Shown: piece after piece, positions 1 through 64,000 of the stretch
Layout: each line of letters opens with the position of its first letter
Position numbering within the stretch: position 1 is the stretch's first letter
Assembly (NCBI GenBank): GCA_958295735.1
Contig: OY282369.1
Location: forward strand, 2,766,983 to 2,830,982
Reading direction: 5' to 3'
DNA from: an uncultured Candidatus Cenarchaeum sp.
GTDB lineage: Archaea; Thermoproteota; Nitrososphaeria; Nitrososphaerales; Nitrosopumilaceae
Length of the DNA stretch: 64,000 bases
The notes under the pieces: model-generated
The model's database searches: none
What the model was told of the DNA's origin: nothing
Seen by the model: the letters and a program-made list of their open reading frames with translations, nothing else
Program-made: the position numbers and the translations under genes

Positions 1-880
1 TACCAGGCCGAGCGACATACTGCGGCAGCGCGCGGCGTACACGTGAGCGGGCCGGGCCCGCATCCGCGGGGAGCGGCCGCGGCCGGCGGCGCGGGCAGCG
101 GCGTGGCCGCGTCGCCCGCCGTGCTGGCCGATGCGGCGGCCGTCCAGCTGGCCCGCGACGTGCGGCCGTCCGCCGCCCAGTTCGCCGCGGAGCGCAACAT
201 CATGACGGACTGTATTGACCGCATCGCGGCCCCGCCACGTCGGCCACGCCCGCCTGCGCCGCGCACGGGGCCGCCCGCGCGCTGGGCGGCGCCCTGGTGC
301 CTGCAGGGAACGACCAGTCCTTGGCGGGGGGAACGTGGCGGGCGCGGCCAACTTGGAAGGCGGCCCGCTCGGCCGCACAAGCATGGACGGGAACGGCGAC
401 CTGCGGCTGCCCGCGACGCGCGGCGCGCGGTCCGTGTCCGACGCATCGGCGGAATGGGGCGGGCCCCGGAACTGCTCCGCGGCATAGACACATGCGGGAT
501 GGCGCTGGAAAAATCGTCCCCCGCCCTCCCCGGGCTGTAGGCGGGGAGCAGGAGCGGGCCGGCGCGGCAGACCATGACGAACACGGGGACCGTCCCGATG
601 CCCCCCGTGTCCGTGTCCGCCACGGACTGGATGCAGTTCAAGGGCGGCGCCCCCCTGCCGGGGGCCCCGCCGCCGTTCTCGTACGCGATGTCCGTGGGCC
701 TGGACGGCGCCCCCCCGAGGCGGGCCGACTCGGCCCCGCTGGCGGCGGGCACCGAGATGCCGGGAGGGGCGCCGCCGGGCGGCAGCGTCGACGCCGACTT
801 CCGGATCAGCCTGGAGGAGCTGGACGCGCTAGGGGCCGACCTCGTATCGCGGAGTCACGTTCGCCGCCAACTGCCACCAG
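1..880 (+). pseudogene. Decayed 3' end of a giant secreted protein gene
   Basis: This is a broken copy of the C-terminal part of the giant proteins A, B and C: the end of the periplasmic-binding-like domain and the beta tail. Recognisable pieces are GSGVAASPA, DRIAAP, CGMALEK, VSVSATDW and PGGSVDADFRI, but they fall in two reading frames, so the gene is frameshifted. At the stop position the intact paralogs have ctgctcctag, whereas this copy has ctgccaccag, so the stop is lost. Most differences from A replace A/T by G/C; for example the tract matching gtgacgtacggaatatgg has become gcgacgcgcggcgcgcgg. It begins outside the window, so the upstream part of the gene is not visible. The homology is clear; that it makes no protein is inferred. 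Confidence 0.85.
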
Positions 881-1152
881 CGCCCCGGGATGGGCTCCCG
901 GGCCGCGGCGGCGCCTCCGCGGCAGGCCCGCGTGCGGGGCGGCCGCGCGCAGGGCGGGGCGCGGTTCCGGGCGCGAAGGGCGGCCAAGGCCGCGGAATGC
1001 CGGGCATCCGCGGTTCCGGCCCCCGCGAGCCCCGCGCCCGGCCCCTGGGCCCTCCCGAAGGCCCGCCCCGCGGCGCCCGGCCCCGGCTCCCGCCGGCGGC
1101 CCTTCGCCCGCGCGCCCGCCGGCCGGCCGGCCCTGCGCGCCGCCGCGTGCGC
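881..1152. other. Gene-free, extremely GC-rich spacer
   Basis: No ORF with recognisable protein character on either strand. It separates the decayed giant-gene end from the IS481-like element. Confidence 0.6.
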
Positions 1153-2223
1153 GATCCCGAAATCGTTTCGCATCCTAGCTGGCAAGATGCTCCTCCCCGG
1201 CGTGCTCGTCTTTGACTCTTTGCCCCTTTTCGGGCATCTTCCGCGCGAACGCCCCGGCGGGCGTCCCCGGCGTGCCCTGGTCCGGGGAGCCGCGGGGCCT
1301 GTCGCGGTCGTGCCGCCGGACGAACTCGCCCATCCCGCTGAACCGCTCGATCTTCCCCCGGATCTCGCCGCGGAGCCCCTCCGGCCTGCCGTTGGTCTGT
1401 GGATGCCCCACCCCCGCCAGGATGTGCCTCACGCCCAGCCTCCCCTCGAACCCCGTCCTGCCGCGCTTCCTGGCCTTGGACCCGCTGGCGCAGGACCGGG
1501 ACACGCGGTCGGCCATTATGGGGGCGGGCCTGCCGCGCTCGGCCATGGCCCACCAGGGCGCCTCCGGGGCGTGCTTCCCCGCGGCCTCCTCGAACGCCCC
1601 GTGGCCCGCGATGAACCGCGAGGCGTCGTCCCGGTGCGCCACGAACTGCCTCCCGTCGGGGAGCCGCTCGTAGCCGGCGTGCCGCGGGGAGTCGGAGTGC
1701 GTCCTCTCGCGCCCGATCCGCTCGCGCCTCCTGCTCTTCTTCGGATGCTCCGCCGCCATCCCCTTCTTCAGCACGCGGCGGGTGGTGTTGTGGGGTATGC
1801 GGATCCTCGCCGTGACCGCCACGATCCGCCCCGGCCTGGACGCGCCCGTCCTGCACTGGAGGAACGCCTCCTCCGCCGGGATCCTGGCGCGGTCCTGGAT
1901 CTCATTCCTCGTCCTGCCCCGCACGCCCAGCGCGGGCACCTCCCCCGTCCTGCGGTACCGGGCGCGGATCTGCCGCGCGCGGCGCGGCGGGACCCCCGTC
2001 CGGGCCGCGATCCAGGCGCTCCGGCCCCCCTTCTTCATCTCGCCCACCATCCACTTCACCTTGACGGGATCCAGCTTCGCCATCACCGCGCACCTTTTTC
2101 GCCGGGTTAGTGCGCAACGTTTTCGCCATGGGGGGCGCTCCGGCCCCCCCGCACACCTTCATTTCCGCTCCAGCCGCGCGGCGGGCCAGCCCGCCGGCCA
2201 GGATGCGAAACGGTTTCGGGATC
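1153..2223 (-). mobile_element. IS481-like insertion sequence, decayed
   Basis: About 1.07 kb, bounded by imperfect 31-bp inverted repeats at 1153-1183 and 2193-2223 that match at 28 of 31 positions. The outer end reads gatcccgaaa. A single transposase frame occupies most of the inside on the minus strand, and its stop codon lies within the left repeat. I saw no convincing target duplication. A further isolated copy of the end lies at 2274-2293. Confidence 0.75.
1175..2086 (-). pseudogene. IS481-like (rve superfamily) transposase, catalytically impaired
   Basis: The 303-residue frame has an N-terminal helix-turn-helix (about residues 15-60) and an integrase-core region with archaeal-type landmarks: LPDGRQFVA, DDASRF, IMADR and GVGHPQTNGRPE. 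In relatives as I remember them, the first catalytic Asp lies in a WHTDY-like motif. Here the equivalent is RHAGY, so that Asp appears replaced by Gly and the Trp by Arg. The second region has lost the usual GSQF (VSRS here), and the final WYN..RPH motif is RHDRDRPR. All are one-step changes toward G/C codons. The frame is open, but the protein is probably inactive. The call of a dead enzyme rests on remembered family motifs, not an alignment. Confidence 0.7.
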
Positions 2224-2273
2224 ACCCCGCCGGCCCCCCTCCCGCGAACCCCCCGTCCCAGTCGCGGATCGGC

Positions 2274-2293
2274 ATGCGAAACGATTTCGGGAT
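2274..2293 (+). repeat. Isolated copy of the IS481-like terminal repeat
   Basis: The 20-bp sequence atgcgaaacgatttcgggat is identical to the outer left end of the IS481-like element read in reverse complement, and one base different from its right end. It lies 30 bp before the TATA box of giant gene A. It could be a deletion remnant or the end of a second, lost element. Confidence 0.7.
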
Positions 2294-2322
2294 TGTACAA
2301 ACACTCGATGGCGGACGGACTG

Positions 2323-2330
2323 TTTATTTA
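2323..2330 (+). promoter_or_regulatory. TATA box of giant gene A
   Basis: The octamer tttattta stands in GC-rich DNA exactly 29 nt before an in-line GTG (2352). This is the same spacing as the TATA-to-ATG distance at B, C and D, and is followed by a similar cggcgg segment. It is the typical geometry of an archaeal leaderless transcript. Confidence 0.7.
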
Positions 2331-2351
2331 TCGGCGGAGCATCAGGCCCGC

Positions 2352-2819
2352 GTGCTGCTTCGCTGGGACGATCTAGCGGTGACGGCCCGCGCGCCCGCGG
2401 GCCGGATTCCTTGGGCCGGCATCGCGACGGCCCGCGCGGGCGCGCGGCAGGCGCCCCATGCCGGGGACGCCCGCGCGCGGGCGGCGGGCGCGGGCATGGC
2501 CGGACACTCCGGCGGAAGCGGCCCCCGCCCGTCCGGGGCTGGGGGGGGGGGGGTAGGGAGGGAGATCGCCCATGCCGCTGACGAGAACCCCCGGCCGTCC
2601 CGGATCGCGGCGCCGGCTGCCGCCCGCCGCGGCCCTGATCCCGCTCGCGGCGATCCTCGCGGGCTGCGCCGCCGCCGCCGCGCCGCACGCGCACGCGGAC
2701 GGCCACCTGCTGGCGGTAGAGATCTCGAACGCCACGGCCTCCCCCACAGACTTGGAGGCCGTGCCGTTCACCATGAACTTCAGCAGGGCCATAAACTCCT
2801 CGACGCTCGACGCGTCTGA
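2352..2819 (+). CDS. Possible leader reading frame before giant gene A
   Basis: A GTG lies 29 nt after the TATA box and opens a frame beginning LLRWDDLAV. The frame passes through the poly-G tract and overlaps the first part of gene A in another frame, stopping at 2819. By position it corresponds to the leader frames of B, C and D, but its sequence is different, and gene A also has a good ATG with a purine-rich GGGAGGGAG ahead of it. It may only mark the transcript start. No function is suggested. Confidence 0.25.
   Translation: MLLRWDDLAVTARAPAGRIPWAGIATARAGARQAPHAGDARARAAGAGMAGHSGGSGPRPSGAGGGGVGREIAHAADENPRPSRIAAPAAARRGPDPARGDPRGLRRRRRAARARGRPPAGGRDLERHGLPHRLGGRAVHHELQQGHKLLDARRV
2541..2553 (+). 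repeat. Poly-G tract (13 G) before gene A
   Basis: Thirteen consecutive G, followed by tagggagggagatcgccc and the ATG of gene A. B, C and D carry G tracts at the equivalent place. Length may vary in the population and may also be misread by sequencing. Confidence 0.8.
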
Positions 2820-5800
2820 CATACGCGCCTCCTCGGGAAAGGTCCAGAACCTGCGCGCGGTGCTGAGCCACCGCGGAGACTTCGGCGGCCCCGGCAGCGG
2901 CAACGGCTCGCTCAGCGACCCGACCGCCGTGGCCGTCGACGCCGCGTCCGGAAACGTATACGTGGCCGACGGGACCAGCAACCGGGTCCACGTTTTCGAT
3001 CCCGGCGGGAATTTCACGGGAGCGCTTCCCGGCGGGTTCAACTGGCCGACCGGCGTGGCGGTGAACAGCTCGGGCAGCGTGCACGTGGTCGACTACCCCC
3101 CCGGCCGCATCGCGGTATTCGACTCGGCCCACCGCAGCACCGCCAACATCACGCGCTCCGGCATGGACAGTCCCTACGCCGTGGCGGTCGACGGATCGGG
3201 CAACATTTACGTGCTGGAGAATACTGCCGAGGTGCTCCAGATCTTCAACTCCTCGGGGGTCCACGTCGGTTTTATAGCCCGCCAGTTCTGGGATCCGCGC
3301 GGCGTGGCGGTGAACGCCTCCGGCTACATATACGTGGCCAACAAGGAACACGACCGCGTTGACATATTCAACCCCGCCCACGGCTACGCCGGCGCCCTGC
3401 CGGGCGAGTTCAGCAAACCGGAGGGCGTGGCGGTCGACATCTACACGGGCACCATATACGTGGCCGACACCGGCAGCAACCGCGTCGGGATGTACGATCC
3501 CGCCCCGGCCTACATCGGCGACCTGCCCGGCTCGTTCAGCGGCCCGACGGGCGTGGCGGCGGGCCCCTCGGGCGAGATATACGTGGCCGACAGGGGCAAC
3601 AGAACCATCCAGGCATTCCGCACGGTGGCGTACGAGTTCGACGTGGCGAATCCGGCCGACCGGCAGACCCTCACGGTGGAAATGCAGGCCGGCCGGGTGC
3701 AGGACCCGGCCGGCAACGCGAACGGGGCGTCCAACACGGCGAGCATCTACGTAAGCAGGACGGCCCTGGTCCCGGCGGTCTCGTCCGCGCAGCAGAGCCC
3801 GACCAACGCCTCGACGATCGGGTTCGCGGTGGAGTTTACCGAGAACGTCACCGGGTTCAACGCCAGCCGCGTCATGCTGTCCGGGACGGCCGGCCATGCG
3901 GGCGTCGCGAACTTTTCGGGCGGCGGCGGCTCGTACTCGTTTACGGTGTCGCCCACATCGGACGGGACCATACGCGTCGACATACCCGAGGGCGCGGCGC
4001 TGGACGCGCATGGCATCCCCAGCGCCGCGGCGGGACGGTTCCTGGTGGAATACGACGGCACTCCGCCCGCCCCCGCCGTCGCCCCCGCGCAGCCGGGCCC
4101 CACCAACCTGGCGGCGGTGCCCTTCAACCTGACCTTCAGCGAGCCCGTTAACACGACCGCGCTGGAGGCCTCCGACATCAGCGCCTCCTCCGGGAACGTG
4201 ACTAACCTGCGCAGCGTCTGGCCGCACGGCGCCGACATTGGCAGCCACGGCTCGGGCCCCGACCAGCTCAACACGCCGCACGGCGTGGCCGTTAACGCCT
4301 CCGGCCACGCGTACGTGGCCGACACGCTCAACCACCGCGTCTCCGTCTTCGACAAGACGGGGCACAACGTCGGCCACATCGGCGGCCCGTCCACGTTCAC
4401 GCACCCGCACGACGTGGCGGTGGGCGGCCCGCACGGCCGCGTGTACGTGGCCGACACCGACAACGACCGCGTCCGGGTGTTCGACTCCGAGTGGGAACAC
4501 GTCCACGACATCAACTACACCACGCCCGGCAACCAGTTCGGAATACCCAGCGGCGTGGCCGTCGACTCCTCGGGCAGCGTGTACGTGGCCGACAGGGGCA
4601 CGCACCGAGTCTACGTGTTCGACCGCGCGTGGCAGTACGTCCGCGACGTCGGCGACTCGTACGACCAGCCGAACGGCATCGCGGTCGACTCCTCGGGCAA
4701 CGCGTACGTGGCCGACTCGAACGAGAAGCGCGTCCGCGTATACGACGCCGAGGGGCTGCCCGTCGTCAACATCACGAACTCGTTCGACTACCCGTTCGCC
4801 GTGGACGTGGATCCCGCGGGCAACGTGTTCGTCGCCGACGCCAACAACCACCGCGTCCAGGTATTCGACAGCGCGTGGCAGCCCGTCACCAACCTCACCA
4901 GATCGTTCAACGTCGTGACGGGCGTGGGCGTGGACCCCGCCACGGGCGACGTGTACGCGTCCGGCCGGAACAACCACCGCGTCACGCTGTTCGATGCGGC
5001 GCACGCCGAGTTCGACGTGGCGGGTCCGGACGACCTGCGGATCCTCACCGCGTGGCTGCCGGCCGGCCGGGTGCAGGATCCGGCCGGCAACGCGAACGGG
5101 GAGTCCAACGCGGCGAGCATCAGAATAGACAGGACCGCCCCCGTCCCCGCCATAAACTCCACGCAGCCGAACCCGACCGGCGCCCCCACCATCCGGTTCA
5201 CGGTGGAGTTTACCGAGGGCGTCGACGGGTTCGGGCCCGGCGGCGTCGTGCTGTCCGGGACGGCCGACCATGCCGGCGTCGCCAACTTTTCGGGCGCCGG
5301 CGCCTCGTACTCGTTTACGGTGTCGCCCACGGCCAACGGGACCATACTGGTCGACATACCGGAGGGCGCGGCGGAAGACGATGCCGGGAACGGCAACGAG
5401 CCGGCGGGCCGGTTCTCGATAGAGTACGACAACTCGCTGCTGACCCCGACCGTCACCGCCGCGCAGCGGAGCCCGACCAACGCCGCGACGATCAACTTTA
5501 CGGTCGACTTCAGCCGCCCCGTCACCGGGTTCGGGGCCGGCGGCGTCATGCTGTCCGGGACGGCCGACCATGCGGGCGTCGAAGACTTCACGGGCGCCGG
5601 CGCCTCGTACTCGTTCGGGGTCTCCCCGACGTCCGACGGGACCATACTGGTCGACATACCGGAGGGCGCGGCGCAGGACGCGGGCGTCGACAGCATAGCG
5701 GCGGGGCGGTTCTCGATAACGTACGACAGCTCGCTACTGATCCCGACCGTCGAGGCCGCGCAGCGGAGCCCGACCAACGCCGCGACGATCGGCTTCACGG

Positions 5801-8800
5801 TCGACTTCAACCGCCCCGCCGCCGGGTTCGAGGCCGGCGACGTCATGCTGTCCGGGACGGCCGGCCACACGGGCGTCGCCAACTTCACGGGCGCCGGCGC
5901 CTCGTACTCGTTCGGGGTCTCGCCGACGTCTGACGGGACCATACTGGTCGACATACCCGCGGGCGCGGCGCGGGACGCGGCCGCCAACAGCACCGCGGCG
6001 GAGCGGTTCTCGATAGAATACGACGGCACGGGGCCGATCCCGACCGTCACGGCCGCGCAGTCACGCGTTACCAGGGCCCCGCTGATCGGATTCACGGTGG
6101 AGTTTACCGAGAACGTCACCGGGTTCAACGCCAGCCGCGTCATGCTGTCCGGGACGGCCAACCATACCGGCGTGGAAAACTTCGCGGGCGCCGGCGCCTC
6201 GTACTCGTTCGAGGTGTCGCCTATATCGGACGGGACCGTGCGGGTCGACATACCGGAGGGCGCGGCGCGGGACGAGGCCGGGAACGGCAACGCCGCGGCG
6301 GAGCGGTTCTCGATAAAATACGACGGCACGCGGCCCGCGGCGGACGTCACGGCCGCGCGGGACGGCCCGACCAACGCCACCACGGTCGGCTTCCGGCTGG
6401 CCTTCAGCGAGGGCGTAAACCTCGGGACCCTCGGGGCCCCCGACATCGAGGCCTCCTCGGGGGACGTGCGGAACCTGCACTCGCGGCTGCTGCCCGACGG
6501 GAACATCGGCGGCCTTTCGAGGCCGGGCGGCGTGGCCGTGAACGCCTCCGGCTACCTGTACGTGGCCGACCGGGGCGGCGGCGGCCGCGTCGCCATATTC
6601 GACCCCGACAGGCGGTTCGTCGGCACGCTCACGCCCCCCGGCCAGTTCAGCAACCCCTCCGGCGTGACGATCGACGGCTCGGGCAGCGTGTACGTGGCCG
6701 ACACGTACAACAACCGCATCCGCATCTACGACTCGGCGCTGCAGCACGACCGCGACGTCGGCCACGGGTTCAACCGCCCGCACGACGTGGCCGTCGACGG
6801 CGCGTCCGGCAACATATACGTGGCCGACACGTTCGCCGACCGCGTCCAGGTCTTCGACAGCAACTGGACGCACATCACCAACATGTGGGGCTTCCACGAT
6901 CCGCACGCCGTGGCCTTCGACGGCTCGGGCAACATATACGTGGCCGACATGAAGAACAACCGCGTCCAGGTATTCAACTCGACGAGGCACTACAACGACA
7001 CCATTTCCACGGCCAAGTGGCCGCGCGGCGTGGCGGTGGACCCCCTGGGCACCGTATACGTGGTCAGCACGAGCCGCACACAAGTCCAGATCTTCGACAC
7101 GGCCAGGAAGCACGTCGCCACCACCGACAACGACTTTCGGGATCCGTACAACCTGGCGGTCGACGGCCCCTCGGGCGCCGTATACGTGGCGGACTGGAAC
7201 AACAACCGCATCCGGGCGTTCAACACGACGTTCGCGTTCGAGGTGGCGGATCCCCTCGACGGGCAGAACCTCACCGTAAGCCTGCCGGCCGGCCGGGTGC
7301 AGGACCGCGCCGGAAACGCGAACCTCGAGTCCGGCGCGGCGGGCATCCGCATAGACAGGACCGCCCCGGCCCCGAACGTAACCTCCGCGCAGCGGAGCCC
7401 CACCGGCGCCGCGGCGATCGGGTTCGCGGTGGAGTTTACCGAGAACGTCACCGGGTTCAACGCCAGCCGCGTTATACTGTCCGGGACGGCCAACCATACG
7501 GGCGTCGAAGACTTCGCGGGCGCCGGCGCCTCGTACTCGTTCGAGGTGCATCCCGCATCGGACGGGACCGTGCGGGTCGACATACCGGAGGGCGCGGCGC
7601 GGGACGGGGCCGGAAACGGCAACGCCGCGGCGGAGTGGTTCTACGTGAGGTACGACGGCACGGCCCCCGTCCCCGCCTTCGCCGCGGCGCTGGACGGCCC
7701 CACCAACCTGACGGCGGTGCCCTTCAACCTGACCTTCGGCGAGCCCGTGGACGCGACCACGCTGGAGGCCTCCGACATCAACGCCTCCTCCGGGAACGTG
7801 ACGAACCTGCGCAGCGTCTGGCCGCACGGCGCCGACTTTGGCGCCAACGGCCCGGGCGACGGCCAGTTAGACCAGCCGCACGGCGTGGCCGTGGACGCCG
7901 GGGGCCGCGTGTACGTGGCCGACCGCAGCAACCACCGCGTCTCCGCGTTCGACAGGGCGGGCAACCACCTCGGCCACGTGGGCGGCCCGTTCTTGAGGCC
8001 GGAGGACGTGGCGGCGGGCGGCCCGCACGGCCGCGTGTACGTGGCCGACACGGGTAACCACACCGTCCGCGTGTACGACGCCGCGTGGCGCCACGTCCAC
8101 GACATACGGAACTCGTTCGTCAACCCGAGCGGCGTGGCCGTCGACTCCTCGGGCAACGCGTACGTGGCCGTCAGGCTGAACCACAGCGTGCAAGTGTTCG
8201 ACGACGAGGGGCGGCACGTCCGCGACGTCGGCGGCCCGTACGACCAGCCGAACGGCATCGCGGTCGACTCTTCGGGCCGCGTGTACGTGGCCGACTCTAA
8301 CAACAACACCGTCCGCGTGTACGATGCCGAGGGGCGGCCCGTCGTCAACATCACGAACTCGTTCGCCTACCCGTTCGCCGTGGACGTGGATCCCGCGGGC
8401 AACGTGTTCGTCGCCGACGCTTTCAACAGCCGCGTCGCCGTGTTCGACTCCGCGTGGCAGCACGTCGCCGACCTCACCCACCCCTACGACCCGCTCCTCA
8501 CAGTGACCGGCGTGGCCGTCGACCCCGCCACGGGCGCCGCGTACGCGTCCGGCCGGGACAACCACCGCGTCTCGCTGTTCGATGCGGCGTACGCCTTCGA
8601 CGTGGCAAACCCGGACGACCTGCGGACGCTCGAGGTGAGGATGCCGGCCGGCCGGGTGCAGGACGCGGCGGGAAACCCCAACGCGGCCTCCGATGCGGCG
8701 GGAATCCGCATAGACAGGACCGGCCCCGCCCCGAACGTGACCTCCGCGCAGCGGAGCCCGACCGGCGCCGCCACCATCCCGTTCGCGGTGGAGTTTACCG

Positions 8801-11800
8801 AGAACGTCACCGGGTTCGGGGCCGGCGGCGTCATACTGTCCGGGACGGCCAACCATGCCGGCGCAGAAAACTTCGCGGGCGCCGGCGCCTCGTACTCGTT
8901 CCACGCGTCGCCAACATCCGACGGGACCATACTGGTCGACGTGCCCGCGGGCGCGGCGCGGGACGAGGCCGGGAACAACAGCACCGCGGCGGAGCGGTTC
9001 CTGATGGAATACGACGGCACGCCCCCCGTCCCGACCGTCGCGTCCGCGCAGCGGAGCCCCACCGGCGCCGCCACCATCCCGTTCGCGGTGGAGTTTACCG
9101 AGAACGTCACCGGGTTCGGGGCCGGCGGCGTCATACTGTCCGGGACGGCCGACCATGCCGGCGTCGAAGACTTCGCGGGCGCCGGCGCCTCGTACTCGTT
9201 CGCGGTGTCGCCTATATCGGACGGGACCGTGCTGGTCGACATACCCGCGGGCGCGGCGCGGGACGAGGCCGGGAACAACAGCACCGCGGCGGAGCGGTTC
9301 TACGTGAGGTACGACGGCACGGCCCCCGTCCCCGCCTTCGCCGCGGCGCTGGACGGCCCCACCAACCTGACGGCGGTGCCCTTCAACCTGACCTTCGGCG
9401 AGCCCGTGAACGCGACAACACTCGAGGCCTCCGACATCAACGCCTCCTCCGGGAACGTGACGAACCTGCGCAGCGTCTGGCCGCACGGCGCCGACTTTGG
9501 CGCCAGCGGCCCGGGCGACGGCCAGTTAGACGAGCCGCACGGCGTGGCCGTGGACGCCGGGGGCCGCGTGTACGTGGCCGATGCCGGCAACGGCCGCGTC
9601 TCCGTGTTCGACAAGGCGGGCAACCACCTCGGCCACATCGGCCACCTCGGCGGCGCCGGCGACCTCTCGTCCCCGCTGGACGTGGCGGCGGGCGGCCCGT
9701 ACGGCCGCGTGTACGTGGCCGACGCCGGCAACGGCAGCGTCCGCGTGTACGACGCCGCGTGGCGCCACGTCCACGACATACGGAACTCGTTCAACGCGCC
9801 CAGCGGCGTGGCCGTCGACTCCTCGGGAAACGCGTACGTGGCCGTCCGGCTGAACCACAGCGTGCAAATGTTCGACCGCGAGTGGCGGCACGTCCGCGAC
9901 GTCGGCGGCCAGTACGACCAGCCGAACGGCGTGGCCGTCGACTCCTCGGGCACCGTGTACGTGGCCGACTCGGGGAACAACCGCACCCGCGTGTACGATG
10001 CCGCGGGGCTGCACGTCGGTGACATCGAGAACTCGTTCGACTACCCGTTCGCCGTGGACGTGGGCCCCGCGGGCAACGTGTACGTCGCCGACACCGGCAA
10101 CGGGCGCGTCCAGGCGTTCGACCCCGGGTGGCGGCCCGCCGCCAACCTCACCCACCCCGACGACCCGCTCCTCACAGTGACCGGCGTGGCCGTCGACCCC
10201 GCCACGGGCGCCGCGTACGCGTCCGGCCGGGACAACCACCGCGTCTCGCTGTTCGATGCGCCGCGCGCCGAGTTCGACGTGATGAATCCGGCCGACGGGC
10301 AGGAGCTCGCGGTGGGCCTGCCGGCCGGCATAGTGCGGGACGCGGCGGGAAACGCGAACGAGGAATCCAACACCGCGAGCATCCGCATAGACAGGACCGC
10401 CCCCGCCCCGAACGTGACCTCGGCGCACCCGGACCCGACCGGCGCCCCCGCCATCCGGTTCACCGTGGAGTTCGGCGAGAGCGTCACCGGGTTCGGGGCG
10501 GGCGACGTCGCGCTGTCCGGCAACGCCACGCACGGCGGGGTGGAGAACTTCACGGGCGGCGGCGGCTCGTACTCGTTCTGGGTGTCGCCCACCGCGAGCG
10601 GGACCATACTGGTCGACGTGCCCGCGGGCGCGGCGGAGGACGATGCCGGGAACGGCAACGCCCCGGCGGAACGGTTTTCCATAGGGTACGACAGCTCGCT
10701 GCTGACCCCGACCGTCACCGCGGAGCAGGACAGCCCGACCAACGCCGCGACGATCAGCTTCCGGGTAGACTTTACCCGCCCCGTCGGCGGGTTCGATGCC
10801 GGCGACGTTATACTGTCCGGGACGGCCAAGCACGGCGGCGTCGAGGACTTCACGAATTCCAGCGCCGCGGCGTACGGGTTCGGCGTCTCGCCCGCATCGG
10901 ACGGGACGATACTGGTCGACATACCGGAAGGCGCGGCGCGGGACGCGGCGGACGCAAGCATCAGCAGCACCGCGGCGGGCAGATTCTCGATAGAATACGA
11001 CGGCACGGCCCCGGCCCCGACCGTCACGGCCGCGCAGCGGAGCCCGACCAACGAATCGCCGATCGCGTTCACGGTGAACTTTACCGAGCCCGTGCGCGGG
11101 TTCGGGGCGGGAGGCGTCGCGATCTCGGGCGCCGCCTCCGGCATCGACGCGGGCAGCTTCGTGCGCGCCAACTCCACGACGTACAGGTTCGCCGTCTCGC
11201 CGGCGGAGGACGGGACCATACGGGTCGACATACCCGCGGGCGCGGCGCGGGACGATGCGGGGAACGGCAACGAGGCGGCGGAACCGTTCTCGATAAGATA
11301 CGACGGCACGCCCCCGATCCCCGTCATCGGCTCCGCGCGGACGAGCCCGACCAACCACGCGCCGATCAACTTCACGGTGAACTTCGGGGAGGGCGTCGAC
11401 GGGTTCGCGGCAGCCGACGTCGAGCTCGCGGGCGCCGCCCCCGTCCCTGGCAGCTTCGCGCCCGTCAACTCCACGGCGTACGCGTTCCACGCCGCGCCGT
11501 CGGCCAACGGGACCATACTGGTCGACATTCCGGAAGGCGCGGCGCGGGACGAGGCCGGAAACTACAACACCGCGGCGGAACGGTTCTCCATGCGATACGA
11601 CGGCAAGGCGCCGGCCCCCGTCATCAACTCCACGCATCCCGACCCCACAAACTCCTCGCCGATCAACTTCACGGTGAACTTCGGGGAGGGCGTCGACGGG
11701 TTCGAGGCAGCCGCCGTCGAGCTCGCGGGCGCCGCCCCCGTCCAGGGAAGCTTCGCGCCCATCGACGCCACGACGTACGCGTTCCACGCCGCGCCGTCGG

Positions 11801-14800
11801 CCAACGGGACCATACTGGTCGACGTGCCCGCGGGCGCGGCGCGCGACGAGGCCGGGAACAACAGCACCGCGGCGGAACGGTTCTCGATAGAATACGATGC
11901 CAAGCCCCCGGTCCCGACGATCACGCCCGACGCGGGGCCGGGCCCGGCCCGCGAGTCGCCGATCAACTTCACGGTGAACTTTACCGAGCCCGTCGAGTTC
12001 ACGAGCACGGACGTCAAGATCTCGGGCGCCGCCTCCGGCATCGACGCGGGCAGCTTCGATCCCGTCAACCCCGCGACGTACGCGTTCCGCGTGTCGCCCC
12101 CGGCCGTCGGGACGATACTGGTCGACGTGCCCGCGGGCGCGGCGCTCGACGATGCGGGGAACGGCAATACCGCGGCGGAGCAGTTCTCCATACTGTACAC
12201 CGGCGCGCTCCCGGTCCCGACGATCGCGTCCGGCGCGGGGCCGGGGCCGGCCACCGAGTCGCCGATCGCCTTCACGGTCACGTTCAGCGAGGACGTCACC
12301 GGGTTCAACGCGACCGGCATCGCGATCTCGGGCTCGGCGAACCCCGGCAACGCGACCAACTTCGACAACGCCAGCGCCAGGACGTACACGTTCGACGTCG
12401 CGCCCTCGACCGTAGGCACCGTGCTGGTCGACGTTCCGGAAGGCGCGGCCGCGGATTCGGACGGCAACGGCAACGAGGCGGCGGAGCAGTTCTCCATACG
12501 ATACACCGGCGCGCTCCCGGTCCCGACGATCGCGTCCGGCGCGGGGCCGGGCCCGGCCACCGAGTCGCCGATCGCCTTCACGGTCACGTTCAGCAAGAAC
12601 GTCACCGGGTTCGACGCGACCGGCATCAAGATCTCGGGCGCCGCCTCCGGCATCGACGATGGCAGCTTCGATGCCGTCAACGCCACGACGTACACCTTTA
12701 CAGTCTCGCCCACGACCGACGGGACCGTGACGGTCGACGTCCCCGCGGGCGCGGCGGAGGATTCGGAGGACGGGACCGCCAGCGCGGCGGCGGCGCGGTT
12801 CTCCATACAATACGCCGCCGCCGCGCCCCCGGCCGCCGCCCCTGTCCCGACGATCGCGTCCGGCGCGGGGCCGGGCCCGGCCACCGAGTCGCCGATCGCC
12901 TTCACGGTCACGTTCAGCAAGAACGTCACCGGGTTCGACGCGACCGGCATCAAGATCTCGGGCGCCGCCTCCGGCATCGACGATGGCAGCTTCGTTCCCG
13001 TCAGCGCCACGACGTACACCTTTAGCGTCTCGCCCGCGGCCGACGGGACCGTGACGGTCGACGTCACCGCGGGCGCGGCAACGGGCGTGGCGGACGGGAC
13101 CGCCAGCGCGGCGGCGGCGCAATTCTCAATAACGTACGCCGCCGCCGCGCCCCCGGCCGCCGCCCCTGTCCCGACGATCGCGTCCGGCGCGGGGCCGGGC
13201 CCGGCCACCGAGTCGCCGATCGCCTTCACGGTCACGTTCAGCAAGAACGTCACCGGGTTCGACGCGACCGGCATCAAGATCTCGGGCGCCGCCTCCGGCA
13301 TCGACGATGGCAGCTTCGTTCCCGTCAGCGCCACGACGTACACCTTTAGCGTCTCGCCCGCGGCCGACGGGACCGTGACGGTCGACGTCACCGCGGGCGC
13401 GGCAACGGGCGTGGCGGACGGGACCGCCAGCGCGGCGGCGGCGCAATTCTCAATAACGTACGCCGCCGCCGCGCCCCCGGCCGCCGCCCCTGTCCCGACG
13501 ATCGCGTCCGGCGCGGGGCCGGGCCCGGCCACCGAGTCGCCGATCGCCTTCACGGTAACATTCGACAAGCCCGTCACCGGGTTCGACGCGACCGGCATCA
13601 AGATCTCGGGCGCCGCTACCGGCATCGACGATGGCAGCTTCGTTCCCGTCACCGCCACGACGTACACCTTTACAGTCTCGCCCCCGGCCGACGGGACCGT
13701 GACGGTCGACGTCCCCGCGGGCGCGGCAACGGGCGTGGCGGACGGGACCGCCAGCGCGGCGGCGGCGCAATTCTCAATAACGTACGCCGCCGCCGCGCCC
13801 CCGGCCGCCGCCCCTGTCCCGACGATCGCGTCCGGCGCGGGGCCGGGCCCGGCCACCGAGTCGCCGATCGCCTTCACGGTAACATTCGACAAGCCCGTCA
13901 CCGGGTTCAGCGCGACCGGCATCGAGATCTCGGGCGCCGCCTCCGGCATCGACGATGGCAGCTTCGTTCCCGTCAGCGCCACGACGTACACCTTTAGCGT
14001 CTCGCCCGCGGCCGACGGGACCGTGACGGTCGACGTCACCGCGGGCGCGGCAACGGGCGTGGCGGACGGGACCGCCAGCGCGGCGGCGGCGCAATTCTCA
14101 ATAACGTACGCCGCCGCCGCGCCCCCGGCCGCCGCCCCTGTCCCGACGATCGCGTCCGACGCGGGGCCGGGCCCGGCCACCGAGTCGCCGATCGCCTTCA
14201 CGGTAACATTCGACAAGCCCGTCACCGGGTTCAGCGCGACCGGCATCGAGATCTCGGGCGCCGCCTCCGGCATCGACGATGGCAGCTTCGTTGCCGTCAG
14301 CGCCACGACGTACACCTTTACAGTCTCGCCCCCGGCCGACGGGACCGTGACGGTCGACGTCCCCGCGGGCGCGGCGGAGGATTCGGAGGACGGGACCGCC
14401 AGCGCGGCGGCGGCGCAATTTTCCATACAATACGCCGGCGGCGCCCCCCCCTCCACACAACTCGTCGTCGAGTCGGCCGCGATCACCGGCCCCCAGAGCA
14501 TAACGATACGCTACGACGCGGACGCGGACGCCACCGGCTCGGCGTACCATTCGATCGTGGTAGGCGGAACGCCCCGGAGCGCCGCGCTGGCGGGCGCCGG
14601 CACCGACACCCACGTGCTACAGTTCGGCGGGGATGCCGCGGCGCGCGACGCTACCGGCAATATGGCCGTAAACCAGACGGCGGTGACCGATCCTGGGGGC
14701 AGGCCCCTCGGCAGCGACGCGGCGTACCGGCAGGCGCTGGCGGACGGCCAGGCCCCCGTGCTCGCATCCGCCGTGCTCGACCTGACGGCCGGGGAGAACG

Positions 14801-17346
14801 GCCTGCTCACCGTAACGTTCGACGAGGCGGTCGCGGCCGCGCCGGACGCGCCGCTGTCCGGGGAGATTGTGATACGGGGCGACGGCGGGGAGGTGGCGCT
14901 GTCCGGCAGCGACATTCCCTCCGTGGCATCGGGCCGCGCGGGGGGCGCGACGTTCGCGCTGGACGTGTCGGGCGCCAAGCGTATAGAGCTCAACGCGGCG
15001 GACCTGGGCCCCGCCGCCATGGAGCTGCCCGCCGCCTTCGTGTCGGACGCGCCGGGCAACGCGTACGCGCCGGGCCGGCAGCCCGTCCCGCTCGCGTACG
15101 TGCCGGATCCCTCGCCCCCGCGCCTCGTAAAGGCGGCCTTCAACCTGGCGCCGGCCGGCGGCAACGCGGGGCGGCTCGTTATAACGTTCGACGAGGCCGC
15201 GACCGCGCCCGGCGCGCAGTCGTTCCCCGGGACCGTCGAGATCCGCGGCCGGAGCTGGGGAGGCGACGCCGCGGTCTCCCTGTCCGCCGCCGATATACTG
15301 TCCGTCGAGTCCGGCCGCACCGGGGACAGGACCTTCGTGCTTCTCGTGTCCGGCGCGGCGCGGGCGGCGCTGGACGCGGCCGCGTTCTCGGATCTAGAGT
15401 CCACCACGCTGCTGCTGCCCGCCGGCTTCGTCACCAACGGCCGCGCGGCGCACGCGCCGGAGCGGGCGCCGCTGGACGTCGCGCGCGATCCCGGCGGCCC
15501 GTCCTTCCTGCTGGCATTCGTGCTGGACGGCAGCTCTGTGGCCGCCGTCTATTCGGAGCCGGTGCTTGCCGTCCCCTCCCACTACACGAACATCACGGTG
15601 GACGGCGCCGCGGCAGCGGGGAACGGCGGCGGCGCCTCCGAGGCCGCCGCGTACGGGAACAACGTGGTAGTGTCGTGGAACGCGGATGCGGGCGCCGCCG
15701 CCGCGGCCGGCTCCGCCGTGGGATTCGACCTGTCCGCGAACGTCACGGACGCCTTCGGGAACCCCGTCGAGAATCCCGGCTCAAAGTCCACCGGCGGGCC
15801 GGACGGGACCGGGCAGGCCGGCAAGCAGCCCGTGCAGGTGGGCGTGTTCGCGCGCGGCCCCGCCGACCCGTCGGCCGAGGCGGCGAGGCTGGGGGCCGCC
15901 GCCTTCAACGCCGTCTCGGCGGAGCGCGGCTACCAGTTCTACGTCAACGTGTCCGAGCACGATCTCCCGGCGGGCGCCTCCGGCGCGGCGGCGCTCCGCG
16001 GGGCGCACGCCGCCGGGGAAGGCCCCTCCCTGTACGTGGGCCCGGCCTCCGATATAGCGCTGGCCGGCATGGCCGGGTACGCCTCGGAGAACGGCATCAC
16101 CATAATATCGCACTCGTCGGCGGCGCGCCCGCTTGCCGTAGGGGGCGATCCCATATTCAGGATGGAGCCCGGCGCGGCGCACCTGGCCAGGGCCCTCGCG
16201 ACGGAGGTGGCGCGGGGCGGGTTCTCCGCGATCGTTCCAGTGGTGCAGGCCGGCCTGCGCGGCCCGGATTACGGCCTGCTGGAATCGCTGGAATCGGACC
16301 TGGGGCCGCTCGGGATACCCTTCGGCGAGCCCGTAGAGTTCGCTGCGGGCGGCGGCGGCGCGGCGGCCGCGCCCATAAGCGATGCCGTGGCGGCGGCCGC
16401 CGGGAGCGGGACGGCCAGGAGCGTGGCCGTCGTGTACGTGGGCTCGGACATGGAACTCGCGGCGATGGCCGGCAGCGTGCCGGCGGGCGGCCCCGTGCGG
16501 GAGAGGTCGGCATGGTTCGCCGCCGGCGGCGCGGGGGCCGGCGCGGGGAGCGGGGTGGCCGCGTCGCCCGCCATAACGGACGATGCGGCGGCCATGCAGC
16601 TGGCCCGCGATACGCGGCTGTCCGCCGTCCAGTTCGCCGTGGAGCGCAATAGTATGACGGACTACATCGACCGCATCGCGGCCCCGCGCGGCCCCGCCGC
16701 GTCGGCCACGCCGGCCTACGCCGCGTACGAGGCCGTCCGCGCGCTGGGCGGCGCCCTGGTGGGGGCCGGGGGCGACCCGTCCCTCGCGCGGGGCAACGTG
16801 GCGGGCGCGGCCAACTTGGAAGGCGGCCCGCTCGGCCGCACGGGCATGGACGGGAACGGCGACCTGCGGCTGCCCGTGACGTACGGAATATGGTCCGTGT
16901 CCGACGTATCGGCGGAGTGGGCGCGGGCCCCCGAGCTGCTCCGGGGCCTGGACGCGTGCGGGATAGACCTGGAAAAGTCGGCGCTCGCCCTCCCCGAGCT
17001 GTCCGCGGGGAGCACGAGCAGGCCGGCGCGGCAGACCGTGACGAACATAGGAACCGGCCCGATGCCCGCGGTGTCCGTGTCCGCCACGGACTGGGCGCAG
17101 TTCCTGAACGGCGTCCCCCTGCCGGGACCGCTGCCGTTCTCGTACACGGAGATGGCCGTGGGCCTGGACGGCGCCTCCCCCAGGCCGGCCGACTCTACCC
17201 CGCTGGCCGCGGGCACCGAGATACCTGGCGGGACGCCGCCGGGCGGCAGCGTGGACGTCGACTTCCGGATCAACCTGGGGGGGCTGGACGCGCTAGAGGC
17301 CGACATCATATCGCAGACCGTCACGTTCGTCGCCAACTGCTCCTAG
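2572..17346 (+). CDS. Giant secreted NHL-propeller/Ig-like/periplasmic-binding-like protein (paralog A)
   Basis: 4924 residues. Residues 1-43 form a signal peptide (basic RRR, hydrophobic core LIPLAAILAGC, end AHA-DG); LAGC also fits a lipobox. Five NHL beta-propellers of six YVAD-type blades lie at about 2863-3630, 4215-5005, 6480-7225, 7815-8585 and 9475-10265. Each interrupts an Ig-like domain: SPTN...F.E.V..SDI..SSG precedes it and Y.FDV...PAGRVQD.AGN follows. Plain Ig-like domains fill the gaps and run to about residue 3960. SwmB-like beta domains (3960-4415), a type-1 periplasmic-binding-protein-like domain (4420-4805, with VGPASDIALAGMAGY and IISHSSAARPLA) and a beta tail complete it. 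No transmembrane anchor is seen. I noticed cysteines only in the signal peptide, in DACG and two residues from the end. I chose ATG 2572 because GGGAGGGAG lies just upstream and MPLTRT begins the signal peptide. A surface or exported adhesin or ligand-binding role is inferred. Confidence 0.9.
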   Translation: MPLTRTPGRPGSRRRLPPAAALIPLAAILAGCAAAAAPHAHADGHLLAVEISNATASPTDLEAVPFTMNFSRAINSSTLDASDIRASSGKVQNLRAVLSHRGDFGGPGSGNGSLSDPTAVAVDAASGNVYVADGTSNRVHVFDPGGNFTGALPGGFNWPTGVAVNSSGSVHVVDYPPGRIAVFDSAHRSTANITRSGMDSPYAVAVDGSGNIYVLENTAEVLQIFNSSGVHVGFIARQFWDPRGVAVNASGYIYVANKEHDRVDIFNPAHGYAGALPGEFSKPEGVAVDIYTGTIYVADTGSNRVGMYDPAPAYIGDLPGSFSGPTGVAAGPSGEIYVADRGNRTIQAFRTVAYEFDVANPADRQTLTVEMQAGRVQDPAGNANGASNTASIYVSRTALVPAVSSAQQSPTNASTIGFAVEFTENVTGFNASRVMLSGTAGHAGVANFSGGGGSYSFTVSPTSDGTIRVDIPEGAALDAHGIPSAAAGRFLVEYDGTPPAPAVAPAQPGPTNLAAVPFNLTFSEPVNTTALEASDISASSGNVTNLRSVWPHGADIGSHGSGPDQLNTPHGVAVNASGHAYVADTLNHRVSVFDKTGHNVGHIGGPSTFTHPHDVAVGGPHGRVYVADTDNDRVRVFDSEWEHVHDINYTTPGNQFGIPSGVAVDSSGSVYVADRGTHRVYVFDRAWQYVRDVGDSYDQPNGIAVDSSGNAYVADSNEKRVRVYDAEGLPVVNITNSFDYPFAVDVDPAGNVFVADANNHRVQVFDSAWQPVTNLTRSFNVVTGVGVDPATGDVYASGRNNHRVTLFDAAHAEFDVAGPDDLRILTAWLPAGRVQDPAGNANGESNAASIRIDRTAPVPAINSTQPNPTGAPTIRFTVEFTEGVDGFGPGGVVLSGTADHAGVANFSGAGASYSFTVSPTANGTILVDIPEGAAEDDAGNGNEPAGRFSIEYDNSLLTPTVTAAQRSPTNAATINFTVDFSRPVTGFGAGGVMLSGTADHAGVEDFTGAGASYSFGVSPTSDGTILVDIPEGAAQDAGVDSIAAGRFSITYDSSLLIPTVEAAQRSPTNAATIGFTVDFNRPAAGFEAGDVMLSGTAGHTGVANFTGAGASYSFGVSPTSDGTILVDIPAGAARDAAANSTAAERFSIEYDGTGPIPTVTAAQSRVTRAPLIGFTVEFTENVTGFNASRVMLSGTANHTGVENFAGAGASYSFEVSPISDGTVRVDIPEGAARDEAGNGNAAAERFSIKYDGTRPAADVTAARDGPTNATTVGFRLAFSEGVNLGTLGAPDIEASSGDVRNLHSRLLPDGNIGGLSRPGGVAVNASGYLYVADRGGGGRVAIFDPDRRFVGTLTPPGQFSNPSGVTIDGSGSVYVADTYNNRIRIYDSALQHDRDVGHGFNRPHDVAVDGASGNIYVADTFADRVQVFDSNWTHITNMWGFHDPHAVAFDGSGNIYVADMKNNRVQVFNSTRHYNDTISTAKWPRGVAVDPLGTVYVVSTSRTQVQIFDTARKHVATTDNDFRDPYNLAVDGPSGAVYVADWNNNRIRAFNTTFAFEVADPLDGQNLTVSLPAGRVQDRAGNANLESGAAGIRIDRTAPAPNVTSAQRSPTGAAAIGFAVEFTENVTGFNASRVILSGTANHTGVEDFAGAGASYSFEVHPASDGTVRVDIPEGAARDGAGNGNAAAEWFYVRYDGTAPVPAFAAALDGPTNLTAVPFNLTFGEPVDATTLEASDINASSGNVTNLRSVWPHGADFGANGPGDGQLDQPHGVAVDAGGRVYVADRSNHRVSAFDRAGNHLGHVGGPFLRPEDVAAGGPHGRVYVADTGNHTVRVYDAAWRHVHDIRNSFVNPSGVAVDSSGNAYVAVRLNHSVQVFDDEGRHVRDVGGPYDQPNGIAVDSSGRVYVADSNNNTVRVYDAEGRPVVNITNSFAYPFAVDVDPAGNVFVADAFNSRVAVFDSAWQHVADLTHPYDPLLTVTGVAVDPATGAAYASGRDNHRVSLFDAAYAFDVANPDDLRTLEVRMPAGRVQDAAGNPNAASDAAGIRIDRTGPAPNVTSAQRSPTGAATIPFAVEFTENVTGFGAGGVILSGTANHAGAENFAGAGASYSFHASPTSDGTILVDVPAGAARDEAGNNSTAAERFLMEYDGTPPVPTVASAQRSPTGAATIPFAVEFTENVTGFGAGGVILSGTADHAGVEDFAGAGASYSFAVSPISDGTVLVDIPAGAARDEAGNNSTAAERFYVRYDGTAPVPAFAAALDGPTNLTAVPFNLTFGEPVNATTLEASDINASSGNVTNLRSVWPHGADFGASGPGDGQLDEPHGVAVDAGGRVYVADAGNGRVSVFDKAGNHLGHIGHLGGAGDLSSPLDVAAGGPYGRVYVADAGNGSVRVYDAAWRHVHDIRNSFNAPSGVAVDSSGNAYVAVRLNHSVQMFDREWRHVRDVGGQYDQPNGVAVDSSGTVYVADSGNNRTRVYDAAGLHVGDIENSFDYPFAVDVGPAGNVYVADTGNGRVQAFDPGWRPAANLTHPDDPLLTVTGVAVDPATGAAYASGRDNHRVSLFDAPRAEFDVMNPADGQELAVGLPAGIVRDAAGNANEESNTASIRIDRTAPAPNVTSAHPDPTGAPAIRFTVEFGESVTGFGAGDVALSGNATHGGVENFTGGGGSYSFWVSPTASGTILVDVPAGAAEDDAGNGNAPAERFSIGYDSSLLTPTVTAEQDSPTNAATISFRVDFTRPVGGFDAGDVILSGTAKHGGVEDFTNSSAAAYGFGVSPASDGTILVDIPEGAARDAADASISSTAAGRFSIEYDGTAPAPTVTAAQRSPTNESPIAFTVNFTEPVRGFGAGGVAISGAASGIDAGSFVRANSTTYRFAVSPAEDGTIRVDIPAGAARDDAGNGNEAAEPFSIRYDGTPPIPVIGSARTSPTNHAPINFTVNFGEGVDGFAAADVELAGAAPVPGSFAPVNSTAYAFHAAPSANGTILVDIPEGAARDEAGNYNTAAERFSMRYDGKAPAPVINSTHPDPTNSSPINFTVNFGEGVDGFEAAAVELAGAAPVQGSFAPIDATTYAFHAAPSANGTILVDVPAGAARDEAGNNSTAAERFSIEYDAKPPVPTITPDAGPGPARESPINFTVNFTEPVEFTSTDVKISGAASGIDAGSFDPVNPATYAFRVSPPAVGTILVDVPAGAALDDAGNGNTAAEQFSILYTGALPVPTIASGAGPGPATESPIAFTVTFSEDVTGFNATGIAISGSANPGNATNFDNASARTYTFDVAPSTVGTVLVDVPEGAAADSDGNGNEAAEQFSIRYTGALPVPTIASGAGPGPATESPIAFTVTFSKNVTGFDATGIKISGAASGIDDGSFDAVNATTYTFTVSPTTDGTVTVDVPAGAAEDSEDGTASAAAARFSIQYAAAAPPAAAPVPTIASGAGPGPATESPIAFTVTFSKNVTGFDATGIKISGAASGIDDGSFVPVSATTYTFSVSPAADGTVTVDVTAGAATGVADGTASAAAAQFSITYAAAAPPAAAPVPTIASGAGPGPATESPIAFTVTFSKNVTGFDATGIKISGAASGIDDGSFVPVSATTYTFSVSPAADGTVTVDVTAGAATGVADGTASAAAAQFSITYAAAAPPAAAPVPTIASGAGPGPATESPIAFTVTFDKPVTGFDATGIKISGAATGIDDGSFVPVTATTYTFTVSPPADGTVTVDVPAGAATGVADGTASAAAAQFSITYAAAAPPAAAPVPTIASGAGPGPATESPIAFTVTFDKPVTGFSATGIEISGAASGIDDGSFVPVSATTYTFSVSPAADGTVTVDVTAGAATGVADGTASAAAAQFSITYAAAAPPAAAPVPTIASDAGPGPATESPIAFTVTFDKPVTGFSATGIEISGAASGIDDGSFVAVSATTYTFTVSPPADGTVTVDVPAGAAEDSEDGTASAAAAQFSIQYAGGAPPSTQLVVESAAITGPQSITIRYDADADATGSAYHSIVVGGTPRSAALAGAGTDTHVLQFGGDAAARDATGNMAVNQTAVTDPGGRPLGSDAAYRQALADGQAPVLASAVLDLTAGENGLLTVTFDEAVAAAPDAPLSGEIVIRGDGGEVALSGSDIPSVASGRAGGATFALDVSGAKRIELNAADLGPAAMELPAAFVSDAPGNAYAPGRQPVPLAYVPDPSPPRLVKAAFNLAPAGGNAGRLVITFDEAATAPGAQSFPGTVEIRGRSWGGDAAVSLSAADILSVESGRTGDRTFVLLVSGAARAALDAAAFSDLESTTLLLPAGFVTNGRAAHAPERAPLDVARDPGGPSFLLAFVLDGSSVAAVYSEPVLAVPSHYTNITVDGAAAAGNGGGASEAAAYGNNVVVSWNADAGAAAAAGSAVGFDLSANVTDAFGNPVENPGSKSTGGPDGTGQAGKQPVQVGVFARGPADPSAEAARLGAAAFNAVSAERGYQFYVNVSEHDLPAGASGAAALRGAHAAGEGPSLYVGPASDIALAGMAGYASENGITIISHSSAARPLAVGGDPIFRMEPGAAHLARALATEVARGGFSAIVPVVQAGLRGPDYGLLESLESDLGPLGIPFGEPVEFAAGGGGAAAAPISDAVAAAAGSGTARSVAVVYVGSDMELAAMAGSVPAGGPVRERSAWFAAGGAGAGAGSGVAASPAITDDAAAMQLARDTRLSAVQFAVERNSMTDYIDRIAAPRGPAASATPAYAAYEAVRALGGALVGAGGDPSLARGNVAGAANLEGGPLGRTGMDGNGDLRLPVTYGIWSVSDVSAEWARAPELLRGLDACGIDLEKSALALPELSAGSTSRPARQTVTNIGTGPMPAVSVSATDWAQFLNGVPLPGPLPFSYTEMAVGLDGASPRPADSTPLAAGTEIPGGTPPGGSVDVDFRINLGGLDALEADIISQTVTFVANCS
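12811..14430 (+). repeat. 324-bp tandem repeats inside gene A
   Basis: Five nearly identical 324-bp units, with boundaries near 12815, 13139, 13463, 13787 and 14111. Each encodes one 108-residue Ig-like domain plus an AAAAPPAAAPVP linker. Some neighbouring units differ at only a few bases, which implies recent unequal recombination or conversion. The number of domains is therefore likely to vary between strains. Confidence 0.9.
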
Positions 17347-17766
17347 CCGGGCGCCCGGAAGGGGCACCGGGGGCGGCCGCCGGCCGGCCGGCCGCGGGGC
17401 GGCCGGGACCGCGGGCGAAAGGCCGGCCGGCCCCGCCCGGCGCCGCGGGGCCGCGGCCTTTCCCCCGGGCGCCCCCGGGCGCCCCGCGCGCGGAACGGAA
17501 AAGGCGGGCGGAAGGCGGGAAAGGCCGGCCCCGGGCCCCGCGGGCCGGCGCGCGGGGAGTCCCCGAGGCGGCGCCGCGGGCGGCGCGCCGGCCGCCTCCC
17601 GCGCGCCGGGAGGGCCGGCGGGGGCCGCCGCCGGGGGGCGCGGGGCCCCGGCGCGCCGCGCGCGGGGCGGGAAAGCCCCCGCCCGGGGGCCGGGCCGGGC
17701 GGGGCGGCCCCGCGGCATCGGGAAGGGGAGGGCCTGGAGCGCGGCGCATCCCGCAGCCGCGCGCGC
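17347..17766. other. Gene-free spacer of about 91 % GC
   Basis: No credible gene. In the 300 bases 17401-17700 I counted only 26 A or T. Its right part resembles the tail of the small-gene repeat unit seen near 22600 (ccccgcggcatcgggaagg). Confidence 0.7.
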
Positions 17767-17830
17767 TGGAACGGGCGGTTTTTCGCGCCCGGAACCGGGG
17801 CTGCGGAACAAACCGGAACGGGCGGGCCGC

Positions 17831-17838
17831 TTTAAATA
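17831..17838 (+). promoter_or_regulatory. TATA box of the small gene now cut off by IS66
   Basis: The octamer tttaaata. If the IS66 element and one target copy are removed, the GTG of the small gene (now at 20000) falls 29 nt downstream, the same spacing as at the giant genes. The element has inserted between promoter and start codon. Confidence 0.75.
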
Positions 17839-17848
17839 CCGCCGCGGC

Positions 17849-17856
17849 GCGGCACG
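17849..17856 (+). repeat. Left 8-bp target duplication of the IS66 element
   Basis: gcggcacg, repeated exactly at 19989-19996. Eight-bp duplications are characteristic of the IS66 family. Confidence 0.9.
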
Positions 17857-19988
17857 GTACACACTTACCTCCCCCCCCCCTCCCGCCGCGACTTGGCCGC
17901 CCGGGCGGGCCCGCGCGCCGCGCAAGCTTAGGCTGGCCTAAGGGTCGATTTGTATAATTGTGGCGAGTTTGGGCCTGCCGGCATGGCGGAATCCGGGGTG
18001 GCGCTGCTGCGCAAGGAACTGGCGGCCGCGTTGGAAAAGATCGCCGGGCTGGAAGCCGAGGCCGCGGAGCGGGCGGCCGAGATCGCGATGCTGAAGGCCA
18101 AGTCCACGGAGCAGGCGCTGCTGCGCAAGGAACTTGCGGCCTCGCTCGAAAAGATCGCCGGGCTGGAAGCCGAGGCCGCGGAGCGGGCGGCCGAGATCGC
18201 GATGCTGAAGGCCAAGTCCACGGAGCAGGCGCTGCTGCGCAAGGAACTGGCGGCCGCGTTGGAAAAGATCGCCGGGCTGGAAGCCGAGAACTCCGGGCTG
18301 AAGGCCAAGGCCGCCGAGCAGGCGGTCAGGCTTGCCGTGTGCGACGGCCCGAACGCGCCCTCGTCGTCCCTCACCACGTACGGCCCCCGGCGGAACGCCT
18401 GGCGCAAGGAGCGGGGCTACAAGGGGAGCGACGGGGCCGGATCCGACGGCAAGCCCGCTCCGGACGGCGGCGCCCCGCGCAAGATGGGCCCGCCCCAAGG
18501 GCACAAGGGCGTCTCGCACTGCAACAAGCCCGAGTTCACCATGAAGTGCGGGATCCTGACGTGCCCCGTGTGCTGCGGCCCCCTGGAGAAGTTCGACAGG
18601 TGGCGAAAGCTGGTCAACGACTTCGATCAGTTCTGGCGCGTGGTCACCGCGATGATCGAGGTGGAGACGGGCTGGTGCGGCAAGTGCGAGAAGTACTACG
18701 AGGCCCAGGCGCCGTTTCCGAAGGGCACCTCGTGCGGCCCGAGGGCGCTCGGCCTCATAATGGCGCTGTTCGAGATGGGCTGCACGGACGCGAGGATCGC
18801 CGGCTTTATCGAGTCCACGTTCTACTTCCGCATCTCGGAGGCGGCCGTGGCGAAGGCCAGGAGGGCCATGGCGGGCGCGTCGAAGAAGCAGCTGGAGGAG
18901 ATCAAGTGGGCGTTCAGCGAGAGCATGTTCGTGCACATGGACGAGACCGGGTTCAAGATCGGCGTGCTGGGCAAGACCGGCTACGTCTGGGTGGCCGTCG
19001 TGGGCAACGCCGTGTGGGTGCACTTCGCGCCCACCCGGGGGGCGGCGGTCCTGAGGGAGCACTTCGGCTGGCTGTCCCGCAGGGCGGTGGTGGCCGACGG
19101 GCTGCCGGCGTACCGCGCGTGGTTCCAGCATCTGCAGAGATGCTGCAGGCACCTGCTCGCCAAGGGCGAGGCCGTCGCCGTGGACGGCGACCCGGGGGAC
19201 GAGGCGAGGCACGACTGGATGCAGGGGTACTACCACAAGATACACGGCATCAAGACGCTGGCGCCGTTCACCGTGACGTACCTGGCCAAGGAGTTCCACG
19301 ACGCCGTGTCGGCGTACCCCGACGGCAAGCTGAAGACGCACCTCGCCAACGCCGAGCCGCACGTGCTCACGTTCATGGGATTCCGCGGCATGCCGCCCCA
19401 CAACAACCCCGCCGAGCTCGCCATACGCGACCTCATAGTGACGCAGCGCAACGCGCACCACAAGATCTCCACGCCGGAGGGGCGCAAGACGTTCTCCGAG
19501 CTGGTCACGATCGGGGGCACCGCCCGCATGAACGGCATGTTCCCGGGCAGGGCCTTCACCGAGATCGCCCGCAATCGCGACTGGAAAATGTTCGACCCCG
19601 GCCCGTGGGCCGGGCCCGACTGGTGCGTCTTCGATGACCCCGCATCCGGGCTGGTGCGCCCGCCCGGCTCCGCGGCGGGGCGGGCGCCGGCTCCGGCAGC
19701 GGCGTCCGCCTGACCGGCCCCAGCGGATCTGCCGGGCGCGCGCGGGCGGCGTCAGCCCGCGTCAGGCATCGGGACGGAGCGCCGTACCGGGGCGGCCGCG
19801 CGCCGAAAATGCCCCGAACCCTGCCGCGATCGCGCGGCGCGCGCCGATCGGGGCAGGCCGGGCGCGCGGGGGGCGGCGCCCGCCCGCCGAAGGATCCCCG
19901 CTCCGGCCGCGATCGCGCGGCGCGCGCCGATCGGGGCAGCCCGGGCGCGCGGGGGGCGCCGGGAGGGGGGGGGGAGGTAAGTGTGTAC
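17857..19988 (+). mobile_element. IS66-family insertion sequence, complete
   Basis: 2132 bp between perfect inverted repeats of about 28 bp at 17857-17884 and 19961-19988. The repeats begin gtacacacttacc and contain a run of ten C (or G on the other end). They are flanked by the 8-bp duplication gcggcacg. The element carries only a tnpC-type transposase, with no tnpA or tnpB, like the single-gene subgroup of the family. Repeats, duplication and catalytic triad are all intact, so this looks like the youngest element in the window. Confidence 0.93.
17983..19713 (+). CDS. IS66-family transposase (TnpC type)
   Basis: 576 residues from ATG 17983; a TTG at 17950 would add 11. Residues 5-110 hold three near-identical copies of an ALLRKELAA...KIAGLEAE block, a coiled coil of the kind that precedes IS66 transposase domains. 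A zinc-finger-like segment follows, with CPVCC and WCGKC. The DDE catalytic residues are present: Asp about 320 in HMDETG, Asp about 372 in VVADGLPAY and Glu about 478 in NNPAELAIRD. It catalyses movement of its own element. A TATA-like tgtataat lies about 30 nt before the ATG. The N-terminal repeats are also 120-bp DNA repeats (17999-18300), a sign of recent expansion. Confidence 0.93.
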   Translation: MAESGVALLRKELAAALEKIAGLEAEAAERAAEIAMLKAKSTEQALLRKELAASLEKIAGLEAEAAERAAEIAMLKAKSTEQALLRKELAAALEKIAGLEAENSGLKAKAAEQAVRLAVCDGPNAPSSSLTTYGPRRNAWRKERGYKGSDGAGSDGKPAPDGGAPRKMGPPQGHKGVSHCNKPEFTMKCGILTCPVCCGPLEKFDRWRKLVNDFDQFWRVVTAMIEVETGWCGKCEKYYEAQAPFPKGTSCGPRALGLIMALFEMGCTDARIAGFIESTFYFRISEAAVAKARRAMAGASKKQLEEIKWAFSESMFVHMDETGFKIGVLGKTGYVWVAVVGNAVWVHFAPTRGAAVLREHFGWLSRRAVVADGLPAYRAWFQHLQRCCRHLLAKGEAVAVDGDPGDEARHDWMQGYYHKIHGIKTLAPFTVTYLAKEFHDAVSAYPDGKLKTHLANAEPHVLTFMGFRGMPPHNNPAELAIRDLIVTQRNAHHKISTPEGRKTFSELVTIGGTARMNGMFPGRAFTEIARNRDWKMFDPGPWAGPDWCVFDDPASGLVRPPGSAAGRAPAPAAASA

Positions 19989-19996
19989 GCGGCACG
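19989..19996 (+). repeat. Right 8-bp target duplication of the IS66 element
   Basis: Second copy of gcggcacg, directly after the right inverted repeat and just before the start of the small gene it split from its promoter. Confidence 0.9.
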
Positions 19997-19999
19997 CGC

Positions 20000-20329
20000 G
20001 TGGACGAGTCGTCGCTGGACGAGAACTACAAGGTGCTGATAATCTGGAAGTTCCAGCAGTACTTGGACGAGACTCCGGGGATGATCACCGACAGGGTGGA
20101 CACCGCGATGGGGGCCGTGGCGTACGACTTTGCAAAGTGGAGCTGCATTCCGGAGGGGACCACGCGCGCCGTCCTGCGCGACTATACCAGGAACCCGCAA
20201 AAGTACCGGGACGCGCTGGAAAGGAACGAGGGCGGAAGAATCGTCGCCCCGAAGGGCGGGACGTACAAGCTGGGCGACCTCACGGCAGCCATGAACAAGC
20301 TTACGCGCGCGACGAGCGGGAGCGGCTGA
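20000..20329 (+). CDS. Small hypothetical protein (intact copy 1), promoter displaced by IS66
   Basis: 109 residues from GTG 20000, starting DESSLDENYK. I do not recognise the family. It is soluble, mixed charged/aromatic and probably helical (IIWKFQQYLDETPG, YDFAKWSCIPEG, AVLRDYTRNPQKYRDAL), with a C-terminal KLGDL..AMNKLTR segment. The start is chosen because it lies 29 nt after the TATA box once the IS66 insertion is removed. The insertion leaves the gene without its native promoter, so it may be silent or driven from inside the element. Two decayed copies follow at 22235 and 22764. Its lower GC content and preserved W, Y, F and K codons suggest this copy was under selection until recently. 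Confidence 0.7.
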   Translation: MDESSLDENYKVLIIWKFQQYLDETPGMITDRVDTAMGAVAYDFAKWSCIPEGTTRAVLRDYTRNPQKYRDALERNEGGRIVAPKGGTYKLGDLTAAMNKLTRATSGSG

Positions 20330-20412
20330 CGCGGCGCGCGCCGGGGCGGAAAAGCGCCGGCCCGGGAGGCGGCGCCCCGCGGCGGGGCGGCCCCGCGGCA
20401 TCGGGAAGGGCG
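20330..20412. other. Repeat-unit tail after small gene copy 1
   Basis: A GC-rich segment (ggaaaagcgccgg, ccccgcggcatcgggaagg) that recurs after copy 2 at about 22580-22626. It marks the end of the duplicated unit, and the IS4-like element follows directly. Confidence 0.6.
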
Positions 20413-20746
20413 GGCCCAGTAGATCCTAGGTGTAGATTTTGAGCGCGTCCCCTGCGCGGCCCCGGCACCTTGCACGCGCCCGCCCTCCCCCCCGTCCCGC
20501 TGCCCGCCGCGCCTCCCGACGGCCGCAGCCGGCCCGCGCGCCGACCGATCGGGCCGGATTCGCGTTTTTTCTCGCGCGCGCCCGCGCCCCTCCCGTCCGC
20601 CGCCCCGGCGCCGGACGCGGACGGGCGCCGCCCCGGCGCGCCCGGCAGGTCCCGCCGCCGGCAGCCGTGGCCGGGGCCCGCGGCCGCCCCGTCCCGGAGC
20701 CGCGCCGATTATTCGGATGCGTCCCGCGCGCCGCCCGCGCCGCGCG

Positions 20747-22022
20747 CTATTTTCCGCGATCGCCGACGGACGATCCCGGGGCTTCCACGATGCGCCCCGC
20801 GAACTGGTCCGTGGCGATCTTCTCGCCGCCGCGTCCCGACACGGAATCGGCGAACCTGGCAATCCTCCACGGGTCGTACGAGAGGAGCGGCACGAGGAAG
20901 AGCAGCAGCCGCAGGACGATCGAGTTGCTGGTCGTCTTTCCCATGATGCCCCCGGCCGCCCTGATCGCCGTCTCGATCCCCCACCGCTTGCGGTATTCCT
21001 CGGGTATCGACCAGATCGCCTCGGCTTCCCCGATCGACACGTTGGTGGCGAACGCGACGTACTTCGACACCACGTCGCCGTCGCCGTCGCCGCCCTCCTT
21101 GCCATCGACTGCGGCTTTTTTCAGCATGACCGGGGCGAACGCCGCGCTCCTGCCGGCGGCGTTGAGCATCGTGTATGCCGAGGCCCGCGGCAGCCTTCCC
21201 TCGCGGTGCTCCCTTGTGCGGCGCTTGATCCCAACTCGCCCGGCGTCGCGTTGAGGCCGGACAGGGTTCCCTCGCGGTGCTCCCTTGTGCGGCGCTTGAT
21301 CCTCTCGTTTTTGGGCACCGGCGTGATCCAGTTGCGCCCCCCCTTCCCGGCAAAGGGCATGCAGTCCGCGTTGAAGAACCCGCGGTCCGCCAGCAGGCGC
21401 TTCGGCATCACCCCGTGCCTAGCGGCGGACGCCAGCATGCTGCGCGTGCAGCCGGCCAGCTTGTCGCCGCCCGGAAACTGCCTTGCCGCGAGCATGATGT
21501 TGGCATCGCCGATCCCGCGCAGCAGCGCGTGCGAGGCGGCCGCGGGCGTCCCCGCGCGCGGGCGCGACTTCCCGGCGTATTCCTTGAGGCCTTGCCGCAG
21601 TGCGAGTTGTCGGTGGCGTCTGTGGCGCACGCGTCTGTGCCTTTCGCCATCCCGGACTGGATCGCGACCTGCCCGGTTTGCTTCAGCTCCTCCCCGAAGA
21701 ACTTGACCGCGTCGTCCTTGTCCGCGGCGCGCGTGACCGACCGGGTGAGATCGGGGTGCGGGACGCGCTTCGCCTTCCGCCCGCCGGGCCCGTGCCCGCC
21801 CCCGGCGACCTCGTTCTCGCGCCTCGTCCTTTTCGTGGCGGACTCGACGGTCGTGTTGTCGTGCCCCGCCCTTGCCGCCGCGAGCGCGCAGCCGGGCGGC
21901 CCGCGCGCCGCGTTGCGCTTCTTCCCCGTCCCGATGCCCAGCCTCTTGTACGGCCCGCACGCGGCCTTCGGCGCGCGGGGATCGTCCTGCCGGCGCGCGG
22001 GTGTGCCGTTTGGCCTCGCCAT
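20747..22022 (-). pseudogene. IS4-like transposase, multiply frameshifted
   Basis: The gene starts at 22022 (MARPNGTPARRQ), about 29 nt after a TATA-like ctatatag on the minus strand. The reading frame then breaks near 21600 and again around 21200. The pieces keep the expected landmarks: ATDATDNSHCG (first Asp), RLLADRGFFN (second Asp) and YRKRWGIE with a following IRGK-like IMGKTTSN (Glu of the Y-R-E motif). A hydrophobic IVLRLLLFLVPLLSYDPWRI ends the conserved part. A 36-bp duplication at 21196-21302 contributes to the second break. It cannot give a full-length enzyme as it stands. Confidence 0.8.
21196..21302. repeat. 36-bp duplication within the dead IS4-like transposase
   Basis: The segment ttccctcgcggtgctccctt and the 16 bases after it occur at 21196-21231 and again at 21267-21302, 71 bp apart. 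71 is not a multiple of three, so the duplication shifts the transposase frame. Confidence 0.85.
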
Positions 22023-22234
22023 CGCGAAAATCATAATACTTGACTATATAGATCTTTGCATAGTAGCGCCCGGGCCGCGCCCAAAACCTACGCTTGGGAT
22101 CTACTGGGCCGGGAGCGCGTCTTGTCCGGCGGCCGCGCCCCCGCGGCGGGCGGTTTTTCGCGCCCGGAACCGCGGTTATGGGACGGACTGGCACGAACGG
22201 GCCGCTTTGAACGCCGCCGCGGCGCGGCACGCGC

Positions 22235-22564
22235 GCGGGCGAGTCGCCCCCGGGCGAGATCGACGAGGCGCTGATAATCCGTAAGTTCGAGGAGTACTTG
22301 GACGAGACTCCGGGGACGATCACCGACAGGCCGGGCACCGCGATGGGGGCCGCGGCGCGCGACTCTGCAAAGCGGAGCTGCATTCCGGAGGGGACCGCGC
22401 GCGCCGTCCTGCGCGACTATGCCAGGAGCCCGCAAAAGTGCCGGGGCGCGCCGAAAAGGCGCGGGGGCGGAAGGATCGCCGCCCCGAAGGGCGGGACGCG
22501 CGGGGCGGGCGACCCCGCGGCCGACACGGGCGGGCCCGCGCGCGCGGCGGGCGGGAGCGGCTGA
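22235..22564 (+). pseudogene. Small hypothetical gene, decayed copy 2
   Basis: Colinear with the gene at 20000-20329 and same length with no indel, so the frame is still open. The start codon GTG has become GCG (22235) and the TATA box is lost. A TTG at 22298 is the first alternative start. Nearly all substitutions replace A or T by G or C: by hand alignment of the last 295 bases I count about 40 such changes, 3 in the opposite direction and about 5 neutral. The C-terminal KLGDL..AMNKL region has become Gly/Ala/Pro-rich. Confidence 0.8.
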
Positions 22565-22763
22565 CGCGGCGCGCGCCGGGGCGGAAAAGCGCCGGACCGG
22601 GAGGCGGCGCCCCGCGGCATCGGGAAGGGGAGGCGGGCCGGGAGCGCGTCTTGTCCGGCGGCCGCGCCCCCGCGCCGGGCGGTTTTTCGCGCCCGGAACC
22701 GCGGTTATGGGACGGACTGGCACGAACGGGCCGCCTTGAACGCCGCCGCGGCGCGGCACGCGC

Positions 22764-23085
22764 GCGGGCGAGTCGCCCCCGGGCGAGATCGACGAGGTGC
22801 TGGCGGTCCGGGAGTTCGACGAGTTCCCGGACGACGCGCCGGAGATGATCGCCGGCAGGCCGGACGCCGTGACGGGGGCCGCGGCGCGCGACTCTGCAAA
22901 GCGGCGTGGGATTCCGCGGAGGACCGCGCGCGCCGTCCCGCGCGACTGTGCGGGGAACCCGAAAGTGCCGGGGCGCGCCGAAAATGAACGGGGGCGGAAG
23001 GATCGCCGCCCCGGAGGGCGGGGCGCGCGGGGCGGGCGACCCCGCGGCCGACACGGGCGGGCCCGCGCGCGCGGGGCGCGGGGCG
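22764..23085 (+). pseudogene. Small hypothetical gene, decayed copy 3
   Basis: Same unit as copy 2 but further decayed. The start is GCG, the frame is shifted by loss of a base near 22963 (ccgcaaaagt in copy 2 is ccgaaagt here), and the end dissolves into G/C-only sequence. Still recognisable are DEVLAVREF, ARDSAKR and the TARAVPRDCAGN region. Confidence 0.75.
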
Positions 23086-23354
23086 CGGGGCGCGGGGCGC
23101 GGGGCCGCCCGCCCGCCGGCCGCGGCCGCAAAAGCGGCTCCGCCGATCCGGATCCGCGCCCGCGCGGGGCGGGAGCGGCCGGCCCCGTACCGGGCGGGAG
23201 CGGCCGGCGCGGCGCCGGCCCGGCGGCGCGCGCCGGGGCGGGAAAGCGCCCGCGCCGCGGCGGGGCGGGAGGCGGCGCCCCGCGCCGGGCCCCGCGGCAT
23301 CGAAAAGGGCCGCGCCGCGGACGCGCCGCGCCCGGCGGGAGCGGCCGGGGCGGC
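23086..23354. other. Gene-free GC-rich spacer
   Basis: Almost pure G/C simple sequence (repeats of ggggcgc) with a weak trace of the small-gene unit tail (ccccgcggcatcg at about 23293). No gene seen. Confidence 0.6.
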
Positions 23355-23480
23355 CTAGCAGTCGAACAGGGCCACGTGGACGTTCTTGCACGCGGTGTTG
23401 TAGAACCCGAACCCGAATATCACGGCGGCGGCCGCGGTCAGGGGGACGAGCACCAGGAGCTTGGTCAGCAGTCCGCCCAC
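23355..23480 (-). CDS. 41-residue small membrane protein
   Basis: Read on the minus strand from GTG 23480 to TAG 23355-23357. It begins VGGLLTKLLVLVPLTAAAAV (Met when initiated), continues IFGFGFYNT and ends in a short tail with two Cys (ACKNVHVALFDC). One hydrophobic segment (about residues 4-26) should span the membrane. The start lies 29-30 nt after a TATA box (23503-23510). It is too short for most gene finders. I do not recognise the family. The promoter geometry, clean hydrophobic profile and AT content above the flanks make it credible. Confidence 0.65.
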   Translation of the reverse strand: MGGLLTKLLVLVPLTAAAAVIFGFGFYNTACKNVHVALFDC

Positions 23481-23502
23481 GCCGGCGCGGCGGGCGCGTG
23501 TT

Positions 23503-23510
23503 CATATAAA
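23503..23510. promoter_or_regulatory. Shared TATA box between divergent genes
   Basis: catataaa reads as a TATA element on both strands (tttatatg on the minus). It lies 29-30 nt before the GTG of the small membrane protein and about 25 nt before the ATG at 23530 of the divergent gene. Confidence 0.55.
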
Positions 23511-23529
23511 GGGTGGCCGGGGGGGCCGC

Positions 23530-24327
23530 ATGGTGTCGGCTGTCGGGCCCGGCAGGCGCGGGGCGGGGGCGCGGGGGCGGCCCCGAAAGCCGGAGGCGGC
23601 GGGGCCGCGCGGCGGGAACGGGAAAAGCCGGGCGCCGGGGCCGCGGGGGACCGGGGCGCCGGATGCGCGCGGGCGGCGGCGCGGGGCGGCGGCGGAAGCG
23701 CGGGGGATCTGGGTGCCGGATCCGCCGGACCGGCCGCGCGGCGGCGGGGCGGCCGGGCCGCGGGGGCGGCGCCGCGGCGGCGGCGGGGCGGCCGCTCCCG
23801 GCGAGATGGAGGCGCGCATCGAGGCGATGGGGTACGTGACGTGCAGGCCGAGGCTGCTCGGCGCGAACTACTACGGGATGGGCGACGGCACGGGGGCCGT
23901 GCTCCGCGTCGCGATCGTGCCGACCCACGTCGTCGGGATCCCGGGGCTCGACGGCGAGTACGCCATAAACTACAGGATCCACACCGGCACGTTCGTGCGG
24001 GAGGAGGACCGCCGGCCCGCGGGCCCCCGGGGGCCGGCGCGCGGCGGCGGGGGGCCCCGGGGGGCCGGGGACTGGGCGCGGCGCGCGCGCGGGCGGCCCC
24101 GGGCGCCGGCCGACGGCGGCAGGAAGCCATGGGGGGCCGAGGACTGGGTGCGGTACGAGGCGCTCAGCGAGGCGCTCAGCGCGTACGATCTCAGCGACGG
24201 CAGGACGATGTGGCTGGCGGTGGACGTGGAGCGGATCGACAGGTCCGCCGGCGCCACGGTGATCGGCGAGCCGCTCTACCGCGTCTCCGCGGCGCCGGTC
24301 GCCGACTTCGTGCCGGGCGGCGGCTAG
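23530..24327 (+). CDS. Hypothetical protein with GC-rich low-complexity inserts
   Basis: 265 residues from ATG 23530; a shorter start at ATG 23806 would begin with the conserved-looking part. The first 90 residues are Gly/Arg/Pro/Ala simple sequence. A well-behaved stretch follows (EARIEAMGYVTCRPRLLGAN, then VAIVPTHVVGIPGLDGEY), a second low-complexity block at about residues 158-198, and a final normal stretch (VRYEALSEALSAYDLSDGRT to the end). The good stretches have balanced composition and a beta/alpha look, but I cannot name the family. The inserts look like GC-rich expansions inside an older gene. Confidence 0.55.
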   Translation: MVSAVGPGRRGAGARGRPRKPEAAGPRGGNGKSRAPGPRGTGAPDARGRRRGAAAEARGIWVPDPPDRPRGGGAAGPRGRRRGGGGAAAPGEMEARIEAMGYVTCRPRLLGANYYGMGDGTGAVLRVAIVPTHVVGIPGLDGEYAINYRIHTGTFVREEDRRPAGPRGPARGGGGPRGAGDWARRARGRPRAPADGGRKPWGAEDWVRYEALSEALSAYDLSDGRTMWLAVDVERIDRSAGATVIGEPLYRVSAAPVADFVPGGG

Positions 24328-25820
24328 CGCCCCCGCCGGGCCGGGCCGCGCCCGCCGTCTCGCGCCCCTTCCCCGCCGCCCCCGGCCGCGCCCCGCCCCC
24401 GCCCCCGCCGCGGCGCGCGGGATGCCGCCCGGCCCGGGCGGGGCGCCGCGCGGCCCCGGGAACCGGCCCGCGCGCGATCCCCGGCACGGCGGGGCCGGCC
24501 CCGCCGCGGCCGCGCGGATCTTCCGCGCGCCGCGGATTCCGCGATGCGCGGCCGCGCGGATCTTCCGCGACGGCGCCGCGGCCGCGCGCGCCGCGCCGCA
24601 AGACCCGCGCCCGCGCCGCGCCGGATCCGGGGGATCCCGCGGCGCGGCGGGGGCCGCGGCCCCCGGCCCCGGCCGGGGCGGCCGCGGGGCGCGGCGGGAG
24701 GGGGAAGGAGGCGGGCGCGCGCGCGAAAACCCGGCGGCCCCGGCCAGACCCCGCGCGCCACAGTCAAGCACGGGGCGCGGCATTTGTTCGTGCGCGATGC
24801 GGCGCGCAAGGCGGGGCGGCGGGGGCGGGGATGCATTCGGGAGCAGCCGGGCGGGCCGGGGGCCGGGCCCCTTCCCGGGGCGTTGCGCGGCAACGCGCGC
24901 TCGGCGGGGCCGGATCGGCCCCGCGCGCCGGGGCCGGCCCGCGGGAAGATCCCGGACGGGCGGCGGGAAGCGCGGCCCGCGCCGCGCCGCGCGGCAAAAA
25001 AACTGACCCGGGCGTGCGCCGGCCCGCGGATCGGCCCGAGGGCGGGCTGGACGGCCGGCGCGGCCGAACCGCGCGCGCCGGGGCCGGCCGGGCGGGGAAA
25101 CGCCGGCCGTTGCTCGCGCCGGCCGCAGCGCCGGCGGCGGTTCCGATCCGGGAACGCGCGCGGGGCGGGGAACTGGGCAGATTGGCCGCGGCAGCCGCGG
25201 TTCTTTCGGCAGTCACCGCGCCCGTTGCTTGTTTTGCAAAACTTGGCAGAAAGGAAAGGGATCTCGGGCGGCAGGCGGGGGCTGAAGATGTCGGGCAGCC
25301 TTCGCGGGGGGGCGGGGGACGCCTTGTCGCCCCGGGCGATCCGGGCTGCCCCGCGGGGGCGAGTCTTGAAAAGAAAAGCGCCGAACTCGCCAACCGACTG
25401 CCCAACCACGGCACGCGCGACGGGCCCGCGTCCTCCGGAAAGATCGGCTTTCTCGGGGACGACCTGCGGCAAGGAATGCGGGGCGTCTTCCGGCGAGTCG
25501 AGCACCGCAGCCGCCACCTGCAGCGCGCAACAGTCCCCGGCAGGCCGCCCGAAACCCGGTCCCGGTACCGCGAGATCCTGGCCGGCCGCGGGGGCGAGCC
25601 CGCGCGCGAGATGCCCCGGCTCACGCGCGAGCCGCGGGCGGAGTGCGGCCGAGCCGTACTAGTCCGAAGGGGGGTCTCGCGGGCTCGTCGCGCGGCGGAT
25701 TCCGTACGGGCCGATCAACGATGGCGCTTTCATGCCTCCGCGGCGGCCTTTTCGAGCAACGGGTTGGTTCTCTGCTGGCTCTTCGCTCCCGTTTTCCATG
25801 ACGCTGGTAGTCGGGGTCGG
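24328..25820. other. 1.5 kb without a recognisable gene
   Basis: The first 700 bases are nearly all G/C. From about 25140 composition is more normal, and a plus-strand frame around 25365-25600 reads somewhat protein-like (GKIGFLGDDLRQGMRGVF), which may be a relic of an unknown gene. There is no promoter, start or family match. Long ORFs on both strands here are explained by the lack of A/T for stop codons. Confidence 0.5.
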
Positions 25821-25822
25821 CA

Positions 25823-25849
25823 TTTAAACACGCCTGTGGAGGTCACAGG
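25823..25849 (+). promoter_or_regulatory. TATA box with adjacent palindrome
   Basis: The TATA-like tttaaaca (25823-25830) is followed by cctgtggaggtcacagg (25833-25849), a perfect 6-bp inverted repeat with a 5-base loop. It lies between the TATA box and the GTG at 25853, where a repressor site or a start-site hairpin could act. The role is inferred from position only. Confidence 0.4.
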
Positions 25850-25852
25850 TCT

Positions 25853-26116
25853 GTGGTCCCAAAATCAGTTCCGCCCAAGGATCGCGGGCACCGGTACGCG
25901 CGGAATGGGGAAAACGACAAAGTCGCGGCAAAGCCCGATCTCGACAAGGCGGCCCGGATGGCCGGGGAGCGGGGGAATGCGGCGGGGGAAAAGGGCGCGT
26001 TCGCCGCGGGGCGGATCGCGCGCCGGGGCGGCCGCCGGCCCGGGGCAGCATTTGGGCGCGGCCGGCAGGCGGACGTGAGTCTGTGCGGGCGCCCGTATGG
26101 GGTCACGTCCCCGTAA
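25853..26116 (+). CDS. 87-residue basic hypothetical protein
   Basis: Starts at GTG 25853, 30 nt after a TATA-like element, with the sequence VPKSVPPKDRGHRYARNGEN and then KVAAKPDLDKAARMAGERGN. It is hydrophilic and strongly basic toward the C terminus (RIARRGGRRPG), with no signal peptide or membrane segment. The family is unknown. Normal codon composition in the first half contrasts with the surrounding GC-rich noise, which supports a real gene. A possible stem (gggcgtgaa/ttcacgcct, about 26122-26158) follows the stop. Confidence 0.45.
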   Translation: MVPKSVPPKDRGHRYARNGENDKVAAKPDLDKAARMAGERGNAAGEKGAFAAGRIARRGGRRPGAAFGRGRQADVSLCGRPYGVTSP

Positions 26117-26117
26117 G

Positions 26118-27974
26118 TCACGGGCGTGAAAACGCCTTCGCTGATCCGGATTCACGCCTGAGGGGCGGGGGTTGCTGACCACATGCGGGCGCCCGGCGCC
26201 CGTGCACGCTTACCTCCCCCCCTCCCGCCGCCCGCCGTGCCTTACGGGCGCCCCGATCCGGTACGTCCCGGGTGCAGATTCTGGGCGCGGGCCCGCGCCG
26301 CCCGCGGCATACGCGGCAGATGGGCCCGCCGCGCGTCAGTCCCCGGCCGGCGCGCCCGGCGGATGCCGGCTTCGCCGCCGCGGCAAGCGGGGGCGCCGCG
26401 CGGGAGCCGGATCGGCTTTTGCGCGGGGCGGCGGGGCGCGGGGCGGCGGGGGGCGCCACAAAAAAGGGGGGCGCGGCGGGCTGCGGGCGGGAGGGGGCGC
26501 GGCCGGCGCATCTCGAATTCCAACGGCCTGGCGGGCTCTGGATCCTTGAGCGCCGCCCGGCGCTGCCCGTCCCCGCCCGCGGCGAACGATCCCGGGGCCT
26601 CCGCGATGCCCCCGACGGGCACCGGGATCTGCCGGATCGGGGTGCCGCTTGTCGGCCGCCGGCGCCGCGGGAACCGATCCGTTCACCCGGCAAATCCCTG
26701 CCGTTTTGGCGCCAGGCCCGGCACGAAACGGGGGTCATCTTCAACCTCGGAAGTGTGCACAGCCGCGTCATGTAGTTTATCTCATAACTATCCCGGACGG
26801 CGCCGGTACTCCGCTCCTCCCCCCTCCCCTCCCCCCTTCCTCCTCCCGAGTCCCCCCATCCGATCCCCCCCGAGGCCATGCCGACCAGCCTGTTGTAGGG
26901 GGCCACCTTGGGGCCGACCTCCCGGACTATGTTCTTCCACTCCGGGGCGCGCGCGCCGCTCCCGAACAGGCGCTTGACGGCCGAAAAGACGACCTCGGCC
27001 GCCCGGCGCCGGCCGCACCTGCCGGCCGCCTTCCTCGCCCCCGTGCCGGCCGCCTTTTCCGCGGCGGCCAGGTCCGAGACGCACTTGGTGCCGAAGCCCG
27101 GCCGCTCCCGCACCGCACCGCCCCGCCCGTCGCCCCCGCCCTTGCCGGCCGTGGCGGCGTTCTTGCCCGTCTTGATGAACGGGACGATCCCGAGCTCCCT
27201 GCACGTGGCGACGTTCTTGCGCGACGCGTGCGCGCCGTCGGCGCAGGTGGCCTTCTCCGCCCCCTCCGCGGCCGCCGCGGCCGCGGCGGCAGGGACCGAC
27301 GCCTCCGGCTCCCGCTCGCGGGCCGTCCCGCCGTCGTCGGCGGCGACCGCGCGCGCCGCGGCCGCTTCCTCGGAGGCGGGGCGCGCGGCCTCGGCCGCGG
27401 CCGCCGCGGCCGCCTCTTCCTTCTCCCCTTCCGCCTCCGCCTGCGCCTCCTTGCCCCGCGCCTCGCCGCGCGCCGCGGCCCCGTCAGGGGCCGCGGCCGC
27501 CTCGGTGACGGGCGTCTCGAATACGGGCGCGCCGCCGGTCTTCTCGTCGGTCACCTTCAGCGCCAGGACGCGGCGCGCGTCCACGTCCATCTGCACGTGC
27601 GCCCCCGCGAACCCGCGCTTCAGCTTCCACTTCTTCGTCATCCGCTCCCCGCGGTCGTTCCGCCGCAGGCCTGACGAGTCGGCGGCCGCCCGCGCGGCGC
27701 GCTTGCTGCCCGGCGCGATGGCCGTCCCCCCGCGGATGTCCGCCTTTGTCCCGTTGATCCTCCTGCATGTATGGGCGCGCCTCGGCGTGCCGTCGTCGCC
27801 CGGCGCCTGCCTGGCCGGGCCCTCCGGGGCCCCGCGCGGCGCGCCGGTCATGCGCCTCGCGGCCGCCAGGGCCAGGAACACGGGCTCGGCGTACCGGTAC
27901 GGGGCCCCGGCCTCCTTCCGGTTCACCTTCTCGAGCTCCTCGCCCCCGTTCGGATCCCCCTGCGGGACGAGCAT
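26118..27974 (-). CDS. IS5-family transposase with Ala/Glu-rich insert, reads out of the element
   Basis: The frame starts MLVPQGDPNGGEELEK at 27974. It contains GAPYRYAEPVFLALAAARRM, the first catalytic Asp in ADSSGL, KKWKLKRGF, the second Asp in CADGAHASRKN, and a Glu before FSAVKRLFG. Between KVTDEKTGG and CADGAH lies a block of about 90 residues made mostly of Ala, Glu and Gly. Typical relatives, as I know them, have a much shorter segment there. The frame has no stop inside the element. It leaves through the terminal repeat (SYEIN) and continues about 215 codons into flanking DNA, ending at 26118. The DDE residues remain, but activity with insert and tail is doubtful. Confidence 0.75.
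   Translation of the reverse strand: MLVPQGDPNGGEELEKVNRKEAGAPYRYAEPVFLALAAARRMTGAPRGAPEGPARQAPGDDGTPRRAHTCRRINGTKADIRGGTAIAPGSKRAARAAADSSGLRRNDRGERMTKKWKLKRGFAGAHVQMDVDARRVLALKVTDEKTGGAPVFETPVTEAAAAPDGAAARGEARGKEAQAEAEGEKEEAAAAAAAEAARPASEEAAAARAVAADDGGTAREREPEASVPAAAAAAAAEGAEKATCADGAHASRKNVATCRELGIVPFIKTGKNAATAGKGGGDGRGGAVRERPGFGTKCVSDLAAAEKAAGTGARKAAGRCGRRRAAEVVFSAVKRLFGSGARAPEWKNIVREVGPKVAPYNRLVGMASGGIGWGDSGGGRGEGRGEERSTGAVRDSYEINYMTRLCTLPRLKMTPVSCRAWRQNGRDLPGERIGSRGAGGRQAAPRSGRSRCPSGASRRPRDRSPRAGTGSAGRRSRIQSPPGRWNSRCAGRAPSRPQPAAPPFFVAPPAAPRPAAPRKSRSGSRAAPPLAAAAKPASAGRAGRGLTRGGPICRVCRGRRGPAPRICTRDVPDRGARKARRAAGGGEVSVHGRRAPACGQQPPPLRRESGSAKAFSRP
26202..26230. repeat. Isolated IS66-end-like sequence
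   Basis: gtgcacgcttacctcccccc and the following cctcccgcc closely match the terminal repeat of the IS66 element at 17857, with an 8-C run instead of 10. No transposase is attached, so this is a remnant or a short derivative end. Confidence 0.6.
26250..26400. repeat. 150-bp intergenic repeat, first copy
   Basis: About 150 bp (cgatccggtacgtcccgggt... to ...agcgggggcgccgcg) recurs at 30030-30180, so the same non-coding block lies outside the left IS5-like element and inside the pair. No coding signal is seen. Confidence 0.75.
26630..26772 (+). pseudogene. Remnant of a giant-gene upstream region cut by IS5-like element
   Basis: This segment matches the DNA just before giant gene C (46720-46865): gccgccggcgccgcgggaac, then a ttttggcgcc-like stretch, then cgcgtcatg. 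At the point where C continues into its TATA box tttatctacc, this copy runs into the end of the IS5-like element. It implies that a further giant gene, or at least its promoter, once stood here. Confidence 0.65.
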
Positions 27975-28118
27975 CCTGCCGCGCGCCGCGCACTTGGATT
28001 CTGCCGCGCCATGGTGTGGCCGGGCGGGTTTTTGGCCCGTGTTGTCAACAAAAGTCGACCGTTCGCGATCATTATCTCGAACTGGATCGGGTTTCAGGCG
28101 TGATTATGAGACGGACTA
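26773..28118 (-). mobile_element. IS5-like insertion sequence, copy 1 (inverted)
   Basis: 1346 bp. It matches the second copy at 30388-31748 over its whole length in opposite orientation. The shared ends are tagtccgtctcataatc and its counterpart tagtttatctcataac, giving short imperfect terminal repeats around tctcataa. No target duplication could be identified. Confidence 0.8.
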
Positions 28119-28132
28119 CCCAAATGCCAAAA

Positions 28133-28140
28133 ATTAAATA
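28133..28140 (+). promoter_or_regulatory. TATA box of the 49-aa ORF
   Basis: attaaata, exactly 29 nt before ATG 28162 and 15 bp beyond the end of the IS5-like element. Confidence 0.65.
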
Positions 28141-28161
28141 CGGTCAAGATCTACGCTACGC

Positions 28162-28311
28162 ATGGATTGGGATGCAGAATCAGCCAAATATAGGGCGGCG
28201 TACATCGAAAAGATGCTGGAGGACGGAAAGATGGAGTGGGATAGCGGCCGCGACTCCCGCCGCAGGCATGCCAGGACCATGGAATTCGTGCTGGTCGAGG
28301 ACGACGACTAG
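28162..28311 (+). CDS. 49-residue acidic small protein
   Basis: Starts MDWDAESAKYRAAYIEKMLE and ends FVLVEDDD, with an Arg-rich middle (RDSRRRHAR). No signal or membrane segment is seen; the first half looks helical. ATG 28162 is 29 nt from a TATA box, which is the best evidence that it is expressed. It lies between the two inverted IS5-like copies, upstream of the HEPN-TPR gene and in the same direction but with its own promoter. The family is not recognised. Such a small acidic neighbour of a HEPN protein could be an antitoxin, but nothing in the sequence proves this. Confidence 0.55.
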   Translation: MDWDAESAKYRAAYIEKMLEDGKMEWDSGRDSRRRHARTMEFVLVEDDD

Positions 28312-28491
28312 CCTCCCCCCACTTTTCCAACAACTTGAGGCGGAATCCGGTTCGCCGGCCCGCCGTTTCCTTCCGGCGGTTCCGGCGCGGGGCCGCGCGC
28401 CCGCCGGCCGCGGGCGCGGGGGCCGCCGCCGATCTGTACTCGCGCCCGCGGGCGCGGGGGCCGCCGGCCCCGAGCTGATGCCTGCTGAAAA

Positions 28492-28499
28492 CAAATAAA
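28492..28499 (+). promoter_or_regulatory. TATA box of the HEPN-TPR gene
   Basis: caaataaa lies in an A-rich island about 29-31 nt before ATG 28523, again fitting a leaderless transcript. Confidence 0.6.
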
Positions 28500-28522
28500 C
28501 AGCAACGGGCCGTACGGCCGGC

Positions 28523-30007
28523 ATGAAGATAAAATTCAGGCGCATCACAGAGGCGGCGCGCAGGCAGGACATCGACTCGATATTCGCGGGATTTGGCTGG
28601 ATCATGTCGGAGCTGAAGCAGACCGACCACAAGACGAGGTACTGCTGCACCGTAAAGCTGGTCACGGTGCTCGAGCAATTCCTGAGGCACGTCGTCGAGA
28701 CGCAACTCAAGACGGGAAAGGTGTCCCCCGACGAACTCGTGGACGGCGAACTGCCGGGTCCCGAACGGCGCAACGGGGCCACGCTGGAGCGGCATATTGC
28801 CTTTTCCCTGAATTTCCAGAGCGTCGACTCCATAAAAAACATCCTGAACGAGATCGGCGAGCCGGGCGCGTTCGACCGCTGCCTGAGCGAGCCGCGCCGG
28901 GAAACGCTCAAGACCCTGTTAGACCACAGGCACGAGACGGTCCACACGTACGTGGCACTGCCGCCGATCGAGATCAACCGGTGCTTCGGGGTCGTCTTCG
29001 CGTTCATGAATTGCATCATGCTCGAGATCCCCTCCAGCAGCCGCCATTTCTACACGCACGTGGGGGACGGCCTGTTTCAATCGCGCGAGTACCCGGAGGC
29101 GATCGCGTATTACGACAAGTCGCTCGCCGCGCGGAGGGACGAGCCGTACGCGCTGGCCAGAAAGGGGGAGTCGCTCGCGGAGCTGGGGCGGCACGGGGAG
29201 GCGGTGGAGTGCTACGACCGGGCCCCGGATCCGGACGACTCCGCGCTGGCCAGAAAGGGGGAGTCGCTCGCGGAGCTGGGGCGGCACGGGGAGGCGGTGG
29301 AGTGCTACGACCGGGCCCTGGCCCGGAATCCGGACTACCCGTACGCGCTGGCCAGGAAGGGGGAGTCGCTCGCGGGGCTGAAACGATTCGAGGAGGCGGC
29401 AGAGTGCTGCGACCGGGCCCTGGCCCGGAATCCGGACTACCCGTACGCGCTAGTCGGGAAGGGAGCATCGCTCGCGGGGCTGGGGCGGCACGGGGAGGCG
29501 ATGGGGTGCTGCGACCGGGCCCTGGCCCTGGATCCGGGCTACTCCCGCGCGCATGTCAAGAAAGGAGAATCGCTCGCGGGGCTGGGGCGGCACGGGGAGG
29601 CGGTCGCGCACTACGGCAGACGGCTGGGCGCCGTTCCGGGCGACTCGTACGCGCTTGCCAGAAATGTAAAGTCGCTCGCGGAGCTGAAACGATTCGAGGA
29701 GGCGGCAGAGTGCTGCGACCGGGCCCTGGCCCTGGATCCGGGCTACTCCCGCGCGCATGTCATGAAAGGAGAATCGCTTGCTGGACTGGGGCGGCACGGG
29801 GAGGCGATGGGGTGCTACGACCGGGCCCTGGCCCTGGATCCTGGCGACTCTTACGCGCATGCCAAGAAAGGAGAATCGCTCGCGGAACTGGGGCGGCACG
29901 AGGAGGCGATCATACACTACGACGAGCTGCTGGGCGCCGTTCCGGGCGACCCGTACGCGCTAGCCAGGAAGGAAAAGTCGCTCGCGGAACTGGAGCGGCT
30001 CGGATAG
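28523..30007 (+). CDS. HEPN-like domain fused to TPR repeats
   Basis: 494 residues. Residues 1-170 are an all-helical domain whose segment LLDHRHETVHTYV contains Arg136-x4-His141. This is the R-x4-6-H arrangement of HEPN ribonuclease domains. Residues about 180-490 are roughly nine tetratricopeptide repeats of 34 residues (ALARKGESLAELGRHGEAVE type). They are so alike that they are also near-identical 102-bp DNA repeats, so recent expansion is likely. TPRs would bind a protein or peptide partner. A HEPN-TPR protein could act in RNA-targeting defence or stress, or the TPRs in host interaction; both are inference. The start is supported by the TATA spacing. The gene lies between two inverted IS5-like elements. 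The HEPN assignment rests on one motif and helical character; the TPR assignment is certain. Confidence 0.8.
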   Translation: MKIKFRRITEAARRQDIDSIFAGFGWIMSELKQTDHKTRYCCTVKLVTVLEQFLRHVVETQLKTGKVSPDELVDGELPGPERRNGATLERHIAFSLNFQSVDSIKNILNEIGEPGAFDRCLSEPRRETLKTLLDHRHETVHTYVALPPIEINRCFGVVFAFMNCIMLEIPSSSRHFYTHVGDGLFQSREYPEAIAYYDKSLAARRDEPYALARKGESLAELGRHGEAVECYDRAPDPDDSALARKGESLAELGRHGEAVECYDRALARNPDYPYALARKGESLAGLKRFEEAAECCDRALARNPDYPYALVGKGASLAGLGRHGEAMGCCDRALALDPGYSRAHVKKGESLAGLGRHGEAVAHYGRRLGAVPGDSYALARNVKSLAELKRFEEAAECCDRALALDPGYSRAHVMKGESLAGLGRHGEAMGCYDRALALDPGDSYAHAKKGESLAELGRHEEAIIHYDELLGAVPGDPYALARKEKSLAELERLG

Positions 30008-30029
30008 GCGGCGGCGTGCCGCGGCGGGG

Positions 30030-30180
30030 CGCCGATCCGGCACGTCCCGGGCGCAGGTTTCGGGCGCGGGCCCGCGCCGCCCGCGGCATACGCGGCAGTC
30101 GAGACCGCCGCGCGTCAGTCCCCGGCCGGCGCGCCCTACAGATGCCGGCTTCGCCGCCGCGGCGAGCGGGGGCGCCGCGG
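30030..30180. repeat. 150-bp intergenic repeat, second copy
   Basis: Second copy of the block at 26250-26400, starting right after the HEPN-TPR gene. The rest of 30180-30387 contains the poly-G tract at 30250 and an A/T-richer stretch with a 14-bp palindrome gcacgggcccgtgc. No gene is seen there. Confidence 0.75.
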
Positions 30181-30249
30181 CCGGCGCGGGACCGACGCCG
30201 ACAGCGGGGCGGCTCTCCGCCCCGGGCCGGCCTGGGCGCGGGGCGCCGC

Positions 30250-30262
30250 GGGGGGGGGGGGG
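30250..30262 (+). repeat. Poly-G tract (13 G), no attached gene
   Basis: Thirteen G followed by agggaggg and, a little later, gtgctgacc. This resembles the poly-G/purine/start region of gene A and may be a decayed giant-gene start. Confidence 0.6.
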
Positions 30263-30387
30263 AGGGAGGGGGTGCTGACCTCCCATATCAAATTCCCACC
30301 ATTTACTGCACGGGCCCGTGCGAGTACACGTTTCTCAGTCGAGCGATGAGCTCAGGCGTTCCATGCGTTTATGCTTTCTCTGCGTGA

Positions 30388-31748
30388 TAGTCCATCTCAT
30401 AATCACGCCTGAAACCCGATCCAGTTCGAGATAATGATCGCGAACGGGCGACTTTTGTTGACAACACGGGCCAAAAACCCGTCAGGCCATACCATGGCGC
30501 GGCAGAATCCAAGTGCGCGGCGCGCGGCAGGATGCTCGTCCCGCAGGGGGATCCGAACGGGGGCGAGGAGCTCGAGAAGGTGAACCGGAAGGAGGCCGGG
30601 GCCCCGTACCGGTACGCCGAGCCCGTGTTCCTGGCCCTGGCGGCCGCGAGGCGCATGACCGGCGCGCCGCGCGGGGCCCCGGAGGGCCTGGCCCGGCAGG
30701 CGCTGGGCGACGACGGCACGCCGAGGCGCGCCCATACATGCAGGAGGATCAACGGGACAAAGGCGGACATCCGCGGGGGGATGGCCATCGCGTCGAGCGG
30801 CAAGCGCGCCGTGCGGACGGCCGCCGACTCGTCAGGCCTGCGGCGGAACGACCGCGGGGAGCGGATGACGAAGAAGTGGAAGCTGAAGCGCGGGTTCGTG
30901 AGGGCGCACGTGCAGATGGACGTGGACGCGCGCCGCGTCCTGGCGCTGAAGGTGACCGACGAGAAGACCGGCGGCGCGCCCGTATTCGAGACGCCCGTCA
31001 CCGAGGCGGTCGCGGCCCCTGACGGGGCCGCGGCGCGCGGCGAGGCGCGGGGCAAGGAGGCGCAGGCGGAGGCGGAGGCGGAAGAGAGAGAAGAGGCGGC
31101 CGCGGCGGCCGCGGCCGAGGCCGCGCGCCCCGCCTCCGAGGAAGCGGCCGCGGCGCGCGCGGTCGCCGCCGACGACGGCGGGACGGCCCGCGAGCGGGAG
31201 CCGGAGGCGTCGGTCCCTGCCGCCGCGGCCGCGGCGGCCGCGGAGGGGGCGGAGAAGGCCACCTGCGCCGACGGCGCGCACGCGTCGCGCAAGAACGTCG
31301 CCACGTGCAGGGAGCTCGGGGATCGTCCCGTTCATCAAGACGGGCAAGAACGCCGCCACGGCCGGCAAGGGCGGGGGCGACGGGCGGGGCGGGGCGGTGC
31401 GGTGCGGGAGCGGCCGGGCTTCGGCACCAAGTGCGTCTCGGACCTGGCCGCCGCGGAAAAGGCGGCCGGCACGGGGGCGCGGAGGGCGGCCGGCAGGTGC
31501 GGCCGGCGCCGGGCGGCCGAGGTCGTCTTTTCGGCCGTCAAGCGCCTGTTCGGGAGCGGCGCGCGCGCCCTGAAGTGGAAGAACATAGTCCGGGAGGTCG
31601 GCCCCAAGGTGGCCCCCTACAACAGGCTGGTCGGCATGGCCTCGGGGGGGGGGGGGATCGGATGGGGGGACTCGGGAGGAGGAAGGGGGGAGGGGAGGGG
31701 GGAGGAGCGGAGTACCGGCGCCGTCCGGGATAGTTATGAGATAGACTA
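30388..31748 (+). mobile_element. IS5-like insertion sequence, copy 2
   Basis: 1361 bp, the inverted partner of copy 1. Ends are tagtccatctcataatcacg and gatagttatgagatagacta. Together with copy 1 it encloses 2.27 kb holding the 49-aa ORF and the HEPN-TPR gene, a composite-transposon-like layout. Confidence 0.8.
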
Positions 31749-31749
31749 G
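30532..31749 (+). CDS. IS5-family transposase, copy 2, with compensated frameshift
   Basis: 405 residues; same organisation as copy 1, including the Ala/Glu-rich insert. Relative to copy 1 an extra G near 31320 (gagctcgggga instead of gagctcggga) shifts the frame, so FIKTGKN is read as PVHQDGQERRH. About 80 bases later a 5-base gain restores it. A G tract of 13 (31644-31656) stands where copy 1 has 7, an in-frame gain of two Gly. The stop TAG (31747-31749) is formed at the element edge rather than inside it. Catalytic Asp and Glu positions are present, but the shifted block lies just after the second Asp, so function is uncertain. Confidence 0.7.
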   Translation: MLVPQGDPNGGEELEKVNRKEAGAPYRYAEPVFLALAAARRMTGAPRGAPEGLARQALGDDGTPRRAHTCRRINGTKADIRGGMAIASSGKRAVRTAADSSGLRRNDRGERMTKKWKLKRGFVRAHVQMDVDARRVLALKVTDEKTGGAPVFETPVTEAVAAPDGAAARGEARGKEAQAEAEAEEREEAAAAAAAEAARPASEEAAAARAVAADDGGTAREREPEASVPAAAAAAAAEGAEKATCADGAHASRKNVATCRELGDRPVHQDGQERRHGRQGRGRRAGRGGAVRERPGFGTKCVSDLAAAEKAAGTGARRAAGRCGRRRAAEVVFSAVKRLFGSGARALKWKNIVREVGPKVAPYNRLVGMASGGGGIGWGDSGGGRGEGRGEERSTGAVRDSYEID

Positions 31750-31753
31750 CCCG

Positions 31754-31844
31754 TGTAGACTTGCGTCCAAACCGAAACCGCGCCTAGCGCCAGCAATCTG
31801 CTCCGCGATCCCACGCCTAGATCACAATGGACGCAAGTCTGCAC
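31754..31844. mobile_element. 91-bp inverted-repeat element flanked by 9-bp direct repeats (MITE-like)
   Basis: Terminal inverted repeats tgtagacttgcgtcc (31754-31768) and ggacgcaagtctgcac (31829-31844) bound a segment with no coding capacity. The 9-bp sequence actagcccg stands directly on both sides (31745-31753 and 31845-31853, exactly 100 bp apart). The first copy overlaps the edge of the IS5-like element. A miniature transposon is the simplest reading; a regulatory hairpin upstream of gene B is the alternative. Confidence 0.5.
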
Positions 31845-31862
31845 ACTAGCCCGCCTCATACG

Positions 31863-31870
31863 TTTATCTA
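31863..31870 (+). promoter_or_regulatory. TATA box of giant gene B
   Basis: tttatcta followed by ccggcgggacggcgggcgcc, identical to the promoter of gene D and almost identical to that of C. It lies 29 nt before the leader ATG 31892. Confidence 0.85.
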
Positions 31871-31891
31871 CCGGCGGGACGGCGGGCGCCC

Positions 31892-32092
31892 ATGCCAACG
31901 GAGCTTGGCGGCCCGGCGGTTGCGGGCGCAGGGGCGCGGAACGCGGAGGCGCCCATGCCAACGGAGCTGGGCGGCCCGGCGGCGCCTGCATGCGGGCGGG
32001 AGCGGCAGGGCGCGATCCCCCGCGGGATGCGGCGCCTGGCCGGGGCGGGGGGGGGGGGGGGCGGAGGACGGCCGGGGCGCACGCGCCGCTGA
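31892..32092 (+). CDS. Leader reading frame before giant gene B
   Basis: 66 codons starting MPTELGGPAVAGAGARN. The block MPTELGGPA occurs twice, 63 nt apart, so a second ATG at 31955 is in frame. The frame crosses the 15-G tract (as Gly) and stops at the TGA embedded in the ccgctgacg that encodes the PLT of the giant protein. The first ATG is 29 nt from the TATA box and is therefore the expected first codon of a leaderless mRNA. Either the leader joins the giant frame when the G tract changes by +1 or -2, or its translation is coupled to the overlapping giant frame. Confidence 0.55.
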   Translation: MPTELGGPAVAGAGARNAEAPMPTELGGPAAPACGRERQGAIPRGMRRLAGAGGGGGGGRPGRTRR

Positions 32093-35000
32093 CGGGAATC
32101 CCCGGCCGCCACGGATCCCGGCGGCCGCCCGCCGCGGCCCTGGTCGCGGCGGCGGCCCTCCTCGCGGCCTGCGCCGCCGCCGCCGCCGCGCCGCAAGCGC
32201 ACGCGGACGACCACCCGCTGACCGTCGAGATCTCGACCGGGGAGGGCTCCCTCACCAACCTGACGACCGTGCCGTTCGCCGCGAAATTCAGCAGGCCCGT
32301 AGACGCCTCGACGCTCGACGCGTCCGACTTTAACGTCACCTCGGGCGAGGTGCGGGACCTGCGCCCGGCGCTGCATCTCAACGCGACCGTCGGCGGCGCG
32401 GGCCCCGGGCAGCTGAGCAGCCCGGGCGGCGTGGCGGTAGACGACTCCTCGGGCACGATATACGTGGCCAGCACGGGACACGGCCTCGTCAAGATATTCG
32501 GCCCCGACCTGGGCCATGTGGCCAACCTTTCCGGGTTCCCCAACCCGCACGGCGTGGAGGTCGACGGCTCGGGCAGCGTGTACGTGGCCGACGCCGGCGG
32601 GAGCGTCCGCGTGTTCGACTCCGATTTGAACGAAACCGGCATCATCAACGCATCCAGCGTGCCCGCCCAGAATTTCGGCCCGCGCGACGTGGCAGTCGAT
32701 GCCTCGGGAACCATATACGTGGCCGACAGTTCGAACGGGAAAGTCTCGGCATTCCACCCCAACAGGACCCACGCCGCCGATCTCCCGGGCCAGCACGCGC
32801 CAGACAACCCGAGAAGCATCGCGGCCGACGGCCCGGGCAGGATATACGTGGCCTCCGCCGCCGCCGGCAACGCCACCGTCCAGATCTTCCACCCCAACAG
32901 GACCCACGCCGCCGCCCACCCCGGCCCGTTCGTAGATCCGCAGGGCGTGGCGGCGGGCGGCTCGGGCAGCGTGTACGTGGCCGACGGGGGCCCCGGCAAC
33001 GGCTCGGGCAGGGTGCACGTGACCGACGCGGCCGGCGGCGTCCTCACGTTCGATCCTGCGGGGACTCCCATCGCCGCCCTCCCCGGCACGTTCCGCCCGT
33101 CCGCGGTGGCGGCCGACGGCTCGGGCCGCGTGTACGTTGCCGACCGCGGCAACAGCCGCGTCCACGTGCTGGACCACGTGTACCGCTTCGACGTCGCGGG
33201 CGCGGCCGAGGGGCGGCTCGAGGTGAGCCTGCCCGCCGGCAGCGTGCGGGACGGGGCGGGAAACGGCAACGCGGCATCCAACGCGACGAGCATCCGCATA
33301 GACACGGAGAGGCCGATCCCGACCATCAGCGCGGCGCTGCCCGGCCCGACCAACGCATCCACGATCAGCTTTACGGTAGACTTTGGGGAGGGAGTCGCCG
33401 GGTTCGCGCCCGACGACATCGTTCTCTCGAACACCACCGCCCACGGCGGCGTGGAAAACTTCGCGAACGCCAGCGCCGGGGCGTACGGGTTCGACGTCTC
33501 GCCCACGAGGGACGGGACCATACTGGTCGACGTACCGGAAGGCGCGGCGGAGGATGCGGCGGGCAACCCCAGCGCCGAGGCGGCACGGTACTCCGTCGAG
33601 CGCGACGCCACGCCCCCCGCCCCCGCGATCGCGCCCGCGGCGCCGGGACCCACCGGCCTGCAGGTCGTGCCGTTCACCCTGGAGTTCGACGAGCCGGTAA
33701 GCGCCACGCCCCTCGAGGCCTCCATCGACGCCAGCAACGGCACCGTGCAGGACATGCGCATAGCGCCGCAGCACAGCGCGACCTTCGGCGGCTCCGGCTC
33801 GGGCGGCGTCCAGTTCAACCAGCCGTACGGCGTGGCGGTCGGCAGCTCGGGAAACATATACGTGGCCGACCGGCAGAACCACATAGTCCAGGTGTTCGAC
33901 TCTAGCAGGAACCACACCGCCACCATCGACAACTCGTTCAACTCCCCGTCCGGCGTGGCGGTCGACGGATCGGGCAACGTGTACGTGGCCAACACGTTCG
34001 CCGGCCACGTCCAGGTGTTCGACTCCTCCGGAAACTACGTCGCCAACCTCCCGGGCCAGCTGAGCTTCCCGTTCGGCATCGCGATCGACGGCTCGGGAAA
34101 CATATACGTCGCCGAATCGGAAGGAACCAGCGTCGCGGTGTTCGACTCCGACAGGAACCGCCTCCCCGCCCTCGCCGGCCTCGACCGCCCGCGCGGCGTG
34201 GCGGTCGACGGCTCGGGCAGCATTTACGTGGCAGAATGGGGCGGCCGCAGCGTCGCGGTATTCGACCCCGACAGGAACCGCCTCCCAGATCTACAGGGCT
34301 CCTTCAACCGCCCGTCCGGCGTCGCGGCCGACGGCCAGGGCAACATTTACGTGGCCGACCCGCTCAGTAACCGCGTCTGGATCTTCGACTCCGACAGGAG
34401 CCACGTGGCGGATCTCCCCGGCCCGCTCCGCCGCCCGTACGGCGTCGCGGCCGACGGCCAGGACAGCATATACGTGGCCGACAGGGACACCGGCACCGTA
34501 AGGATATTCTCCGCCGCGTACGCGTTCGGCGTCGCGGATGCGGCCGACGGGCAGGCGCTCACCGTGAGGATGCCGGCCGGCCGCGTGCAGGACCGCGCCG
34601 GGAACGCGAACGAGGACTCCAACCCGGCGAGCATCCGCATAGACAGGACCGGCCCCGTCCCCACGGTCAGCACCGCGGAGCAGAACCCGACCGACGCCGA
34701 GACGGTAGGATTCCTGCTGCGCTTCGACGAGGACATCAACGACGCGACGCTCGCCGCCCCCGACATGAGCGCCTCGTCCGGGACAGTGCAGGGGCCGCGC
34801 GCGGCGCCGCAGATCAACTCCACCTTCGGCGCCAGGGGCCCGGGCAGCGGCCCGTTCGACGGCCCGGCCGGCGTCGCGGCCGGAGGCCCGTCCGGCCGCG
34901 TATACGTGGCCGATGCGGGCAACGCCAGCGTCGGGATCTTCGACTCCGCGGGGAACTACGAGGGCGCGCTCCCCGGCCCGTTCGCCAGCCCGGCCGGCGT

Positions 35001-38000
35001 GGCGGTCGATGCCTCCGGCGGCATATACGTGGCCGACAGCGGCGCCGGCCGGATCCGGATCTTCGACCCCGAGGGCCGGCCCGCCGGGGCCATCGACGGC
35101 CAGCTGGTCTCGCCGCGCGGCGTCGCCGTCGACGGCTCGGGCCGCGTATACGTGGCCGACGCGGGCAACGCCAGCGTCCGCATATTCGACCACGCCCGCG
35201 AGCACGCCGGCGATCTGCCCGGCCCGTTCGGCAGCCCGTCCGGGATAGCGCTCGACGGCTCGGGGCGCATATACGTGGCCGACGCGGGCAACGCCGGCGT
35301 CCGCATATTCGACCGCGACCGCGGGCACGCCGGCGATCTGCCCGGCCCGTTCGGCGGCCCGTCCGGGATAGCGCTCGACGGCTCGGGGCGCATATACGTG
35401 GCGGACAACGGCAGCGTCCGCATGTTCGACCGCGCCCGCGCGCCCGCCGGCGATCTGCCCGGCCCGCTCGCCGGCCCGTCCGGGATAGCGCTCGACGGCT
35501 CGGGGCGCATATACGTGGCGGACAACGGCAGCCGCGTCGTCCGCGTGTTCGACACGGCGTACGCGTTCAACGTGACCGGCCCCGGAGACACACAGAACCT
35601 CACCGTGAGCCTGCCGGCCGGCCGCGTGCTGGATGCGGCGGGAAACGGGAACGAGGAATCCAACACCGTGGGCATCTACGTGAACAGGACGGGCCGGACC
35701 CCGGCGGTCTCGTCCGCGCAGCAGAGCCCGACCAACGCCGAGACCATCCGGTTCGCGGTGGAGTTCGGCGATGCGGTCACCGGGTTCAACGCCAGCGACG
35801 TCGAGCTGTCCGGGACGGCCGGCCGCGGCGGCGTCGAGAACTTCATGAACGCCAGCGCCACGGCGTACTCGTTCGAGGTCTCGCCCGCATCCGACGGCAC
35901 CATACTGGTCGACATACCGGAAGGCGCGGCGCTCAGCGCGCAGGGCCGCCCCAGCTACGCGGCGGATCGGTTCTACATGGAATACGACGGCACGCCCCCC
36001 GTCCCCCGCGTCGCCGCGGCGACGGACGGCCCCACGAACCTGGCGGCAGTCCCGTTCAGCATGGCCTTCAGCGAGCCCGTGAACGCGTCAACGCTGGAGG
36101 CCTCCGACGTGGACGCCTCTCCCTGGAACGCGACGGACCTGCGCGGCGTCTGGCCGCGCGGCGCGGACATTGGAAGCTACGGCACGGGCGCCGACGAGCT
36201 CAAAAGTCCGCACGGCGTGGCCGTGAACGCCTCCGGCCACGCGTACGTGGCCGACACCGGGAACGACCGCGTCTCCGTGTTCAACGGGACGGGGCACGTC
36301 GCCGGCCACATAAGCGCCTCGTTCGGGGCCCCGATAGACGTGGCGGTGGGCGGCCCGTACGGCCGCGTGTACGTGGCCGACTCGGTGGGCAACAAGGTCT
36401 GGGTGTTCAACTCCACGTGGCACCACGTCCACGACATACGAAACTCGTTCGACGCGCCCAGCGGCGTGGCGGTCGACTCCTCCGGGAACGTGTACGTGGC
36501 CGACAGATACAAGGACCGCGTCCACGTGTTCGACCACGCGTGGAAGTACGCCCGCGACGTCGGCGGCCCGTACAACGACCCGAACGGCGTGGCGGTCGAC
36601 TCCTCGGGCCGCGTGTACGTGGCCGACTCGAACAACAACACCGTCCACGTGTACGATGCCGCGGGGCAGCGCGTCGCCAACATCACGAACTCGTTCAACT
36701 ACCCGTTCGCCGTGGACGTGGATCCCGCGGGCAACGTGTTCGTCGCCGACGCTTTCAACAACCGCGTCGCCGTGTTCGACTCCGCGCGGCAGCACGTCGC
36801 CAACCTCACAAGATCGTTCAGCGTCGTGACCGGCGTGGGCGTGGACCCCTCCACGGGCGGCGTGTACGCGTCCGGCCGGGACAACCACCGCGTCACGCTG
36901 TTCGATGCGGCGCACGCCTTCGACGTCGCGGGCGCGGCCGAGGGGCGGCTCGAGGTGAGCCTGCCGGCCGGCCGCGTGCTGGACATGGCGGGAAACCCCA
37001 ACGTTGCCTCGAACGCGGCGGGCATCCTAATAGACAGGACCGCCCCGACCCCGACCGTCGCGCTGTCCGGCCCGGCCGACGCCTCGACGATCAACTTTAC
37101 GGTCACCTTCGGCGAGAACGTCAGCGGGTTCGAACTCGCGGACATCGTGCTCTCGGGCGACGCCATGCCCGGCGACGCGTACAACCTTGCAACTTACGAC
37201 AACATGACGTACAACTTCAGCGCGGCGCCGGCGGAGAACGGGACCGTGGCGGTCGCGATCCCGGAAAACGCGGCGGCGGACTCTGCCGGAAACGGCAACG
37301 AGGCGGCACAGCTCTCGACAGCTTACAGCGGCGCGCCCGCCATAGCCCCCGTCCCGACCGTCACTGCAGACGCGCAGCAGGACCCGACCAGCGAGTCGCC
37401 GATCGGGTTCACGGTCACGTTCAGCAGGAACGTCACCGGGTTCGACGCGAGCGGCATCGAGATCACGGGCGCCGCCACCGGAATCGACGCGGGCAGCTTC
37501 GCTGCCGTCAACGCCACGACGTACACCTTTGCCGTCTCGCCCTCAACCGACGGGACAGTGACGGTCGACATTCCCGCGGGCGCGGCAGCGGGCGAGGCGT
37601 ACGGGACCGCCAGCGGCGCGGCAGCGCGGTTCTCCGTACAATACGCCGCCGCCCCGGTCCCGACGATCACGTCCGCCGCGGGGCCGGGCCCGACCAGCGA
37701 GTCGCCGATCGGGTTCACGGTCACGTTCAGCAAGAACGTCACCGGGTTCGACGCGAGCGGCATCGAGATCACGGGCGCCGCCACCGGCATCGACGCGGGC
37801 AGCTTCGCTGCCGTCAACGCCGCGACGTACACCTTTGCCGTCTCGCCCTCAACCGACGGGACAGTGACGGTCGACATTCCCGCTGGCGCGGCAGCGGGCG
37901 AGGCGTACGGGACCGCCAGCGGCGCGGCAGCGCGGTTCTCCGTACAGTACAACGGCGCGGTCCCGGTCCCGACGATCACGTCCGGCGCGGGGCCGGGCCC

Positions 38001-41000
38001 GACCGCCGAGTCGCCGATCGCCTTCACGGTCACATTCAGCGAGAACGTCACCGGGTTCAACGCGAGCGGCATCGAGATCTCGGGCTCGGCGGGCGCAGGC
38101 GCCGCCGCCGACGGCTTCGACAACGCCACCGCCACTACGTACACCTTTACCGTCTCGCCCGCGGCCGACGGGACCGTGACGGTCGACATTCCCGCGGGCG
38201 TGGCGCGTGACGCGGACGGCAACGGCAACGAGGCGGCGCGGTTCTCCATACAGTACAACGGCGCGGTCCCGGTCCCGACGATCACGTCCGGCGCGGGGCC
38301 GGGCCCGACCAGCATCTCGCCGATCGCCTTCACGGTCACATTCAGCGAGAACGTCACCGGGTTCAACGCGAGCGGCATCGAGATCTCGGGCTCGGCGGGC
38401 GCAGGCGCCGCCGCCGACGGCTTCGACAACGCCACCGCCACTACGTACACCTTTACCGTCTCGCCCGCGGCCGACGGGACCGTGACGGTCGACATTCCCG
38501 CGGGCGTGGCGCGTGACGCGGACGGCAACGGCAACGAGGCGGCGCGGTTCTCCGTACAGTACAACGGCGCGGTCCCGGTCCCGACGATCACGTCCGGCGC
38601 GGGGCCGGGCCCGACCAGCATCTCGCCGATCGCCTTCACGGTCACATTCAGCGAGAACGTCACCGGGTTCAACGCGAGCGGAATCATGATCTCTGGCTCG
38701 GCGGGCGCAGGCGCCGCCGCCGACGGCTTCGACAACGCCACCGCCACTACGTACACCTTTACCGTCTCGCCCGCGGCCGACGGGACCGTGACGGTCGACA
38801 TTCCCGCGGGCGTGGCGCGTGACGCGGACGGCAACGGCAACGAGGCGGCGCGGTTCTCCGTACAGTACAACGGCGCGGTCCCGGTCCCGACGATCACGTC
38901 CGGCGCGGGGCCGGGCCCGACCGCCGAGTCGCCGATCGCCTTCACGGTCACATTCAGCGAGAACGTCACCGGGTTCAACGCGAGCGGCATCGAGATCTCG
39001 GGCTCGGCGGGCGCAGGCGCCGCCGCCGACGGCTTCGACAACGCCACCGCCACTACGTACACCTTTACCGTCTCGCCCGCGGCCGACGGGACCGTGACGG
39101 TCGACATTCCCGCGGGCGTGGCGCGTGACGCGGACGGCAACGGCAACGAGGCGGCGCGGTTCTCCGTACAGTACAACGGCGCGGTCCCGGTCCCGACGAT
39201 CACGTCCGGCGCGGGGCCGGGCCCGGCCACCGAGTCGCCGATCGCCTTCACGGTCACATTCAGCGAGAACGTCACCGGGTTCAACGCGAGCGGCATCGAG
39301 ATCTCGGGCTCGGCGGGCGCAGGCGCCGCCGCCGCCAACTTCGACAACGCCACCGCCACTACGTACACCTTTGCCGTCTCGCCCTCGACCGTAGGCACCG
39401 TGACGGTCGACATTCCCGCGGGCGTGGCGCGTGACGCGGACGGCAACGGCAACGAGGCGGCGCGGTTCTCCGTACAATACACCGGCGCGGTCCCGGTCCC
39501 GACGATCACGTCCGGCGCGGGGCCGGGCCCGACCAGCATCTCGCCGATCGGGTTCACGGTCACCTTCAGCGAGAACGTCACCGGGTTCAACGAGACCGGC
39601 ATCATGATCTCGGGCTCGGCGGGCGCCGGCGCCGCCGCCGCCAACTTCGACAACGCCAGCGCCCCGACGTACGCGTTCGACGTCGTGCCGGCGTCCGACG
39701 GGACCGTGCGGATCGACATTCCCGCGGGCGCGGCGCGGGATGCGGACGGCAACGGCAACGAGGCGGCGGCCGGGCTTTCCGTCGTACTCGACACCGCGGG
39801 GCCGGCCGCGGCGGTCGCCCCGGCGCAGGCGGGCCCGACCGGCTTGGCGGCCGTGCCGTTCGCCGTGAAGTTCAGCGAGGGCGTGAACGCCTCGGCCCTC
39901 GACGAGTCGGACATCGCCGCCTCGTCCGGCACGGTGCAGGACCTGCGCATGGTGCTGCGCTACAACCGCACGATCGGCGGGGAAAACTCGCCAAGCGCGG
40001 ACCCCGGCAAATTCAACCGCCCGTTCGGCCTGGCAGTCGACGGCTCGGGCTACCTGTACGTGGCCGAGATGGCCGGCAAGCGCATCCAGGTCTTCGACCC
40101 TGCGGGGAACTACAGCGCAACGTTCGGCGGCCCCGCCGCGGACCCCGACGACCCGGAGCCCGGCCGGTTCCAAAACATACGCGGCATCGCGGTCGATGCC
40201 TCCTCGGGCCGGATATACGCGGCCGACCCTGCCGGCGACCGCGTCCTCGTGTACGGCCACGACGGGGAATACCTCGCCGATCTCCCCGGCGCGCCAGAAA
40301 CTCCGGTCGCCCTGGCGGTAAACGCCTCGGGCCACGTGTACGTGTCCAACGCCGGCAACGGCACCGTACAGATCTTCGACTCTTCCGGTAACTGGGCCGC
40401 CGCCCTCAACGGCACGTTCGACGGCCCGCGCGGCGTGGCGTTCGGCGGCCCCGCGGGCCTCGTATACGCGGCCGACAGGGACAACGGCCGCATCCGCGTC
40501 TTCGACTTGAACGGGATGCCAGCCGGGGACTTTGGCACCAACGGCAGCGGCGCCGGCCAGTTCATCCGCCCGGTCGCCGTGGCGGTCGACGACCTCGCCG
40601 GCAGGATATACGTGGCCGAGAGGGGAAACCAGCGCGTGCAGGTGTTCGACTCCAACTGGAGCCACGCCTCATACCTCTCCGGCTTCCCCAACGCGCTGGA
40701 TAACCCGCGCGCCGTTGCGGCCGACGCCCCCTCGGGCCGCGTGTACGTGGCCGACACGGAGCACCACCGCGTCCTGGTGTTCGACGCCGCGTACGAGTTC
40801 AGCGTGGCGAACCCGGACGACCGGCAGACGCTCAACGTGAGCCTGCCGGCCGGCCGCACGCGGGACGCGGCCGGGAACGACAACGCGGAATCCAACACGG
40901 CTAGCATCGAAATAGACAGGACCCGGCCGATCCCTACAGTCGCGACGTCCGGCCCGGCCGACTCCGCGACGATCAACTTTACGGTCACATTCAGCGAGGA

Positions 41001-44000
41001 CGTCACCGGGTTCAACGCGAGCGGCATCGAGCTCTCGGGCTCGGCGGACCCCTACAGGGTGGCCAACTTCGCACCCGTCAACTCCACCACGTACACCTTC
41101 TACGCCGCGCCGGCGTACAACGGAACCGTGATAGTCGGCATACGGGAAAACGCGGCGGAGGACGATGCCGGCAACGGCAACGTGGCGGCGCAGTTCTCGG
41201 TAAATTTCACCGGCGCATCCCCCTTCCCGGTCCCGACAATCACGTCCGGCGCGCAGCCGGGCCCGGCCCGCGTCTCGCCGATCGCCTTCACGGTCACATT
41301 CAGCGAGAACGTCACCGGGTTCAACGAGACCGGCATCATGATCTCGGGCTCGGCGGGCGCCGGCGCCACCGTCGACGACTTCGTCAACGACAGCGCCAGG
41401 ACGTACACGTTCGACGTCGAGCCGACATCCGCAGGCATCGTGCTGGTCGACATTCCGGAAGGCGCGGCCGTCGATTCGGACGGCAACGGCAACGAGGCGG
41501 CGGCGCAGTTCTCCATACTATACACCGGCGCGCTCCCGGTCCCGACGATCACGTCCGCCGCGCAGCCGGGCCCGGCCCGCGTCTCGCCGATCGCTTTCAC
41601 GGTCACATTCAGCGAGAACGTCACCGGGTTCAACGAGACCGGCATCATGATCTCGGGCTCGGCGGGCGCCGGCGCCGCCGCCAACTTTTCGGGCAGCGCC
41701 ACGACGTACACGTTCGACGTCGCACCCTCGACCGTAGGCACCGTGCTGGTCGACATCCCCGCGGGCGCGGCGCGGGATGCGGACGGCAACGGCAACGAGG
41801 CGGCGGCGCAGTTCTCCATACTATACACCGGCGCGCTCCCGGTCCCGACGATCACGTCCGCCGCGCAGCCGGGCCCGGCCCGCGTCTCGCCGATCGCCTT
41901 CACGGTCACCTTCAGCGAGGACGTCACCGGGTTCAACGCGAGCGGCATCAAGATCTCTGGCTCGGCGGGCGCCGGCGCCGCCGTCGACGACTTCGTCAAC
42001 GCCAGCGCCCGGACGTACACGTTCGACGTCGCGCCCTCGACCGTAGGCACCGTGCTGGTCGACATTCCGGAAGGCGCGGCCGTCGATTCGGACGGCAACG
42101 GCAACGAGGCGGCGGAGCAGTTCTCCATAGAATACACCGGCGCGCTCCCGGTCCCTACGATCACGTCCGCCGCGCAGCCGGGCCCGGCCCGCGTCTCGCC
42201 GATCGGGTTCACGGTCACCTTCAGCGAGGACGTCACCGGGTTCAACGAGACCGGCATCATGATCTCGGGCTCGGCGAACCCCGGCAACGCGACCAGCTTC
42301 GTCAACGCCAGCGCCAGGACGTACACGTTCGACGTCGCACCCTCGACCGTAGGCACCGTGCTGGTCGACATTCCAGGAGGCGCGGCGCGGGATGCGGACG
42401 GCAACGGCAACGAGGCGGCGGAGCAGTTCTCCATACGATACACCGGCACGGTCCCGGTCCCGACGATCACGTCCGACGCGGGCCCGGGCCCGGCCACCGA
42501 GTCGCCGATCGCCTTCACGGTCACCTTCAGCGAGGACGTCACCGGGTTCAACGAGACCGGCATCATGATCTCGGGCCCGGCGGGCGCCGGCGCAGCCGTC
42601 GACGACTTCGTCAACGCCAGCGCCCGGACGTACACGTTCGACGTCGCGCCCTCGACCGTAGGCACCGTGCTGGTCGACATTCCAGGAGGCGCGGCCGTCG
42701 ATTCGGACGGCAACGGCAACGAGGCGGCGGAGCAGTTCTCCATAGAATACACCGGCGCGCTCCCGGTCCCGACGATCACGTCCGGCGCGGGGCCGGGCCC
42801 GGCCACCGAGTCGCCGATCGCCTTCACGGTCACCTTCAGCGAGAACGTCACCGGGTTCAGCGCGAGCGGCATCGAGATCTCGGGCATCGCCTCCGGCATC
42901 GACGCGGGCAGCTTCGATCCCGTCAACGCCACGACGTACGCCTTTACCGTCTCGCCCACGACCAACGGAACCGTGACGGTCGACGTCCCGGCAAACGTGG
43001 CCGCGGATGCGGGCGGAAACAACAACACCGCGGCGGCGCAGCTCTCCATAGAGTACAACGGCGCGCCCCCCGCCCCGGCCGCCGCCCCGGTCCCGACGAT
43101 CACGTCCGGCGCGGGGCCGGGCCCGGCCACCGAGTCGCCGATCGCCTTCACGGTCACCTTCAGCGAGAACGTCACCGGGTTCAGCGCGAGCGGCATCGAG
43201 ATCTCGGGCATCGCCTCCGGCATCGACGCGGGCAGCTTCGATCCCGTCAACGCCACGACGTACGCCTTTACCGTCTCGCCCACGACCAACGGAACCGTGA
43301 CGGTCGACGTCCCGGCAAACGTGGCCGCGGATGCGGGCGGAAACAACAACACCGCGGCGGCGCGGTTCTCCATAGAGTACAACGGCGCCCCCCCCGCCAC
43401 CCAACTCGCCGTCGAGTCGGCCGCGATCACCGGCCCCCATACCATAACGATACGCTACGACGCGGACGCGGACGCCGACGGCTCGGCGTACGGCCCAATC
43501 GTGGTAGGCGGAACGCCCCGAAGCGCCACGCTGGCGGGCGCCGGCACCGACACCCACGTGCTACAGTTCGGCGGCGATCCCGCGGCGCGCGACGCTACCG
43601 GCAGTATGGCCATAAACCAGACGGCGGTGACCGATCCCGCGGGCAGGCCCCTCGGCAACGACGCGACATACCAGCTGGAGCTGGCGGACGGCCAGGCCCC
43701 CGCGCTCGCATCCGCCGTGCTCGACCTGACGGCCGGGGAGAACGGCCTGCTCACCGTAACGTTCGACGAGGCGGCGGCGGCCGCGCCGGACGCGCCGCTG
43801 TCCGGGGGGGATATAGTGGTACGGGGCGACGGCGGGGAGGTGGCGCTGTCCGGCAGCGACGTTCCCTCCGTGGCATCGGGCCGCGCGGGCGGAACGGAGT
43901 TCGCGCTGGACATATCGGGCGCCAAGCGTATAGAGCTCAACGCGGCGGACCTCGGCCCCGCCGCCATAGAGCTGCCCGAGGCCTTCGTGTCGGACGCGCC

Positions 44001-46293
44001 GGGCAACCCGTACGCGCCGGGCCGGCAGCCCGCACCGCTCGCGTACGCGCCGGATCCCTCGCCCCCCGTCCTCGTAAAGGCGGCCTTCAACCTGGCGCCG
44101 GGCAGCGGCAACGCGGGGCGGCTCGTCATAACGTTCGACGAGGCCGCGACCGCGCCCGGCGTGCAGTCGTTCCCCGGAATGATCGAGATCCGCGGCCGGA
44201 GCTGGGGGGGCGACGCCGCGGTCACCCTGTCCGCCGCCGACGTCATATCCGTCGAGTCCGGCCGCGACGGGGACAGGACATTCGCGCTTCTCGCGTCCGA
44301 CCGGGCGCGCTCGCTGCTGGACGCGGCCGCGTTCTCGGATCCGGAGTCCACCACGCTGCTGCTGCCCGCCGGCTTCGTCACCAACGGCCGCGCGGCGCAC
44401 GCGCCGGAGCGGGCGCCGCTGGACGTCGCGCGCGATCCCGACGGCCCGTCCTTCCTGCTGGCCTTCGTGCTGGACGGCAGCTCTGTAGCCGCCGTCTATT
44501 CGGAGCCGGTGCTCGCGGTCCCCTCACACTACGCGAACATCACGGTGGACGGCGCCGCGGCAGCGGGGAACGGCGGCGGCGCCTCCGAGGCGGCCGCGTA
44601 CGGGAACAACGTGGTAGTGTCGTGGAACGCGAACGCGAGCACGACCGCCTCGGCCGGCTCCGCCGTGGGATTCGACCTGTCCGCGAACGTCACTGACGCC
44701 TTCGGGAACCCCGTCGTGAATCCCGGCGAAAAGTCCACCGGCGGGCCGGTCGGGACCGGGCAGGCCGGCAAGCGGCCCGTGCAGGTGGGCGTGTTCGCGC
44801 GCGGCCCCGCCGACCCGTCGGCCGAGGCGGCGAGGCTGGGGGCCGCCGCCTTCAACGCCGTCTCAGAGGAGCGCGGCTACCGGTTCTACGTCAGCGTGTC
44901 CGAGCACGATCTCCCGGCGGGCGCTCCCGGCGCGGCGGCGCTCCGCGGGGCGCATAACGGCGGGAGCGGCCCCTCCCTGTACGTGGGCCCGGCCTCCGAT
45001 ACGGCGCTGGCCGGCATGGCCGGGTACGCCTCGGAGAACGGCATAACCATAATATCGCACTCGTCGGCGGCGCGCCCGCTTGCCGTAGGGGGCGATCCCA
45101 TATTCAGGATGGAGCCCGGCGCGGCGCACCTGGCCAGGGTCCTCGCGACGGAGGTGGCGCGGGGCGGGTACGGCGCCATAGTCCCCGTGGTGCAGGCCGG
45201 CCTGCGCGGCCCGGATTACGGCCTGCTGGAATCGCTGGAATCGGACCTGGGGCCGCTCGGGATACCCTTCGCCGAGCCCGTCGCGTTCGCGGGGGGCGGC
45301 GGCGGCGCGGCGGCCGCGCCCATAGGGGACGCCGTGGCGTCGGCCGCCGGGAGCGGGACGGCCAGGAGCGTGGCCGTCGTGTACATGGGCTCGGACATGG
45401 AGCTCGCGGCGATGGCCGGCAGCGCGCCGGCGGACGGCCCCATACGGGAGAGGTCGGCATGGTTCGCCGCCGGCGGCGCGGGGGCCGGCGCCGGGAGCGG
45501 GGTGGCCGCGTCGCCCGCCATAACGGCCGATGCGGCGGCCATACAGCTGGCCCGCGACGTGCGGCTGTCCGCCGTCCAGTTCGCCGTGGAGCGCAATTCC
45601 ATGACGGACTACATCGACCGCATCGCGGCCCCGCGCGGCCCCGCCACGTCGGCCACGCCGGCCTACGCCGCGTACGAGGCCGTCCGCGCGCTGGGCGGCG
45701 CCCTGGTGGGGGCCGGGGGCGACCCGTCCCTCGCGCGGGGCAACGTGGCGGGCGCGGCCAACTTGGAAGGCGGCCCGCTCGGCCGCACGGGCATGGACGG
45801 GAACGGCGACCTGCGGCTGCCCGTGACGTACGGCATATGGTCCGTGTCCGATGCGGCGGCGGAGTGGGCGCGGGCACCCGAGCTGCTCCGGGGCCTGGAC
45901 GCGTGCGGGATAGACCTGGAAAAGCCGGCGCTCGCGCTCCCCTCCCTGTCCGCGGGGAGCACGAGCAGGCCGGCGCGGCAGACCGTGACGAACATAGGAA
46001 CCGGCCCGATGCCCGCGGTGTCCGTGTCCGCCACGGACTGGGCGCAGTTCCTGGGCGGCGTCCCCGTGCAGGGACTGCTGCCGTTCTCGTACACGGAGAT
46101 GGCCGTGGGCCTGGGCGGCGCCTCCCCCAGGCCGGCCGACTCTACCCCGCTGGCCGCGGGCACCGAGATACCGGGCGGGACGCCGCCGGGCGGCAGCGTG
46201 GACGTCGACTTCCGGATCAACCTGGGGGGCCTGGACGCGCTCGAGGCCGACTTCATATCGCAGACCGTCACGTTCGTCGTCAACTGCTCCTAG
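31990..46293 (+). CDS. Giant secreted NHL-propeller/Ig-like/periplasmic-binding-like protein (paralog B)
   Basis: 4767 residues if the in-frame ATG 31990 is used. The usual start is missing: where D has GTG (61697), B has GGG, and no start codon lies between the G tract and the signal peptide (RRPPAAALVAAAALLAACAA...AHADD). Five propellers inserted in Ig-like domains lie at about 32366-33180, 33765-34515, 34800-35560, 36150-36910 and 39955-40790. Between and after them run Ig-like domains with the FTVTFSENVTGFNASGIEIS signature. SwmB-like domains (about 43390-44760), the periplasmic-binding-like domain (44770-45940) and the beta tail ending VVNCS close the protein. The last 2.9 kb is almost the same as in A and C. 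The same DACG and terminal Cys are present. Export is predicted only if translation enters the frame upstream, so B could be in an off state or mis-sequenced at the G tract. A surface ligand-binding or adhesive function is inferred. Confidence 0.88.
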   Translation: MRAGAAGRDPPRDAAPGRGGGGGGRRTAGAHAPLTGIPGRHGSRRPPAAALVAAAALLAACAAAAAAPQAHADDHPLTVEISTGEGSLTNLTTVPFAAKFSRPVDASTLDASDFNVTSGEVRDLRPALHLNATVGGAGPGQLSSPGGVAVDDSSGTIYVASTGHGLVKIFGPDLGHVANLSGFPNPHGVEVDGSGSVYVADAGGSVRVFDSDLNETGIINASSVPAQNFGPRDVAVDASGTIYVADSSNGKVSAFHPNRTHAADLPGQHAPDNPRSIAADGPGRIYVASAAAGNATVQIFHPNRTHAAAHPGPFVDPQGVAAGGSGSVYVADGGPGNGSGRVHVTDAAGGVLTFDPAGTPIAALPGTFRPSAVAADGSGRVYVADRGNSRVHVLDHVYRFDVAGAAEGRLEVSLPAGSVRDGAGNGNAASNATSIRIDTERPIPTISAALPGPTNASTISFTVDFGEGVAGFAPDDIVLSNTTAHGGVENFANASAGAYGFDVSPTRDGTILVDVPEGAAEDAAGNPSAEAARYSVERDATPPAPAIAPAAPGPTGLQVVPFTLEFDEPVSATPLEASIDASNGTVQDMRIAPQHSATFGGSGSGGVQFNQPYGVAVGSSGNIYVADRQNHIVQVFDSSRNHTATIDNSFNSPSGVAVDGSGNVYVANTFAGHVQVFDSSGNYVANLPGQLSFPFGIAIDGSGNIYVAESEGTSVAVFDSDRNRLPALAGLDRPRGVAVDGSGSIYVAEWGGRSVAVFDPDRNRLPDLQGSFNRPSGVAADGQGNIYVADPLSNRVWIFDSDRSHVADLPGPLRRPYGVAADGQDSIYVADRDTGTVRIFSAAYAFGVADAADGQALTVRMPAGRVQDRAGNANEDSNPASIRIDRTGPVPTVSTAEQNPTDAETVGFLLRFDEDINDATLAAPDMSASSGTVQGPRAAPQINSTFGARGPGSGPFDGPAGVAAGGPSGRVYVADAGNASVGIFDSAGNYEGALPGPFASPAGVAVDASGGIYVADSGAGRIRIFDPEGRPAGAIDGQLVSPRGVAVDGSGRVYVADAGNASVRIFDHAREHAGDLPGPFGSPSGIALDGSGRIYVADAGNAGVRIFDRDRGHAGDLPGPFGGPSGIALDGSGRIYVADNGSVRMFDRARAPAGDLPGPLAGPSGIALDGSGRIYVADNGSRVVRVFDTAYAFNVTGPGDTQNLTVSLPAGRVLDAAGNGNEESNTVGIYVNRTGRTPAVSSAQQSPTNAETIRFAVEFGDAVTGFNASDVELSGTAGRGGVENFMNASATAYSFEVSPASDGTILVDIPEGAALSAQGRPSYAADRFYMEYDGTPPVPRVAAATDGPTNLAAVPFSMAFSEPVNASTLEASDVDASPWNATDLRGVWPRGADIGSYGTGADELKSPHGVAVNASGHAYVADTGNDRVSVFNGTGHVAGHISASFGAPIDVAVGGPYGRVYVADSVGNKVWVFNSTWHHVHDIRNSFDAPSGVAVDSSGNVYVADRYKDRVHVFDHAWKYARDVGGPYNDPNGVAVDSSGRVYVADSNNNTVHVYDAAGQRVANITNSFNYPFAVDVDPAGNVFVADAFNNRVAVFDSARQHVANLTRSFSVVTGVGVDPSTGGVYASGRDNHRVTLFDAAHAFDVAGAAEGRLEVSLPAGRVLDMAGNPNVASNAAGILIDRTAPTPTVALSGPADASTINFTVTFGENVSGFELADIVLSGDAMPGDAYNLATYDNMTYNFSAAPAENGTVAVAIPENAAADSAGNGNEAAQLSTAYSGAPAIAPVPTVTADAQQDPTSESPIGFTVTFSRNVTGFDASGIEITGAATGIDAGSFAAVNATTYTFAVSPSTDGTVTVDIPAGAAAGEAYGTASGAAARFSVQYAAAPVPTITSAAGPGPTSESPIGFTVTFSKNVTGFDASGIEITGAATGIDAGSFAAVNAATYTFAVSPSTDGTVTVDIPAGAAAGEAYGTASGAAARFSVQYNGAVPVPTITSGAGPGPTAESPIAFTVTFSENVTGFNASGIEISGSAGAGAAADGFDNATATTYTFTVSPAADGTVTVDIPAGVARDADGNGNEAARFSIQYNGAVPVPTITSGAGPGPTSISPIAFTVTFSENVTGFNASGIEISGSAGAGAAADGFDNATATTYTFTVSPAADGTVTVDIPAGVARDADGNGNEAARFSVQYNGAVPVPTITSGAGPGPTSISPIAFTVTFSENVTGFNASGIMISGSAGAGAAADGFDNATATTYTFTVSPAADGTVTVDIPAGVARDADGNGNEAARFSVQYNGAVPVPTITSGAGPGPTAESPIAFTVTFSENVTGFNASGIEISGSAGAGAAADGFDNATATTYTFTVSPAADGTVTVDIPAGVARDADGNGNEAARFSVQYNGAVPVPTITSGAGPGPATESPIAFTVTFSENVTGFNASGIEISGSAGAGAAAANFDNATATTYTFAVSPSTVGTVTVDIPAGVARDADGNGNEAARFSVQYTGAVPVPTITSGAGPGPTSISPIGFTVTFSENVTGFNETGIMISGSAGAGAAAANFDNASAPTYAFDVVPASDGTVRIDIPAGAARDADGNGNEAAAGLSVVLDTAGPAAAVAPAQAGPTGLAAVPFAVKFSEGVNASALDESDIAASSGTVQDLRMVLRYNRTIGGENSPSADPGKFNRPFGLAVDGSGYLYVAEMAGKRIQVFDPAGNYSATFGGPAADPDDPEPGRFQNIRGIAVDASSGRIYAADPAGDRVLVYGHDGEYLADLPGAPETPVALAVNASGHVYVSNAGNGTVQIFDSSGNWAAALNGTFDGPRGVAFGGPAGLVYAADRDNGRIRVFDLNGMPAGDFGTNGSGAGQFIRPVAVAVDDLAGRIYVAERGNQRVQVFDSNWSHASYLSGFPNALDNPRAVAADAPSGRVYVADTEHHRVLVFDAAYEFSVANPDDRQTLNVSLPAGRTRDAAGNDNAESNTASIEIDRTRPIPTVATSGPADSATINFTVTFSEDVTGFNASGIELSGSADPYRVANFAPVNSTTYTFYAAPAYNGTVIVGIRENAAEDDAGNGNVAAQFSVNFTGASPFPVPTITSGAQPGPARVSPIAFTVTFSENVTGFNETGIMISGSAGAGATVDDFVNDSARTYTFDVEPTSAGIVLVDIPEGAAVDSDGNGNEAAAQFSILYTGALPVPTITSAAQPGPARVSPIAFTVTFSENVTGFNETGIMISGSAGAGAAANFSGSATTYTFDVAPSTVGTVLVDIPAGAARDADGNGNEAAAQFSILYTGALPVPTITSAAQPGPARVSPIAFTVTFSEDVTGFNASGIKISGSAGAGAAVDDFVNASARTYTFDVAPSTVGTVLVDIPEGAAVDSDGNGNEAAEQFSIEYTGALPVPTITSAAQPGPARVSPIGFTVTFSEDVTGFNETGIMISGSANPGNATSFVNASARTYTFDVAPSTVGTVLVDIPGGAARDADGNGNEAAEQFSIRYTGTVPVPTITSDAGPGPATESPIAFTVTFSEDVTGFNETGIMISGPAGAGAAVDDFVNASARTYTFDVAPSTVGTVLVDIPGGAAVDSDGNGNEAAEQFSIEYTGALPVPTITSGAGPGPATESPIAFTVTFSENVTGFSASGIEISGIASGIDAGSFDPVNATTYAFTVSPTTNGTVTVDVPANVAADAGGNNNTAAAQLSIEYNGAPPAPAAAPVPTITSGAGPGPATESPIAFTVTFSENVTGFSASGIEISGIASGIDAGSFDPVNATTYAFTVSPTTNGTVTVDVPANVAADAGGNNNTAAARFSIEYNGAPPATQLAVESAAITGPHTITIRYDADADADGSAYGPIVVGGTPRSATLAGAGTDTHVLQFGGDPAARDATGSMAINQTAVTDPAGRPLGNDATYQLELADGQAPALASAVLDLTAGENGLLTVTFDEAAAAAPDAPLSGGDIVVRGDGGEVALSGSDVPSVASGRAGGTEFALDISGAKRIELNAADLGPAAIELPEAFVSDAPGNPYAPGRQPAPLAYAPDPSPPVLVKAAFNLAPGSGNAGRLVITFDEAATAPGVQSFPGMIEIRGRSWGGDAAVTLSAADVISVESGRDGDRTFALLASDRARSLLDAAAFSDPESTTLLLPAGFVTNGRAAHAPERAPLDVARDPDGPSFLLAFVLDGSSVAAVYSEPVLAVPSHYANITVDGAAAAGNGGGASEAAAYGNNVVVSWNANASTTASAGSAVGFDLSANVTDAFGNPVVNPGEKSTGGPVGTGQAGKRPVQVGVFARGPADPSAEAARLGAAAFNAVSEERGYRFYVSVSEHDLPAGAPGAAALRGAHNGGSGPSLYVGPASDTALAGMAGYASENGITIISHSSAARPLAVGGDPIFRMEPGAAHLARVLATEVARGGYGAIVPVVQAGLRGPDYGLLESLESDLGPLGIPFAEPVAFAGGGGGAAAAPIGDAVASAAGSGTARSVAVVYMGSDMELAAMAGSAPADGPIRERSAWFAAGGAGAGAGSGVAASPAITADAAAIQLARDVRLSAVQFAVERNSMTDYIDRIAAPRGPATSATPAYAAYEAVRALGGALVGAGGDPSLARGNVAGAANLEGGPLGRTGMDGNGDLRLPVTYGIWSVSDAAAEWARAPELLRGLDACGIDLEKPALALPSLSAGSTSRPARQTVTNIGTGPMPAVSVSATDWAQFLGGVPVQGLLPFSYTEMAVGLGGASPRPADSTPLAAGTEIPGGTPPGGSVDVDFRINLGGLDALEADFISQTVTFVVNCS
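32047..32061 (+). repeat. Poly-G tract (15 G) at the start of gene B
   Basis: The longest of the giant-gene tracts and three G longer than the equivalent tract of D, so B and D keep the same frame relations. Confidence 0.85.
37960..39485 (+). repeat. 306-bp tandem repeats inside gene B
   Basis: Five nearly identical 306-bp units, each one 102-residue Ig-like domain joined by GAVPVPTIT. The phase is set by the identical gtggcgcgtgacgcggacgg segments at about 38205, 38511, 38817, 39123 and 39426. Some units differ by only a handful of bases. Flanking units are more diverged. Confidence 0.9.
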
Positions 46294-46865
46294 CCGGGGC
46301 CGCCTCCCGCGCCCCGCCGGCGGCGGGAGCCCGCGATCCGGCGTGCGCATCCCTGCAGCATTTTTCCGCCGCGCGGCTGCCCGGGCCGCCCGCCGCGCCG
46401 CGGCCGGCCCGCCCCGATCCTCCCGCGCGCTCGCCTCCCCCGCCCGCCGCATCGATCCCGCGGCGGACCATGCGGGCGAGTTCTCGAGCCCCGCCTCCGC
46501 GCGCGCGCACACGGCCGGCCCGCGCGCCGCGCATCTTCCCCGCCCATGCGCCCAGCTACCCGAACGACTTCGCGGACTTCGCGGCGGGCGGGCTGCCGCG
46601 CGTCCGGGCCGCCCGGCGCCGCCGCCGGGATCCGAATGCCCGCCTGCGCGGATCCTCGCGCGGCGCGGCAGTTTCGGGCGGCGCGGGCCCGCGCCCGAAA
46701 ACCGCGCCCGGGATCCGCCGGATCGGGGCGCCGCCCGCGGGCCGCCGGCGCCGCGGGAACCGATCCGCCCGCCCGACGAATCCCGGCCGCTTTGGCGCCC
46801 GGCCCGGCGCGGGACGGGGGCGCATTTCCAACCGCGTGGGTGCGCGCAACCGCGTCATGGGGGGA
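46294..46865. other. Gene-free spacer between B and C
   Basis: 570 bases, GC-rich. The right half (46600-46865) carries the block also found at 26580-26772 and near 30040-30090 (gatccgccggatcggggcgc, gcgccgcgggaaccgatccg). No gene is seen. The long C frame stays open through part of it only because stop codons are rare here. Confidence 0.6.
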
Positions 46866-46873
46866 TTTATCTA
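46866..46873 (+). promoter_or_regulatory. TATA box of giant gene C
   Basis: tttatcta followed by ccggcggggcgccgggcgcg, 29 nt before the leader ATG 46895. Confidence 0.85.
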
Positions 46874-46894
46874 CCGGCGGGGCGCCGGGCGCGC

Positions 46895-47026
46895 ATGCTG
46901 CCGGAGCTGGACGGCCGGGAGGCGCCCGCCTCGGAACCCGCGCGCCGGCCGCCGGGCGCGCCCGCCCGCGGGAAGCGGCCCCTGGCCGGGACCGCGGGGG
47001 GGGGGGGCGGGGATCCGTGCCGCTGA
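46895..47026 (+). CDS. Leader reading frame before giant gene C
   Basis: 43 codons starting MLPELDGREAPASEPARRPP, related to the MPTELGG leaders of B and D but without the internal duplication. It crosses the 10-G tract and stops at TGA 47024-47026, seven bases beyond the GTG (47017) of gene C. Leader stop and giant start therefore overlap, which would suit termination-reinitiation coupling as well as frame switching by the G tract (+1 joins the two). Confidence 0.55.
   Translation: MLPELDGREAPASEPARRPPGAPARGKRPLAGTAGGGGGDPCR
46998..47007 (+). repeat. Poly-G tract (10 G) at the start of gene C
   Basis: Shortest of the four tracts. It is followed by cggggatccGTG. Confidence 0.8.
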
Positions 47027-50000
47027 CGGGAACCGCGGGCCGCTCCGGATCCCGGCTGCCGCCCGCCGCGGCCCTGATCGCGGCGGCCCTCCTCGCGTGC
47101 TTCGCCGCCGCGGCCGCGCCGCCCGCCGACGGCCAGCTGGCCGCTACCGTGTCCACCGATGCGGCCGACCCCACCGCCCTGCGGGAGGTGCCCTTCGTCC
47201 TGGCCTTCAACAGGACCATAAACGCGTCCACGCTGGAGGCCTCCGACATCGAAACTACCTCGGGGACGGTGCGGGACCTGCGGAACTCCTGGGTGCACGG
47301 CGCGGACTTTGGCGGCAACGGCTCGGGTGACGGCCAGCTTGACAAGCCGCACGGCGTGGCCGTCGACGGCGCGGGCCGCGTGTACGTGGCCGACGAGGGC
47401 AACGGCCGCGTCTCCGCGTTCGACAGGGCGGGCAACCACCTCGGCCACGTGGGCGGCCCGTTCTTGAGGCCGGAGGACGTGGCGGCGGGCGGCCCGCACG
47501 GCCGCGTGTACGTGGCCGACACCGGCAACCACACCGTCCGCGTGTACGACGCCGCGTGGCGCCACGTCCACGACATCAACTACACCACGCCCGGCAGCCA
47601 GTTTGACACGCCCAGCGGCGTGGCCGTCGACTCCTCGGGCAACGCGTACGTGGCCGACAGGCTCACGCACCGAGTCTACGTGTTCGACCGCGAGTGGCAG
47701 TACGTCCGCGACGTCGGCGGCCCGTACGACCAGCCGAACGGCGTGGCCGTCGGCTCCTCGGGCGCCGTGTACGTGGCCGACTCGGGGAACCACACCGTCC
47801 GCGTGTACGACGCCGCGGGGCGGCACGTCGCCGACATCGAGGACTCGTTCGCCTACCCGTTCGCCGTGGACGTGGACCCCGCGGGCAACGTGTTCGTCGC
47901 CGACGCTTTCAACAGCCGCGTCGCCGTGTTCGACCCCGCGCGGCAGCACGTCGCCAACCTCACCCACCCCTACGACCCGCTCCGCGTCGTGACCGGCGTG
48001 GCCGTTGACCCCGCCACGGGCGACGCGTACGCGGCCGGCCGGGACAACCACCGCGTCTCGGCATTCGACGCGGCGTACGCATTCGACGTGGCGGATCCGG
48101 CCGACGGGCGGATCCTCAGCGTGAGCCTGCCGGCCGGCCGCGTGCAGGACCTGGAGGGAAACTGGAACGAGGCCTCCGGCCCGGCGAGCATCGGCGTGGA
48201 CAGGTCGGGCCCCGCGCCCAACGTCACCTCCGCGCTGCCGGGCCCCACAAACGCCGCGACGGTCGGCTTCCTGCTGAGCTTCGACGAGGACATCGACGCC
48301 GCGACCCTCGACGCCTCGGACATCGAGACGACCTCGGGGACGGTGCTGAACGTGCGCGCCGTGCCGCGGCCCCACGCGGACTTTGGGGGCAACGGCACGG
48401 GCGACGGCCTGTTCGACGGGCCGTACGGCGTGGCGGTCGGCGGCCCGTCCGGCCGCGTGTACGTGACCGACCACGAGAACGACCGCGTCCAGATCTTCGA
48501 CTCCGGGGGGCGCTATTCGGGCGCGCTCCCCGGCCCTTTCGACGGGCCGTACGGCGTGGCGGTCGACTCCTCGGGCAACGTGTACGTGGCCGACTCGAGG
48601 AACAACCGCGTCGTGGCCTTCAACTCCACGGGGCACAGGATCGAGAACATGACCAACTCGCTCGACGGCCCGAGCGGCGTGGCCGTCGACTCCTCGGGCA
48701 ACGTGTACGTGGCCGACACGTTCAACGGCCGGATCCAGATATTCGACTCCGCGAGGCGGCCCGCCGGCGCCATCCCCGAGCCGTCCTCCTTCCCGTACGG
48801 CGTGGCGGTCGGCGGCCCGTCGGGCCACACCTACGTGGCCGACGCCATCAACAACCGCGTCCGCGTGTACAACTCCACGGGGATGCGCGTCGGCGACATT
48901 TCCGACCCGTCCGACCCGCTCAACTTCCCGTCCGGCGTGGCCGTCGACTCCTCGGGCAACGTGTACGTGGCCGACACGTACAACGACCGCGTCCGGGTGT
49001 TCGATTCCTCCTGGAACTACACCGGCGACCTCCACGGCCGGTTCGACAACCCGATAGGCGTGGCGGCCGGCGGCCCGTCGGGCTACACCTACGTGGCCGA
49101 CACGTACAACGACCGCGTCCGGGTGTTCGACGCGAGGGCGTACGGGTCGGACACGGCGGCGTACGGGTTCGACGTGGCGGATCCCCGCGACGGGGAGAAC
49201 CTGACGGCGGTCCTGCCGGCCGGCCGCGTGACGGACCTGCTGGGGAACCCGAACGGGAGGCCCGGCTCGGCGAGCATCCTCATAGACAGGACCGCCCCCG
49301 AGCCCGCCGTGAGCTCCGCGCTGTCCGGCCCCACGGCCGCCACCACGATCCGGTTCGCCGTGGAGTTCGGCGAGGACGTCGACGGGTTCGGGGCCGCGGG
49401 CGTCGCGCTGTCCGGGACGGCCGCGCCCGGCGGCGCCGGGAACTTCACGGGCGCCGGCGCCTCGTACTCGTTCGACGCCTCGCCCACCATGAGCGGGACG
49501 ATACTGGTCGACATACCGCGGGGCGCGGCGCGCGATGCGGCGGGCAACCCCAGCAACGCGTCGGCGCGCTACCGCGCGACGCACGACGCCACGCCCCCGG
49601 CCCCGTCGATCGCCCCGGCGGCGCGGGACCCCACCGGCCTGCTGACTGTGCCCTTCTCCCTCGCCTTCGACGAGCCCGTGGACGCGGCCACGCTGGAGGC
49701 CGCCGACATTGAAATAACCTCGGGGACAGTCGAGAACCTGCGGGGCGCCTGGCCGCGCGGCGCCGCCCTCGGCGGCCCCGGCGCCGGCGACGGCGAGCTG
49801 GACCAGCCGCACGGCGTGGCCGCGGACGGCGCGGGCCGGATATACGTGGCCGATGCCAACAACCACCGCGTCTCCACGTTCGACGGGACGGGACGCCACC
49901 TCGGTTACGTCGGCGCCGCCGGCGACTTTTCATACCCGCAGGACGTGGCGGCGGGCGGCCCGTACGGCCGCATATACGTGGCCGATGCCGGCAACGACCG

Positions 50001-53000
50001 CGTCCGCGTGTACGGCCCCGCGGGGGACCACGTGCACGACATTGAAAACTCCTTCGTCTACCCGTCCGGCGTGGCCGTCGGCCCCTCGGGCCGCGTGTAC
50101 GTGGCCGACGGGCTCGGCGGCCGCGTCCACGAGTTCGACCACGCGTGGCGGCACGCCCGCGACGTCGGCGGCCCGTACGACCACCCGAACGGCGTGGCCG
50201 TGGACGGCTCGGGCCGGGTATACGTGGCCGACTCGAACAACGCCACCGTCCGCGTGTACGGCCCCGCGGGGGGCCACGTCCGCGACATTTACGGGCAGTT
50301 CGACTACCCGTCCGCCGTGGACGTGGACCCCGCGGGCAACGCGTACGTGGCCGACCAGAACAACGGCCGCGTCCGGGTGTTCGACCCCGCGGGGCGGCCG
50401 GCAGCCAACCTGACCGTGCCGTCAGGCGCCGCATCCGGCGTGGCCGTCGATCCCGCCACGGGCGCCGTGTACGCGGCCAGCAGGGACGGCCACGCGGTCT
50501 CCGCGTTCGATGCGGCGTACGCCTTCGACGTGGAGGGGCCGGACTACGGGATCCTCAACGTCAGCCTGCCGGCCGGCCGCGTCGACGACCTGGCCGGGAA
50601 CGGCAACGCCGGGTCCAACGAGGCGGGCATCGGCATAGTGAGGGCCCCCGTCCCCTCGATAACCACCGAGCACGGGAGCCGGACCGGCGCGGAAAAGATC
50701 GCCTTCCGGCTGGAGTTCGACAGGGCCATGAACGCCTCGACCCTCGGCGCCTCCGACATCGAGGCCTCCTCGGGGACCGTGCAGAACCTGCGCCCGCTGT
50801 TCCGGCACGAGGCGACCTTCGGCGGCCACGGCTCGGGGGAATACCAGTTCAACCGCCCGATCGGCGTCGCGGTGAACGCCTCCGGCTACATATACGTGGC
50901 CGACAGCCAAAACCACCGCGTCCAAATATTCGACCAGGACAGGCGGTTCGCCGACAGAATCTCGGGCCCCCAGCTTTACCGGCCGACCGGCATCGCGCTG
51001 GACGGCTCGGGCCACGCATACGTGGCCAACAACCGCTATACCCACAACAACGTACCGGTCTTCGACGCCGCCTTGCAGCGCGTCGGCGCCATCGACCGCC
51101 ACGCCCCCCCGGGCTCGTTCAACCAACCGTACGGCGTGGCAGTCGACGGCTCGGGCCACGCATTCGTGGCCGACAGCCGAAACGACCGCATCGCGGTATT
51201 CGATTCCTCCCGGCAGTACGTCCGCAACATCACCGGCGGCCTCGACCGCCCGGCCGGCGTGGCGGCGGACGGCTCGGGCCGCGTATACGTGGCCGACAGC
51301 CGAAACGACCGCGTCGCGGTATTCGACAGCGCGGGAAACAGCATCGCCAACGTCACCGAAAGAATCGACGAACCGTACGGCGTGGCGGTAGACGACGCGC
51401 TGGGCATCCTGTACGTGGCCAGCGCGGACTCGGGCATCCAGTTCTTCAACTCCGCCTGGGACCGCATCGGCCACGTCCCCGGATCATTCAACAGCCCGCG
51501 GGGGGTGGCCCTGGACAGCTCGTCAGGCAGCCTGTACGTGACCAGCCATACCGGCCACCAACTCCACGCGTTCAACGCGAGCGCGTACGCCTTCGAGGTG
51601 GCGAACCCCGGCGACCTGCAGGACCTCACCGTGGGGATGCCGGCCGGCCGCGCGCGGGACGCGGCGGGAATAGGGAACGAGGCGTCCGGCACGGCGAGCA
51701 TATTCATAAACAGGACGGGCCCGATCCCCGTCGTCGGGTCGCCGCACCCCGACCCGACCGGCTCCCCGACCATCCGGTTCACGGTGGAGTTCGGCGAGGA
51801 CGTCGACGGGTTCGCGGCCGACAACGTCACGCTGTCCGGGACGGCAAACCACGGCGGCGTCGAAGGCTTCGCGGGCGGCCCCGCCTCGTATTCTTTCGCC
51901 GTCTCGCCCGCATCCGACGGGACGATACTGGTCGACATACCCGCGAACGTGACGCGCAGCGCGGCGCTGGGCAACTTCAACGACGCGGCGGAGCGGTTCT
52001 CCATGACGTACGACAGCACGCTCCCGACCCCGGACGTCACTGCCGCGCAGGCGAGCCCGACCAACGCCACGACGATCAGCTTCCAGGTCGCGTTCACCAG
52101 GCACGTCACCGGGTTCGGGGCGGGGGACGTCGTGATCTCGGGCAACGCCACGCACGGCGGCGCCGAGAACTTCGCGGGCGGCGGCGACTCGTACTCGTTC
52201 GAGGTCTCGCCGACGTCGGACGGCATCATACTGGTCGACATACCGGAAGGCGCGGCGCGGAACGGGACCGCCAGCAGCGCCGCGGCGGCGCGGTTCTCGA
52301 TAGAATACGACGGCACGGCCCCGGCCGCGAACGTCACGGCCGCGCAATCCAGCCCGACCAACGCCACGACGATCGCGTTCACGGCGAACTTCACCGAGCC
52401 CGTGTACGGGTTCGCGGCGGGGGACGTCGTGCTCACGGGCGCCGCCCCCGGCATCGACGCGGGCAGCTTTGCGGCCCTCAACGCCACGACGTACAGGTTC
52501 GACGCCTCGCCCGCGGGCAACGGGACGCTGCACGTCGACATACCGCAAGGCGCGGCGCGGGACGGTGCGGGAAACGGCAACGCCGCGGCGGGGCGGTTCT
52601 CGATAGAGCACGACGGGAAGCCCCCCGTCCCGGAGATCACGTCCACGCGGAGGAACCAGACCAGCGCCGCGACGATCGACTTCGCCGTGGACTTCGGCGA
52701 GAACGTCACCGGGTTCGGGGCGGCCGACGTCGTCCTGTCCGGGACGGCCAACCGCGGCGGCCTGGAAAACTTCGCGGGAGGCGGCGACTCGTACTCCTTC
52801 GACGTCTCGCCCGCATCCGACGGGACGATACTGGTCGACATACCGCAAGGCGCGGCGGAGGACGCGGCGGGCAACCCCAGCGGGGCGGCGGCGCGGTTCT
52901 CCATCGCGTACCGCGGCACGCCGCCCACGCTCGTCACCTCCGAGCAGCCCGACCCGACCAACGCCCCGACCATCCGGTTAGCGGTGGAGTTCGCCGGCGG

Positions 53001-56000
53001 CGTGACCGGGTTCGTGGAGTGGGACGTCGTCCTGTCCGGGACCGCGGGGAACGGCGGCGTCGAAAACTTCACGGAAACCAACTCCTCGTCGTACGCGTTC
53101 GCCGTCTCGCCGACGTCGGACGGGACGGTCACGGTCGAGATCGCCGAGGGCGCGGCGGAGTACGCAGACAGCGGCGAGGGGACCGCGGCGGCCCGGTTCA
53201 CGATAGAGTACGACGGCACGGGGCCGACCCCGACCGTCGCCGCTGCGCGGCCGGGCCCGACCAGTGCCGCGAGCGTCGGCTTCCGGCTGGGCTTCGGCGG
53301 GGACATCGACCCGTCGACCGTCGCCGCGTCGGACATCAACGCCTCCTCCGGGAACGTGACGAACCTGCGCGCGGTGCCGAGGCACCACGGGAACATCGGC
53401 GGCCCCGGCAGCGGCAGCGGCTCGCTCAGCGACCCGACCGGCGTGGCCGTCGACGCCGCGTCCGGGAACATATACGTGGCCGACGGGAGCGGCGACCGGG
53501 TCCACGTTTTCGATCCCGGCGGGAATTTCGCGGGAGCGCTTCCCGGCGGGTTCAACGGGCCGACCGGCGTGGCGGTAGACGGCTCGGGCAGCGTGTACGT
53601 GGCCGACTACCCCCCCGGCCGCATCGCGGTGTTCGACTCCGCCCTCCGCAGCACCGCCAACATCACGCGCGCCGGCATGGACTATCCCTACGCCGTGGCG
53701 GTCGACGGATCGGGCAACATTTACGCTCTGGACAGCGTGGAAGCGGTGATCCAGATCTTCAACTCCTCGGGGGACCACGTCGCCCAGTTTCCCGTCCCGT
53801 CTTCCAACCCGTTAGGCGTGGCGGTCAACGCCTCCGGCTACATCTACGTGGCCGACCGCAACGGCAACAGCGTCGACATATTCGGCCCCTCCCGCGCGCC
53901 CGCCGGCGCCCTGCCCGGCCCGTTCGACGGCCCGCTCGGCGTGGCCGTCGACGGCGCGACGGGCCGCGTGTACGTGGCCGACACGGGAAACGGTAGCGTC
54001 AAGGTGTTCGACTCCGCCGCGGCATACGTCGGCGCCCTGCCCGGCCCGTTCGACGGCCCGACGGGCGTGGCGACGGGCCCGTCCGGCCGCGTGTACGTGG
54101 CCGACAGGGGCAACCGCACCGTCCAGGCATTCGACATGAAGGCGTACGAGTTCGACGTGGCGGATCCGGACGACCGGCGGACACTCGCGGTGGGAATGCC
54201 GGCCGGCCGGGTGCAGGACCGTGCCGGCAACGCGAACGAGGCCTCCAACACGGCGAGCGTCTACGTGAGCAGGACGGCCCCGATCCCGGCGGTCTCGTCC
54301 GCGCAGCAAAGCCCGACAAACGCCACGAAGATCGCGTTCGCGGTGGAGTTCGACGAGGGCGTCGAAGGGTTCGGGCCCGGCGGCATCGCGCTGTCCGGGA
54401 CGGCCGGCCACGCGGGCGCCGTGAACTTCGCGGGCGCCGGCGCCTCGTACTCGTTCGCCGTCTCGCCCGTATCCGACGGGACCATACGCGTCGACATACC
54501 GGCGGGCGCGGCGCGCAACGCGCCCGGCATCCCCAGCGCCGCGGCGGCCAGGTTCCCCATCGCGTACGACGGCACGCCCCCCACCCCCGCCGTCGCCCCC
54601 GCACAGCCCGGCCCCACCAACTTGGCGGCGGTGCCCTTCAACCTGACCTTCAGCAATCCCATAGACGCGTCCACGCTGGAGGCCTCCGACATAGTTGCCT
54701 CCTCCGGGAACGCGACGAACCTGCGCGCCGCCGCGTGGCACCACGGCGGGACGTTCGGCGGCCCCGGCTCGGGCGGCATCCGGTTCGACGGCCCGGCCGG
54801 GATAGCGGTCGACGCCTCCGGCAACATCTACGTGGCCGACCGCGGCAACGACCGCGTCCGGGTGCTCGACCCCGCCGGGGGGCTCGTCGCCGACATTGCG
54901 GGGCTCGGCGCCCCGCGCGGCGTGGCGGTCGACGCCTCGGGAAAGATATACGTGGCCGACACCGGCAGCGATGCCGTCCGCGTGTACCGCCCCGACAGGA
55001 CGCACGCCGCCGACCTGCCCGGCCCGTTTTCCGAGCCGACGGGCATAGCGGTCGGCGGCCCGCACGGCCGCGTGCACGTGGCCGAGCTCGGCGGCAGCGT
55101 CCGCGTGCACGGCCCCGACGGGAACGGCATCGGCAACATCACCGGGCTCGGCAACCTGTCCGGCGTGGCGGTCGACGCCTCGGGCAGCATTTACGTGCCC
55201 CGGGCCGGCAGCGACCCCCGCGTCAGCATATACCGCCCCGACATGACCCACGACGCCGACCTGCCGGGCACTTTCGTCCGGCCGACCGGCGTGGCGGTCG
55301 ACGCCTCCGGCAACATATACGTGGCGGCCTCCGGCATCGACCGCGTCCGCGTGTACGGCCCCGACAGGACCGGCATCGCCGAGATCGACAACTCGCTCGA
55401 CGACCCGTTCGGCGTGGCCGTCGACCCCGCCTCGGGCGCCCTGTACGTGACCGAAAGCGGCTCGCAGCACGGCGACAGCATCCAGGCCTTCGACGCGTCG
55501 TACGCCTTCGACGTCGCTGGCCCGGCCGAGGGGCAGCTCGCGGTGGGCCTGCCGGCCGGGAGCGCGCGGGACCCGGCGGGAAACGCGAACGATGCCTCTA
55601 ACGCGGCGGGCATCCGCGTAGACAGGACCGCCCCCGCCCCCAACGTGACGTCCGCGCAGCCGGACCCGACCGGCGCCCCCACGATCCGGTTTACGGTGGA
55701 GTTCGGCGAGCCCGTCACGGGGTTCGAGGCCGCGGACGTCGCGCTTTCCGGGACGGCCGCCCCCGGCGGCGCGGAAAACTTCGCGGGCGCAGGCGCCTCG
55801 TACTCGTTCGATGCCTCGCCCACCATGAGCGGGACGATACTGGTCGACGTGCCCGCGAACGCGACACGGGACGATGCCGGGAACGGCAATACCGCGGCGG
55901 AGCAGTTCTCGATAGAATACGACAGCTCGCTGCTGACCCCGTCCGTCACCGCGGAGCAGGGCAGCCCGACCAACGCCTCGACGATCAGCTTCAGCGTCGA

Positions 56001-59000
56001 CTTCAGCCGCCCCGTCGACGGGTTCGAGGCCGGCGACGTCAATCTGACAGGGACGGCCAAGCACGGCGGCGTTGAAAACTTCACGAACGCCAGCGCCGCG
56101 GCGTACGCGTTCGACGTCCTGCCGACCGGCGACGGGACGATACTGGTCGACGTCCCCGCGGGCGCGGCGCGGGACGCGGCCAACGCGACCATCAGCAGCA
56201 TCGCGGCGAAGCGGTTCTCGATAGAATACGACGGCACGGCCCCGGCCCCGACCGTCACGTCCGCGCAATCCAACCCGACCAACGCCGCGACGATCGCGTT
56301 CACGGCGAACTTCACCGAGCCCGTCGACGGGTTCGGGGAGGAAGACGTCAAAATCTCGGGCGCCGCCTCCGGCATCGACGCGGGCAGCTTCGATCCCGCC
56401 AACTCCACGACGTACGCGTTCGCCGTCTCGCCCGCATCGGACGGGACGATACTCGTCGACGTCCCCGCGGGCGCCGCGCGGGACGAGGCCGGGAACGGCA
56501 ATACCGCGGCGGAACAGTTCCCGATGACGCGCGACACCGAGGCGCCGGCCCCGAACGTCACTGCCGCGCAGGCGAGCCCGACCGGCGAATCGCCGATCGC
56601 GTTCACGGTGAACTTCACCGAGCCCGTCGACGGGTTCGAAGAAGGGGACGTGGGGATCTCGGGCGCCGCCTCCGGCATCGACGCGGGCAGCTTCGATCCC
56701 GCCAACTCCACGACGTACGCGTTCGCCGTCTCGCCCGCATCGGACGGGACGATACTCGTCGACGTCCCCGCGGACGCAGCGCGGGACGACGCCGGAAACG
56801 GCAACGAGGCGGCGCAGTTCTCCATAGAATACAACGGCGCGGCCCCGATCCCGACCGTCACTTCCGCGCAGCCCGACCCGACCAACGAGTCGCCGATCGC
56901 GTTCACGGTGAACTTCACGAAGCCCGTCACCGGGTTCGGGGAGGACGACGTCGAGATCTCGGGCGCCGCCTCCGGCATCGACGAGGGCAGCTTCGCGGCC
57001 ATCGACAACATGACGTACACCTTTACCGTCTCGCCCGCTGCCAACGGGACGATGCTGGTCGACGTCCCGGCAAACGTGGCGCAGGCCGCGAACGGGAACA
57101 ACAACACCGCGGCGGCGCAGTTCTCGATAGAATACAACGGCGCCCCCCCGCCCCCGCCCCCGCCCCCGCCCCACGCCCCGATCCCGATCATCACGTCCGC
57201 CGCGCAGGCGAGCCCGACCGGCGAATCGCCGATCGCGTTCACGGTGAACTTCACGAAGCCCGTCACCGGGTTCGAGGAGGACGACGTCAAGATCTCGGGC
57301 GCCGCCTCCGGCATCGACGAGGGCAGCTTCGTTGCCGTCAACGCCACGACGTACACCTTTACCGTCTCGCCCGCGGCCAACGGGACAGTGACGGTCGACG
57401 TCCCCGCGGGCGCGGCGCTGGGCGCGGACGGGGGCGGCAGCGAGGCGGCGCGGTTCTCCATAGAATACGACGGCGCGGCCCCCGACGCGGGCGGGACCGC
57501 CCCGTTCGTCCGCACGGCGGCGATCACCGGCCCCCGGCAGGCGACAATACGCTACAGCGAGAACGTGACGGCCGCCGGCCCGGCGTACCATTCCATCGTG
57601 GTGGGCGGCGCGGCCCGAACCGGCGAGCTGCAGGGCAACGGCACCGCCGCCCACGTCTTGCGGTTCGGCGGGGATGCCGCGGCGCGCGACGCCACCGGCG
57701 CCGTGACCATGGACCTGACCGCGATAACCAACCTCGCGGGCAGGCCCCTCGGCGACGAGACGGCGCACCCGCAGCGGCTGGCCGACGGCCAGGCCCCCCT
57801 GCTCGAATCCGCCGCCCTCGACCTGACGGCCGGCGAGAACGGCCTGCTCACCGTAACGTTCGACGAGGCCGTGACTGCGCCCGACGCGCGGCCGTTCGTG
57901 GGCGACATAGTGGTACGAGGCGCCGGCGGGGCGGTCGCCCTGTCCGCAGGCGACATCCCCTCGATCGCGCCCGGCCGCGCGGGTGACGGCACGCTCGCGC
58001 TGGGCGTCTCCGGCGCCAAGCGCGTGGAGCTCAACGCGGCGGACCTGGGCCCCGCCGCCATAGAGCTGCCCGCCGCCTTCGTGTCGGACGCGCCGGGCAA
58101 CGCGTACGCGCCGGGCGGCCAGCCGGCCGTCCCGCTCGCGTACGCGCCGGATCCCTCGCCCCCCGTCCTCGTAAAGGCGGCCTTCAACCTGGCGCCGGCC
58201 GGCGGCGCCGCGGGCCGGCTCGTCATGACGTTCGACGAGGCCGCGACCGCTCCCGGCGCGGAATCGTTCCCCGGAATGATCGAGATCCGCGGCCGGAGCT
58301 GGGGAGGCGACGCCGCGGCTGCCCTGTCCGCCGCCGATATGCTGTCCGTGGAGTCCGGCAGCACGGGGGACAGGACCTTCGCGCTCCTCGCGTCCGACCG
58401 GGCGCGCTCGCTGCTGGACGCGGCCGCGTTCTCGGATCCGGAGTCCACCACGCTGCTGCTGCCCGCCGGCTTCGTCACCAACGGCCGCGCGGCGCACGCG
58501 CCGGAGCGGGCGCCGCTGGACGTCGCGCGCGATCCCGACCGCCCGTCCTTCCTGCTGGCCTTCGTGCTGGACGGCAGCTCCGTAGCCGCCGTCTATTCGG
58601 AGCCGGTGCTCGCGGTCCCCTCCCACTATGCGAACATCACGGTGGGCGGCGCCGCGGCAGCGGGGAACGGCGGCGCCTCCGAGGCGGCCGCGTACGGGAA
58701 CAACGTGGTAGTGTCGTGGAACGCGAACGCGAGCACGACCGCCGCGGCCGGCTCCGCCGTGGGATTCGACCTGTCCGCGAACGTCACTGACGCCTTCGGG
58801 AACCCCGTCGTGAATCCCGGCGAAAAGTCCACCGGCGGGCCGGACGGGACCGGGCAGGCCGGCAAGCGGCCCGTGCAGGTGGGCGTGTTCGCGCGCGGCG
58901 CCGGCGACCCCTCCATGTGGGCGGCGAGGCTGGGGGCCGCCGCCTTCAACGCCGTCTCGTCGGAGCGCGGCTACCAGTTCTACGTCAGCGTGTCCGAGCA

Positions 59001-60387
59001 CGATCTCCCGGCGGGCGCCCCCGGCGCGGCGGCGCTCCGCGGGGCGCACGGGAGCGGGGAGGGCCCCCTCCTGTACGTGGGCCCGGCCTCCGACACGGCG
59101 CTGGCCGGCATGGCCGGGTACGCGGCGGAGAACGGCATAACCATAATATCGCACTCGTCGGCGGCGCGCTCGCTTGCCATAGGGGGCGATCCCATATTCC
59201 GGATGGAGCCAGGCGCGGCGCACCTGGCCAGGGCCCTCGCGACGGAGGTGGCGCGGGGCGGGTACGGCGCCATAGTCCCCGTGGTGCAGGCCGGCCTGCA
59301 CGGCCCGGATTACGGCCTGCTGGAATCAATGGAATCGGACCTGGAGCCGCTCGGGATACCCTTCGGCGACCCCGTCGCGTTCGCTGCGGGCGGCGGCGGC
59401 GCGGCGGCCGCGCCCATAGGCGATGCCGTGGCGGCGGCCGCCGGGAGCGGGACGGCCAGGAGCGTCGCCGTCGTGTATATGGGCTCGGACATGGAGCTCG
59501 TAGCGATGGCCGGCAGCGTGCCGGCGGACGGCCCCGTACGGGAGAGATCGGCATGGTTCGCGGCCGGCGGCGCGGGGGCCGGCGCGGGGAGCGGGGTGGC
59601 CGCGTCCCCCGCCATAACGGCCGATGCGGCGGCCATACAGCTGGCCCGCGACGTGCGGCTGTCCGCCGTCCAGTTCGCCGTGGAACGCAACGGCATGACG
59701 GACTACATCGACCGCATCGCGGCCCCGCTGGTCCCCGCCACGTCGGCCACGCCGGCCTACGCCGCGTACGAGGCCGTCCGCGCGCTGGGCGGCGCCCTGG
59801 TGGGGGCCGGGGGCGACCCGTCCCTCGCGCGGGGGAACGTGGCGGGCGCGGCCAACTTGGAAGGCGGCCCGCTCGGCCGCACGGGCATGGACGGCTCCGG
59901 CGACCTGCGGCTGCCCGTGACGTACGGCGCGTGGTCCGTGTCCGACGTATCGGCGGAGTGGGCGCGGGCTCCCGAGCTGCTCCGGGGCCTGGACGCGTGC
60001 GGGATAGATCTGGAAAAGTCGGCGCTCGCCCTCCCCGAGCTGTCCGCGGGGAGCACGAGCAGGCCGGCGCGGCAGACCGTGACGAACATAGGAACCGGCC
60101 CGATGCCCGCGGTGTCCGTGTCCGCCACGGACTGGACGCAGTTCCTGAACGGCGTCCCCCTACCTGGACCGCTGCCGTTCTCGTACACGGAGATGGCCGT
60201 GGGCCTGGGCGGCGCCTCCCCCAGGCCGGCCGACTCGACCCCGCTGGCCGCGGGCACCGAGATACCGGGCGGGACGCCGCCGGGCGGCAGCGTGGACGTC
60301 GACTTCCGGATCAACCTAGGGGGTCTGGACGCGCTCGAGGCCGACATCATATCGCAGACCGTCACGTTCGTCGCCAACTGCGCGTGA
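47017..60387 (+). CDS. Giant secreted NHL-propeller/Ig-like/periplasmic-binding-like protein (paralog C)
   Basis: 4456 residues from GTG 47017, chosen because it aligns with the MPLTRT start of A (here PLTGTAGRSG) and directly precedes the signal peptide (LIAAALLACFAAAAAPPADG). The open frame extends upstream to 46546 but has no protein character there. Six propellers nested in Ig-like domains lie at about 47285-48075, 48360-49155, 49745-50515, 50795-51585, 53370-54145 and 54730-55500. Ig-like domains lie between them and run from 55500 to 57480, interrupted by a PPPPPPPPP linker near 57145. SwmB-like domains (about 57490-58860), the periplasmic-binding-like domain (58870-60040) and the beta tail ending VANCA follow. 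The leader frame and TATA box upstream suggest expression is tied to the G tract. An exported ligand-binding or adhesive protein is inferred. Confidence 0.9.
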   Translation: MPLTGTAGRSGSRLPPAAALIAAALLACFAAAAAPPADGQLAATVSTDAADPTALREVPFVLAFNRTINASTLEASDIETTSGTVRDLRNSWVHGADFGGNGSGDGQLDKPHGVAVDGAGRVYVADEGNGRVSAFDRAGNHLGHVGGPFLRPEDVAAGGPHGRVYVADTGNHTVRVYDAAWRHVHDINYTTPGSQFDTPSGVAVDSSGNAYVADRLTHRVYVFDREWQYVRDVGGPYDQPNGVAVGSSGAVYVADSGNHTVRVYDAAGRHVADIEDSFAYPFAVDVDPAGNVFVADAFNSRVAVFDPARQHVANLTHPYDPLRVVTGVAVDPATGDAYAAGRDNHRVSAFDAAYAFDVADPADGRILSVSLPAGRVQDLEGNWNEASGPASIGVDRSGPAPNVTSALPGPTNAATVGFLLSFDEDIDAATLDASDIETTSGTVLNVRAVPRPHADFGGNGTGDGLFDGPYGVAVGGPSGRVYVTDHENDRVQIFDSGGRYSGALPGPFDGPYGVAVDSSGNVYVADSRNNRVVAFNSTGHRIENMTNSLDGPSGVAVDSSGNVYVADTFNGRIQIFDSARRPAGAIPEPSSFPYGVAVGGPSGHTYVADAINNRVRVYNSTGMRVGDISDPSDPLNFPSGVAVDSSGNVYVADTYNDRVRVFDSSWNYTGDLHGRFDNPIGVAAGGPSGYTYVADTYNDRVRVFDARAYGSDTAAYGFDVADPRDGENLTAVLPAGRVTDLLGNPNGRPGSASILIDRTAPEPAVSSALSGPTAATTIRFAVEFGEDVDGFGAAGVALSGTAAPGGAGNFTGAGASYSFDASPTMSGTILVDIPRGAARDAAGNPSNASARYRATHDATPPAPSIAPAARDPTGLLTVPFSLAFDEPVDAATLEAADIEITSGTVENLRGAWPRGAALGGPGAGDGELDQPHGVAADGAGRIYVADANNHRVSTFDGTGRHLGYVGAAGDFSYPQDVAAGGPYGRIYVADAGNDRVRVYGPAGDHVHDIENSFVYPSGVAVGPSGRVYVADGLGGRVHEFDHAWRHARDVGGPYDHPNGVAVDGSGRVYVADSNNATVRVYGPAGGHVRDIYGQFDYPSAVDVDPAGNAYVADQNNGRVRVFDPAGRPAANLTVPSGAASGVAVDPATGAVYAASRDGHAVSAFDAAYAFDVEGPDYGILNVSLPAGRVDDLAGNGNAGSNEAGIGIVRAPVPSITTEHGSRTGAEKIAFRLEFDRAMNASTLGASDIEASSGTVQNLRPLFRHEATFGGHGSGEYQFNRPIGVAVNASGYIYVADSQNHRVQIFDQDRRFADRISGPQLYRPTGIALDGSGHAYVANNRYTHNNVPVFDAALQRVGAIDRHAPPGSFNQPYGVAVDGSGHAFVADSRNDRIAVFDSSRQYVRNITGGLDRPAGVAADGSGRVYVADSRNDRVAVFDSAGNSIANVTERIDEPYGVAVDDALGILYVASADSGIQFFNSAWDRIGHVPGSFNSPRGVALDSSSGSLYVTSHTGHQLHAFNASAYAFEVANPGDLQDLTVGMPAGRARDAAGIGNEASGTASIFINRTGPIPVVGSPHPDPTGSPTIRFTVEFGEDVDGFAADNVTLSGTANHGGVEGFAGGPASYSFAVSPASDGTILVDIPANVTRSAALGNFNDAAERFSMTYDSTLPTPDVTAAQASPTNATTISFQVAFTRHVTGFGAGDVVISGNATHGGAENFAGGGDSYSFEVSPTSDGIILVDIPEGAARNGTASSAAAARFSIEYDGTAPAANVTAAQSSPTNATTIAFTANFTEPVYGFAAGDVVLTGAAPGIDAGSFAALNATTYRFDASPAGNGTLHVDIPQGAARDGAGNGNAAAGRFSIEHDGKPPVPEITSTRRNQTSAATIDFAVDFGENVTGFGAADVVLSGTANRGGLENFAGGGDSYSFDVSPASDGTILVDIPQGAAEDAAGNPSGAAARFSIAYRGTPPTLVTSEQPDPTNAPTIRLAVEFAGGVTGFVEWDVVLSGTAGNGGVENFTETNSSSYAFAVSPTSDGTVTVEIAEGAAEYADSGEGTAAARFTIEYDGTGPTPTVAAARPGPTSAASVGFRLGFGGDIDPSTVAASDINASSGNVTNLRAVPRHHGNIGGPGSGSGSLSDPTGVAVDAASGNIYVADGSGDRVHVFDPGGNFAGALPGGFNGPTGVAVDGSGSVYVADYPPGRIAVFDSALRSTANITRAGMDYPYAVAVDGSGNIYALDSVEAVIQIFNSSGDHVAQFPVPSSNPLGVAVNASGYIYVADRNGNSVDIFGPSRAPAGALPGPFDGPLGVAVDGATGRVYVADTGNGSVKVFDSAAAYVGALPGPFDGPTGVATGPSGRVYVADRGNRTVQAFDMKAYEFDVADPDDRRTLAVGMPAGRVQDRAGNANEASNTASVYVSRTAPIPAVSSAQQSPTNATKIAFAVEFDEGVEGFGPGGIALSGTAGHAGAVNFAGAGASYSFAVSPVSDGTIRVDIPAGAARNAPGIPSAAAARFPIAYDGTPPTPAVAPAQPGPTNLAAVPFNLTFSNPIDASTLEASDIVASSGNATNLRAAAWHHGGTFGGPGSGGIRFDGPAGIAVDASGNIYVADRGNDRVRVLDPAGGLVADIAGLGAPRGVAVDASGKIYVADTGSDAVRVYRPDRTHAADLPGPFSEPTGIAVGGPHGRVHVAELGGSVRVHGPDGNGIGNITGLGNLSGVAVDASGSIYVPRAGSDPRVSIYRPDMTHDADLPGTFVRPTGVAVDASGNIYVAASGIDRVRVYGPDRTGIAEIDNSLDDPFGVAVDPASGALYVTESGSQHGDSIQAFDASYAFDVAGPAEGQLAVGLPAGSARDPAGNANDASNAAGIRVDRTAPAPNVTSAQPDPTGAPTIRFTVEFGEPVTGFEAADVALSGTAAPGGAENFAGAGASYSFDASPTMSGTILVDVPANATRDDAGNGNTAAEQFSIEYDSSLLTPSVTAEQGSPTNASTISFSVDFSRPVDGFEAGDVNLTGTAKHGGVENFTNASAAAYAFDVLPTGDGTILVDVPAGAARDAANATISSIAAKRFSIEYDGTAPAPTVTSAQSNPTNAATIAFTANFTEPVDGFGEEDVKISGAASGIDAGSFDPANSTTYAFAVSPASDGTILVDVPAGAARDEAGNGNTAAEQFPMTRDTEAPAPNVTAAQASPTGESPIAFTVNFTEPVDGFEEGDVGISGAASGIDAGSFDPANSTTYAFAVSPASDGTILVDVPADAARDDAGNGNEAAQFSIEYNGAAPIPTVTSAQPDPTNESPIAFTVNFTKPVTGFGEDDVEISGAASGIDEGSFAAIDNMTYTFTVSPAANGTMLVDVPANVAQAANGNNNTAAAQFSIEYNGAPPPPPPPPPHAPIPIITSAAQASPTGESPIAFTVNFTKPVTGFEEDDVKISGAASGIDEGSFVAVNATTYTFTVSPAANGTVTVDVPAGAALGADGGGSEAARFSIEYDGAAPDAGGTAPFVRTAAITGPRQATIRYSENVTAAGPAYHSIVVGGAARTGELQGNGTAAHVLRFGGDAAARDATGAVTMDLTAITNLAGRPLGDETAHPQRLADGQAPLLESAALDLTAGENGLLTVTFDEAVTAPDARPFVGDIVVRGAGGAVALSAGDIPSIAPGRAGDGTLALGVSGAKRVELNAADLGPAAIELPAAFVSDAPGNAYAPGGQPAVPLAYAPDPSPPVLVKAAFNLAPAGGAAGRLVMTFDEAATAPGAESFPGMIEIRGRSWGGDAAAALSAADMLSVESGSTGDRTFALLASDRARSLLDAAAFSDPESTTLLLPAGFVTNGRAAHAPERAPLDVARDPDRPSFLLAFVLDGSSVAAVYSEPVLAVPSHYANITVGGAAAAGNGGASEAAAYGNNVVVSWNANASTTAAAGSAVGFDLSANVTDAFGNPVVNPGEKSTGGPDGTGQAGKRPVQVGVFARGAGDPSMWAARLGAAAFNAVSSERGYQFYVSVSEHDLPAGAPGAAALRGAHGSGEGPLLYVGPASDTALAGMAGYAAENGITIISHSSAARSLAIGGDPIFRMEPGAAHLARALATEVARGGYGAIVPVVQAGLHGPDYGLLESMESDLEPLGIPFGDPVAFAAGGGGAAAAPIGDAVAAAAGSGTARSVAVVYMGSDMELVAMAGSVPADGPVRERSAWFAAGGAGAGAGSGVAASPAITADAAAIQLARDVRLSAVQFAVERNGMTDYIDRIAAPLVPATSATPAYAAYEAVRALGGALVGAGGDPSLARGNVAGAANLEGGPLGRTGMDGSGDLRLPVTYGAWSVSDVSAEWARAPELLRGLDACGIDLEKSALALPELSAGSTSRPARQTVTNIGTGPMPAVSVSATDWTQFLNGVPLPGPLPFSYTEMAVGLGGASPRPADSTPLAAGTEIPGGTPPGGSVDVDFRINLGGLDALEADIISQTVTFVANCA

Positions 60388-60528
60388 GGCCGGCGCACTT
60401 CCCCGCGGCGCCCCGCGCCCGGACCGGCTCGAGGCCGACGCCGGCGGCGGGGAGGCTCCCCGCCCGGGCCGGCTCGGGCGCGGGGCGCCGCGGCCGGCGC
60501 GGGGGAGGGGGCGCTGACCTCGCACGCC
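60388..60528. other. GC-rich spacer after gene C
   Basis: No gene. It contains ggcgcgggggagggggcgctgacctc, similar to the purine-rich stretch at 30255-30280. Confidence 0.5.
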
Positions 60529-60816
60529 GTCCCGATGCCTCCCGCGTCCGCCGCGGACGACGCAGCCAAAGGGCGGCGCCCCCGTACGGGGCCCCCGCTG
60601 TTGCTTTCGTGCGCGGGGATGCCCGCGGGCCCGGACGGCGCCCCCTCCCCGAGGCGGGCCGGCTCCGCCCCGCCGGCGGCCGGCACCGAGATGCCTGGCG
60701 CGGCGCCGCCGGGCGGCAGGGCGGACGTCGACTTTCGGATCGGCCTGTCGGGGCCGGAAGAACCCGAGGCCGGCCGCGCACGGCATACCGTCACGCGCGG
60801 CGCGGACTGCCGGGCG
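60529..60816 (+). pseudogene. Decayed 3' end of a giant gene
   Basis: Matches the last 95 codons of A, B and C: GTEMPGAAPPGG and ADVDFRIGL correspond to GTEIPGGTPPGG and VDVDFRINL, followed by HTVTRGADC for QTVTFVANC. Upstream parts are degraded and the stop is lost. As at 1-880, most changes are toward G/C. It shows that another family member was present or duplicated between C and D. Confidence 0.75.
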
Positions 60817-60880
60817 GCGCGGGCGGGCCGCCTCCCCCCGCCGGGCGCGGGCCGGCCGGGTCCCCGCGCCCGAACAAGAG

Positions 60881-60989
60881 CCCCCGGCGCGCGCTTGCCT
60901 CCTTCCCCCGGCGCGCGCTTGCCTCCTTCCCCCGGCGCGCGCTTGCCTCCTTCCCCCGGCGCCCGCTTGCCTCCTTCCCCCGGCGCCCG
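60881..60989. repeat. 24-bp tandem repeats
   Basis: Four full copies of cccccggcgcgcgcttgcct plus cctt (starts 60881, 60905, 60929, 60953) and a partial fifth. No gene uses them convincingly. Confidence 0.9.
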
Positions 60990-61108
60990 CGCGCCGCAGC
61001 CGCGGCCGAACCGCGGGATCCTCCGGGGATGATGCGCGTCGGCCCGCGGCCAAAAAAAGCCCGCGCCGCATGCCGGGGGGCCCCGGCGCGGCACCGGCGT
61101 GCCGAACG

Positions 61109-61212
61109 CGCCCGGGCGGCAGCCTGCCGTGCCCGGGAACGGCCGCTAGCTCCAACACTCTTAGCGCCTGTTCTGACACGCCCGGGCGGCAGCCCGCCGT
61201 GCCCGGGAACGG
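61109..61212. repeat. Pair of 34-bp direct repeats
   Basis: cgcccgggcggcagcctgcc and the following 14 bases stand at 61109-61142 and 61179-61212 (one mismatch). They are separated by 36 bases of clearly lower GC (ctagctccaacactcttagc). Confidence 0.8.
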
Positions 61213-61439
61213 GGCAAGGCGGCAGCCTGCCGCGGCGGGGCGAGAGGGCGCGCCCGGGAAGCGCCGCCGCGCCGGACGTCCCGCGAATCCGGAGCCCGCC
61301 GAACCGCTCGAACGCGCGGCGCGCCGGCAGCGGGTTCCCCCCGCCGGCCGCGCTTCGCGCCCGCTTCGCGCCCGCCCCGCCTTCGCGAAAAGCCGCTGCC
61401 CCGCGGCCGGGGCGCCGGGGCGCATCGCCTTGCGGGAGC

Positions 61440-61452
61440 GGGGGGGGGGGGG
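61440..61452 (+). repeat. Poly-G tract (13 G) before the promoter of D
   Basis: Thirteen G followed by agggaggg, about 37 bp before the TATA box of D. It resembles the tract at 30250. Confidence 0.7.
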
Positions 61453-61488
61453 AGGGAGGGCGCAGAGCGAAACCGCGGCATGGGCGGA

Positions 61489-61496
61489 TTTATCTA
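61489..61496 (+). promoter_or_regulatory. TATA box of giant gene D
   Basis: tttatcta with the same downstream 20 bases as gene B, 29 nt before ATG 61518. Confidence 0.85.
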
Positions 61497-61517
61497 CCGG
61501 CGGGACGGCGGGCGCCC

Positions 61518-61715
61518 ATGCCAACGGAGCTGGGCGGCCCGGCGGTTGCGGGCGCGGGGGCGCGGAACGCGGGGGCGCCCATGCCAACGGAGCTGGGCGG
61601 CCCGGCGGCGCCTGCATGCGGGCGGGAGCGGCAGGGCGCGATCCCCCGCGGGATGCGGCGCTTGGCCGGGGCGGGGGGGGGGGGCGGAGAACGGCCGTGG
61701 CGCGCGCGCCGCTGA
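61518..61715 (+). CDS. Leader reading frame before giant gene D
   Basis: 65 codons starting MPTELGGPAVAGAGARN, nearly the same as the leader of B, with the MPTELGGPA block again duplicated 63 nt apart. It crosses a 12-G tract and stops at the TGA inside the PLT codons of gene D. The conservation of peptide, spacing and stop between B and D supports a real element of the 5' end. Confidence 0.55.
   Translation: MPTELGGPAVAGAGARNAGAPMPTELGGPAAPACGRERQGAIPRGMRRLAGAGGGGGERPWRARR
61673..61684 (+). repeat. Poly-G tract (12 G) at the start of gene D
   Basis: Followed by cggagaacggccGTG, the likely start of D. Its length differs from that in B by exactly three. Confidence 0.85.
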
Positions 61716-64000
61716 CGGGAACCGCGGGCCGCCCCGGATCCCGGCGGCAGCCCGCCGCGGCCCTGGTCGCGGCGGCCCTCCTCGCGTGCTTCGCCGTTGC
61801 CGCGCCGCACGCGGACGGCCAGCTGACTGCGGCCATATCGACCGGCGCGGCCGACCCCACCGCCCTGCGGGAGGTGCCCTTCGACCTCGCCTTCGACAGG
61901 AAGATAAACGCGTCCACCCTGGAAGCCTCCGACATCAACGCGACCTCTGGAATGGTGCGGAACCTGCGCGACGCGTGGCCGCACGGCGCCGACATTGGCA
62001 GCCACGGCTCGGGCCCCGACCAGCTCAACACGCCGCACGGCGTGGCCGTTAACGCCTCCGGCCACGTGTACGTGGCCGACACGCTCAACCACCGCGTCTC
62101 CGTCTTCAACAAGACGGGGCACAACGTCGGCCACATCGGCAACTCGTCCACGTTCACGCACCCGCACGACGTGGCGGTGGGCGGCCCGCACGGCCGCGTG
62201 TACGTGGCCGACACCGACAACGACCGCGTCCGGGTGTTCGACTCCGAGTGGGAACACGTCCACGACATCGACTACACCACGCCCGGCAACCAGTTCGGAA
62301 TACCCAGCGGCGTGGCCGTCGACTCCTCGGGCAACGCGTACGTGGCCGACAGGGGCACGCACCGAGTCTACGTGTTCAACCACACGTGGCAGTACGTCCG
62401 CGACGTCGGCGACTCGTACGACCAGCCGAACGGCATCGCGGTCGACTCCTCGGGCAGCGCGTACGTGGCCGACTCTAACAACAACCGCGTCCGCGTGTAC
62501 GACGCCGCGGGGCAGCGCGTCGACGACATCTACAACTCGTTCAGCTACCCGTTCGCCGTGGACGTGGATCCCGCGGGCAACGTGTTCGTCGCCGACGCCA
62601 ACAACAACCGCGTCCAGGTATTCGACAGCGCGCGGCAGCACGTCGCCCACCTCACCAGATCGTTCAGCGTCGTGACGGGCGTGGGCGTGGACCCCGCCAC
62701 GGGCGACGTGTACGCGTCCGGCCGGAACAACCACCGCGTCACGCTGTTCGATGCGGCGCGCGCCTTCAAGTTCGACGTGGCGGATCCGGACAACGGGCGG
62801 ACGCTGACGGTGGGCCTGCCGGCCGGCCGCGTGCAGGACCTGGAGGGAAGCGCGAACGCCGAGTCCGACGCGGCGAGCATCCGCGCCGAGAGGGGCCCGA
62901 CGCCCTCCGTGAGCACCGGGCACGGGGACGCGACCGGCGCCGAGACGGTCGGCTTTCTGCTGCGCTTCGACGAGGCGGTAAACGCCTCGACGCTGGACGC
63001 CTCGGACATCGCCGTTTCCTCGGGGACCGTGCAGAACCTGCGGTTCGCGCCGGCCCGCGGCGCCGAGATCGGCGCCGGCCTGCTGGACGATCCGTCCGGC
63101 GTGGCAGTGGATGCCGAGGGCGGCATATACGTGGCCGACAGGGGCAGCGGCCTCGTCAGGATCTTCAACCGCACGGGGGACCACGCGGGCGCGATCCCCG
63201 TCGCCGGCCCGCGCGGCGTGGCGATAGGCGCCGGCTCGGGCAGCATATACGCGTCGGAATGGAACGGCAGCGACCGCCGGATCTCGGTATTCGACCCCGC
63301 GGGAAACCGCAACGGCAGCATCACCATCGACGGCCTGAGCTACCGCCCGGAAGGCGTGGCGGTGGACGCCGAGGGCCGCGTGTACGCGGCCAATTCGCTC
63401 ACCGGCGGCATCATCATATTCAGCCCCTCGCGGGGCTACGTCGGCCAAATCGCCACCGGCGCCGGCCTCGCTTCTTCGCTGGGCGTGGCGGTGGATGCCT
63501 CCGGGAACATATACGCGGCCAGCTCGGGAAACGACCGCATCCGCATATTCGACTCCTCCCGCGACTTCGTAGCCGACATCACGAACTCCTTCGACAAGCC
63601 GACCGGCGTGGCCGTCGATGCCGCGGGCGCCATATACGTGGCCGACGAGGAAGCCGGCCGCGTCCAGGTCTTCAACTCCTCCCGGGGCTACGCGGGAGAC
63701 CTGCCGGGCCCGTTCGACGGCCCGTACGCCGTCGCGGTAGACGGCCAGTCCGGCGCCATATACGTGGCCGAGAAGGGGGGCGACGCGGTCCGGGCGTTCG
63801 GCGCGGCGTACGCGTTCGACGTCGCGGATCCCCTGGACGGGGAGGACCTCACCGTGAGCGTGCGGGGCGGCCTCGTGCTGGACCTGGCGGGGAACGCGAA
63901 CCTGGCGTCCGACCCCTTCAGCATCTACGTGAACAGGACGGGCCCGATCCCCGCCGTGTCGTCCCCCCAGGGCGCCCGCACCAGCGCCTCGCCGGTAACG
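61697..64000 (+). CDS. Giant secreted NHL-propeller/Ig-like protein (paralog D), 3' end outside window
   Basis: 768 codons are visible from GTG 61697, open to the window edge. The start is supported by GGAG-like bases upstream and the family start PLTGTAGRPG. Signal peptide: basic GSRRQPAAAL, core VAAALLACFAVA, end HADG. The first propeller is inserted in an Ig-like domain at about 61957-62765. It matches the second propeller of A so closely at the DNA level (about 61985-62770 against 4205-5020) that recombination between the genes is likely. A second nested propeller lies at about 63030-63810, and a third Ig-like domain begins at the edge. The SwmB and periplasmic-binding-like end cannot be seen. 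Role inferred as for A-C. Confidence 0.85.
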   Translation, partial: MARAPLTGTAGRPGSRRQPAAALVAAALLACFAVAAPHADGQLTAAISTGAADPTALREVPFDLAFDRKINASTLEASDINATSGMVRNLRDAWPHGADIGSHGSGPDQLNTPHGVAVNASGHVYVADTLNHRVSVFNKTGHNVGHIGNSSTFTHPHDVAVGGPHGRVYVADTDNDRVRVFDSEWEHVHDIDYTTPGNQFGIPSGVAVDSSGNAYVADRGTHRVYVFNHTWQYVRDVGDSYDQPNGIAVDSSGSAYVADSNNNRVRVYDAAGQRVDDIYNSFSYPFAVDVDPAGNVFVADANNNRVQVFDSARQHVAHLTRSFSVVTGVGVDPATGDVYASGRNNHRVTLFDAARAFKFDVADPDNGRTLTVGLPAGRVQDLEGSANAESDAASIRAERGPTPSVSTGHGDATGAETVGFLLRFDEAVNASTLDASDIAVSSGTVQNLRFAPARGAEIGAGLLDDPSGVAVDAEGGIYVADRGSGLVRIFNRTGDHAGAIPVAGPRGVAIGAGSGSIYASEWNGSDRRISVFDPAGNRNGSITIDGLSYRPEGVAVDAEGRVYAANSLTGGIIIFSPSRGYVGQIATGAGLASSLGVAVDASGNIYAASSGNDRIRIFDSSRDFVADITNSFDKPTGVAVDAAGAIYVADEEAGRVQVFNSSRGYAGDLPGPFDGPYAVAVDGQSGAIYVAEKGGDAVRAFGAAYAFDVADPLDGEDLTVSVRGGLVLDLAGNANLASDPFSIYVNRTGPIPAVSSPQGARTSASPVT

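Follow-up and report, generated by a model that had tools for sequence, protein, structure and literature searches.

In which direction does DNA drift in this archaeal genome once selection no longer holds it? The question is raised by a small decayed gene in the window (the whole 64,000-nucleotide stretch analysed here, positions 2766983-2830982 of one 3,166,131-bp contig), whose differences from a nearby copy with an open frame run mostly from A/T to G/C (W>S; the reverse is S>W). High GC content is usually ascribed to selection or to biased conversion. A sequence-only reading of the locus had proposed a GC-biased mutation process or GC-biased gene conversion in this lineage. A GC-directed neutral process in the window's lineage is, in our judgement, highly probable, as dead sequence gains G/C at independent loci and intact copies are unbiased.

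Three paralog copies and the polarity of their differences

Three related copies lie on the plus strand. Copy 1 (20000-20329) keeps an open 109-aa frame with a GTG start; copy 2 (22235-22564) is a decayed paralog that retains its stop codon (22562-22564); copy 3 (22764-23080, the 3' limit being approximate) is a further decayed tandem copy with a 2-base deletion. The upstream flanks of copies 2 and 3 are almost identical. All three copies are members of a family of some 20 small proteins, confined to the window's genome among the 21 genomes searched; Pfam gave no match for copy 1 or for one other family member. In most members, an ATG or GTG is preceded by TTTAAATA. As the sequence-only reading had recognised, copy 2 has lost both start codon and TATA box: GCG stands where copy 1 has GTG, and the TATA position (22206-22213, plus strand) reads TTTGAACG where other members have TTTAAATA. 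With start and promoter gone and changes extending beyond silent sites, copy 2 is a pseudogene. The description of copy 1 as intact needs correction, however. Its former TATA box (17831-17838, plus strand) now lies about 2.1 kb upstream, split from the start by an IS66-family element (17857-19988, plus strand; transposase 17950-19713), which is assigned by its IS66 transposase domain (PF03050) and an 8-bp target duplication, GCGGCACG. Seventeen more copies of this element, likewise full-length, were recovered at identities of 99.0-99.95%. The insertion is recent, and because the element separates the TATA box from the gene, copy 1, though its frame is open, has been promoterless ever since and is itself recently silenced; it is not an intact expressed gene. 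The near-identical IS66 copies were set aside as a record of recent mutation, as their singletons, 10 in all with 7 falling in a single copy (L127), are too few. That copy (2396850-2399060) also has rearranged internal repeats.

Aligning copy 1 (20000-20326) with copy 2 (22235-22561) gives 327 sites, no indels and 55 differences, divided into 46 W>S, 3 S>W and 6 neutral (binomial p = 7e-11 for 46:3). The earlier tally of about 40, 3 and about 5 without an indel was right in direction and in the lack of indels; its coordinates were off by one (20036 pairs with 22271). Transitions make up 43 of the 55 differences (24 A>G, 19 T>C), and the codon positions 1, 2 and 3 hold 22, 28 and 5 differences, respectively. 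Third positions are already G/C, which leaves mostly nonsynonymous changes; those at positions 1 and 2 are not the silent changes of a constrained gene and resemble those of unconstrained sequence. Copy 3 had been missed, and the changes in copy 2 are not all independent. Copies 2 and 3 agree against copy 1 at 47 sites, copies 1 and 2 against copy 3 at 41, and copies 1 and 3 against copy 2 at 7; both ends of copy 2 are copy-3-like and its centre is copy-1-like. We read copy 2 as a mosaic from conversion between the tandem copies, to which parallel W>S changes at the same sites may add. Copies 2 and 3 have probably undergone conversion, which would have spread identical changes between them; differences common to the two are put down to conversion and so count once, not as independent copy 2 mutations.

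Polarity was assigned by outgroup parsimony, the outgroup being the nearest paralog or the paralog majority. This check, which the sequence-only reading had suggested, places 27-28 W>S and 2-3 S>W changes on the copy-2 side (27:2, p = 1.6e-6), but it also leaves 12-16 of the raw differences on the copy-1 side as S>W, with 0-1 W>S. Under the strictest outgroup rule, the counts are 22:2 for copy 2 and 6:1 for copy 1. Parallel W>S in the outgroups may account for part of the copy-1-side S>W. As a measure of copy 2's bias the raw 46:3 is too high, and about 27:2 stands; decay nearly all toward G/C describes copy 2's own changes, but roughly one raw difference in three is not clearly derived in that copy.

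Dead insertion sequences across the genome

Between copies 1 and 2, on the minus strand, lies a decayed DDE-type insertion sequence (IS; 20417-22106) among the PF01609 relatives, with terminal inverted repeats CAGTAGATCC...GGATCTACTG. This transposon is unrelated to the paralog family and has five intact and several dead copies. Majority polarisation among three dead copies of it was abandoned as unsafe, because parallel W>S changes in two copies mimic S>W in the third. When only sites at which all five intact copies agree are counted, three dead copies that were not picked for bias (d2732, d2330 and d2892) show W>S/S>W of 97/18, 62/16 and 65/14, with per-site ratios of 16-25 for transitions and 0.8-2.2 for transversions. 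The A:T>G:C changes in d2732 affect 36 of 152 W sites at codon position 1 and 44 of 189 at position 2, and its third positions show one G:C>A:T in 358 S sites. Comparisons between intact copies are balanced (36/39 and similar), as is d2753, a copy with a long open frame (21/21); one intact branch carries 16 S>W vs 1 W>S. A decayed rve-type IS copy in the window (1175-2225, minus strand) differs from a copy with an open transposase frame by 104 W>S and 19 S>W, which separate into 98/11 for transitions and 6/8 for transversions.

A comparison of pseudogenes with functional counterparts across sampled stretches of the genome, along lines also suggested earlier, bore out the direction. It took six transposase genes, all of which Pfam matches to a transposase or integrase, and the 26 IS pairs from them that were 300 bases or longer. 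In the 23 disrupted pairs, transitions number 1172 W>S vs 381 S>W, a per-site ratio of 6.3 (bootstrap 3.8-10.0); for transversions the counts are 178 vs 197 and the ratio is 1.9 (1.5-2.3), where about 2.1 is balance at such composition. Automatically pairing every predicted gene to disrupted homologues showed no W>S excess in the undisrupted pairs (1158 vs 1254), but this gene-wide pairing mixed in queries that were themselves decayed, and the analysis was narrowed to the six transposase genes. Ten strongly biased relics had 868 of 2637 A/T sites changed vs 107 of 5578 G/C sites, a 17-fold difference that is an inflated upper figure, as these relics were chosen for W>S exceeding 2.5 times S>W; the unselected figure is 6.3. 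Over the 26 pairs, bias showed no significant correlation with the number of disruptions per kb (rho 0.21, p 0.30), and several lightly disrupted IS copies show no bias; these may have been under selection until recently. Near-identical active IS copies differ by few variants, whose bias is weak, and the sample from the congener genome (2,045,086 bp) yielded too few pairs of dead and intact copies for a parallel comparison.

Base composition, sequence context and strand

Sampled 20-kb stretches of the window's genome, from which the genome-level analyses were drawn, range from 60% to 76% GC vs 52% to 61% in the congener; other family members lie at 29%-38%, plus one at 58%. Coding GC at positions 1, 2 and 3 is.665/.539/.898 in the window's genome and.596/.445/.724 in the congener, all coding and noncoding values being approximate as the gene calls come from our own simple codon model. 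Noncoding 100-bp blocks of the window's genome have a mode of.80-.85 and a mean of.715, the mean lying under the mode because some stretches are low in GC. A GC-directed process fits this third-position GC of 0.90 and noncoding mode of 0.80-0.85, vs 0.72 and a noncoding mean of 0.535 in the congener. Three stretches (L041, L038 and L035) have 34-55% GC within the GC-rich genome and are perhaps recent imports that have not yet shifted. The window itself also contains three giant open frames of 4613-4924 aa (2572-17346, 31990-46293 and 46546-60387) with DNA cross-matches of 65-86%, the first carrying NHL-like VYVAD repeats, and an inverted 1.2-kb duplicate of 97% identity (26773-27974 and 30532-31748) on either side of a TPR-repeat gene (28523-30007).

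In the ten bias-chosen relics, A:T>G:C is commonest after C or T (5'-YA) and before C or G, and rarest in AAA and GAT, with changed fractions of.63 in CAC and.51 in TAG vs.06 in AAA and.10 in GAT. Noncoding blocks of at least 75% GC, which were not chosen by substitutions, are depleted in CA and TA (observed/expected.67 and.66) and enriched in AA and AT (2.44 and 2.64); noncoding DNA of the congener has no such pattern. GC-rich noncoding DNA thus carries a residue matching the context-dependent A:T>G:C change. Strand asymmetry was not seen: A>G affects 378 of 1153 sites and T>C 490 of 1506, the two being close at nearly every locus (replichores were not mapped).

Origin of the bias and known systems

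The repair-gene inventory, proposed earlier as a route to the cause, did not single out a gene. MutS and NucS were looked for in the window's genome without a match, and EndoV was found neither there nor in the congener; yet relatives at 29-38% GC are likewise without MutS, mostly without NucS, and in several cases without EndoV, so the missing MutS, NucS and EndoV do not explain the bias. A single lost repair gene was therefore rejected as the cause: among NucS, EndoV, UDG, HhH-GPD, MutS, PolB exonuclease and PolD small subunit, no absence tracks GC. Two UDGs are present, as are AlkA-like and AAG-like glycosylases (identified by eye), and the PolB exonuclease and PolD small-subunit motifs are intact. 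PolB (L188) carries some 25 additional residues toward its C terminus, absent from the aligned relatives. An OGG1-like 8-oxoguanine glycosylase occurs in the congener (L167, G001:C1:1656717-1657118), and a counterpart was not found in the window's genome. Genes of the dCMP-deaminase family number 13 in the window's genome (one beside PolB and 12 others, at L048:11754-13442 and 11 further places) vs 0-2 per relative, the sole relative with two being the other GC-rich family member; the one inspected appears to combine a P-loop with a deaminase, like anti-phage dCTP deaminases. The twelve extra genes were not adopted as a cause, because action on dCTP should favour G:C>A:T.

We lean towards mutation over conversion because the excess is confined to transitions and depends on context, and put a mutational origin at slightly better than even. 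The part of the original proposal that named a GC-directed process has been replicated at independent dead IS copies; between mutation and conversion, which it left side by side, the evidence gives no more than this lean. Under a mutational origin, the excess would chiefly reflect a per-site rate of A:T to G:C above that of the reverse change; MutS and NucS, which could correct such errors, were not found. Selection in working genes would keep A/T sites, and after gene death such sequence would move to about 90% GC; copy 2 would be one such dead gene in a genome whose unconstrained DNA drifts to G/C. Tentatively, and with somewhat less confidence, this may be a natural archaeal lineage with strongly GC-directed mutation, in which strand-symmetric, context-specific A:T>G:C change causes the GC enrichment of a Cenarchaeum-like archaeon and departs from the AT-biased rule.

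Biased gene conversion would need no GC bias in mutation, only a preference for G/C when mismatches are corrected as copies or cells exchange sequence. The tracts of copy 2 resembling copies 1 and 3 show that such exchange occurs, the strand symmetry is consistent with it, and variants among young active IS copies are less biased than old relics. In its general form, conversion should raise W>S among transversions too, but these are balanced (178 vs 197) next to transitions at 1172 vs 381; this comparison is weakened by the missing OGG1, whose loss would raise G:C>T:A and could mask a general conversion bias in transversions. A variant in which G.T mismatches alone are corrected would raise transitions alone. 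The tenfold range among contexts is unexpected from conversion by itself, noncoding DNA is generally GC-rich with the same residue, and the abundance of IS copies and relics suggests that the effective population is small, which would make conversion bias weak; we therefore regard conversion as the main source as rather unlikely. The bias would be illusory if the reference copies had turned A/T-richer and the dead ones retained ancestral G/C, as the differences assigned to copy 1 and the single intact IS branch with 16 S>W would allow. However, the bias persists in d2732, d2330 and d2892 at sites where five intact copies agree, and copy-2-derived changes still stand at about 27:2, which leaves such a polarity error very improbable.

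Two special cases of mutation bias bear on the source of the changes. Polymerase G.T mispairs that persist without mismatch repair would yield A:T>G:C, which agrees with the unmatched MutS and NucS and with NucS-null spectra in Streptomyces (PMC11109965) and M. smegmatis (PMC8228993). Against this, A>G equals T>C at each relic vs about 3:1 by strand in the Streptomyces mutant, relatives without the same genes are low in GC, and the polymerase motifs are intact, so that uncorrected replication errors are an unlikely source. An ammonia oxidiser makes nitrite and NO, both of which deaminate bases, and hypoxanthine from adenine deamination pairs with C, again giving A:T>G:C. The symmetric, context-dependent changes would suit this route, as would the missing EndoV beside two UDGs able to mend deaminated cytosine; yet the AlkA-like and AAG-like glycosylases can remove hypoxanthine, and several 29-38% GC relatives are also without EndoV, which makes deamination more doubtful still.

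Dead transposons drifting to G/C provide many independent records against the AT-biased direction. Mutation is reported as AT-biased in bacteria (PMC2936535) and in two haloarchaea (PMC9997560); in the present genome unselected change runs the opposite way. GC-biased gene conversion in bacteria (PMC4450053) predicts a W>S excess and inter-copy exchange, both seen here, but in general form it should also affect transversions, which are balanced here. NucS/EndoMS-deficient mutators offer another comparison. In Streptomyces without NucS, transitions reach 97% and A:T>G:C accounts for 59% of substitutions, with about 3:1 strand asymmetry (PMC11109965), and M. smegmatis shifts similarly on NucS loss (PMC8228993). 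The likeness lies in a transition-shifted spectrum with A:T>G:C over G:C>A:T, and NucS was not found here either; those mutators reach about 4-fold per site (our arithmetic from their counts and a 72% GC genome) with 3:1 asymmetry, whereas the present genome reaches about 6-fold, strand symmetrically, in natural relics.

Our searches of the open-licence literature turned up no description of pseudogenes decaying toward G/C in the sponge thaumarchaea. The unexplained GC rise of sponge-associated archaea becomes testable by spectrum, context and strand, which opens a direct way to ask why some of these sponge dwellers became GC-rich. In one survey, 7 of 11 sponge thaumarchaeal symbionts have 47-67% GC and most free-living ones 32.5-34.2% (PMC7848895), and a later paper leaves the GC pattern of sponge-associated Thaumarchaeota for further work (PMC9289680). 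The present archaeon belongs to the same family, and to the same genus as the presumed C. symbiosum; those reports, in the parts available, give composition and no direction of neutral change, whereas the dead genes and transposons of the present genome record the direction itself.
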